The notes below the pieces were generated by a model. It saw only the letters and a list, made by a program, of their open reading frames with translations. It did not search any database and was not told the DNA's origin. Shown here piece after piece: positions 1-37,968 of a DNA stretch of 37,968 nucleotides. Each line of letters starts with the position of its first letter. The stretch's first letter is position 1. The stretch is from Eubacterium sp. (GTDB lineage: Bacteria > Bacillota > Clostridia > Lachnospirales > Lachnospiraceae): contig JAGCPW010000008.1 of assembly GCA_017965495.1 (NCBI GenBank), forward strand, positions 1-37,968, given 5' to 3'. The position numbers and the translations under genes were made by a program.

Positions 1-597
1 TTAGTAAAATATTATTCAATTCCAGCTGAAGATGGAAATGCAGTTAATGGTAAATACCTTAAGGGCCCAGGTATGAAACTTATCAAGGCTTTCAATGAGT
101 CTGTGGGCGATAAGAAAATCATTGCAGAGGACTTGGGTGTTGAGATGCCTGAAGCCAAAAAGGTTATTGAAAAGTCAGGTTATCCATCAATGAAAGTATT
201 GGAGTTTGCCTTTGACGGAGACAGAAAGAATCCACACTTGCCATTTAACTTCAATTCAAACACTGTAGTTTACGGTGGAACACACGACAATGACACTTTA
301 GTTGGATACTTTAGCGATTTGCAGTGGTGGGAGCTTGAGTATGTGAGAGAGTTTATTGGTGATTCACACGCATCAGTTGAAAGCATTGTGGATCATATGT
401 TTAGAGAAGCATACAAGAGTGTGGCTAACTTAGTTATATTCCAGATGCAAGATGTTCTAAAGATAGACTCTAAGGGCAGAATGAATGTGCCATCTACTCT
501 TGGAACAAACTGGAGATGGCGTATGAAGACAAACGAGTTTACACCAGAGCATATGAGTTATCTAAGATATATGTCAGATATTTATGGAAGATTATAG
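1..597 (+). CDS. malQ: 4-alpha-glucanotransferase (amylomaltase), 3' part only
   Basis: This is the C-terminal part of a GH77 4-alpha-glucanotransferase, a cytoplasmic enzyme that moves glucan chains between maltodextrins during starch or glycogen use. The frame is open from base 1 (first residues LVKYYSIPAEDG), so the gene begins upstream of the window; the first ATG, at 73, is internal. Family landmarks are visible: the IIAEDLG segment with its catalytic-region acid, the VVYGGTHDNDT motif, and the C-terminal block RMNVPSTLGTNWRWRM that ends most MalQ proteins. About 198 residues of a family usually near 500 are present. lysA follows after 17 bases, so the two are probably co-transcribed. 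The family assignment is firm; the start and N-terminal half cannot be judged here. Confidence 0.93.
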   Translation, partial: LVKYYSIPAEDGNAVNGKYLKGPGMKLIKAFNESVGDKKIIAEDLGVEMPEAKKVIEKSGYPSMKVLEFAFDGDRKNPHLPFNFNSNTVVYGGTHDNDTLVGYFSDLQWWELEYVREFIGDSHASVESIVDHMFREAYKSVANLVIFQMQDVLKIDSKGRMNVPSTLGTNWRWRMKTNEFTPEHMSYLRYMSDIYGRL

Positions 598-614
598 ATA
601 GAGAGGAATTATTA

Positions 615-1871
615 ATGGAAAAGAAACCATTTGTAACGCTTGAACAGTTACAAGAAATTGAAAAAACATATCCTACGCCATTTCACATCTATGATGAGAA
701 AGGGTTTATGGAGAATGCCAGAAAGGTTAATGAAGCATTCGCCTGGAACAAAGGCTTTAGAGAGTACTTTGCAGTAAAGGCTACACCTAATCCATTCATT
801 ATCCAAAAGCTAAAAGAAGCTGGATGTGGAGTGGACTGTTCTTCAGAGACTGAGCTTATGATTGCAGAAAAGCTTGGTTTCCACGGAGATGAAATAATGT
901 ATTCATCTAATGAGACACCAGAGGGTGAGTTTAGATACTGTAATGCACTTGGTGGAATCATTAACTTAGACGATATTACTCTAATAGAAGATATGGAAGC
1001 AGAGTGCGGCATTCCAGAAACTGTTTGCTGTAGATACAATCCAGGTGGAGTGTACGAAGTATGTAATGGAATTATGGATAATCCAGGAGATGCTAAGTAC
1101 GGTATGACTCCTAACCAGATAGTAGATGCTTTTAAGATTTTGAAGGAGAAGGGCGTTAAGCATTTTGGCGTTCACGCCTTCCTTGCAAGTAACACAGTAA
1201 CTAATGAATATTATCCAATGCTTGCTAGAGATATTTTTAAACTAGCAGTTGACCTTAAGAACGAGTGCGGAGTTCACATCGCATTTGTAAATCTTTCAGG
1301 TGGTGTTGGAATTCCATACACACCAGAGCAGGAGCCGAACGACATTATGGCTATAGGTGAAGGTGTAAGACAGGTGTACGAAGAAATCCTTGTGCCAGAA
1401 GGAATGGATGATGTTGCAATCTACACTGAGATGGGACGTTTTATGATGGGACCATATGGTGCGCTTGTAACAAAGGCAGTTCATGAGAAACACATCTACA
1501 AAGAATACATAGGTGTGGATGCGTGTGCAGTTAACCTAATGCGTCCAGCTATGTACAATGCATATCACCATGTGACAGTTATGGGCAAAGAAGATGCACC
1601 TCACAACCATATGTATGACATTGTTGGTTCGCTTTGTGAGAATAATGATAAGTTTGCAGTGGACAGACATCTTCCAAAGATTGAAAAAGGTGATTTTATT
1701 TATATTCACGATACAGGTGCACATGGCTTCGCAATGGGTTATAATTATAATGGAAGACTAAAAAGTGCGGAGTTACTTCTAAAGGAGGATGGATCTGTTG
1801 AATTGATTCGCAGAGCCGAGACTCCAGAAGATTATTTTGCGACATTTGATTTCTCAGACATTATGAAATAG
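615..1871 (+). CDS. lysA: Diaminopimelate decarboxylase (PLP-dependent)
   Basis: A 418-residue fold-type III PLP decarboxylase, best read as LysA, which converts meso-diaminopimelate to L-lysine in the cytoplasm. Visible landmarks are YFAVKATPNP with the PLP-binding lysine, the glycine-rich LSGGVGIPY phosphate-binding loop, the TEMGR segment, and the C-terminal SLCENNDKF block (CxxxD type) that contributes to the active site across the dimer. The frame is open back to 516, but that would overlap malQ by about 80 bases. The ATG at 615 has a GAGGAAT ribosome-binding site and gives the expected N-terminus. Related decarboxylases of carboxynorspermidine or ornithine share this fold. The CENND block favours diaminopimelate, but substrate specificity is inferred. 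Confidence 0.85.
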   Translation: MEKKPFVTLEQLQEIEKTYPTPFHIYDEKGFMENARKVNEAFAWNKGFREYFAVKATPNPFIIQKLKEAGCGVDCSSETELMIAEKLGFHGDEIMYSSNETPEGEFRYCNALGGIINLDDITLIEDMEAECGIPETVCCRYNPGGVYEVCNGIMDNPGDAKYGMTPNQIVDAFKILKEKGVKHFGVHAFLASNTVTNEYYPMLARDIFKLAVDLKNECGVHIAFVNLSGGVGIPYTPEQEPNDIMAIGEGVRQVYEEILVPEGMDDVAIYTEMGRFMMGPYGALVTKAVHEKHIYKEYIGVDACAVNLMRPAMYNAYHHVTVMGKEDAPHNHMYDIVGSLCENNDKFAVDRHLPKIEKGDFIYIHDTGAHGFAMGYNYNGRLKSAELLLKEDGSVELIRRAETPEDYFATFDFSDIMK

Positions 1872-1880
1872 GAAAACATT

Positions 1881-2231
1881 ATGGAATGGTATTATGATTT
1901 GTATCTTGGCGAAAAGATGGCCAAGAAAAAGAACAAAATCATATATAAGATTAAGGACGGCAAATTCACACCAAGTACTTATGTGATTGCTTTGCCGCGT
2001 AATAGTCGTGACGTCTTAGAGACATTCCCAGCAGAAATCCTTAAGCAGAAATACTACAAGAGACAAGATTTGTTTATAGTGGGCCTCGCCAAAGGAAACG
2101 ACGAAGCTAATCAAGTTATGCTAGATATAATAATTGAATGCTTTAGGGAAACAGACACAGTAAATGTAAGAGATTTTATTTTAGATAGAGAAGAAAAGAA
2201 GAACGAGATTAGAGTTATTAAGTACAGATAA
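1881..2231 (+). CDS. Small conserved-looking protein of unknown function
   Basis: A 116-residue soluble, basic protein I do not recognise. It has no signal peptide or membrane segment. The N-terminus is lysine-rich (KMAKKKNKIIYKIKDGKF), followed by a mixed alpha/beta-looking body and a charged C-terminus. An ATG at 1881 sits behind an AGGAAA-like site, 9 bases after the lysA stop; the DUF2953 gene follows 16 bases later. Codon use matches its neighbours and it is enclosed in a same-strand run, so it is very likely a real gene. A later start at Met13 (1917) is possible. The position next to sporulation-associated genes proves nothing about function. Confidence 0.75.
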   Translation: MEWYYDLYLGEKMAKKKNKIIYKIKDGKFTPSTYVIALPRNSRDVLETFPAEILKQKYYKRQDLFIVGLAKGNDEANQVMLDIIIECFRETDTVNVRDFILDREEKKNEIRVIKYR

Positions 2232-2247
2232 AAGGACAAACTATTAG

Positions 2248-3270
2248 ATGTTAAGCATTTTACTATTAATATTAAAAATAATAGGAATAATATTATTGGT
2301 AATTCTAGGATTAGTATTGCTCGTTTTATTTGTGCCGATTTGCTATAGAGGTGATGTTCACTATAGCGACGATGATTTCAATACACACTTCAAAGTTCAT
2401 TGGTTGTTTTTCCCAGTCAGGTTTCTTCTTTCTTATGAGAATGATGAACTAAAACAGGAACTAAGAATTTTTGGTTTTAATGTTTTAAAAGAAAAGAAAA
2501 AAGAAGAGTATGAACCACCGCTAGCTGATGTATCTTACGAAAATGAATTGGAACTAGAAGCTATCTACGGTCAAGAAAAAGATGAAGAATTAATAGACTT
2601 GGTAGATGGTGAATCAGACTTTAGCGAAAAGGAGATGCTAGATCCAAAGTTTACATCAGTTGAGTATCCAGATGCAGAGATACCAGACATAGAAAAAATT
2701 GACACTGGTATCAAAGAGAGCAGATGGCAAAGAATTAAGGTTAAATTCAAAAGGAAAAAGAAAGAAGAAGAAAAGAAACCTAAAATTCCTTTGTCGAGGA
2801 AAATTAAAGTGGCCGCTATCAGGACCAGATCAAAGACACTGGCTATACTTGCTCAAAGTGTAAAAGCAGCTGAAACTGCTATGAAAAAGATTCAAGTGAT
2901 CTTTGAAAAGATTAGCGAGTACATCAAGTTTATTCAGAGGAAATCCACTAGAAGAGCTTTTAAGAAGGCCATGGCTTTGGTAGTAAAACTTCTTAAACAC
3001 ATCTTCCCAAGGAAGATAAAAGGAAGGATAGACTTTGGTTTAGATGAACCGCATTTGACGGGACAAGCCTTAGGTGGTGTGGCTATTGCATATGATATGT
3101 TTCATATAGATCCAAATGATGTTGAAACTATCCCACACTTTGAAAAAGAAATGATAGATGCTAGACTAGAATACAGAGGACGAATTTTTATATGCTTTTT
3201 AGCATTTAATGGTGTTAAATTTATTTTAGATCCAGATACAAGAAAGACAATTAAGTTTTTTAAGAAATAG
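2248..3270 (+). CDS. DUF2953-family membrane protein (YtfI-like)
   Basis: A 340-residue protein with one long N-terminal hydrophobic segment (about residues 2-30) and a large hydrophilic remainder. A central charged, lysine/glutamate-rich stretch separates a membrane-proximal region (HWLFFPVRFLLSYE, ELRIFGFNVL) from the C-terminal DUF2953-like block containing GRIDFGLDEPHLTGQALGG. In Bacillus and many Clostridia this family is encoded directly upstream of ytfJ/gerW, and the same order is seen here with a gap of 11 bases. That linkage supports both calls and suggests a spore-related role, which is inference. The start is the ATG at 2248 with AAAGGA about 11 bases upstream. The exact function is unknown in the family as I know it. 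Confidence 0.8.
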   Translation: MLSILLLILKIIGIILLVILGLVLLVLFVPICYRGDVHYSDDDFNTHFKVHWLFFPVRFLLSYENDELKQELRIFGFNVLKEKKKEEYEPPLADVSYENELELEAIYGQEKDEELIDLVDGESDFSEKEMLDPKFTSVEYPDAEIPDIEKIDTGIKESRWQRIKVKFKRKKKEEEKKPKIPLSRKIKVAAIRTRSKTLAILAQSVKAAETAMKKIQVIFEKISEYIKFIQRKSTRRAFKKAMALVVKLLKHIFPRKIKGRIDFGLDEPHLTGQALGGVAIAYDMFHIDPNDVETIPHFEKEMIDARLEYRGRIFICFLAFNGVKFILDPDTRKTIKFFKK

Positions 3271-3281
3271 GAGGTCTCATT

Positions 3282-3662
3282 ATGGCAGACAAAAACAAGA
3301 AAACTAGTGAAGAATTAGTTGAAGCAATGGAGCACTTTATCACTACTAAATCTGTGGTAGGTGAACCTATCCAACTTGGCGATACTATTTTATTGCCTTT
3401 GGCAGATGTGTCATTTGGTATGGGTATCGGAATGTTTTCTAAAGGCGAAAACGGTACTGGTGGTGTAGGCGGAAAGATTACACCTAACGCTGTTTTGGTT
3501 CTTAAGAAGGGTTCATCAAAGATTATCAGCGTAAAAGACTCTGATGGTATTTCTAAGATTATCGATATGGTGCCTGACGTTGTCAACAAATTCGGCGACA
3601 AAGTAGGAGACAAGTTCGGTAAAAAGGAAAAAGATACTGGAGTAGATAATAAGGAAGATTAA
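3282..3662 (+). CDS. gerW: GerW-family sporulation protein (YtfJ)
   Basis: A 126-residue protein matching the GerW/YtfJ family, found in endospore formers and needed in Bacillus subtilis for proper germination. Recognisable features are the VVGEPIQLGDTILLPLADVSFGMG block, a glycine-rich GENGTGGVGGKI turn, and the conserved tail around NAVLVLKK and IIDMVPDVVNKF. The C-terminus is lysine/aspartate-rich. The ATG at 3282 is preceded by an excellent AGGAGG. Its stop overlaps the metF start by one base (TAATG), so metF is probably translationally coupled to it. The gene is good evidence that the organism, or its recent ancestors, can sporulate. Confidence 0.9.
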   Translation: MADKNKKTSEELVEAMEHFITTKSVVGEPIQLGDTILLPLADVSFGMGIGMFSKGENGTGGVGGKITPNAVLVLKKGSSKIISVKDSDGISKIIDMVPDVVNKFGDKVGDKFGKKEKDTGVDNKED

Positions 3663-4534
3663 TGAGCATAATAGAACTGTTTGAGAACAAGACGGTTTTC
3701 TCATTCGAAGTTTTTCCACCCAAAAAAGAGAGTGGTGTTGAAACTATTTACTCTACACTAAAGGATTTAAAAGAATTAAATCCTGATTTCATTAGCGTGA
3801 CTTATGGTGCTGGTGGAAGTGGAACGAATGGAGTGAGCACAGCCGATTTATGTTCTCTTATTAAAAACGAATATGGAATAGAAACTATTGCGCATTTATC
3901 TTGTCTTTATAATACGAAAGAATCAGTTGATAAGATTTTGGAAGAGTTAAAAGCTAATGATGTTAAAAACATATTGGCTCTTCGTGGTGATGTAAATCCT
4001 GATGTGGAAATTAAAGATGATTTTAAATATGCTTCAGACTTAGTGGAGTATATTAAGAGTAAAGATATGGGATTTGATATAACTGGAGCATGTTATCCAG
4101 AGGTTCACCAAGAAGCAGAAGACTTACATACTGATGTTTTGAATTTGAAGAAGAAAGTGGATGCAGGTGCCAGCCATCTTATTTCACAGCTATTCTTTGA
4201 TAACAATTCTTTTTATGAATTTATGGATGAGGCAAGAGGAGTAGGCATAGATGTGCCAGTGGAAGCAGGTATTATGCCAGTCACCAATAAGAGCCAAATC
4301 GAGAGAATGGTTTCAATGTGTGGTGCTAGTATTCCAGCCAAGTTATCAAAACTATTGCAACGTTTTGGGGACGACAAAATGGCTATGCGTGATGCAGGTA
4401 TTTCATATGCGATAGATCAGATAATGGACTTAGTTGCAAATGGAGTGGACGGAGTTCATATTTATACAATGAACGATGCGTATGTTGCTAGAAAGATAAC
4501 AGAAGCAGTTAACAATATAATGAAGTTTAAATAA
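3662..4534 (+). CDS. metF: Methylenetetrahydrofolate reductase
   Basis: A 290-residue TIM-barrel flavoprotein of the MetF family, which reduces 5,10-methylene-THF to 5-methyl-THF, the methyl donor for MetH encoded just downstream. Motifs seen are FSFEVFPPK at the N-terminus with the catalytic glutamate, SVTYGAGGSG, IAHLSCLYNT, the LALRGDVNPD flavin-region motif, and the SQLFFDNNSFYEF block. The length is typical of bacterial MetF. Its ATG overlaps the gerW stop, and the next gene starts one base after its stop, so the metF/activation-domain/metH set is a compact module. I see no B12 or SAM riboswitch before it; there is no intergenic space to hold one. Confidence 0.95.
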   Translation: MSIIELFENKTVFSFEVFPPKKESGVETIYSTLKDLKELNPDFISVTYGAGGSGTNGVSTADLCSLIKNEYGIETIAHLSCLYNTKESVDKILEELKANDVKNILALRGDVNPDVEIKDDFKYASDLVEYIKSKDMGFDITGACYPEVHQEAEDLHTDVLNLKKKVDAGASHLISQLFFDNNSFYEFMDEARGVGIDVPVEAGIMPVTNKSQIERMVSMCGASIPAKLSKLLQRFGDDKMAMRDAGISYAIDQIMDLVANGVDGVHIYTMNDAYVARKITEAVNNIMKFK

Positions 4535-4535
4535 A

Positions 4536-5123
4536 ATGAACAAGCATACTATACAAATTTCAGATAACGATTATAAAGAAGTTCTTAAAACTTTAGGATA
4601 TGAAAAAGATTCTCTTGATGAAAGTGTTAAAGAACTTCTTTTAGTATGTGAAAGACAGTTGCGTGAAGTAGTGAATGCCTGTTTTGTATACAGAGTATTT
4701 GACTATAAAGATGAGACATTGGTAGACTCTAACTTTGAGTTAGAGGGAGAAACTATAAAAGAACATTTAGAAGGATTTAATAAATGTGCTTGCCTTTGCG
4801 CCACACTTGGTGGAGAGGTAGATGCTCTTATTAGAAAGAAGCAGGTTACATCAATGGCTGAGGCTATGATGATAGATAATATGGCATCTTTCTTAATAGA
4901 AAAAGCGTGTGACCACGCTGAAGAAATAATAATGGAAAACTTTGACGGTTGCGATAAGACTTTTAGATATGGTCTTGGGTATGGAGACTTTCCTATTGAA
5001 AAGCAAAAAGAATTTTTAGATATGTTAGAAGCAAGCAGACAAGTGGGAGTTCATGTGAACGAGGCATCAATGCTTATGCCTACCAAATCAGTTACTTGCT
5101 TGATTGGAATAAAAGATGATTAA
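4536..5123 (+). CDS. Stand-alone methionine synthase reactivation-domain protein
   Basis: A 195-residue protein resembling the C-terminal AdoMet-binding activation domain of methionine synthase (Met_synt_B12 family), here a separate polypeptide. Supporting features are the YRVFDYKD segment, CLCATLGGEVDALIRKKQ, and the FRYGLGYGDFPIEKQKE block, which corresponds to the R-x-S-x-GYPACPD/Y region in E. coli MetH, followed by a VHVNEASMLMPTKSVTCLIGI tail. Its role is inferred to be reductive remethylation of oxidised cob(II)alamin in the adjacent MetH, which lacks this domain. There is no clear ribosome-binding site; it begins one base after metF and overlaps metH by 8 bases, consistent with translational coupling and matched production. 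Confidence 0.85.
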   Translation: MNKHTIQISDNDYKEVLKTLGYEKDSLDESVKELLLVCERQLREVVNACFVYRVFDYKDETLVDSNFELEGETIKEHLEGFNKCACLCATLGGEVDALIRKKQVTSMAEAMMIDNMASFLIEKACDHAEEIIMENFDGCDKTFRYGLGYGDFPIEKQKEFLDMLEASRQVGVHVNEASMLMPTKSVTCLIGIKDD

Positions 5124-7467
5124 AGAGTGGTTAAACGAAAACTACATATTGCTAGATGGAGCCATGGGAACTATGCTCCAGAAAAGTGGTGAGATGGGAG
5201 AAACTCTTCCTGAGGTTTTAAATATTGAAAAACCAGAACTCATCACAAGCATTCACAAGGCATATAAAGATGCGGGTGCGCAGATTGTATATGCCAATAC
5301 TTTTGGTGCCAACAGATATAAGATGAAAGATGCTGGCTACAGCGTGGATGAACTAATTAGCGCTGCAGTTAACAATGCCAAAAATTCTGGCGCCAAGGTA
5401 GCACTAGACATAGGACCTATTGGAAAACTATTAGAGCCACTAGGTGATATGACGTTTGAAGACGCATACGATATCTTTAAAGAAGAAGTGTTAGCAGGAA
5501 AAGATGCAGACATTATTGTTATTGAAACTATGACAGATCTACTAGAGACTAAAGCTGCTGTATTAGCGGCCAAAGAAAACAGTGATAAGCCTGTTTTTGT
5601 GACAATGACGTTTGAAGAAAACAGAAGAACATTCACTGGTGTAAGTATTGCATCAATGTGTCATACGCTAGAGGGACTAGGAGTAGATGCGTTGGGTGTT
5701 AACTGTTCACTTGGACCAAAAGAGTTACTTCCTATAGTAGAAGAAATAGTGGGTGAAGTAAGTGTTCCAGTTATTGTAAAGGCTAATGCAGGTCTACCTG
5801 ATCCTGTCACAAACGAGTACAGTCTAAAGCCAGAAGATTTTGCTACACACTATAAAGAAATGAGAAAGATGGGTGTTAAGGTCTTTGGCGGATGCTGCGG
5901 AACTACACCTGAATACATAGAAGAAATAAAAACTGTTTTAGAAAATGCCGAGGTAGAAGAAAAAGAGAATACTAAAACACTAAATGTTTGCTCACCTACT
6001 AAGACTGTGAAAGTAGACTCTCCTAAGATTATCGGTGAGAGAATAAATCCAACTGGAAAGAAGAGATTCAAACAAGCGTTAATAGAACAAGATATGAATT
6101 ATATTTTGTCTCAGGCTATTGAACAGGTGGATGCAGGTGCAGACATTTTGGATGTAAACGTAGGACTTCCAGAGATAGATGAGCCAGAGATGATGGTTAA
6201 GACTATCAAGGCTTTGCAGGCGGTAGTGGATGTGCCACTTCAGATTGATTCATCAGACCCAGAGGCTATAGAGGCAGGGCTTCGTGTTTACAATGGTAAG
6301 CCAATAGTAAACTCAGTAAATGGCGATGATGAAGTGCTAGACTCAATTCTTCCTATTGTTAAAAAGTACGGAGCATCAGTGATTGGTCTAACACTTGATT
6401 CAAATGGTATTCCAAAGACAGTGGAAGATAGAATAAATATTGCCAAGAAGATAATGGATAAGGCATTATCTTACGGCATTCCTAGAGAAGATATAATTAT
6501 TGACTGTCTAACAATGACAGTAGCAACAGATCAAAACGCAGCCAAAGATACACTAAGAGCGCTTAAGTATGTGAAAGATAAACTTGGACTTCGCACAGTG
6601 CTTGGTGTTTCAAATGTTTCTTTTGGTATGCCTAACAGACCAAGAGTAAATCAGGTGTTCTTGCATATGGCTCTTAATTATGGTTTGGATTTGCCTATTA
6701 TTAATCCAAACATTCCAGCCATGACAGATACTGTTAAAAACTATGGTTCATTAGAAGAAATAGATGTTGATACATTTGACTTCTTCGAGTATGCAAATAT
6801 TCAAACAGAAGAAGAGGATGATCAAAAATCAGAAGAAATTGCTGACCCTAAAGAGGCTATCCTTTATGCTATGCAAAAGGGACTATCTGAAAAAGCAACT
6901 AATATCACAAAGCAACTACTAGAGAGTAAGACTCCAATGGAAATCATCAATGAGTATTTGATTCCGTCGCTAGATAAAATAGGAGAGGAGTTTGAGAAGG
7001 GAACATTGTTCTTGCCTCAGCTAATAATGGCTGCAGAGACTGCTAAGGATTGTTTTGATATTATTAAGACTCATCTTGCTAATACTGGCGAAAAGACCGA
7101 GAGCAAAGGCAAAATAATAGTAGCTACAGTAAAAGGCGATATTCATGATATAGGAAAGAATATAGTTAAGGTAATCCTTGAAAACTATGGATATGATGTT
7201 ATTGACTTAGGACGAGATGTGGCTCCTGAGGAAATACTTGAGACTACAAAGAAGGAAAACGTTACATTAGTTGGCTTATCAGCGCTTATGACTACCACAC
7301 TTCCTGCTATGCAAGAAACAATTGATCTGTTAAAAGAGTTAGATGATGTGAAAGTAATGGTAGGTGGAGCAGTGCTTACAGAAGATTATTCTAAGCAAAT
7401 TGGGGCTGATTATTACTCAAAAGATGCCAAAATGTCGGTTGATATAGCTAAAAAAGTTCTGGGTTAA
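5116..7467 (+). CDS. metH: Cobalamin-dependent methionine synthase without activation domain
   Basis: A 783-residue B12-dependent homocysteine methyltransferase. Domain order: homocysteine-binding barrel (about 1-285) with zinc ligands Cys197, Cys260 and Cys261 (GVNCS and GGCCGTT); pterin/methyl-THF-binding barrel (about 300-570), with GERINPTG and the LDVNVGLPEID block; cobalamin-binding cap helices (about 585-660); and a Rossmann B12 domain with the cobalt-ligand motif DIHDIG (Asp675-His677-Gly680). E. coli MetH has about 1,230 residues; the missing C-terminal third is the activation domain, supplied here by the upstream gene. The enzyme makes methionine from homocysteine using methyl-THF from MetF. 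No terminator is seen before the L28 promoter. Confidence 0.96.
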   Translation: MIKEWLNENYILLDGAMGTMLQKSGEMGETLPEVLNIEKPELITSIHKAYKDAGAQIVYANTFGANRYKMKDAGYSVDELISAAVNNAKNSGAKVALDIGPIGKLLEPLGDMTFEDAYDIFKEEVLAGKDADIIVIETMTDLLETKAAVLAAKENSDKPVFVTMTFEENRRTFTGVSIASMCHTLEGLGVDALGVNCSLGPKELLPIVEEIVGEVSVPVIVKANAGLPDPVTNEYSLKPEDFATHYKEMRKMGVKVFGGCCGTTPEYIEEIKTVLENAEVEEKENTKTLNVCSPTKTVKVDSPKIIGERINPTGKKRFKQALIEQDMNYILSQAIEQVDAGADILDVNVGLPEIDEPEMMVKTIKALQAVVDVPLQIDSSDPEAIEAGLRVYNGKPIVNSVNGDDEVLDSILPIVKKYGASVIGLTLDSNGIPKTVEDRINIAKKIMDKALSYGIPREDIIIDCLTMTVATDQNAAKDTLRALKYVKDKLGLRTVLGVSNVSFGMPNRPRVNQVFLHMALNYGLDLPIINPNIPAMTDTVKNYGSLEEIDVDTFDFFEYANIQTEEEDDQKSEEIADPKEAILYAMQKGLSEKATNITKQLLESKTPMEIINEYLIPSLDKIGEEFEKGTLFLPQLIMAAETAKDCFDIIKTHLANTGEKTESKGKIIVATVKGDIHDIGKNIVKVILENYGYDVIDLGRDVAPEEILETTKKENVTLVGLSALMTTTLPAMQETIDLLKELDDVKVMVGGAVLTEDYSKQIGADYYSKDAKMSVDIAKKVLG

Positions 7468-7474
7468 AAAGTAC

Positions 7475-7503
7475 TTGCATTTTATAGGTGCTTTTGATAA
7501 AAT
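7475..7503 (+). promoter_or_regulatory. Predicted housekeeping promoter for rpmB
   Basis: TTGCAT at 7475-7480 and TAAAAT at 7498-7503 are separated by 17 bases, a good match to a SigA-type promoter. It starts 8 bases after the metH stop and would give a leader of about 50 bases before rpmB. Confidence 0.65.
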
Positions 7504-7515
7504 ACACTTCGTGTC

Positions 7516-7538
7516 AAATCGATGAGTAAGTTCGATTT
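7516..7538 (+). promoter_or_regulatory. Hairpin in the L28 mRNA leader
   Basis: AAATCGA (7516-7522) can pair with TCGATTT (7532-7538) around a 9-base loop, between the predicted start site and the rpmB ribosome-binding site. A smaller ACAC/GTGT hairpin (7504-7514) lies at the likely transcript start. A role in control of L28 synthesis is only a possibility. Confidence 0.3.
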
Positions 7539-7562
7539 AATATCTTAAAAGGAGGTGCTATT

Positions 7563-7748
7563 ATGGCTAAATGTGAAATTTGCGGTAAGGGTGCTCATTT
7601 TGGAAAAGCTGTGTCTCATTCACACAGAAGATCAAGCAGAATGTGGAAATCAAATATCAAAAAAGTTAGAGTAAAAACAGATGGAAACGCAAAGAGAATG
7701 TACGTTTGTACACAGTGTTTGAAATCTGGTAAGGTTGAGAGAGCATAA
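7563..7748 (+). CDS. rpmB: 50S ribosomal protein L28
   Basis: A 61-residue L28 of the zinc-ribbon type. CEICGKGA near the N-terminus and [10 protein letters not shown] near the C-terminus form the CxxC...CxxC set, with the basic [20 protein letters not shown] core between. It is a structural protein of the large ribosomal subunit. The start has a strong AAGGAGG. It forms its own unit, with a promoter upstream and an intrinsic terminator downstream. In many Firmicutes rpmB lies next to the yloU-yloV pair, as here. Retention of all four cysteines marks the zinc-binding version rather than the C-minus paralogue induced by zinc starvation. Confidence 0.97.
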
Positions 7749-7771
7749 ATTTGCTCTGTCACTAATAAATG

Positions 7772-7803
7772 ACTGTTCTAATAGAAGAACAGTCGTTTTT
7801 TTA
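7772..7803 (+). terminator. Intrinsic terminator after rpmB
   Basis: A 9-bp stem, GACTGTTCT (7772-7780) with AGAACAGTC (7787-7795), is followed by a run of T from 7797. Confidence 0.92.
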
Positions 7804-7861
7804 TATATCGAAAAGACCTAAAAAATGGGTGGTTTTAAAGATTTTTAATCACTTAAATGTC

Positions 7862-7890
7862 TTTAATTTTAACTCAAAAAATAGTATAAT
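7862..7890 (+). promoter_or_regulatory. Predicted promoter for the yloU-fakA run
   Basis: A consensus TATAAT lies at 7885-7890, with a poor -35 (TTTAAT, 7862-7867) at 17-base spacing. It could drive the whole co-directional run through thrS, since no terminator was found inside that run. Confidence 0.6.
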
Positions 7891-7921
7891 ATATAGACTA
7901 TGGTTTATAGGAGGATAAGTC

Positions 7922-8281
7922 ATGAAAGGTAAATTAGATACAGACTTAGGCCAGGTATTAATTAGCCCTGATGTTATTGCACAGTATGCTTCAGAGACAG
8001 CTTATGAGTGCTTTGGTATCGTGGGAATGGCAATGGTAAGCGTAAAAGATGGACTTGTAAAGCTATTAAAAAGAACAAGTTCTACAATGGGTATCAATGT
8101 AGAAATTGATGAAAAGAATGAAATCTCTATAGACTTTCATATCATTGTTTCATACGGTGTAAATATTGTCACAATAGCAGACAATATTATTTCTAGTGTG
8201 AAATATAAAGTTGAAGAATTTACAGGTATGAATGTAAAGAAAGTAAACGTTATTGTTGAAGGTGTAAGAGTAATAGACTAA
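7922..8281 (+). CDS. Asp23/Gls24 family protein (YloU-like)
   Basis: A 119-residue protein of the Asp23/Gls24 envelope-stress family (YloU in Bacillus). The N-terminal GQVLISPDVIAQYASETAYECFGIVGMA and the later IDFHIIVSYGVNIVTIADNI and VKKVNVIVEGVRV blocks are the family core. It has no signal peptide or membrane segment. In Firmicutes it is regularly encoded directly before the fatty acid kinase FakA (YloV), as here, 52 bases upstream. The ATG at 7922 has AGGAGG at good spacing. The biochemical role of the family is not settled; the link to envelope lipid metabolism is inferred from the conserved pairing. Confidence 0.9.
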   Translation: MKGKLDTDLGQVLISPDVIAQYASETAYECFGIVGMAMVSVKDGLVKLLKRTSSTMGINVEIDEKNEISIDFHIIVSYGVNIVTIADNIISSVKYKVEEFTGMNVKKVNVIVEGVRVID

Positions 8282-8333
8282 TAAGGATTAATTATAGAAT
8301 AAAGTAATAGTAATTACTTTAGGAGGAATTATC

Positions 8334-10022
8334 GTGGAATTAATGAGTATAAGCGCCGAATTGCTACAGAAGGCTTTTATTGCTGGCGCAAAGAATCTTG
8401 AGGCAAACAAAGAATATATTAACGAGTTAAATGTATTTCCAGTTCCAGACGGAGATACAGGTACTAACATGACACTAACTATTATGTCTGCAGCACAGGA
8501 AGTTGGTGGTATAGACAAACCAGATATGGAAACTGTTTCTAAAGCTATATCATCTGGATCACTTCGTGGTGCTAGAGGTAACTCTGGTGTTATTTTGTCT
8601 CAGTTGTTTAGAGGATTCACAAGAGAGATAAAGAAAGAAAAAGAAATCAATGTAGAGATTCTATCTAGAGCTTGTAATAAGGCTGTAGAGACTGCATATA
8701 AGGCTGTTATGAAGCCTAAAGAAGGTACTATCCTTACAGTTGCTAAGGGTATGGCTGAAAAGGCTGAAGAGTTAGTAGCAGAGAGTGAAGACTTAATTTT
8801 CGTGGTGGATGAAGTTATCAAGCACGGTGATTATGTTCTAAGTCAGACTCCTGAGATGCTACCAGTTCTTAAGGAAGCTGGAGTAGTGGACTCTGGTGGA
8901 GAAGGTCTTATGACTGTAGTTAAGGGTGCATATGATGCCCTCCAAGGCAAAGAAATTGACTACACATTAGAAGGTGTATCAAAGTCTGGTGCTGCGCCTA
9001 AGATTGATGACATTGAAATAGATGAAGCAGATATTAAGTTTGGTTATTGTACTGAATTTATTATAAATCTAGATAATCCATTGGATGAAGATGAAGAAGA
9101 TAACTTCAAAGGATTCTTGCATTCAATTGGTGACTCTATCGTAATGGTTGCTGATGATGAGATCGTAAAAGTTCACGTTCACACAAACCAGCCAGGTGAA
9201 GCATTCACTAGAGCTTTAACTTATGGTTCTTTGTCTAGGATGAAAGTGGACAACATGCGTGAAGAGCATCATGAGCGTCTAATCCAAAATGCTGAAAAGA
9301 GAGCTAAAGAACAAGCTAAGGCTGATGAGAAAACTAAGGCTGAGAAGAAGGAAGAGCCAAGAAAGGAAAATGGCTTTATCGCAGTTTCTGTGGGTAAAGG
9401 TTTGGATGAAGTGTTCAAGAGTCTAGAAATAGACGCTATCATTTCTGGTGGACAGACTATGAACCCAAGTACAGAAGATATTCTAAATGCTGTAGATAAA
9501 GTAAATGCAGACAATATCTTTATTCTTCCTAATAATACAAACATTATTCTTGCTGCACAGCAGGCAGAAATCTTACTAGAGGATAAGAGACTTATCGTTA
9601 TTCCATCTAAGACCATTCCTCAGGGAATCGCTGCTATGCTTGGATTTATTCCGGGTGAGAGTGCAGATGCTAACAAGGAATCTATGATTGAGAGTATGAG
9701 TGGTGTAGCTACAGGTGAAATCACTTATGCCGTTAGAGATACAGTGATTGATGATCACGAGATTAAAGAAGGAAATATCATGGGTATCGGCGATGACGGT
9801 ATCTTAGCTGTAGGTGAAGACCTAGAGGCTACTACTATAGAAATGATTGAAAATATGGTAGATGAAGATTCTGGAATGATTAGCGTATACTATGGAGAAG
9901 ATGTGAAAGAAGACGACGCTAATAAACTAGTTGAAAAGTTAGAGGAAAAATTCCCAGATGTGGAAGTAGAGTGCTATATGGGTGGACAGCCTGTATACTA
10001 TTACATTACTTCTGTGGAATAG
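8334..10022 (+). CDS. fakA: Fatty acid kinase catalytic subunit (DAK2 domain, YloV-like)
   Basis: A 562-residue protein with an N-terminal DhaK-like ATP-binding DAK2 domain (about residues 8-200) carrying NVFPVPDGDTGTNM and the SLRGARGNSGVILSQ loop, a central region with YCTEFII, and a C-terminal DegV-related part with IISGGQTMNPS and NNTNI. FakA phosphorylates fatty acids delivered by a FakB (DegV-type) carrier, feeding exogenous acids into phospholipid synthesis. No FakB is encoded in this window. The start is GTG at 8334, 7 bases after AGGAGG; the in-frame ATG at 8343 is too far from that site. A lysine/glutamate-rich linker lies near residues 318-345. The family is secure; the fatty-acid substrate is inferred from homologues. 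Confidence 0.9.
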   Translation: MELMSISAELLQKAFIAGAKNLEANKEYINELNVFPVPDGDTGTNMTLTIMSAAQEVGGIDKPDMETVSKAISSGSLRGARGNSGVILSQLFRGFTREIKKEKEINVEILSRACNKAVETAYKAVMKPKEGTILTVAKGMAEKAEELVAESEDLIFVVDEVIKHGDYVLSQTPEMLPVLKEAGVVDSGGEGLMTVVKGAYDALQGKEIDYTLEGVSKSGAAPKIDDIEIDEADIKFGYCTEFIINLDNPLDEDEEDNFKGFLHSIGDSIVMVADDEIVKVHVHTNQPGEAFTRALTYGSLSRMKVDNMREEHHERLIQNAEKRAKEQAKADEKTKAEKKEEPRKENGFIAVSVGKGLDEVFKSLEIDAIISGGQTMNPSTEDILNAVDKVNADNIFILPNNTNIILAAQQAEILLEDKRLIVIPSKTIPQGIAAMLGFIPGESADANKESMIESMSGVATGEITYAVRDTVIDDHEIKEGNIMGIGDDGILAVGEDLEATTIEMIENMVDEDSGMISVYYGEDVKEDDANKLVEKLEEKFPDVEVECYMGGQPVYYYITSVE

Positions 10023-10031
10023 GAGAGTTTA

Positions 10032-10538
10032 ATGGCAGACGTATTTGTAGAACAAATTATAAAGAGGAAACTATCACTAGGAGGATTGGCAATCAGAATT
10101 GGTGCCATCTTCCTTGTGCTTATTGGAATACTTTTATTGCCAATTCTTAAACTAATTCTTACTATTACGGTTACAGCGCTATTTATATATTTAGCTTATC
10201 TAGCGTTTGTATATACAAGTGTTGAGTGGGAATATTCATTGGTTAATGGTGAATTAACAATTGATAAGATCCTCGGCAAAAGAAAAAGAAAACCAGGCGA
10301 GACTTACGATATCAAAAAGGCTGCTTTGATTGCGCCTGCCTATAGCGAGGAAGTTCTTTCTAAGTCAGAGTTTTTGACAAAGATGGACTATACCGCTACT
10401 AACAATAAAGATAACCATTACGCTATCATCATTGATGATGTGGAAGGTGTTAAAGGAGCGCTCATGATTACATTTGAGCCAGATGAAAAAATGCTGGACG
10501 CTATGTATGAAGTGCGCCCTCATATTATGAAAAGATAG
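10032..10538 (+). CDS. Small membrane protein of unknown function
   Basis: A 168-residue protein with a hydrophobic region at about residues 18-65 that can hold two membrane segments, followed by a soluble domain (VEWEYSLVNGELTIDKILGKRKRK...). The C-terminal part looks like a small PH-like or beta-rich domain, as in bacterial membrane-anchored DUF proteins. It resembles what I recall as DUF6106 in Lachnospiraceae, but I cannot verify that. The gene starts 9 bases after fakA with AGGAG and ends 18 bases before guaB, so it is co-transcribed with both. No function is assigned. Confidence 0.75.
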   Translation: MADVFVEQIIKRKLSLGGLAIRIGAIFLVLIGILLLPILKLILTITVTALFIYLAYLAFVYTSVEWEYSLVNGELTIDKILGKRKRKPGETYDIKKAALIAPAYSEEVLSKSEFLTKMDYTATNNKDNHYAIIIDDVEGVKGALMITFEPDEKMLDAMYEVRPHIMKR

Positions 10539-12011
<1,473 letters not shown>

Positions 12012-12025
12012 GAGGTAATTAAAGG

Positions 12026-13081
12026 ATGAAAAGAGTTATATCTTTATTATTAGCAGTGGCATTAGTAACTACATTACTAGTAGGATGCAGTTGCGGACAA
12101 GACAAAAAGATTGATAAAGAAGCAGGTTTTGAAGTTGATAAGTATATCAAACTAGGTGAGTATAAAGACTTCACATACAATATTGACCAGAAGAAGTTTG
12201 ATGAAATGTTAGCTGAAAAAACATATGAAGCTACAGAAGTTAACAGAGCAGCAAAGATGGGTGATGAAATTGAATTTTCATACAAAGGATATGTGGACGA
12301 TAAGAAAGTAAAAGATCTTTCACAAGATGATATTGCTGCAGAAACTGATCAAAAAGATAATTCTACATATAAGAAGATGACAGATGCTTTGATTGGCAAA
12401 AAGAAGGGTGATACTGCTACAGTAAAACTCTCAGGTAAAGATGCATCTAAAGTTTCTAAAGATGGTAAAAAATATACTAAGGACGTAACTTTCAAACTTA
12501 AGGTTAAGGAAGTGAGTGCAGTTAAATATCCAAAAGTTACTAACGATTGGGTTAAGAACGAGAGCAACGAAGATGTAAATACAGTAGAAGAGTTCTTCGA
12601 TATAGTTAAAGCAGAGTTGGATGATAACGCTATTGCAGATCTATGGCAGAAAGCTGTAGATAATGCAACAATGAGTAGCTGGCCACCAGAATTGTATGAT
12701 AAAATAAAGAAAGAAGAGATAGCTGACGCAGAATACAATGCAGATGAGTGGGATATGTCTTTGGACGAGTATTATGCAATGAATGGCGACACAAAAGAGT
12801 CTCTTGAGAAAGAGTACATGAACCAAGTTAAATCAATTTTGGTTATGTGGGCTATAGTGAAAGCTGAAGACATTGAAATTACTGCAAAAGATATTGAGCA
12901 AAGATATCAGGATTTGCTTGTAGAACTTGAAGGCGATGATGATTATAAAACTATAGATGACGTTAAAAAGAATTATCCTAAGTCAGAAATAAAAGAGGCA
13001 GTATATTTGGATAAGGCTCAAAACTTTGTATACAAGCATTCTAAAGTAAAGAAGACATATAAGGTACATAACAACAAGTAA
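12026..13081 (+). CDS. Trigger-factor/FKBP-like lipoprotein, probable extracytoplasmic foldase
   Basis: A 351-residue predicted lipoprotein. The N-terminal signal MKRVISLLLAVALVTTLLVGC ends in an LVGC lipobox, so Cys21 should be lipidated and the protein held on the outer face of the membrane. After a short linker comes an FKBP-type peptidyl-prolyl isomerase-like domain (about residues 70-170; GDEIEFSYKGYVD, ALIGKKKGDTATVKL, FKLKVKEV). An alpha-helical C-terminal region resembles the substrate-binding arms of trigger factor. Ribosome-docking trigger factor is cytosolic, so this looks like an exported relative, functionally comparable to PrsA. The gene follows guaB by 14 bases with an AGAGGT site. 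Isomerase activity is inferred. Confidence 0.82.
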   Translation: MKRVISLLLAVALVTTLLVGCSCGQDKKIDKEAGFEVDKYIKLGEYKDFTYNIDQKKFDEMLAEKTYEATEVNRAAKMGDEIEFSYKGYVDDKKVKDLSQDDIAAETDQKDNSTYKKMTDALIGKKKGDTATVKLSGKDASKVSKDGKKYTKDVTFKLKVKEVSAVKYPKVTNDWVKNESNEDVNTVEEFFDIVKAELDDNAIADLWQKAVDNATMSSWPPELYDKIKKEEIADAEYNADEWDMSLDEYYAMNGDTKESLEKEYMNQVKSILVMWAIVKAEDIEITAKDIEQRYQDLLVELEGDDDYKTIDDVKKNYPKSEIKEAVYLDKAQNFVYKHSKVKKTYKVHNNK

Positions 13082-13113
13082 ATATTGAGACTGACGCAAA
13101 GGAGGTATCAAGA

Positions 13114-14220
13114 ATGATTTTTAAAAGAGTCACTTGTGCATTAATAAGTGTGGGGATGATTGTTCTAATGCTTCCGGTGAGTGGTAGTGTGGATGCTAAA
13201 GTTAAGAAGATTAAGCTTAACTATTCATACTACAAGATGACAGGTGGACACACGTTTAAACTCAAAACGCGCTCTGGCATCAAAGTAAAATGGAAAAGTA
13301 CTAATAAGAAAGTTGCCACTGTTTCCAAGAACGGCAAGGTTAAAGGAAAGAAAAAGGGCAAGTGTACTATCATTGCGCGAAAAGGCAAGAGAGTTGGAAA
13401 GTGTAAGGTAACTGTCACTAGAAACATGTATGTTCCAAACAAGAAGTTTACTAAGACTTCTTTGGATGTTTTGCGTTTAAAACTTGATGTTAACAATATT
13501 CAATATAATAGTATTGGCTTAAGTTATATTAATAATAAGAAGAGTACATATACTTTGTCTTTGAAAAATACGAAGAGCAAAGTAACTTGGGGCACAGAGA
13601 ATAAAAGGATTGCAACCATCTCTAACAAAGGTGTAATCACTGCAGTTTCGAAAGGTTTAACCTATGTGTACGCTAAGGTTGGCAAAACAAAGTATAAGTG
13701 CGAAGTTGATGTTACTGATTTAAGAGATTCAAACAAGATCGAGAATCAAAAAGATGCTTATGAAATGCTTAAGAGAATCAATGATCTTAGAATACAGCGA
13801 AAAGTTAAACCGCTTAAGATTTTAAATCGTTTGATGAGAGCATCGCATCAAAGAGCAAAAGAATTAAAACCAGCCAAGATAGAAGTAGACGGACTAGGAA
13901 TAAAATTTGATAAGAATTTTTCTCACAGTAGACCTGATGGTAGATCATTTAGTTCAATACTACCTGAATTCAATTTACCAGAGGCTAGTCGTGTGGGAGA
14001 AAATATTAGTTTTGTAACAGACACTGTTACACAGAGAGAAGAGTTTATGAACTATTGTTTCAAATCTTTTCTTGAATCTAAAGACCATAAAGAGAATATG
14101 TTGAGCAATGACTACAACTACATTGGTATTGGGCACGATGATAGTATTCACTTTACTAATTATCATTCTCATCCATGTATTGCAGTATTTTGGGAACAAC
14201 TATTTTACTCTAAATATTAA
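13114..14220 (+). CDS. Secreted Big2-domain and CAP-domain protein
   Basis: A 368-residue exported protein. The signal peptide (about residues 1-28) ends near GSVDAK. Two bacterial Ig-like (Big_2) modules follow at about 30-108 and 125-205, each with the typical W(K/G)S/T-N-K-(K/R)-(V/I)-A-T-(V/I)-S-(K/N)-(N/K)-G pattern and a terminal C-x-V-x-V-T strand. A C-terminal CAP/SCP-like domain (about 215-366) has HSRPDGRSF, a GENISF segment, SKDHKENMLSN, and a final AVFWEQLF. It is very basic in the first half, which may favour cell-wall or polyanion binding. CAP proteins in Clostridia are commonly extracellular with unclear roles. It lies 32 bases after the lipoprotein gene with AGGAGG and 9 bases before thrS. 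Confidence 0.85.
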   Translation: MIFKRVTCALISVGMIVLMLPVSGSVDAKVKKIKLNYSYYKMTGGHTFKLKTRSGIKVKWKSTNKKVATVSKNGKVKGKKKGKCTIIARKGKRVGKCKVTVTRNMYVPNKKFTKTSLDVLRLKLDVNNIQYNSIGLSYINNKKSTYTLSLKNTKSKVTWGTENKRIATISNKGVITAVSKGLTYVYAKVGKTKYKCEVDVTDLRDSNKIENQKDAYEMLKRINDLRIQRKVKPLKILNRLMRASHQRAKELKPAKIEVDGLGIKFDKNFSHSRPDGRSFSSILPEFNLPEASRVGENISFVTDTVTQREEFMNYCFKSFLESKDHKENMLSNDYNYIGIGHDDSIHFTNYHSHPCIAVFWEQLFYSKY

Positions 14221-14229
14221 GGAGACACT

Positions 14230-16206
14230 ATGAAAATCACATTAAAAGATGGATCAGTAAAAGAATACGCAGAGGCTATGTCTGTTAAAGATATAGCCTT
14301 TGATATAGCGCCTGGCTTGGGCAGAGCTGCCTGCGCTGGAGAGGTAGATGGTGAAGTAGTAGATTTACGAACTACCATAGATAAGGATTGTAAATTAAAT
14401 ATCTTAACCTTCAAAGACGACGAAGGTAAGAAAGCTTACAGACATACCGCTAGTCATATTTTGGCGGAGGCTGTTAAGCGTCTTTATCCTGAAACTAAGT
14501 TGGCTATAGGACCAGCCACTGATACAGGCTTTTACTATGATTTTGAGCACGAGCCATTTACTCGTGATGATTTAGATGCTATAGAAGCAGAGATGAAGAA
14601 GATCATTAAAGAGGGTGCTGAGATTAAGAGATTTACTTTGCCTCGTGAGGATGCTATCAAATATATGGCAGACAGAAAAGAGGACTATAAAGTAGAACTT
14701 ATCCAGGATTTGCCTGAGGATTCTACTATCTCATTCTATAGTCAGGGTGAGAAGTTTGTAGATCTTTGTGCAGGACCTCATCTTATGAGCACAAAGCAAG
14801 TTAAGGCTTTCAAACTAATCTCATCATCAATGGCTTACTGGAGAGGCGACGAGAACAAAGCTCGACTACAAAGAATTTATGGTACAGCCTTTGACGACAA
14901 AAAAGAATTGGCTGCTTATCTTGAGTCATTAGAAGAGGCAAAGAGAAGAGACCACAACAGACTTGGTCGTGAAATGGGCCTATTTACAACAGTTGATGTT
15001 ATAGGTCAAGGTCTTCCTTTGTTCACTCCTAAGGGCACAAAGATGATTATGAAACTTCAAAGATGGATTGAAGATTTGGAGGATAACGAGTGGGGCTATC
15101 AGCGTACACGTACACCTCTAATGGCTAAGAACGATTTGTTTAAGATTTCAGGTCACTGGGATCACTACAAAGAGTCAATGTTTGTATTGGGCGACGAAGA
15201 AAAGGATGATGAAGTTTTGACACTTCGTCCTATGACATGTCCATTCCAATACTATATTTATAAAAATGAGCAAAGATCATACAGAGATTTGCCTATCAGA
15301 TATTCTGAGACATCAACACTCTTTAGAAATGAAGATTCTGGAGAGATGCATGGACTAACTCGTGTTCGTCAGTTCACAATCACTGAGGCTCACTTAATGA
15401 TTAGACCAGATCAGGTTAAGCAAGAGTTAACTAGATGTCTTGAACTAGTGGATTATGTATTTAATGTGCTAGGTGTTCAGGATGATGTTAGATATAGATT
15501 GTCAAAATGGGATCCAGAGAATAGAGAAAAATATTTGGGTGATGATGAATACTGGAATCACTCACAAGGCGTTCTTAGAGACTTACTAGTAGAAAAGGGA
15601 GTAGAGTTTACTGAAGAAGATGGCGAAGCTGCTTTCTACGGTCCTAAGATTGATATCCAGGCAGACAATGTATATGGAAAAGAAGACACAATGGTAACTA
15701 TCCAGCTAGATAATGCGATAGCAGAAAAGATGGATATGTACTATATAGATGAGAATGGTGACAAACAAAGACCTTACATCATTCACAGAACATCAATGGG
15801 ATGTTATGAGAGAACTTTGGCGTGGTTAATTGAACACTATGCTGGCAAGTTCCCTACATGGCTTTGTCCTGAGCAAGTAAGAATACTTCCTATTTCAGAT
15901 AAGTACGAAGACTATGCTAGAGATGTGGAAGCAAAACTTAAGAAAGCTGGCGTAGATGTAACTGTAGATAACAGATCTGAAAAGATTGGTTACAAGATTA
16001 GAGAAGCTAGACTTAACAGACTTCCATATATGCTAGTAGTAGGTGAGCAAGAGCAAACTGACGGTACAGTATCAGTTAGAAGTAGATTTGCTGGCGACGA
16101 AGGAGTTAAGCCATTGGTTGAGTTCATTTCTCAGATTACTAAGGAAATCGAGTCCAAAGAGATAAGAGAAGAACTACCTGAAGAAGAGAAAAACCAAGGT
16201 AAATAA
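14230..16206 (+). CDS. thrS: Threonyl-tRNA synthetase
   Basis: A 658-residue class II ThrRS. Domains: TGS (1-61), editing SAD domain with HTASH (His72, His76) and a later zinc/editing CAGPH motif, catalytic core (about 240-535), and the anticodon-binding domain (about 545-640, ending VSVRSRFAGDEG). The catalytic core keeps a zinc Cys in MTCPFQYYIY, the His of GEMHGLTRVRQF, and IHRTSMGCYERTLAWLIEHY. MTCPFQ replaces the NCPGHM form of E. coli, a variant I associate with clostridial ThrRS. It charges tRNA-Thr. It follows the CAP gene after 9 bases with AGGAG, leaving no room for a T-box leader, so control must come from the upstream run. Confidence 0.97.
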   Translation: MKITLKDGSVKEYAEAMSVKDIAFDIAPGLGRAACAGEVDGEVVDLRTTIDKDCKLNILTFKDDEGKKAYRHTASHILAEAVKRLYPETKLAIGPATDTGFYYDFEHEPFTRDDLDAIEAEMKKIIKEGAEIKRFTLPREDAIKYMADRKEDYKVELIQDLPEDSTISFYSQGEKFVDLCAGPHLMSTKQVKAFKLISSSMAYWRGDENKARLQRIYGTAFDDKKELAAYLESLEEAKRRDHNRLGREMGLFTTVDVIGQGLPLFTPKGTKMIMKLQRWIEDLEDNEWGYQRTRTPLMAKNDLFKISGHWDHYKESMFVLGDEEKDDEVLTLRPMTCPFQYYIYKNEQRSYRDLPIRYSETSTLFRNEDSGEMHGLTRVRQFTITEAHLMIRPDQVKQELTRCLELVDYVFNVLGVQDDVRYRLSKWDPENREKYLGDDEYWNHSQGVLRDLLVEKGVEFTEEDGEAAFYGPKIDIQADNVYGKEDTMVTIQLDNAIAEKMDMYYIDENGDKQRPYIIHRTSMGCYERTLAWLIEHYAGKFPTWLCPEQVRILPISDKYEDYARDVEAKLKKAGVDVTVDNRSEKIGYKIREARLNRLPYMLVVGEQEQTDGTVSVRSRFAGDEGVKPLVEFISQITKEIESKEIREELPEEEKNQGK

Positions 16207-16219
16207 AGCTTAAAAATAT

Positions 16220-16248
16220 TTGACAAAGTACCGTAATAATGGTATATT
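16220..16248 (+). promoter_or_regulatory. Strong SigA-type promoter for infC-rpmI-rplT
   Basis: A perfect TTGACA (16220-16225) is 17 bases from TATATT (16243-16248), only 14 bases after the thrS stop. Transcription should start near 16255 and give a leader of about 175 bases. Confidence 0.85.
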
Positions 16249-16254
16249 ACTACA

Positions 16255-16391
16255 CGTTGTTAAAGAGAAGCAGAGTATTCCACTCTCACCCAGACACGAG
16301 GAGTGATTCGAGGTTCATACTTTTTTCAAACACTATATGTGTTTTTGGATTTGTATTTATGTGGATAATCTCTGTGATTATCCACTTTTTT
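16255..16391 (+). ncRNA. infC operon leader, probable L20-type autoregulatory leader
   Basis: This untranslated leader lies between a strong promoter and the infC ribosome-binding site. It contains potential stems (CACTC near 16280 with GAGTG near 16300; AAACAC 16328-16333 with GTGTTT 16339-16344) and ends in an intrinsic terminator (16361-16391). In Firmicutes, infC-rpmI-rplT leaders are commonly bound by L20 to cause premature termination, so this is the likely role. The start is inferred from the promoter, and I did not match it to a covariance model. The 80-residue reading frame through it (16239-16481) looks like chance. Confidence 0.6.
16361..16391 (+). terminator. Attenuator terminator in the infC leader
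   Basis: A perfect 10-bp stem, GTGGATAATC (16361-16370) with GATTATCCAC (16376-16385), has a 5-base loop and is followed by six T. It lies before infC, so it must be read through conditionally. Confidence 0.88.
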
Positions 16392-16429
16392 ATTTGTAAA
16401 AAAGGAAAATTATTTGGAGGTGCATTACA

Positions 16430-16936
16430 ATTAACAAAGTACAGATTAACGAACAGATTAGAGATGACGAAGTTCGAGTGATTGGAGCAGACGGAGAGCA
16501 GATTGGTGTTATGTCAGCACAAGAGGCTCAGCAGATGGCTTACGATGAAGAACTTGATTTAATCAAGATTTCTCCTAAAGCCAATCCACCAGTTTGTAAA
16601 ATCATGGATTATGGAAAGTTCAAATATGAACAGCAGAAAAAAGAAAAAGAAGCCAAAAAGAAACAGCACGTAGTTGAGACTAAAGAAATTAGGCTTTCAC
16701 CAAATGTGGAAATCCACGATATGAAGACTAAGGCTAACAATGCTAGAAAGTTCTTAGAAAAGGGCGATAAAGTTAAGGTTACACTTAGATTTAGAGGTCG
16801 TGAGATGGCTCATATTAGCAGTAATGCGCACGTTCTTGATGAGTTTGCTGAACTATTAGAAGATGTAGCAGAAATCACCAAGAAACCAAAACTTGAAGGT
16901 AGAAACATGACTATGTTTTTGGAGAAGAAGCGCTAA
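16430..16936 (+). CDS. infC: Translation initiation factor IF-3, predicted AUU start
   Basis: A 168-residue IF-3, which binds the 30S subunit, keeps subunits apart and proofreads start codon choice. The canonical IF-3 opening (NKVQINEQIRDDEVRVIGADG) is open with no ATG; the first GTG, at 16478, would cut off about 16 conserved residues. ATT at 16430 lies 9 bases after GGAGG (16416-16420), while the earlier in-frame ATT at 16424 is only 3 bases away. infC of E. coli and Bacillus also starts at AUU, allowing IF-3 to repress itself. Later motifs are KISPKANPPVCKIMDYGK and VKVTLRFRGREMAH. The operon is also controlled by the attenuator upstream. Confidence 0.93.
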   Translation: MNKVQINEQIRDDEVRVIGADGEQIGVMSAQEAQQMAYDEELDLIKISPKANPPVCKIMDYGKFKYEQQKKEKEAKKKQHVVETKEIRLSPNVEIHDMKTKANNARKFLEKGDKVKVTLRFRGREMAHISSNAHVLDEFAELLEDVAEITKKPKLEGRNMTMFLEKKR

Positions 16937-16963
16937 AGCGCGGAATATTAGGAGGGAATAATT

Positions 16964-17161
16964 ATGCCAAAGATTAAAACAAACAGAGCAGCTGCCAAGA
17001 GATTCAAAAAGACAGGCACTGGAAAACTAAAAAGAAACAAAGCTTATAAGTCACATATTTTGACTAAGAAGTCAGCTAAGAGAAAACGTAACCTACGTAA
17101 GGCTACTACAGCTGATAAGACAAACGAGAAAAATATGAAGAAGATATTACCATATCTATAA
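16964..17161 (+). CDS. rpmI: 50S ribosomal protein L35
   Basis: A 65-residue, very basic L35 with the typical opening [20 protein letters not shown] and the [17 protein letters not shown] core. It lies 27 bases after infC and 23 before rplT, the conserved IF3-L35-L20 order. The ATG at 16964 has GGAGGG upstream. It is a structural component of the large subunit. Confidence 0.97.
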
Positions 17162-17184
17162 TCTAAGGTTAGGAGGAAATTAAA

Positions 17185-17541
17185 ATGGCAAGAGTTAAAG
17201 GCGGATATAACGCAAAGAAAAAACATAAAAGAGTTTTGAAACTAGCTAAAGGTTATAGAGGAGCTAGATCAAAACAGTATAGAGTTGCTAAGCAGTCAGT
17301 AATGAGAGCTTTGGCTACATCATACGCAGGAAGAAAAGAAAGAAAACGTCAGTTCAGACAGTTATGGATTGCAAGAATCAATGCTGCATCAAGAATTAAC
17401 GGTTTATCATACAGCAAGTTCATGCATGGACTAAAGAAAGCTGATATTGATATCAACAGAAAGATGCTAGCAGATATGGCTGTAAATGATGCTGATGGAT
17501 TTGCTAAACTTGTAGAAGTAGCAAAAGAAAATATTCAGTAA
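17185..17541 (+). CDS. rplT: 50S ribosomal protein L20
   Basis: A 118-residue L20, a primary 23S rRNA-binding protein needed early in 50S assembly. It opens with [24 protein letters not shown] and contains the [23 protein letters not shown] globular block; the length is standard. As the last gene of the operon it is the probable repressor acting on the leader at 16255-16391, as established for Bacillus L20. A strong terminator follows 8 bases after its stop. The ribosome-binding site is AGGAGG. Confidence 0.98.
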
Positions 17542-17548
17542 TTTTTAA

Positions 17549-17578
17549 GGACACAAAATATATTTTTGTGTCCTTTTT
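17549..17578 (+). terminator. Intrinsic terminator after rplT
   Basis: GGACACAAAA (17549-17558) pairs with TTTTGTGTCC (17564-17573), followed by five T. Confidence 0.93.
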
Positions 17579-17651
17579 ATTTCACAAAATGAACATATTT
17601 TTGAATAGAATAGTATATAGTGTGAAATAATATATTTACGGAGGAGAGAAA

Positions 17652-18647
17652 ATGAGCGTAATACAGATTGAAAATCTAGTTAAGAAGTATGGCGCTAATG
17701 TGGCAGTAGATGGACTTAACCTCGATATTGAGGGTGGAAAAGTCTATGGTTTTCTAGGACCGAACGGTGCTGGTAAATCTACTACTATGAATATTATTAC
17801 TGGCTACATAGGTGCAACTAGCGGAACTGTAAAAGTGAACGGTTTCGATATTTTAAAAGAAAGTAAACAGGCAAAGTCATCAGTTGGATATTTGCCAGAA
17901 CAACCACCTCTATACAATGAAATGACAGTAGAGGAATATTTGAAGTTTGTAGCAGAACTAAAGCAGATTCCTAAAAAGGAAAGAGCTGAAGCAATAAATA
18001 CTGCTGTAGAAAAAACTGGTATTAAAGAAGTGTTTGGAAGATTGATTAGAAATCTTTCAAAAGGATATAAGCAAAGAGTAGGAATTGCTCAAGCGATTAT
18101 TGATATGCCAGAGATTATCATTTTGGATGAGCCTACAGTGGGACTTGATCCAAAGCAGATAGTTGAGATTAGAGAGTTGATTAAATCTTTGGGCGAGGAT
18201 CACACAGTAATTTTGAGTTCTCATTTGCTACCAGAGGTTAGTGAAGTGTGCGATTACATTTATGTGATTTCACAAGGAAAGCTAGTAGCTGAAGGTACAG
18301 AAGCTGAATTGTCAAAAGATATTGTAAAAGAAAATATCCTAGAAGTTACAGTTCAGGGTGATAAAGCCATAGTAGAGTCTCTTGTTATAGATATGGCTTC
18401 TGTCACTGACTATGGTTTGAAAGAAGCAGCTGAAGGTATTGTACTTACAGTAAAAACGGATTCGGATTCAGATATTCGTTCAGAACTATTTGCGATTTGT
18501 GCATCAAAAGGACTTCCTATTGTTGGAATGAACTATAAGGAGAGTTCTTTGGAGGATGTATTCTTAGAGATTACTGAGGACTACAAAGCTCCAGAAAAGA
18601 AATCAAAGAAAAAAGAGGAGGTGAGTGAAGATGAAAGCGATTTATAA
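17652..18647 (+). CDS. ABC transporter ATP-binding protein (Gld/Nos-type)
   Basis: A 331-residue ATPase of an ABC-2 export system. It has Walker A GPNGAGKST, signature LSKGYKQRVGIAQA, Walker B IIILDEPTVGLDP and the H-loop ILSSHLLPEV. A C-terminal extension of about 100 residues (EVTVQGDKAIVESL... then a lysine/glutamate tail) follows the nucleotide-binding domain, as in this subfamily. The permease gene overlaps its last 17 bases. The substrate is unknown; the partner genes place it with GldA/GldF/GldG-like systems, known from gliding bacteria but widespread in non-gliding Firmicutes. GGAGGAGAG precedes the ATG. A poor TTGAAT (17601-17606) upstream may mark its promoter. Confidence 0.92.
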   Translation: MSVIQIENLVKKYGANVAVDGLNLDIEGGKVYGFLGPNGAGKSTTMNIITGYIGATSGTVKVNGFDILKESKQAKSSVGYLPEQPPLYNEMTVEEYLKFVAELKQIPKKERAEAINTAVEKTGIKEVFGRLIRNLSKGYKQRVGIAQAIIDMPEIIILDEPTVGLDPKQIVEIRELIKSLGEDHTVILSSHLLPEVSEVCDYIYVISQGKLVAEGTEAELSKDIVKENILEVTVQGDKAIVESLVIDMASVTDYGLKEAAEGIVLTVKTDSDSDIRSELFAICASKGLPIVGMNYKESSLEDVFLEITEDYKAPEKKSKKKEEVSEDESDL

Positions 18648-20868
18648 GAGAGAATTAAAATCATATTTTTCATCAGTAATCGGCTGTATCTTTATTGCAG
18701 CAATGATACTCATTTCCGGAATATTCTTTGTGCTATATAACATGATGCAAGGATATCCAAATATGGAGCCACCAGTGTTCTACGGAGCTATGGGATTGGC
18801 ACTATTTGTACCAGTATTAACAATGAAAGTAATGGCTGATGAGAGACGTCAAAAGACAGATCAATTAATTTTGACTTCTCCAGTTTCACTATTCAAAGTG
18901 GTAATGGGTAAATATTTAGCATTACTTACAATATTTGCTATCCCAGTACTAGTAATGTGCATTTATCCATTGATTCTATCAATATTTGGAACAGTATCAT
19001 TTACACTTGCGTACGTAACAATTCTAGGATTTGTCCTATATGGTGCAGCATTGATAGCAGTAGGTGTATTTATTTCATCTATCACTGAGATGCAAATCAT
19101 TGCAGCTATTATAGGTGTAGTAATAATGTTCTTGGGATTCTTTATGAATACAATCACAGGATTGATTTCTCAAAGTGGAAATATTGCTACAGATATTTTA
19201 GGTGTGTTCGATACTATGACACCGCTCAACAATATTATGGCGGGACAAATTACCTTAAGTAACATTGTTTACTACGTTTCTATTATTGTATTGTTCTTGT
19301 TCCTTACATGTCAGTCAGTTCAAAAGCGCAGATGGAGTGCGTCAAAGAACACAATTGGAACAAGTGTATTTAGTGCAGTTACAATAGCAATTGTTTTAGT
19401 ACTTGTAGTATTTGTAAACTTGCTAGCAAACGTTGTTACAAAGAATGTATCAGCAGCTACTATAGATACAACACAAGAGAAAATATATTCAATTTCAGAT
19501 AAAACAGAAAAGATGCTTAGCAAGTTAGATAAAGATATTGATATTTATGTAATGTCTTCAAAAGGTGCTATGCAGAAAGATGTCTATAAAGACTATATTT
19601 ATAAAACATTGCAAAGATACGAGGCTGCATCAAGCCACATCAATGTTGAATATAAAGACACTAAGCAGAATCCAAACTTCTACAAAGAATATACTGATCA
19701 AAGTCCAACCGAAGGAAGTTTGATTGTACTTAATAAAAAGAATAAGAAATCAAAAGTAATTGATTATCAAGATATGTTTGTTATGGATCAACAAGCAGCT
19801 ATGTATGGACAACAATCTCAACCTACAGCCTTTGACGCAGAAGGACAGATTGATAATGCGTTATCATATGTTCAGTCAGACGAGTTGTATACTGTCTATC
19901 AGGTAGAGGGACACAAAGAAACTGCAGACCCTCAGGCACTTGGAACAATTGAGAACATGACAGACATTATCAAAAAACATAATGGACAGATTAAGACAAT
20001 TAATCTTAATACAAAGAAAGGTCAAGATGAATTAAACACAGAAAAGTGTGCAGTTCTATTAATCTTAGGCCCACAGAAAGACTATACAAAGAATGAGGCT
20101 AATCTTGTAAAGAAATACTTGGAAGAAGGCGGAAAAGTAATTATGGGATTAGAAGCAGCTACATCTTATGGTGAAGATAAAGCTAATTTCTATTCAATTT
20201 TGGAAGCTTATAACATTAAGGTTCAAAAGGGTATAGTGGCTGAAAATGATGAAAACTGCTATATGCCTATGCAGATGGATGGATCAGGCGGACCATTATT
20301 TGCAATTGCAGAAGGAAAAGAAGGATTTGCCGATGGCATCTCCGGACCTGTAGTTTCACCTTATAGCATTGGTTTGACTAAGAAAGACAAGAAGAATGAG
20401 GATATAATTTACTCATCACTTACACCTTCTTCAGATAAAGCAGTGCTTAAGACAGACCCTGACCATGCAAAGAAGAGTACAAAAGAAAAGGGTGATGTGA
20501 GTGGACCATTTGACTTTATAGTCTCTGTTGAGAAAAATGTGGCAGCTACTGAGCCTTCAAGTGTAGGAACAGACAAAGCTAACACTAAGCAAGCAGAAAT
20601 GCTAGTTTACTCATCAGTTTATTCACTTTCTGACAGTATCGATTCAATGTCATCAAATGCTAATACAGAAGTGTTAAGCAACGCCCTAGATAAATATATT
20701 GATACAGATGTGGAAACTGTAACTGTTCCTAAGAAAAGTTTGCAAGTACAGCCACTAACAGTATCTAATATGGCAGTAAGAATCTGCATGATAGTATTTG
20801 TGATTGCTCTTCCAATCTTGATTCTAGGATTTGGAATTATCACATGGGCTGTAAGGAGAAAGAAATAA
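18631..20868 (+). CDS. Fused ABC-2 permease and GldG-like auxiliary protein
   Basis: A 745-residue membrane protein joining two modules. Residues about 1-235 form an ABC-2 permease with six hydrophobic segments (GldF/NosY type; AIYKRELKSYFSSVIG, MKVMADERRQKTDQLIL). After the basic junction VQKRRWSASKN comes another membrane segment (about 245-270) and a large extracytoplasmic GldG-like domain (about 275-705; YQVEGHKE, CAVLLILGPQKDYTKNEANLVKKYLEEGGKVI), then a final membrane segment and RRKK tail. In many systems these are two proteins. The ATG at 18631 lies 9 bases from AGGAGG; the in-frame GTG at 18625 is only 3 bases away and was rejected. It forms a transporter with the upstream ATPase. 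Confidence 0.88.
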   Translation: MKAIYKRELKSYFSSVIGCIFIAAMILISGIFFVLYNMMQGYPNMEPPVFYGAMGLALFVPVLTMKVMADERRQKTDQLILTSPVSLFKVVMGKYLALLTIFAIPVLVMCIYPLILSIFGTVSFTLAYVTILGFVLYGAALIAVGVFISSITEMQIIAAIIGVVIMFLGFFMNTITGLISQSGNIATDILGVFDTMTPLNNIMAGQITLSNIVYYVSIIVLFLFLTCQSVQKRRWSASKNTIGTSVFSAVTIAIVLVLVVFVNLLANVVTKNVSAATIDTTQEKIYSISDKTEKMLSKLDKDIDIYVMSSKGAMQKDVYKDYIYKTLQRYEAASSHINVEYKDTKQNPNFYKEYTDQSPTEGSLIVLNKKNKKSKVIDYQDMFVMDQQAAMYGQQSQPTAFDAEGQIDNALSYVQSDELYTVYQVEGHKETADPQALGTIENMTDIIKKHNGQIKTINLNTKKGQDELNTEKCAVLLILGPQKDYTKNEANLVKKYLEEGGKVIMGLEAATSYGEDKANFYSILEAYNIKVQKGIVAENDENCYMPMQMDGSGGPLFAIAEGKEGFADGISGPVVSPYSIGLTKKDKKNEDIIYSSLTPSSDKAVLKTDPDHAKKSTKEKGDVSGPFDFIVSVEKNVAATEPSSVGTDKANTKQAEMLVYSSVYSLSDSIDSMSSNANTEVLSNALDKYIDTDVETVTVPKKSLQVQPLTVSNMAVRICMIVFVIALPILILGFGIITWAVRRKK

Positions 20869-21452
20869 TGAAGAAGAGTCAAATTATTACACTAGTTGTT
20901 CTCGTGGTAGTTCTTGGAGCTTGTATTGCTGGATACTTTGTTGGCAAGCAATATTTTGCAGATAAAGAGAAGAAGGAAGAAGCAGCTAAGACTACTACAG
21001 CTTTAAAAATAGATACAAGTAAAGTGACAGGTGTAGCTTATTCTTACAATGGTAAAACTTTTACTATTGGGAAGGTTGGCGACATTTGGACTAACGTGGA
21101 TGATTCTAAGATGAAGTTAAATCAAATGGATGTTGGAACAATGATTGGTACACTTAGAAACATTAAAGCGGACACAGTGATTGAAAATCCAAAAGACATT
21201 AGCCAATACGGATTTACCAAGACAAAGAATGGCATTAAGCCAAAAACACAAGAAATATATGTAAAGACTGGAAGCGATAAATATTATGATATATTTGTTG
21301 GATCTCCAAACCCATACAATCAATCGGCATATTATGTAATGATTAAGGGTGATAACAATGTTTACTTGGTAGATGGGGGCTTCACTGCAGAATTTAGCAA
21401 GACACTCAATGAACTTGAGCAGGAGAGTGCCACAGCTGATGTAAATCAATAA
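20868..21452 (+). CDS. DUF4340-like membrane-anchored protein, third gene of the ABC operon
   Basis: A 194-residue protein with an N-terminal membrane anchor (about residues 4-27) and an extracytoplasmic region resembling the start of DUF4340 (TGVAYSYNGKTFTIGKVGDIW, MIGTLRNIKADTVIENPKDISQYGF, YYDIFVGSPNPYNQSAYYVMI). DUF4340 genes regularly sit at the end of Gld-type ABC operons. Many family members are longer with repeated units; this one has a single unit. The ATG at 20868 overlaps the preceding stop by one base and has AAGGAG; the frame extends upstream to 20844 but only inside the preceding gene. It is likely an accessory component of the transporter, with unknown activity. Confidence 0.82.
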   Translation: MKKSQIITLVVLVVVLGACIAGYFVGKQYFADKEKKEEAAKTTTALKIDTSKVTGVAYSYNGKTFTIGKVGDIWTNVDDSKMKLNQMDVGTMIGTLRNIKADTVIENPKDISQYGFTKTKNGIKPKTQEIYVKTGSDKYYDIFVGSPNPYNQSAYYVMIKGDNNVYLVDGGFTAEFSKTLNELEQESATADVNQ

Positions 21453-21460
21453 ATAACACA

Positions 21461-21498
21461 AGAAAAGTCAAAGTATGCTTCTTTGACTTTTCTTTTTT
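21461..21498 (+). terminator. Intrinsic terminator of the ABC transporter operon
   Basis: A 13-bp stem, AGAAAAGTCAAAG (21461-21473) with CTTTGACTTTTCT (21481-21493), leads into a T run. Its 3' arm contains the -35 box of the next promoter. Confidence 0.92.
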
Positions 21499-21511
21499 AT
21501 TGTGATAATAT
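21483..21511 (+). promoter_or_regulatory. Predicted promoter for tRNA-Leu
   Basis: TTGACT (21483-21488) and TAATAT (21506-21511) have 17-base spacing. An alternative extended -10, TGTGATAAT, ends at 21509. The start site would fall about 8 bases before the tRNA. Confidence 0.65.
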
Positions 21512-21525
21512 TTTTCTTGCGTTAA

Positions 21526-21610
21526 GCGGAAGTGTCGGAATTGGCAGACGAGCAAGATTAAGGATCTTGTGAGCGTTATGCTCGTGAGGGTTCAAGTCCC
21601 TTCTTCCGCA
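21526..21610 (+). tRNA. tRNA-Leu, anticodon AAG
   Basis: An 85-base class II tRNA. The acceptor stem GCGGAAG (21526-21532) pairs with CTTCCGC (21603-21609), with discriminator A at 21610. The anticodon stem CAAGA/TCTTG (21553-21557, 21565-21569) encloses loop TTAAGGA, giving anticodon AAG at 21560-21562 with G37. The long variable arm uses GAGC/GCTC, and the T arm has TTCAAGT. CCA is not encoded; a run of T follows at once. A34 would probably be deaminated to inosine to read CUU, CUC and possibly CUA. The leucine identity rests on the long variable arm, A73 and the CUN anticodon. Confidence 0.95.
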
Positions 21611-21635
21611 TTTTTTTTATTTGAGGAGGTTTTTT

Positions 21636-22109
21636 ATGAAAAAAATAAGTATACTTATGGTGCTTGTAATAATGTCTACATTACTCTTTTCAGGATGTGG
21701 AAAAGAATATGTAGAGGGAACAAAACTTAGAACGGATGGAGTATATCAATCAAAGCTAAAAGATAGTAATGGAGAATGTTCTTATATTTGCTTTTATGAA
21801 GATGGAAAAGCTGCGACCGTGAGTGATGATAGTGTAGACAGTCCAGAAAAAGCATATGAGGCATTTCACGACGGCTCTATTATTTGCAATCATTCAACAT
21901 CATTCCAAACTTCAGGTGGAGTAATAGTGAGAGAAGATCAAGGTGGCAAGACCGTAAAAATGGCCCCTACTTGTATATTTACGATACAAGTTAACACAGG
22001 AACTACTACATATACATGCTACTTGAGAGGAAATGTGCTTGAATGCGATATTGTTAACCCAATTAGAACAACAAACAATAAAAAATATGAATTTATTCCA
22101 ATAGACTAA
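21636..22109 (+). CDS. Small lipoprotein of unknown function
   Basis: A 157-residue predicted lipoprotein. MKKISILMVLVIMSTLLFSGC ends in an LFSGC lipobox, with Cys21 as the lipidation site. The mature part is short and probably beta-rich (GVYQSKLKDSNGECSYICFYEDGKAATVS..., then TCIFTIQVNTGTTTYTCYLRGNVLECDI), with six cysteines after the lipobox. I recognise no family. The ATG at 21636 lies behind GAGGAGG; an in-frame TTG at 21621 is less likely. The start lies only 25 bases after the tRNA-Leu gene, so it may be expressed by read-through of the tRNA transcript. A terminator follows. Confidence 0.8.
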   Translation: MKKISILMVLVIMSTLLFSGCGKEYVEGTKLRTDGVYQSKLKDSNGECSYICFYEDGKAATVSDDSVDSPEKAYEAFHDGSIICNHSTSFQTSGGVIVREDQGGKTVKMAPTCIFTIQVNTGTTTYTCYLRGNVLECDIVNPIRTTNNKKYEFIPID

Positions 22110-22111
22110 AC

Positions 22112-22141
22112 AAATCGGTGGTGTTGCGCCACCGGTTTTTT
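22112..22141 (+). terminator. Intrinsic terminator before dnaG
   Basis: CGGTGGTG (22116-22123) pairs with CGCCACCG (22127-22134), with flanking AAA/TTT pairs and six T. It is 1-3 bases from the lipoprotein stop and 20 bases before dnaG. Confidence 0.92.
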
Positions 22142-22151
22142 ATTGTATAAT
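22124..22151 (+). promoter_or_regulatory. Predicted dnaG promoter overlapping the terminator
   Basis: A consensus TATAAT (22146-22151) lies 9 bases before the dnaG ATG. The best -35 (TTGCGC, 22124-22129, 16-base spacing) lies inside the terminator stem. The predicted start site, near 22158, leaves 2-4 bases of leader. Confidence 0.6.
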
Positions 22152-22160
22152 ATTACTAGT

Positions 22161-23918
22161 ATGTTTTATTCAGAAGACACAATTGAACAGGTCAGAAGCG
22201 AGAATAACATAGTTGATGTAATAGGCGATTATGTGAAGCTTACAAAGAAGGGTAGCTCTTATTTTGGACTTTGTCCGTTCCATAATGAGAAGACACCTTC
22301 ATTTTCTGTGTCTCCACATAAGCAAATGTTTTACTGTTTCGGTTGTGGAGAGGGCGGAAATGTTATTTCGTTTTTAATGAAATATGAAAACTACAGTTTC
22401 ACTGAGGCTATGGAAGTGTTGGCGAATCGTGCTGGAATTACTCTTCCAAAGCAAGAGTATTCAAAAGCCAAGAAGCAAGAACAAGATCTAAAGACTAAGA
22501 TTATTGAAGCAAACACAGAAGCAGCTAAGTATTATTATCATCTTCTTATGTCTAAACGTGGACAGACAGCTTATCACTACTTGAGAGGTCGCGAGTTAGA
22601 TGATGAGACTATTACTGGCTTTGGTTTGGGCTATTCTGATAAATACAGCAATAACCTTTATAACTACCTAAAGGAAAAAGGTTATGATGATAACTTGTTA
22701 AAAGAGACTGGACTTTTCACATTCGATGAGAAGCGCGGTGTTAATGATAAATTCTGGAACAGGGTAATGTTCCCAATTATGGATGCTAATAACAGAGTGG
22801 TAGCTTTTGGTGGTCGTGTGATGGGCGATGCTATGCCTAAATATTTGAACTCACCAGAGACCAAGGTATTTAACAAAAGCCACACTGTATATGGCTTAAA
22901 CAAAGCAAGAAAAGCAAGAGACAACTATTTTATAGTTTGTGAAGGATATATGGATGTTATAAGTTTGCACCAGGCTGGTTTTACTAATGCTGTGGCAGCG
23001 CTTGGAACATCATTCACATCTGGACATGCATCTTTGATTAAGAGATATGTGGATGAGGTGGTATTGTCATTTGACAGTGACGAGGCTGGAACAAAGGCGG
23101 CACTTCGCGCTATTCCATATCTTCGTGATGTTGGATTAAAGATTAAGGTTCTAAATATGGACCCATACAAAGATCCTGACGAGTTCATTAAAGAACTTGG
23201 CAAGGAAGAGTACGAGAAGAGAATTAAGAATGCTACTAACTTCTTTATCTTTGAAGTGGGTGCAAAGCAAAAAGAGTTTAACTTAAATGACCCACAAGAA
23301 AAAACACAGTTCCACAATGAAGTGGCAAGCATGCTACTTGAGTTTAAGGATGATGTAGAGAGAAAGAACTATATTGAGGCGGTTTGTTCTGAGTTTGATA
23401 TTCCAAAAGATGGTTTGGAAAGTCTAGTTAAGAGCAAAGCCCTAACTTATGTAGAAAAAGATAGAAAGTATGAAGAGAAGAAATTTGTATCTAAAGAGCA
23501 GAAGAAAGAAAACGCCACAGTAGGTGCGCAGAGAATTCTTCTTGCTTGTCTGCTTGATAGACCAGAAATATTTGGAAGAGTAAAAGAAGTTATTAGTCCA
23601 GATGACTTTGGCGATGAATTCTACGTAAATGTCGCTACCAAATTCTGGGAGCAGATGGAAGCAGGAACACCTAACCCAGCATCTATAATGGGTCAATTTA
23701 CAGATGAAGAAGAGCACAAGAAAGTGGCAGCACTTTTTGTATCACCTATTAGTAATGAATTAGAAAATGCTGAGTTGGAGCGTGCAATTAACGACTCAGT
23801 TATTAAAATAAAGAAGGAGAGTCTTGAGAGAAAATCTGCAAATGCAAAAGACATTAATGAACTTCAAGACTTGATGAAACAGCAAAAGGACTTGGAGAAA
23901 GTTCATATTAAGTTATAG
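22161..23918 (+). CDS. dnaG: DNA primase
   Basis: A 585-residue DnaG, which makes the RNA primers for replication. It has a CHC2 zinc finger (Cys38, His41, Cys59, Cys62), an RNA-polymerase domain with FPIMDANNRVVAFGGR, a TOPRIM core with VCEGYMDVISL and SFDSDEAG, and a C-terminal helicase-interaction region from about residue 440. The family N-terminus (MFYSEDTIEQVRSENNIVDV) fixes the start at ATG 22161; a TTG at 22143 would add unlikely residues. There is no Shine-Dalgarno sequence, and the promoter -10 box is 9 bases upstream, so the mRNA may be leaderless. trmK follows after one base; sigA, usually between them, is absent. Confidence 0.97.
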   Translation: MFYSEDTIEQVRSENNIVDVIGDYVKLTKKGSSYFGLCPFHNEKTPSFSVSPHKQMFYCFGCGEGGNVISFLMKYENYSFTEAMEVLANRAGITLPKQEYSKAKKQEQDLKTKIIEANTEAAKYYYHLLMSKRGQTAYHYLRGRELDDETITGFGLGYSDKYSNNLYNYLKEKGYDDNLLKETGLFTFDEKRGVNDKFWNRVMFPIMDANNRVVAFGGRVMGDAMPKYLNSPETKVFNKSHTVYGLNKARKARDNYFIVCEGYMDVISLHQAGFTNAVAALGTSFTSGHASLIKRYVDEVVLSFDSDEAGTKAALRAIPYLRDVGLKIKVLNMDPYKDPDEFIKELGKEEYEKRIKNATNFFIFEVGAKQKEFNLNDPQEKTQFHNEVASMLLEFKDDVERKNYIEAVCSEFDIPKDGLESLVKSKALTYVEKDRKYEEKKFVSKEQKKENATVGAQRILLACLLDRPEIFGRVKEVISPDDFGDEFYVNVATKFWEQMEAGTPNPASIMGQFTDEEEHKKVAALFVSPISNELENAELERAINDSVIKIKKESLERKSANAKDINELQDLMKQQKDLEKVHIKL

Positions 23919-23919
23919 T

Positions 23920-24576
23920 ATGTTATCAAAAAGACTTAAAACAGTAGCAAATTTACTAACACCTTGTGAAAAGGTGGCAGACGTAGGCACAGATCATGGA
24001 TATGTGCCTATATATTTAGTGCAAGAAAATATATGTAAGTTTGCATATGCAATGGATGTGAATGAAGGTCCTTTAGCTATTGCTAAGAGTAATATTAAAG
24101 AAGCTGGATTAGAGGACCAGATTGAAACTATTTTGTCGGACGGTTTCGATAGCTTTGGCGATAGAAAAGCGGATGCGATTATTATAGCTGGAATGGGTGG
24201 AGATTTAATTGTTGATATTTTAACTCGTGCTAGAACATACAGTTTTAATGAAATGATTTTGTCCCCACACAAAAGAGCGGATTTGGTTAGGAAATTTTTG
24301 TCGAATAGCGGATACAAAATATCTGATGAAAAAATGGTGGAAGATGCTGGCAAGTATTATCCAATAATTAAAGCTAATAAAGGTGAGGGATATTGCAATC
24401 AAGTTCAGTTAGAGTTTGGCCCGGTTCTTTTGAAAAACAAAGATGAGACTTTGAAGGAATATTTAGATATCGAATATCAAAAGTTTTCGAGGATAAAGAA
24501 CGGACTAGAAAAAGAAGATAAAGAACTAGATAAAAAGTTAGAATTAATCAAAAAGGGATTGAACTGTTTTGAATAG
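23920..24576 (+). CDS. trmK: tRNA (adenine(22)-N1)-methyltransferase
   Basis: A 218-residue SAM-dependent methyltransferase of the TrmK/YqfN family, which forms m1A22 in certain tRNAs of Gram-positive bacteria. It shows the opening RLKTVANLLTPCEKVADVGTDHGYVPIYL with SAM motif I, the IIIAGMGGDLIVDIL motif, and ILSPHKRADLVRKFL; a C-terminal coiled-coil-like helix (KNGLEKEDKELDKKLELIKK) is typical. It follows dnaG with a single base between and no clear ribosome-binding site, so it is probably translationally coupled. In Bacillus the neighbour downstream is yqfO; here it is a nucleoside-kinase-like gene. The family is clear; activity is inferred. Confidence 0.93.
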   Translation: MLSKRLKTVANLLTPCEKVADVGTDHGYVPIYLVQENICKFAYAMDVNEGPLAIAKSNIKEAGLEDQIETILSDGFDSFGDRKADAIIIAGMGGDLIVDILTRARTYSFNEMILSPHKRADLVRKFLSNSGYKISDEKMVEDAGKYYPIIKANKGEGYCNQVQLEFGPVLLKNKDETLKEYLDIEYQKFSRIKNGLEKEDKELDKKLELIKKGLNCFE

Positions 24577-24587
24577 AGGTTATTGAT

Positions 24588-26246
24588 ATGTTTAATGTAA
24601 AAATCAAAGACAAAACAATACAGGTGGAAGAGTTCACATCAGTGGTGGATATCGCAAATGAATACAAGGATGAGTATGAGCACGATATCGTTCTTGCTAT
24701 GATTGATGGAAAACTAGCAGAACTCTCCAAATCCATAGAGGAAGACTGCACTTTAGAGTTTTTAACTACTGCGGATAAGATTGGTAGTGACTGCTATAGA
24801 AGAAGTGTCGTGTTTATGATGCTTAAAGCTATTTATAAAAAAGTTGATAAAGATTCGTTTGAAAAAGTTTCAGTAAATTATTCTTTGCAGAAAGGTCTTT
24901 ACTGTGAGATTCATGGTGATGTTAAAATAACTGAAGAGTTGCTTGAAACTATTAAGACTGAGATGAAAAGTTTAAACGAGAGAGACTTGCTAATTGCTAA
25001 GAATACTCTTCCTGTTCATCAGGCTATCAAACGTTTTGAACACTATAAGATGAAAGATAAAGTTAACCTATTTAAGTATCGCAGATCTTCTAGAGTTAAC
25101 ATTTATAATATTGGTGGATTTGAAGATTACTTTTATGGGTATATGGCTTACTCCACAGGAATTTTAAAATACTTTGAACTTACAAAGTATAAAAATGGAT
25201 TTGTTCTAAGGACTCCAGATCCATCGGCACCTACAGAGATTCCAGAGTTTATAGAGGAAGATAAACATTTTGAAGCACTCAATGATTCAACAGAGTGGGC
25301 AGAGATGATGGGAGTGCCTACTATAGGCGATGTGAACAATGCTATTTGTGATGGATCAATTAGAAATATCATTATGGTGCAAGAGGCTTACCAGGAAAAG
25401 AAGATTGGTGATATTGCATCAGACATTGCTAGTAGAGATGGAGTGAAGTTTGTTTTGATTGCTGGACCTTCAGCATCAGGCAAGACATCATTTGCTAACA
25501 GACTTTCAGTTCAGTTAGTAGGACAAGGTTTAAAGCCTCATCTAATCTCAGTAGATAATTATTTTGTTGATAGAAAAGACAATCCAGTGGATGAAGATGG
25601 AAATCTAGATTACGAAGTAATAGAAGCATTGGATCTAGAAGGATTCAATAGAGATATGGAAGCGCTTTTAAACGGTGAAGAAGTGGAACTTCCAGAATAT
25701 GATTTTGATTCAGGCACACAAAGAAAAAGCGGAAAGTTTTTAAAACTAGAAAAGAATGATGTTTTAGTAATCGAAGGAATTCATTGCTTGAATGAAAAGA
25801 TGACTTACAAGTTAGATGCTGATAGAAAATATAAGATTTATATTAGCGCATTGACTCCACTGCGTATAGATGAACACAATAGAATTTCAGCATCAGACTG
25901 GAGATTGCTTCGTCGTTTGGTAAGAGATTTAAGAACTCGATCTAAATCAGCGCAAATGACAATTGAAATGTGGCACAGGGTAAGAAGAGGTGAGGAGAAA
26001 AATATTTTCCCTTATGAGGCAGATGCAGATGCCATCTTTAACTCAGCTATGATTTATGAACCATCTGTACTTAAGGTATATACAGAGCCTACACTGTTTA
26101 GCGTAGTGGAGGGTTCACAAGAATACTTAGAAGCGAACAGACTACTTAAATTTTTAGATTATGTATTGCCATTACCAGAAGATGATTTGCCAAAAAATTC
26201 AATTATGCGAGAATTTATTGGTGGAAGTTCTATAGTTAAAGAATAA
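24588..26246 (+). CDS. Uridine-kinase-like protein with ThrRS-like N-terminus
   Basis: A 552-residue fusion. Residues 1-61 form a TGS-like domain and about 65-155 align with the editing domain of threonyl-tRNA synthetase, including GLYCEI (ThrRS GFYYDF) and the LETIKTEMK/LPVHQAIKRF stretch. The editing histidines are lost: ThrRS His72 and His76 correspond to Arg72 and Phe76 at identical numbering. From about 280 on it is a P-loop kinase of the uridine kinase/phosphoribulokinase type, with Walker A GPSASGKT (293-300), SVDNYFVDR, VLVIEGIHCLN and the YISALTPLRID block. Such fusions are usually annotated as nucleoside kinase. Substrate and the role of the N-terminus are unknown. It starts 11 bases after trmK with GAGGT. 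Confidence 0.87.
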   Translation: MFNVKIKDKTIQVEEFTSVVDIANEYKDEYEHDIVLAMIDGKLAELSKSIEEDCTLEFLTTADKIGSDCYRRSVVFMMLKAIYKKVDKDSFEKVSVNYSLQKGLYCEIHGDVKITEELLETIKTEMKSLNERDLLIAKNTLPVHQAIKRFEHYKMKDKVNLFKYRRSSRVNIYNIGGFEDYFYGYMAYSTGILKYFELTKYKNGFVLRTPDPSAPTEIPEFIEEDKHFEALNDSTEWAEMMGVPTIGDVNNAICDGSIRNIIMVQEAYQEKKIGDIASDIASRDGVKFVLIAGPSASGKTSFANRLSVQLVGQGLKPHLISVDNYFVDRKDNPVDEDGNLDYEVIEALDLEGFNRDMEALLNGEEVELPEYDFDSGTQRKSGKFLKLEKNDVLVIEGIHCLNEKMTYKLDADRKYKIYISALTPLRIDEHNRISASDWRLLRRLVRDLRTRSKSAQMTIEMWHRVRRGEEKNIFPYEADADAIFNSAMIYEPSVLKVYTEPTLFSVVEGSQEYLEANRLLKFLDYVLPLPEDDLPKNSIMREFIGGSSIVKE

Positions 26247-26264
26247 ATAGTTATAGGAGGATAT

Positions 26265-26621
26265 ATGGATAACAGCAGAGAAGGTTACAAATTTGAAAAG
26301 ATGTCTAGTTGGTGGATTAAACTATTAGCGATTATTTTTGGATTGTTCGAAATTATAAGTATTGTTTTAGGGGTTGTTTATATTATTGTAAATAAAGAAA
26401 TTTTTCAAAAGATTCTTGAAATGGAAAATGGAAAGATGATTGTATTAATAGCTGTTATTTGTTTAATAATACATGTATTAATTGCATTTATGTTCATATT
26501 CACTATATATAGGGTTGGAGAATTAACAGATGAGCGAAATGTCTTGAGAGAAGAAATAGAAAATATAGATTACGACATTGACAAAATAGAAACAAAAGTA
26601 ATTAAACATAGATATAACTAA
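26265..26621 (+). CDS. Small two-helix membrane protein of unknown function
   Basis: A 118-residue protein with two membrane segments (about residues 17-42 and 62-86) and a C-terminal coiled-coil-like helix rich in Glu, Asp and Lys (ELTDERNVLREEIENIDYDID). I recognise no family. The ATG at 26265 has AGGAGG and it lies 18 bases after the kinase-like gene, so it probably ends that operon. No terminator hairpin is evident before the rnpB promoter. Topology is likely both ends inside, with the coiled coil in the cytoplasm; this is inferred from the hydrophobicity pattern. Confidence 0.75.
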   Translation: MDNSREGYKFEKMSSWWIKLLAIIFGLFEIISIVLGVVYIIVNKEIFQKILEMENGKMIVLIAVICLIIHVLIAFMFIFTIYRVGELTDERNVLREEIENIDYDIDKIETKVIKHRYN

Positions 26622-26648
26622 AAAGTGGAATAATTTAGAGAAATGTAT

Positions 26649-26654
26649 TATAAT
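26649..26654 (+). promoter_or_regulatory. -10 box of the rnpB promoter
   Basis: TATAAT at 26649-26654; the -35 position (about 26626-26631) is poor. Transcription would begin roughly 25 bases before the mature RNase P RNA. Confidence 0.55.
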
Positions 26655-26687
26655 ACGTTTCCAAATTCATTTAGAATAAAATGAATT

Positions 26688-27012
26688 GAGTAAAGTGGAT
26701 GATCGCGTGTGTTTCACACGAGGAAAGTCCGGGCTTCAAAGGGCAGGATGCCAGTTAACGGCTGGTAGAGGTGACTCTCAGGAAAGTGCAACAGAAAGTA
26801 TACCGCCACTTTGTGGTAAGGGTGAAATGGCAGGGTAAGAGCCTACCGCGCTGATGGTAACATCAGTGGCAGTGTAAACCCCATCCGAAGCAAGACCGAG
26901 CAGGAATCATATAGTTGCCCGCTAGATTCCGGGTAGGTTGCTTGAGCGTATAGGTGACTATGCGCCTAGATAGATGATCATCCTAGACAGAACCCGGCTT
27001 ATAGCTTTACTC
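26688..27012 (+). ncRNA. rnpB: RNase P RNA, type A-like
   Basis: The catalytic RNA of RNase P, about 325 bases, which removes the 5' leaders of pre-tRNAs. The P1 helix pairs GAGTAAAG (26688-26695) with CTTTACTC (27005-27012). Conserved cores are GAGGAAAGTCCGGGCT near the 5' end, the ACAGAAA and GGTAAGAG segments, and the 3' AGACAGAACCCGGCTTA block. GGGTAGGTTGCTTGAGC and CCTAGATAGATGA match the type A architecture of E. coli more than the Bacillus type B. A terminator follows at once. The ends are set from P1 pairing and could be off by a few bases. Confidence 0.96.
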
Positions 27013-27016
27013 ATAA

Positions 27017-27043
27017 AAAAGAATCTTTTGAGATTCTTTTTTT
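27017..27043. terminator. Bidirectional terminator between rnpB and the purine nucleoside phosphorylase gene
   Basis: AAAAGAATCT (27017-27026) pairs with AGATTCTTTT (27031-27040) around a TTTG loop, with T run on the plus strand and A run before it. It can end rnpB and the convergent minus-strand gene whose stop is at 27046. Confidence 0.92.
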
Positions 27044-27045
27044 AT

Positions 27046-27873
27046 TTAAAAATCGTTTTCTTTTATAAACTTAACTAATATCTCATTAACCTTATCTGAC
27101 ATGGAAGCCACAGTAGCCACCACTTCATCATCGTTAAGTGGTCCAATGTTCATATCAGCAGCTTTATTAGCTATACAACTAAGACCTATTGTCCTGAAAC
27201 CACAATGCTTAGCAGCTATGGCTTCAGCAGTAGTGCTCATTCCAACAGCATCAGCTCCCATAGTTCTAAAAGCTCTAATCTCAGCAGGTGATTCATAATT
27301 AGGGCCGCAAGCTTGTATATAAACACCAGATTCTATTTTGTATTGTAAACTACCTGCTGTTTTGATTAGGTTATCAGTTAATTCTTTATCATAAATGTAT
27401 GTCATATCAGGGAATCTAGTTCCAAGTTCTGTAACATCTTCACCAGCTAAAGGGGAAGGAACGAAACTAGATATTTGATCGGTAATAGCCATTATAGTAC
27501 CTGCATCATAATGTACATTAATAGCTCCAGCTGCATTAGTGATGATAAGAGTTTTAGCACCGAGCATTCTAGCCACTCTAACTGGAGCGACCACATCGTT
27601 CATATCATAGCCTTCATAGTAGTGGAGTCTTCCTTGTAAAACAACTACATTGGTATCGTCAATTGTGCCAAACACATACCTACCTCTATGAGCAGCATTA
27701 GTACAAACAGGATGCTCAGGTATCTTTCTATATCCGCGCTCGACTGGATTCTCTAGGCTATCTACAAATGCATCTAAGCCACTACCTAGAACTACAGCCA
27801 CATCAGGTATCATATCTGTTTTTTCTCTTATAGATTCAATATAACCTTCAAGTTTCTTATATTCTTGACTCAT
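27046..27873 (-). CDS. Purine nucleoside phosphorylase (PNP-I, trimeric type)
   Basis: A 275-residue cytoplasmic phosphorylase that splits purine nucleosides into base and ribose-1-phosphate for salvage. Landmarks: VVLGSGLDAF (phosphate loop), HRGRYVFGTID, VVLQGRLHYYEGY, NAAGAI, and the signature GPNYESPAEIRAFRTMGADAVGMST with substrate Glu and Met. It fits the punA/deoD-like low-molecular-mass family. The frame extends to 27906, but the ATG at 27873 has GAGG upstream and gives the usual N-terminus. It is convergent to rnpB and divergent from pyrB, so pairing with pyrimidine synthesis may be coincidental. Substrate range (inosine/guanosine versus adenosine) cannot be read from the sequence alone. 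Confidence 0.94.
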   Translation of the reverse strand: MSQEYKKLEGYIESIREKTDMIPDVAVVLGSGLDAFVDSLENPVERGYRKIPEHPVCTNAAHRGRYVFGTIDDTNVVVLQGRLHYYEGYDMNDVVAPVRVARMLGAKTLIITNAAGAINVHYDAGTIMAITDQISSFVPSPLAGEDVTELGTRFPDMTYIYDKELTDNLIKTAGSLQYKIESGVYIQACGPNYESPAEIRAFRTMGADAVGMSTTAEAIAAKHCGFRTIGLSCIANKAADMNIGPLNDDEVVATVASMSDKVNEILVKFIKENDF

Positions 27874-27896
27874 AATCCGTACCTCACTTATAAAAT

Positions 27897-27902
27897 ATTT
27901 TA
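27897..27902 (-). promoter_or_regulatory. Possible -10 box for the purine nucleoside phosphorylase gene
   Basis: Read on the minus strand, TGGTAAAAT forms an extended -10 (TAAAAT). No good -35 is seen. Confidence 0.4.
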
Positions 27903-27923
27903 CCATATCTTAAGAAAAACTGC

Positions 27924-27952
27924 TTGAATTATTAGCCCTGATAATGTATCAT
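27924..27952 (+). promoter_or_regulatory. Predicted pyrB promoter
   Basis: TTGAAT (27924-27929) and TATCAT (27947-27952) have 17-base spacing. The start site would be near 27959, just before a hairpin-rich leader. Confidence 0.55.
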
Positions 27953-27961
27953 TTGAATAAC

Positions 27962-28015
27962 AAAAATTTGCGACCCAAATTTTTTTTGCCCATTTTTAGG
28001 CAAATTGAAAAATGG
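27962..28015 (+). promoter_or_regulatory. pyrBI leader with competing hairpins
   Basis: Three possible stems: AAAAATTTG (27962-27970) with CAAATTTTT (27976-27984) followed by more T, resembling an AT-rich terminator; TTTGCC (27985-27990) with GGCAAA (27999-28004); and CCATTTTT (27990-27997) with AAAAATGG (28008-28015), which would cover the first bases of the ribosome-binding site. The last two exclude each other. No PyrR-binding consensus was recognised. A regulatory role is inferred. Confidence 0.45.
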
Positions 28016-28023
28016 AGGTAACA

Positions 28024-28938
28024 ATGAGACATTTACTTAGTCCTTTGGATATGTCAGTGGAAGAGTTGGACAGCTTGTTTGACTTGGCCAATGACATTGA
28101 AAACAATCCAGACAAGTACAAAGATGCATGTCGAAACAAGAAGATAGCTACATTGTTCTATGAACCAAGTACTAGAACAAGACTTAGTTTTGAGGCAGCT
28201 ATGATTAACCTTGGTGGACAGGTGTTAGGTTTTTCTGAGGCAGCATCTAGTTCAGCAGCAAAGGGAGAGAGTTTAGCAGATACTATTAAAGTGGTTTCAT
28301 GCTATGCAGATATCTGCGCTATGCGTCATCCGAAAGAAGGTTCAGCGCTAGTAGCTGCTAACAATGCAAACATTCCTGTTATTAATGCAGGAGACGGTGG
28401 ACATCAGCATCCAACACAGACTCTTACAGACTTGCTAACTATTAGAAGTCTTAAAGGAAAACTTGGCGGATTCACAATTGGTCTTTGCGGAGATTTGAAG
28501 TTTGGACGTACAGTTCACTCACTTATAAATGCTTTGCTAAGATATGATGATGTTAAGTTCGTGCTTATATCACCTGAAGAGTTAAAAGTTCCAGATTATA
28601 TTCGCGAAGCAATAGAAGAAGCAGGCTGCGAATATGAAGAGGTTACAAAACTTGATGATGTAATGGGAGAGTTAGATATCCTTTACATGACAAGAGTTCA
28701 GCGTGAAAGATTCTTTAACGAAGAAGACTATATTAGATTAAAAGATAGTTTCATTTTAACAAAGGAAAAGATGAAAGAAGCAAGAGAAGATATGCTTGTT
28801 CTTCATCCTTTGCCTAGGGTAAATGAGATTTCAGTAAAAGTAGATAAAGATCCAAGAGCGGTTTATTTTAAACAGGCACAGTATGGTGTGTATGTAAGAA
28901 TGGCTCTAATCCTTAAACTTATGGAGGTGGAAGTATGA
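28024..28938 (+). CDS. pyrB: Aspartate carbamoyltransferase catalytic subunit
   Basis: A 304-residue ATCase catalytic chain, joining carbamoyl phosphate to aspartate in the first committed step of pyrimidine synthesis. It contains the carbamoyl-phosphate motif STRTRLSFE, the HPTQTLTDL motif, MTRVQRERF, and HPLPRVNEI near the end. The length is normal. ATG at 28012 is also in frame but lies within the ribosome-binding site; ATG 28024 follows GGAGG (28014-28018) and gives the typical [15 protein letters not shown] start. pyrI overlaps its stop by four bases, so the E. coli-type catalytic/regulatory complex is expected. The leader upstream may control expression. Confidence 0.97.
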
Positions 28939-29393
28939 TTAATGTAGATCAGATTAACAATGGTTTTGTACTAGACCACATCCAGGCAGGAAGAGCAATG
29001 GCTATTTATCATTATCTAAATCTTGATGATTTGGATTGTTCGATTGCCATTATTAAAAACGCAAAAAGTCAAAAGATGGGCCGTAAGGACATTATAAAAG
29101 TAGAGGGACCACTTGATATTGTGGACTTTGATGTTTTAGGATTTATAGATCACAATATTACAGTTGATATTATTGAAGATGGTAAGTTAGTTGAAAAAAG
29201 AGTATTGAAACTACCTGAAAAGATTACTAATGTACTACATTGTAAGAACCCAAGATGTATTACATCAATTGAACAGGAACTCAAGCATGTCTTTGTTTTG
29301 ACCGACAAAGAAAAAGGCTTATACAGATGTCAGTACTGCGACGAGCAGCAAGGACGTCTATGGGAAAAGATTAAAAAGTTAGAAGAATTATAA
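28935..29393 (+). CDS. pyrI: Aspartate carbamoyltransferase regulatory subunit
   Basis: A 152-residue PyrI, which binds nucleotide effectors and gives ATCase its allosteric control. The N-terminal nucleotide-binding domain includes [21 protein letters not shown] and the [15 protein letters not shown] block. The C-terminal zinc domain has four cysteines, CKNPRC ... CQYC. The start ATGA overlaps the pyrB stop, with GGAGG inside pyrB, so the two are translationally coupled. PyrI is absent from Bacillus but found in a number of Clostridia. A terminator follows within a few bases. Confidence 0.96.
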
Positions 29394-29396
29394 AAT

Positions 29397-29430
29397 AAAA
29401 AGATATATGGATTCGTCTGTATATCTTTTT
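29397..29430 (+). terminator. Intrinsic terminator after pyrI
   Basis: A AAAAGATATA arm (ending 29407) pairs with TATATCTTTT (from 29420) and ends in five T. It stops 14 bases before the next ATG, so that gene's promoter is unclear. Confidence 0.82.
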
Positions 29431-29443
29431 GTGTGGAGGAACA

Positions 29444-30202
29444 ATGAAACCAGTAGAAAATTATAAACCAAGATTTCACCATTTCGTATGGTTGTTTATT
29501 GTAGGATGCGTTTTGGGCGTGGTAGTGGAAGGATTCTTTTCGTTATTTGACTTAGGAGCATGGGAAAGCCACGTAACATTTTTATGGGGCCATCTAAACA
29601 TCGTTTATGGAGCAGGTGCATGTCTTACATATGTAGTTGCAAACTCTTTAAGAAAAAGCAATATTTTCATAGAGTTTGTTGTATTTATGATTCTAGCATC
29701 TGTTGTTGAGTGGATAGCAGGCTACATAGAAGAAGTAGTTTTGAATTCCACATCTTGGAATTATGGTGCTCTCGGATATCTAACCATTGCTAAATACATT
29801 AGTATTCCATTCAGTATTGCTTGGGGTATTTTAGGAGTATTGTTTATTAAATTTGTACTTCCTTTGCTTCAGAGACTCTTTATGAAAATGAATGGAAAAG
29901 GCTGGGTGATTGTAGCTTGGATTATTACAGCGTTTATGATAGTAAACTTTGTACTAAGTATGTATTCATTCTACAGATGGGGTGACAGAGAAACTTGCTA
30001 TACAGAGAAACAGTTCAAGGAATATGTAATTAAAAATCCTAATGACGTGAAAGGTTTTAGAAAGGTGAATGTACCACACAGAAAACCTGTATATGTTAAA
30101 GATAAAAAACCGACTAATGATATCGATAAATTCTTTGACAAAACGTGGGATGATGAGTTTATGCATAACAGATATATGGAATGGGTAATTAATTCTAAAT
30201 AA
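29444..30202 (+). CDS. Putative ABC-transporter type IV (CmpB-like) membrane protein
   Basis: A 252-residue membrane protein with about five hydrophobic segments (about residues 11-33, 45-67, 75-97, 112-140 and 155-178) and a hydrophilic C-terminal tail of about 65 residues. FVWLFIVGCVLGVVVEGFF, WGHLNIVYGAGACL and VVEWIAGYIEEVV match the PF06541 family (CmpB, putative ABC-transporter type IV), common in Firmicutes with no proven function. No ATPase gene is adjacent. The ATG at 29444 has GGAGGA and lies just after the pyrI terminator, so it may depend on read-through. The long charged tail after the last segment is more than many family members carry, as far as I recall. Confidence 0.8.
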   Translation: MKPVENYKPRFHHFVWLFIVGCVLGVVVEGFFSLFDLGAWESHVTFLWGHLNIVYGAGACLTYVVANSLRKSNIFIEFVVFMILASVVEWIAGYIEEVVLNSTSWNYGALGYLTIAKYISIPFSIAWGILGVLFIKFVLPLLQRLFMKMNGKGWVIVAWIITAFMIVNFVLSMYSFYRWGDRETCYTEKQFKEYVIKNPNDVKGFRKVNVPHRKPVYVKDKKPTNDIDKFFDKTWDDEFMHNRYMEWVINSK

Positions 30203-30204
30203 AG

Positions 30205-30234
30205 AAAAAGCAGTATCGATTGATACTGCTTTTT
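30205..30234. terminator. Bidirectional terminator between convergent genes
   Basis: A perfect 13-bp stem, AAAAAGCAGTATC (30205-30217) with GATACTGCTTTTT (30222-30234) and loop GATT, serves both the plus-strand CmpB-like gene and the minus-strand CorC-type gene. Confidence 0.93.
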
Positions 30235-30236
30235 AA

Positions 30237-31517
30237 TTACTCATTTTCTTCAGTTTCTTTTTTCTTCGGTATGACATCGACCGCCACAGACTCAACTCTG
30301 TTTGAATCCATATCGATAACAGTTAATTTACAATTATCTATCTTAACTACATCACCTGTTTTTGGGATTCGCTCAAGCTGTTCGATAATCAAACCGCCTA
30401 CTGATTCATAGTGGTCTGAATCTATATCAGTTCCTAGTTCTTCGTTGAAGTCATCAAGGTTAACCGAACCATCTACTTTATATCTGTGTTCGCCCACCTT
30501 TTGAATACCTTCTTCTTCGGCGGCATCAAATTCATCTCTCATATCGCCCACTATCTCTTCTAAGATATCCTCAAGAGTAATCATACCGTCCACCTGACCG
30601 TATTCATCTAGGACGATACACATTCCTGATTCATCCTCTTTCATCTCGAATAGAAGATCATTAATCTCCTTAGTAGCGATAGTGTAGAATGGATCACGCA
30701 TCATTTCTGATATGTCAAATTCTTCACCGCTTATATGATTTACAATCAAATCCTTTATATTTACAATTCCGACTATATTATCAGAACTATCTTTATATAC
30801 AGGCATACGAGTAAATTTATTTTCTTTAACTATATCCAAAAATTCTTCGTATGTGGTGTCGATTGAAACCATTACAATATCAACCTTTGGAATCATTATA
30901 TCTTTAGCTTTAGTGTCTCCAAAGTCAAAGACATTGTTGATAATATCAACTTCCTCAGACTCCAAAATACCTTCTTCTTCAGTAACATCCATGATAGTGC
31001 GAAGTTCGCCTTCAGTTATCTTCTTAGAGTTTAGATTAATCTTTACTCTGAAAATCTTTAAGAAAATAGTAGAAATAAAGTTTAAAATGAAGATAACAGG
31101 AGTGAGTACAGTCATTAAAAAATTGATAGGCTTCGCATATCTTAGAGACATACCCTCAGCGTGCATACTTGCAATTGTTTTAGGTATTATTTCTCCATAA
31201 ATGATAATAATAAGAGTTAAAATACCAACACCTACACTTACAGGAATGTTTTTGGTGACATGCTCTGTAAAGATAGTAGCTACCGAAGAAGCAGTGATGT
31301 TAACGATATTGTTACCTATAAGTATAGTTGTTAACATTTTTCTGTTATCTTGTAGGATTTTGCTTAAACGAATAGCTTTTTTATTGCCTTGATCTACTAG
31401 CATTCTAACTCTCATATGATTAACAGTAGTAAGAGCTGTTTCTGCTGATGAGAAAAAGGCTGATAATAGTAATAAAATAAATAAAATACATAGCATCGCT
31501 ATGTTAATCGGGTCCAT
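30237..31517 (-). CDS. CNNM/CorC-type membrane protein with CBS domains
   Basis: A 426-residue protein of the hemolysin C/CorC family. Residues about 1-185 form the DUF21 (CNNM) membrane domain with roughly three to four segments, including SAFFSSAETALTTVNHMR. A CBS pair follows (about 205-325; IMIPKVDIVMVSIDTTYEEF, VGIVNIKDLIV, VLDEYGQVDGMITLEDILEEIVGD). The C-terminal CorC_HlyC domain (about 340-415) includes HRYKVDGSVNLDDFNE. Members are linked to magnesium or cobalt efflux/homeostasis, while the old name hemolysin is misleading. The start has an excellent AGGAGG. It stands alone between two terminator or promoter regions. Ion specificity is inferred. Confidence 0.92.
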   Translation of the reverse strand: MDPINIAMLCILFILLLLSAFFSSAETALTTVNHMRVRMLVDQGNKKAIRLSKILQDNRKMLTTILIGNNIVNITASSVATIFTEHVTKNIPVSVGVGILTLIIIIYGEIIPKTIASMHAEGMSLRYAKPINFLMTVLTPVIFILNFISTIFLKIFRVKINLNSKKITEGELRTIMDVTEEEGILESEEVDIINNVFDFGDTKAKDIMIPKVDIVMVSIDTTYEEFLDIVKENKFTRMPVYKDSSDNIVGIVNIKDLIVNHISGEEFDISEMMRDPFYTIATKEINDLLFEMKEDESGMCIVLDEYGQVDGMITLEDILEEIVGDMRDEFDAAEEEGIQKVGEHRYKVDGSVNLDDFNEELGTDIDSDHYESVGGLIIEQLERIPKTGDVVKIDNCKLTVIDMDSNRVESVAVDVIPKKKETEENE

Positions 31518-31539
31518 ATAGACCTCCTTTTTGTGTAAT

Positions 31540-31545
31540 ATTATA
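31540..31545 (-). promoter_or_regulatory. Possible -10 box for the CNNM/CorC-type gene
   Basis: On the minus strand, TATAAT reads from 31545 to 31540, about 25 bases before the start codon; the -35 is weak. The remaining 31546-31650 holds no gene I can support. Confidence 0.45.
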
Positions 31546-31650
31546 AACCGTCCGATTTATAGAAAAGATTGTACAAAAAGGGGTAATTATTGTCAAGAAA
31601 TGAGCGCCTAAAACACCGATTAAATAACGGAAAAATGGCTTAAAAAGTGT

Positions 31651-31679
31651 TTGGAAAAAAGCCACCTTTGTGATATAAT
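31651..31679 (+). promoter_or_regulatory. Predicted promoter for the SCIFF operon
   Basis: TTGGAA (31651-31656) and consensus TATAAT (31674-31679) are 17 bases apart, with an extended TGA before the -10. The start would be near 31686, giving a leader of about 40 bases. Confidence 0.75.
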
Positions 31680-31724
31680 TTTTTAGGAACTTTTGTTTCA
31701 AAAAAAGCCGTTTTGGAGGGTATT

Positions 31725-31865
31725 ATGAAACATATTAAAACACTTACAGACAAGACATTAAACGATACAGTAAAAAAGGGTGGTTGTGGTGAGTGCCAGA
31801 CATCTTGCCAGTCAGCTTGTAAGACATCTTGCACAGTTGGAAACCAGACTTGCGAACAAAAATAA
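31725..31865 (+). CDS. SCIFF six-cysteine ranthipeptide precursor
   Basis: A 46-residue precursor starting MKHIKTLTDKTLNDTVKK and ending in a cysteine-rich core with six cysteines at 21, 24, 28, 32, 36 and 43. This is the SCIFF pattern (six cysteines in about forty-five residues), nearly universal in Clostridia and always beside a dedicated radical SAM maturase, which is found 95 bases downstream. The N-terminal half is the likely leader recognised by the maturase. Known SCIFF products carry cysteine thioether bridges to non-alpha carbons (ranthipeptides). Threonine, serine, glutamine and lysine between the cysteines are candidate acceptors. GGAGGG and a good promoter precede it. The product's role is unknown. 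Confidence 0.95.
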   Translation: MKHIKTLTDKTLNDTVKKGGCGECQTSCQSACKTSCTVGNQTCEQK

Positions 31866-31892
31866 TTATAATTAATTGAATAATAAGTATCG

Positions 31893-31923
31893 TATAACAG
31901 AGCCGTCCATCGACTCTGTTATA
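31893..31923 (+). promoter_or_regulatory. Intercistronic hairpin between SCIFF and its maturase
   Basis: A perfect 10-bp stem, TATAACAGAG (31893-31902) with CTCTGTTATA (31914-31923), encloses an 11-base loop. No T run follows, so it is not a typical terminator. It may stabilise the peptide mRNA or cause partial termination or processing, favouring many peptide copies per maturase. Confidence 0.55.
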
Positions 31924-31960
31924 GTGCGTTAATAAGCTTATTATTTTGGAGGATATTACA

Positions 31961-33319
31961 ATGATTCATCAGTATAAAAGCAATGGATTCAATATTGTAA
32001 TGGACGTAGATAGTGGTGCTGTGCATGTAGTGGACGATGTCACTTACGATGTTATTTCATTGTATGAACAAAAGAGCGCTGATGAGATTGTTGAAGCTCT
32101 AAAGGACCAGTATGATGCTGATCAGATTAAGGAATCTCTTGATGAGGTCACAGAACTAAAAGATAACGGTCAACTATTTACAGTAGATAAATATGAACCC
32201 ATCATTGATGATTTTAAACAGTATCATAAACCAGTTGTAAAAGCACTTTGCATTCATATCGCACATGATTGTAACCTTGCTTGTAAATACTGTTTTGCAG
32301 AGGAAGGTGAGTATCACGGCAGACGTGAACTAATGAGTTTTGAGACTGGAAAGAAAGCGCTAGATTTCTTGGTAGAAAATTCTGGCGACAGAGTAAATTT
32401 GGAAGTAGACTTCTTTGGCGGAGAGCCACTTATGAACTGGGATGTTGTTAAACAACTAGTAGAGTATGGTAGATCCATTGAAGAAGAGAACAATAAAAAG
32501 TTTAGATTCACACTTACTACTAACGGAGTTTTGCTAAACGATGAAGTCCAGGATTTCCTAAACAAAGAAATGGGAAATGTAGTAATAAGTCTAGATGGTC
32601 GAAAAGAAGTTAATGATAATATGAGGCCATTTAGAAACGGCAAGGGAAGTTATGATTTAATAGTACCTAAGTTTCAAAAGTTAGCAGAGAGTAGAAACCA
32701 GGAGAGCTATTACATCAGAGGTACATTTACTAGAGAGAACTTAGATTTCTCGGAAGATGTTAAACATTTTGCTGATTTAGGATTCAAACAGATATCCATT
32801 GAGCCAGTGGTAGGACCTGAGGAAGATCCATATTCTATAAGAGAACAGGATTTGCCGCAGATACTAGAGGAATATGACAAACTGGCCAAGGAATATATCA
32901 AACGACACAAAGAGGGAAATGGCTTTACATTCTTTCACTTTATGATAGATCTAAGCGGTGGCCCTTGTGTATATAAAAGACTATCAGGTTGCGGCTCGGG
33001 TACAGAGTATTTGGCGGTTACGCCTTGGGGAGATTTGTATCCATGTCATCAGTTCGTTGGGGATGAAGAATTCTTGATGGGAAATGTAGATGACGGAATC
33101 ACAAGACCTGAAGTGGCACAGAAGTTTGGAGAGTGCAACGTCTACTCCAAAGAAAAGTGCAAAGACTGTTTTGCTAAGTTTTATTGTAGCGGTGGATGTG
33201 CCGCCAATGCTTATAAGCAGAATGGTTCCATAAACACCACATACGACATTGGATGTGAAATGGAAAAGAAGAGAGTTGAATGCTCGATAATGATAAAAGC
33301 AGCGTTAGCTGAAAGCTAG
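31961..33319 (+). CDS. SCIFF radical SAM maturase (thioether-forming, SPASM)
   Basis: A 452-residue radical SAM enzyme that installs thioether links in the SCIFF peptide. The N-terminal region (about 1-95; a PqqD-like peptide-binding RRE) includes the MDVDSGAVHVVDDVTYDVISLY segment. The radical SAM motif is CNLACKYC (Cys104, Cys108, Cys111), followed by FFGGEPLMNW and LTTNG. The SPASM region has GCGSGTEYLAVTPWGDLYPCHQF and a CKDCFAKFYCSGGCAANAY block for auxiliary iron-sulfur clusters. The frame opens upstream at TTG 31946, but ATG 31961 lies 8 bases from GGAGG (31948-31952) and is preferred. It is followed 17 bases later by secDF. Confidence 0.96.
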   Translation: MIHQYKSNGFNIVMDVDSGAVHVVDDVTYDVISLYEQKSADEIVEALKDQYDADQIKESLDEVTELKDNGQLFTVDKYEPIIDDFKQYHKPVVKALCIHIAHDCNLACKYCFAEEGEYHGRRELMSFETGKKALDFLVENSGDRVNLEVDFFGGEPLMNWDVVKQLVEYGRSIEEENNKKFRFTLTTNGVLLNDEVQDFLNKEMGNVVISLDGRKEVNDNMRPFRNGKGSYDLIVPKFQKLAESRNQESYYIRGTFTRENLDFSEDVKHFADLGFKQISIEPVVGPEEDPYSIREQDLPQILEEYDKLAKEYIKRHKEGNGFTFFHFMIDLSGGPCVYKRLSGCGSGTEYLAVTPWGDLYPCHQFVGDEEFLMGNVDDGITRPEVAQKFGECNVYSKEKCKDCFAKFYCSGGCAANAYKQNGSINTTYDIGCEMEKKRVECSIMIKAALAES

Positions 33320-33336
33320 CAAGAAAGAGGTTAAAC

Positions 33337-35598
33337 ATGAAATTCAAAATGACTAGACCAAAGGCAATAATCGCATTTGTGTTATCAATTGCTATGATAG
33401 CATTTGCTGCGTATGTATTAGTTTTTGGTGTGGCTGGATATGGCCAAGCAAAGTCTATTAAACTTGGACTAGACTTAAAGGGTGGTGTAAGTATCACTTA
33501 CCAAGTTTCCAAGGATAATGGCAAATATTCACAGACTGACTTTGATGATACTATCAACAAGTTGGAGAAGAGAGTACAGGTATTCAGTACTGAAGCTCAG
33601 GTTCAAAAAGAGGGTGACGATAAAATCGCAGTTTCTATTCCTGGACAGTATGATGCTGACAAGGTGCTTGAAGAATTAGGTAAACCTGGTTCTTTGTACT
33701 TCTGTACTAAGGAAGAGAGTACTCCATCTAAGAAAGACATCAAGGCTAAGAAGTATATTCAGCTTAAGAATAATTCACAAGACGATGGATATTATAAAGT
33801 TTGGGTAACTGGTGATGAAGTTAAGAACGCCAAAGGCCAAGCATCTCAGGATGAAAACACAAAGGCCACTCAGTACGTAGTTTCACTTAAGTTTGATGAC
33901 AAAGGTACTAAAGCTTTTGGTGATATGACATCTCAGAATGTTGGTAACCAGACTTATATCATTTACGATAACCAAATCTTGAGTGCACCAAACGTTAAAG
34001 AGGCTATCACAGGTGGTGAAGCTCAAATCGATGGTCAAAAAGACTTAGAAGAAGCAGAGCAGTTAGCATCTAATATCCGTATCGGTTCACTTACACTTTC
34101 TCTAGACGAGATTAGCCATAAGGTTGAAAGTGCTCAGTTGGGTAACGATGCATTGCAGAAGAGTTTGATTGCCGGTCTTATCGGTATGATCATTATCTTA
34201 ATCTTCATGCTCTTCGTATATAGAATCCCTGGTATTGCTGCAGGATTAGCTCTAGTTGCATATGTAGAAATGATCTTGCTTGCTCTAAACGGATTTGACT
34301 TAACATTAACACTTCCAGGTATCGCCGGTATCATTTTGAATATTGGTATGGCCGTGGATGCGAACGTTATTATATATGCTCGTATCAGAGAAGAAATTGC
34401 TAATGGTAAAACAGTACATACAGCCATCAAGACAGGTTTCAAGGCTGCTACATCAGCCATTGTCGATGGTAACATTACAACACTTATCGCAGCATTAGTT
34501 CTTCTTTGGAGAGGTTCAGGAACTGTTCAAGGTTTCGCGCAGACTTTGGCAATTGGTATCATTATCCAGTTGTTCGAGGCCCTAGTTATTTCTAGAGGAT
34601 TTGTATGGATGTTATTCCACATGGGATTCCAAGACATCAAGTTCTACGGAAAAGAGAAAGCTAGAAAAGTATTCCAGTTTGTTCAGAAGAAAGCTATTTT
34701 CTTCGCCATTTCAATAGCAGCTATTCTTGTAGGTGTAATTGCAATGGTTGCAAACGGAGTTGGCGGTTCAGTATTTAACCTTGGTATCGAGTTCAAAGGT
34801 GGTAGTTCAGTAAAAGTTGAGTTTGCTAAAGAATACTCAATCGATTACTTCAACGATCACATCAAGAAAGACTTAGAAAAAGAAGTTGGACTAAAAGAGG
34901 TTCAAGGACAGAGAGATACAGACAAACCTAAGATTTATACAATCAAAACTGAGAGACTTGAAGGAAAGAAATTTGATAAATTCCAGAAGCTCTTAATAGA
35001 TAAATACAAAGCATACGATACTAAAGACAAGAAGCATCAAGAAAACTTCTCAAATGAGATGATTTCAGGAACAGTAAGTAAACAGATGAGAGAAGACGCG
35101 GTACTTGCTACAGCTATAGCGCTAATATGTATGTTGATTTACATTTGGATAAGATTTAGAAATGTACAATTTGCCCTAGCTGCGGTTACAGCGTTGTTCC
35201 ACGATGTGGCTATAGTAGTTGGCTTCTACGCACTAGCTAGAGTTACACTTGGTACTACATTTATCGCCTGTCTATTGACGATAGTAGGTTACTCAATCAA
35301 CGCCACGATTGTCATATTCGACCGTATCCGTGAGAATATGGGCAACCGCAGAAGAGGTGATAAAGTAATTGATATTGTAAATACATCTATCACACAAACA
35401 CTTACAAGAAGTATTTACACAACATTTACAACATTTATCATGGTATTCATGATTTACATTATGGGTGTTACATCAATTCAGGAATTCACATTACCACTTA
35501 TGGTTGGCTTGATTGCAGGTGCATTCTCATCAGTATTTATCACAGGTTCATTGTGGTACATTTTTAAGGGTAGATCTTACGATAAAGCCTTAAGATAA
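33337..35598 (+). CDS. secDF: Fused protein translocase subunit SecDF
   Basis: A 753-residue fusion of SecD and SecF, proton-motive accessory subunits that pull exported proteins through SecYEG. The SecD half has one N-terminal segment, DLKGGVSITYQV, a large periplasm-side domain and the TM4 motif GIAGIILNIGMAVDANVIIYARIREE with the proton-path Asp. The SecF half (from about residue 450) has LGIEFKGGSSVKVEF and GYSINATIVIFDRIRENMGN. About twelve membrane segments are expected. It starts 17 bases after the maturase. SecDF beside SCIFF genes is a common clostridial arrangement, but whether SecDF exports the peptide is not known. A terminator follows. Confidence 0.97.
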   Translation: MKFKMTRPKAIIAFVLSIAMIAFAAYVLVFGVAGYGQAKSIKLGLDLKGGVSITYQVSKDNGKYSQTDFDDTINKLEKRVQVFSTEAQVQKEGDDKIAVSIPGQYDADKVLEELGKPGSLYFCTKEESTPSKKDIKAKKYIQLKNNSQDDGYYKVWVTGDEVKNAKGQASQDENTKATQYVVSLKFDDKGTKAFGDMTSQNVGNQTYIIYDNQILSAPNVKEAITGGEAQIDGQKDLEEAEQLASNIRIGSLTLSLDEISHKVESAQLGNDALQKSLIAGLIGMIIILIFMLFVYRIPGIAAGLALVAYVEMILLALNGFDLTLTLPGIAGIILNIGMAVDANVIIYARIREEIANGKTVHTAIKTGFKAATSAIVDGNITTLIAALVLLWRGSGTVQGFAQTLAIGIIIQLFEALVISRGFVWMLFHMGFQDIKFYGKEKARKVFQFVQKKAIFFAISIAAILVGVIAMVANGVGGSVFNLGIEFKGGSSVKVEFAKEYSIDYFNDHIKKDLEKEVGLKEVQGQRDTDKPKIYTIKTERLEGKKFDKFQKLLIDKYKAYDTKDKKHQENFSNEMISGTVSKQMREDAVLATAIALICMLIYIWIRFRNVQFALAAVTALFHDVAIVVGFYALARVTLGTTFIACLLTIVGYSINATIVIFDRIRENMGNRRRGDKVIDIVNTSITQTLTRSIYTTFTTFIMVFMIYIMGVTSIQEFTLPLMVGLIAGAFSSVFITGSLWYIFKGRSYDKALR

Positions 35599-35604
35599 TT
35601 ACAA

Positions 35605-35636
35605 GCGGTATCACTAAACAAGTGGTACCGCTTTTA
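35605..35636 (+). terminator. Intrinsic terminator after secDF
   Basis: GCGGTATCACT (35605-35615) pairs with AGTGGTACCGC (35621-35631; one T-G pair) and is followed by four T, which run straight into the next -10 box. Confidence 0.9.
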
Positions 35637-35640
35637 TAAT
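35635..35640 (+). promoter_or_regulatory. -10 box for recJ inside the terminator tail
   Basis: Consensus TATAAT at 35635-35640; the -35 position (about 35612-35617) is weak and lies in the terminator stem. The start near 35647 gives a leader of about 17 bases before the predicted ATG. Confidence 0.45.
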
Positions 35641-35663
35641 TTTATTGATTAATTGTTCAAGTT

Positions 35664-37427
35664 ATGGAAAGAATGACAGAGAAGTGGATTCTCCAAACGA
35701 AGAAAGCTGACTTTGGAGAAATCGCTAAGAAATTTAATATCAATCCCATAGTCGCTAGAGTAATTCGAAATCGAGACGTTGTGGGCGATAAAGAGATAGA
35801 AGAGTATTTAAACACTAATATAGATACGCTTTCATCTCCATGGTTGTTTAAGGATATGGACAAAGCTGTTGATATTCTTAAGATTAAAATCGCAGGCAAA
35901 AACAAGATTCGTATTATTAGTGATTACGATGTGGATGGAATTTGCTCTGGATACATTTTGAACAAAGCACTATCAAACCTTGGAGCAGATGTGGACGTAG
36001 TTGTTCCACACAGAGTGAACGATGGCTACGGCATTAATGAAAGTCTTATTCAAGATGCTAAAGATGCCGGTGTAGATACAATCGTTACGTGCGACAATGG
36101 AATTGCCGCTAAAGATCAAGTGGGCTTCGCCAAAGAACTTGGCATGACAGTTATCGTTACTGACCACCATGAAGTTCCATTTGTAGAGGAAAATGGCAAA
36201 AAGAAATATATTGTTCCTGACGCAGACGCTGTTGTTAACCACAAACAAAGTGACTGTGAATATCCATTTAAAGACTTATGCGGTGCGATGGTAGCATATC
36301 AGTTGATGCGAGCTCTATACGAGAGTATGGACAAAAATCCAAAGGATTTAGAGAGTTTATTGGTCTATGGAGCCATGGCTACTGTCTGCGATGTAGTCCC
36401 TCTAAAGGGCGAAAATAGGACAATAGTTAAAACTGGTTTAGAATTGATAAAAACTACCAAGGATGTTGGTTTTAACGCTTTGGTGGAGGCTTGCAAAATC
36501 AACAAAGAGAGCATTGGCTCTTACCATTTTGGTTTTATATTAGGACCTTGTCTTAACGCATCAGGAAGACTTGATACAGCAAAGAGAGCTGTTGATTTGC
36601 TAAACGAGACTGACAAAGAAAAAGCTTTGGCGGACGCTAGAAAACTAAAAGAGCTAAACGATGAGCGTAAAGACATTACAGAGCAGGGCGCCAAAGAAGC
36701 AATAGATATGGCAAGAGAAATGAAGGACAATATCCTAGTCTTATACTTGCCAAATTGTCACGAGAGTGTGGCGGGAATAATTGCTGGTAGAGTGAAAGAG
36801 TTTTACAATAAGCCATCAATTGTTCTAACAGATGCAGAGGACTGCGTCAAAGGATCAGGCAGATCTATTGATGAGTATGATATGTTTGAAAACTTGTCAA
36901 AGGTTAAAGATTTGTTCTTGAAATTTGGCGGACACAAAATGGCTGCTGGATTGTCGATAGAAAAAGAAAACATTGATGAGCTTAGAACTAGACTTAATGA
37001 TAATTGTACTTTAACAGAAGAAGACTTGATGAAGAAAATTCAAGTAGACTCTGAACTACCATTTAAGTTTGTTACATTTGGCTTGGTAAATGATTTGGCT
37101 AAGCTTGAACCATTTGGCGTAGGAAATAAGAAGCCTATTTTTGCAGGTAAAAAGATCAGTTTAAACAGATTGAGAATCCTCGGCAAAGAAGGCAAAGCCA
37201 TCAGACTTGAGATGACAGATGAGAGTGGTTTCAAGATGCAAGGCATTATGTTTAATAAGTCCAAACGATTTATGAAATTTTTGAGTGATAAGTTTGGACA
37301 GGATGAGATAGATAAGGCTATGGATGGTGCAGAAAATGAAATAAACCTAATGCTTTTGTATTATCCAAATATTAATGAATTTAATGGCAGACAATATCTT
37401 CAGTTAGTTATAGAGAGTTTTTGTTAG
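35664..37427 (+). CDS. recJ: Single-stranded-DNA-specific exonuclease RecJ
   Basis: A 587-residue DHH/DHHA1-family 5'-3' exonuclease, acting on single-stranded DNA in recombination repair and mismatch repair. DHH landmarks: ISDYDVDGICSGYIL, VVPHRVNDGYG, TCDNGIAA, VTDHHEVPF, and ATVCDVVPLKGENR. The DHHA1 motif FGGHKMAAGLSIEKEN lies at about residues 415-430, with the OB-type region behind. The start may be ATG 35664 or ATG 35673; neither has a good Shine-Dalgarno site. apt follows after 9 bases; the recJ-apt pair (often with relA next) is typical of Firmicutes. I see no missing key residue. Confidence 0.95.
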   Translation: MERMTEKWILQTKKADFGEIAKKFNINPIVARVIRNRDVVGDKEIEEYLNTNIDTLSSPWLFKDMDKAVDILKIKIAGKNKIRIISDYDVDGICSGYILNKALSNLGADVDVVVPHRVNDGYGINESLIQDAKDAGVDTIVTCDNGIAAKDQVGFAKELGMTVIVTDHHEVPFVEENGKKKYIVPDADAVVNHKQSDCEYPFKDLCGAMVAYQLMRALYESMDKNPKDLESLLVYGAMATVCDVVPLKGENRTIVKTGLELIKTTKDVGFNALVEACKINKESIGSYHFGFILGPCLNASGRLDTAKRAVDLLNETDKEKALADARKLKELNDERKDITEQGAKEAIDMAREMKDNILVLYLPNCHESVAGIIAGRVKEFYNKPSIVLTDAEDCVKGSGRSIDEYDMFENLSKVKDLFLKFGGHKMAAGLSIEKENIDELRTRLNDNCTLTEEDLMKKIQVDSELPFKFVTFGLVNDLAKLEPFGVGNKKPIFAGKKISLNRLRILGKEGKAIRLEMTDESGFKMQGIMFNKSKRFMKFLSDKFGQDEIDKAMDGAENEINLMLLYYPNINEFNGRQYLQLVIESFC

Positions 37428-37436
37428 GAGGTCACG

Positions 37437-37961
37437 ATGCATCCAATAGATAATTATATTAGAACTATTCCAGATTTTCCTGAAGAAGGAATTATGTTTA
37501 GAGATATCACTACGGTTACACAAGATCCAGATGGTTTTAAACTTGCTGTCGATAGCATGCAAGAATTAATCGAAGATTTGGATTTTGATGTGTTGGTAGG
37601 TGTGGAAGCGAGAGGCTTCATTTTTGGAGCAGCTATTGCTTACAACATGGGCAAGAGTTTGTCTTTGATAAGAAAGAAAGGAAAACTTCCTTTTGAAACT
37701 ATATCTCAAGATTATGATTTGGAATATGGTACAGCCACAGTAGAGATGCATGTGGATGCGATAAAACCAGGTCAGAAAGTCATTATTATTGATGACTTGA
37801 TTGCAACAGGTGGAAGTGCAAAAGCGGCTATCGACATTGTTGAACAATTAGGAGCAGAAGTAGTTGGTAATCTATTCTTAGTAGAACTTAAAGGCTTAAA
37901 TGGAAGAGCAAAACTTGAAGGATACAGAGTAGATTCAGTTATAGCATACGAAGGAAAATAA
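37437..37961 (+). CDS. apt: Adenine phosphoribosyltransferase
   Basis: A 174-residue PRTase that makes AMP from adenine and PRPP in purine salvage. It opens with the usual IPDFPEEGIMFRDIT, contains GVEARGFIFGAAIAY, and carries the PRPP-binding motif VIIIDDLIATGGSAKAA. Length and ends are typical and the stop is seen at 37961, so the gene is complete. AGGAGGT precedes the ATG, 9 bases after recJ. The organism therefore also keeps adenine salvage alongside the PNP encoded earlier. relA is expected downstream in this lineage but lies outside the window. Confidence 0.97.
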   Translation: MHPIDNYIRTIPDFPEEGIMFRDITTVTQDPDGFKLAVDSMQELIEDLDFDVLVGVEARGFIFGAAIAYNMGKSLSLIRKKGKLPFETISQDYDLEYGTATVEMHVDAIKPGQKVIIIDDLIATGGSAKAAIDIVEQLGAEVVGNLFLVELKGLNGRAKLEGYRVDSVIAYEGK

Positions 37962-37968
37962 TTAGAAA

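Follow-up and report, generated by a model that had tools for sequence, protein, structure and literature searches.

A canonical SCIFF peptide and maturase cassette ahead of secDF in a Lachnospiraceae genome, and what its class-wide conservation and neighbourhood suggest about SCIFF function

Introduction

A short cysteine-rich peptide encoded just ahead of its radical SAM maturase and of a fused secDF raises the question of what such a modified product does for the cell, and of how far its relatives and neighbours can narrow the answer. An earlier note on this locus, made from the sequence alone, had presented the peptide and its enzyme as a near-universal clostridial pair. Here, we follow the question from the window (the whole stretch of DNA that was analysed, 37,968 nucleotides) to the class, on directly observed gene identity, gene order, family membership, conservation and neighbourhood. 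The locus in the window is an ordinary, canonical SCIFF operon of a known family, and the interest of the analysis lies in the narrowing of SCIFF function rather than in this locus itself.

Results and discussion

Identity of the peptide, the maturase and SecDF

The first gene, scfA (31725..31865, forward strand; ATG at 31725, stop codon ending at 31865), is preceded by a ribosome-binding-like GGAGG at 31715-31719 and encodes a SCIFF precursor of 46 amino acids. Its product matches TIGR03973 with 86.4 bits (cut-off 50) and PF13165 with 88.2 bits (cut-off 27), and its six cysteines, at positions 21, 24, 28, 32, 36 and 43, have the spacing of the SCIFF family. Membership of this family asks for a nearby ScfB, and scfB (31961..33319, forward strand; ATG at 31961, stop codon ending at 33319) lies 95 bases downstream of scfA. 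It encodes a radical SAM/SPASM SCIFF maturase of 452 amino acids with a PqqD-like N-terminus, which reaches 802.8 bits with TIGR03974 (cut-off 425). The domain models PF04055 (56.0 bits, cut-off 29.5) and PF05402 (24.6 bits, cut-off 23.4) are also exceeded, and the SPASM model PF13186, with 21.2 bits, stays slightly below its cut-off of 21.5. After a gap of 17 bases follows secDF (33337..35598, forward strand), whose product of 753 amino acids is a fused SecD-SecF translocase accessory protein recognized by TIGR01129 and TIGR00966, both above cut-off, and by PF02355 and PF22599. The earlier note had given these coordinates, gaps, residue counts and cysteines correctly, and the SCIFF and maturase models by which it proposed to check the pair were both matched far over their cut-offs. 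The assembly (1.66 Mb, 92.8% complete) holds a single SCIFF match and a single ScfB above cut-off; in control genomes, the SCIFF model matched 0 of 14. The nearest relatives, among the best 80 of 571 confirmed, share 96-97% identity in ScfB and come from MAGs of gut or rumen origin that bear the labels Eubacterium, Lachnospira or Lachnospiraceae.

The closest described system is CteA/CteB (thermocellin; PDB 5WGG, 5WHY). Residues 1-447 of ScfB align with CteB of Clostridium thermocellum (PDB 5WGG) with 629.9 bits, and the radical SAM CX3CX2C motif and the C-terminal/SPASM cysteines of CteB are matched in ScfB. The 21-residue CteA chain present in the CteB structure matches the first 21 residues of the SCIFF peptide, its leader (E 0.00073). 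The comparison with this pair was made at the protein level; in the window, a fused secDF lies directly behind scfB. The chemistry of CteA is taken from its account in two reviews (PMC8326336, PMC8172795). Tte1186a and Tte1186 of Caldanaerobacter subterraneus are a SCIFF peptide and its maturase by the description in these reviews rather than by sequence comparison; the bond they report for Tte1186a is Cys32-Thr37, and the window peptide has Cys32, Thr34 and Thr37. Freyrasin (PapA/PapB of Paenibacillus polymyxa) involves a related maturase; ScfB obtains 289.4 bits with NF047865, below the PapB cut-off of 340, and the window peptide does not have a Cys-X3-Asp motif. The orphan maturases gathered in NF040492 ('not_ScfB') are also distinct, as ScfB scores 609.9 bits, under the cut-off of 855, and the window has a SCIFF gene.

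A putative operon and its chemistry

In this gut or rumen Lachnospiraceae, scfA, scfB and secDF would be co-transcribed as one operon, from about 31651 to about 35640. This reading rests on the 17-base gap between scfB and secDF, on a scan of 31300-37968 in which no same-strand terminator-like site was seen from scfA to the end of secDF, and on the close relatives (best 80 of 571), of which 75 of the 77 assessable keep secDF directly behind scfB and two do not. The proposed end of the operon is an intrinsic-terminator-like hairpin with a T-rich tail at 35603..35640 on the forward strand; its stem (35603-35633) has 13 pairs and is the longest of the six found by stem search, against 2.9 expected. 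At the other end, the promoter-like motif TTGGAA-17-TATAAT (31651..31679, forward strand), in which a TG precedes the -10 element, matches the consensus at 10 of 12 positions; the earlier note had also named a promoter here. Promoter-type sites number 27 in 31300-37968 against 20.7 expected from shuffling, and this candidate promoter, called on consensus alone, is weak evidence on its own. A divergent gene of the CNNM/CorC type (30237-31517) precedes scfA, and secDF is followed by recJ (35664) and then apt (37437).

The PqqD-like domain of ScfB would bind the SCIFF leader, and its radical SAM and SPASM clusters would then form a thioether between Cys32 and Thr34, the position of the bond being predicted from the comparison below. 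After a single thioether, up to five other cysteines would remain. We place the probability of this explanation, with identity, operon and chemistry taken together, at about 0.88.

A second sequence signal lies between scfA and scfB, where a hairpin (31893..31923, forward strand) can form from TATAACAGAG/CTCTGTTATA, with 10 possible pairs and no T tail. When the entire gap is folded at minimum energy, the inner seven pairs are kept and the rest re-pair; this fold has a z of -2.19, and 6 of 200 shuffles were equally stable. Close relatives keep the stem while its flanks vary, and more distant ones appear by eye to have other stems in the same place. Among the 81 family loci, the 76 gaps of 30-200 nt have a z below -2 in 72 cases. 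Across the class, such values are found in 94 of 137 scfA-scfB stretches, compared with 39% of the 218 same-strand gaps elsewhere (p 2e-8, computed from rounded fractions) and with 3 of 137 stretches of coding sequence. Gaps at large often hold hairpins, and those between scfA and scfB do so more often. A classic terminator was considered and rejected, as the next eight bases hold at least five T behind only 35 of the 99 hairpins from the class and 4 of the 61 from the family, counts that are rough because hairpin-picking missed some near-identical gaps (L237-L239 for example). Nothing in Rfam matched within 30000-37968. In the simplest reading, the hairpin would reduce or trim the transcript between the peptide and enzyme genes, leaving more scfA than scfB message.

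Distribution of the pair in the class

We surveyed 293 genomes of the class, requested at a completeness of at least 90%. SCIFF was matched in 250 of them (248 over cut-off) and ScfB exceeded its cut-off in 248. When the lists were crossed by hand, 245 genomes had both genes, five SCIFF only, three ScfB only and 40 neither, so that the family, the pairing and the wide spread described in the earlier note all hold. In two of these five SCIFF-only genomes, G017 and G153, ScfB is present in pieces, which looks like a break in the assembly or in the frame, and a third (G277) was dropped, its SCIFF match being below cut-off and carrying a stop; G082 and G196 remained.

For comparison of loci, 100 were taken from about 150 matches listed with a position, one per genus except for three. 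As this part of the sample was skewed to high scores, 80 of the other 100 genomes were re-searched and 60 loci added, most genera already sampled and two sub-cut-off matches being left out. The full set comprises 161 loci, the window included. Within it, scfB lies at most 1 kb from the peptide gene in 137 of the 157 assessable loci, and a 138th (L225) was missed only through the overlap of its reading frames.

Core conservation and the position of the thioether

The peptides of the 161 loci were aligned without a residue-fixing pattern; invariance counts from the search pattern, which fixes residues including Thr34, were not used for this set. Positions 21, 24, 28-31, 33-36, 40 and 43 are invariant. 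Thr34 is present in 161 of 161 loci, and position 37 is occupied by Thr in 127, Gly in 32, Ser in one and Ala in one. Cys32 is found in 160 of 161, and Gly20, which precedes the first core cysteine, in 157. In the 81 Lachnospiraceae loci (the window and the best 80 of 571 relatives), the 24-residue core varies at position 42 only, across 77 nucleotide versions; part of this core was fixed by the pattern, and 80 of 80 relatives nonetheless matched. SCIFF is a modified peptide that has remained nearly unchanged across most of a bacterial class.

These data bear on a conflict reported in the two reviews (PMC8326336, PMC8172795), which give a Cys32-Thr37 bond in vitro against a Cys32-Thr34 bond, at the gamma carbon, by co-expression, and state that the matter 'will need to be clarified'. 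Since position 37 is Gly in 32 of the 161 peptides, Thr37 cannot be a general gamma-carbon acceptor, and the invariant Thr34 could be one. This indirect evidence favours Cys32-Thr34 over Cys32-Thr37 as the general bond, without proving it. Cys32 is itself not a universal donor, because it is replaced by Ser in L219 and in L328, in each case with Ser at position 37 and ScfB behind the peptide gene. As a side observation, three loci (L176, L203 and L234) carry two complete leader-core modules in one reading frame; only the first module of these tandem peptides entered the alignment.

The Sec neighbourhood

The earlier note had proposed a survey of the neighbourhood across Clostridia, and this survey brought out a recurrent gene order in the first 101 loci, obtained by neighbour clustering: ruvC-ruvA-ruvB-queA-tgt-yajC-TIGR04086 membrane protein-scfA-scfB-secD-secF-recJ-apt-relA. 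In this block, yajC and TIGR04086 were named by model, and secDF, recJ and apt by similarity to the window genes; the genes that we take to be ruvC, ruvA, ruvB, queA, tgt and relA were named by recognition. Among 147 loci assessable upstream of the peptide gene, yajC lies within 3.5 kb in 76, TIGR04086 within 2.5 kb in 62 and tgt within 4 kb in 62; among 133 assessable downstream, secD/F lies within 4.5 kb in 62 and recJ within 5.2 kb in 44. Of the 123 two-sided loci, 85, from 43 of 57 families, have one or more of yajC, TIGR04086 and secD/F in their same-strand neighbourhood, and the other 38 have none. In the window, neither yajC nor TIGR04086 adjoins scfA; a TIGR04086-type gene lies within 2.5 kb upstream in 44 of 70 assessable close relatives (best 80 of 571).

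It is tempting to suggest that the product has a conserved housekeeping role in the cell that makes it, at the Sec translocase or close to it, and is neither an antibiotic nor a species-specific signal. From the sequence comparisons, we consider such a Sec-linked role possible but tentative, and hold with modest confidence that SCIFF has some core role, perhaps near the Sec translocase, in preference to an antibiotic or sporulation signal. The earlier note had likewise proposed a function in core physiology from a setting unlike a typical RiPP cluster; the near-invariant core, the Sec-block neighbours and the 200 of 250 SCIFF genomes with no C39 peptidase match all fit this proposal, which they do not prove. 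Among the titles and passages listed by literature searches, none discussed SCIFF together with SecD or SecDF, and such a link may still be published.

The linkage may, however, be merely inherited, as the block ruvCAB-queA-tgt-yajC-TIGR04086-secDF-recJ-apt-relA looks old. Bacillus subtilis presumably carries a comparable block that has no SCIFF, in which case the block predates the pair and linkage alone is no proof of function. The scfAB pair could have entered a slow-changing chromosomal block early and been carried along ever since, leaving the neighbourhood uninformative about a role of SCIFF that is unrelated to Sec, for example with a metal, an Fe-S cluster or a redox couple held by its free cysteines. 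We regard this as a serious candidate, somewhat short of an even chance. The block is long and includes the unrelated recJ, apt, relA and ruvAB, and the 38 two-sided loci without a Sec neighbour stand outside it. Sec neighbours are equally frequent with scfB adjacent (76 of 110) and without it (9 of 13), which indicates no special pull. The up to five cysteines left free by one thioether would suit a metal or redox function, as would a match to epoxyqueuosine reductase in the PDB that is weak and near chance (E 0.021). Two observations are less easily reconciled with passive carriage. Those nine loci without adjacent scfB, from seven families, keep their Sec genes even though scfB is found on neither strand of the stretch; as for the four other non-adjacent loci, which have no Sec neighbour, scfB does overlap in L225, and L079 and L220 belong to lone-SCIFF genomes. 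Within the family of the window, secDF is retained and the upstream genes are lost in 7 of 9 two-sided loci. The Sec translocase is a worthwhile place to seek a partner of SCIFF.

Signal, export and antimicrobial readings

The earlier note had called the biological role of the product unresolved. This statement is qualified by a 2020 knock-out study in C. beijerinckii (Chen et al. 2020) in which, according to the summaries in PMC8326336 and PMC8102284, sporulation genes and agr were affected, an outcome read as quorum sensing. SCIFF could accordingly be an extracellular peptide signal for sporulation and similar transitions, its leader cut and its product exported by general machinery. The knock-outs in C. 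beijerinckii and C. ljungdahlii cited in these two sources, and Gly20 in 157 of 161 peptides, which resembles the end of a leader, are in line with this possibility, which we nevertheless judge unlikely. The core is almost identical class-wide, unlike species-specific pheromones, and its restriction to a single variable position in the Lachnospiraceae disfavours a signal as well as an antibiotic. Spo0A (TIGR02875, E<=1e-40) was matched in 224 of 293 genomes, namely 187 of the 250 that carry SCIFF and 37 of the 43 that lack it (crossed by hand); the association is not significant (Fisher p 0.12). SCIFF is not tied to Spo0A, since 63 of the 250 SCIFF genomes have no match, the window's assembly among them at this threshold.

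Export by the double-glycine C39 route is not general either, because 200 of 250 SCIFF genomes have no match to PF03412 (E<=1e-5), which was found in 51 of the 293 genomes, 50 of them with SCIFF. For both proteins, absence is to be read knowing that cut-offs can miss divergent members, that not all genomes are complete and that other peptidases are possible. The earlier note had seen no dedicated leader peptidase or ABC exporter nearby. The window's assembly (92.8% complete) has no C39 match at E<=1e-5, and two ABC-related features by Pfam name occur in the window. These are a PF06541 'putative ABC-transporter type IV' membrane protein (29441-30199), 1.5 kb upstream of scfA and without an adjoining ATPase gene, and an ABC/ABC-2/DUF4340 set at 17652-21449. 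By model, neither is a known RiPP exporter, and either might still take part in export.

An antimicrobial ranthipeptide, suggested by a genome-mining study that lists such loci beside bacteriocins (PMC13289728), seems very improbable to us. The near-identical core across the class and a three-gene cassette without an immunity or exporter gene argue against it, and the same source, in the part that concerns this class of peptides, describes it as without well-characterised activity. The predictions offered by the comparison are that the bond is Cys32-Thr34 and that SCIFF would be of importance in genomes that lack Spo0A and C39 peptidases.

Lone SCIFF genes and candidate mobile elements

In the family of G196, ScfB exceeds its cut-off in none of the 32 genomes, and SCIFF does so in six, which belong to three of five genera. 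The core of these six lone SCIFF genes is intact and their neighbours differ within the 3 kb examined; ribosome-binding-like and terminator-like sequences can be recognized by eye. Core third-position GC is above expectation in some (z 3.3 and 2.4) and not in others (z -0.2). This difference, together with that between leaders, suggests more than one uptake. Single cases could reflect MAG errors. Other radical SAM matches (E<=1e-20) occur in 10 of the 32 genomes, one of which (G316) has a lone SCIFF that might be modified by such an enzyme. The occurrence of Sec-locus SCIFF with scfB elsewhere in several families, and of lone SCIFF with leader and core intact, could mean that SCIFF serves the clostridial Sec translocase as a housekeeping peptide and that its activity does not rely wholly on the maturase, a reading that we consider doubtful. 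The lone genes provide a natural way to ask if the thioether is required at all. At one of them (L316), a recombinase-like ORF was noticed nearby by eye.

The searches gave no support for SCIFF as a gene of phages or plasmids. The only plasmid record with SCIFF has the size of a chromosome (2.6 Mb), and ten 'Bacteriophage sp.' records found by tblastn, which are unverified and unannotated, look like bacterial chromosome. In all ten, scfB is matched behind SCIFF and on its strand; four also have secDF (L322, L323, L325 and L327) and three recJ, and in L328-L331 scfB is the sole match among the gene set searched. From a 91 kb record of this kind, 16 kb were examined. IMG/VR contributed one confirmed locus, with SCIFF and scfB at the end of its contig; by eye, the opposite end carries amidase-like and fibre-like ORFs, which fits the edge of a prophage.

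Variant and solitary SCIFF peptides

In three genomes from three families, two leader-core modules of the SCIFF peptide share one reading frame, giving tandem forms at 8903-9172 of locus L176, at 6825-7091 of L203 and at 8906-9169 (minus strand) of L234. In two separate records, L219 (6794-6952, minus strand) and L328 (1953-2108), Cys32 is replaced by Ser and position 37 is likewise Ser; ScfB is present in both.

Six SCIFF genes (L316-L321, 3.1 kb per stretch) stand alone, and in their family none of the 32 genomes searched encodes a ScfB above the TIGR03974 cut-off. Three genomes of family f54 (G147, G164 and G244) carry SCIFF and ScfB genes on the same contig, approximately 60-65 kb apart.

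The core of the window's SCIFF peptide (31725-31862) weakly matches, in the PDB, a cysteine-rich stretch of epoxyqueuosine reductase, at a level near chance (E 0.021 for the whole sequence, 0.13 for the cysteine-rich stretch). The genes queA and tgt are frequent neighbours of SCIFF genes; the sequence likeness offers a lead, and only that.

SCIFF genes in phage-labelled records

SCIFF and scfB occur together in ten unverified 'Bacteriophage sp.' records (L322-L331: MT835472, MT835702, MT839507, MT837264, MT836984, MT836133, MT838578, MT837846, MT836452 and MT837768), four of which also contain secDF. These records are probably bacterial chromosome within a phage collection. A single IMG/VR contig (L332) carries SCIFF and scfB at one end (6001-7348) and, judged by eye, phage-like ORFs at the other; its SCIFF-scfB stretch is probably the host flank of a prophage.

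Other genes of the window

A Spore_YtfJ-domain protein is encoded at 3282-3662; Spo0A (TIGR02875) had no match at E<=1e-40 in the window's assembly. Upstream of the cassette, past a divergent CNNM gene, lies a PF06541 'putative ABC-transporter type IV' membrane protein (29441-30199), for which the NCBIfam models gave no match. An ABC ATPase, an ABC-2/ABC_transp_aux fusion and a DUF4340 protein are encoded consecutively at 17652-21449, a set which we take to resemble a gliding-type transporter.
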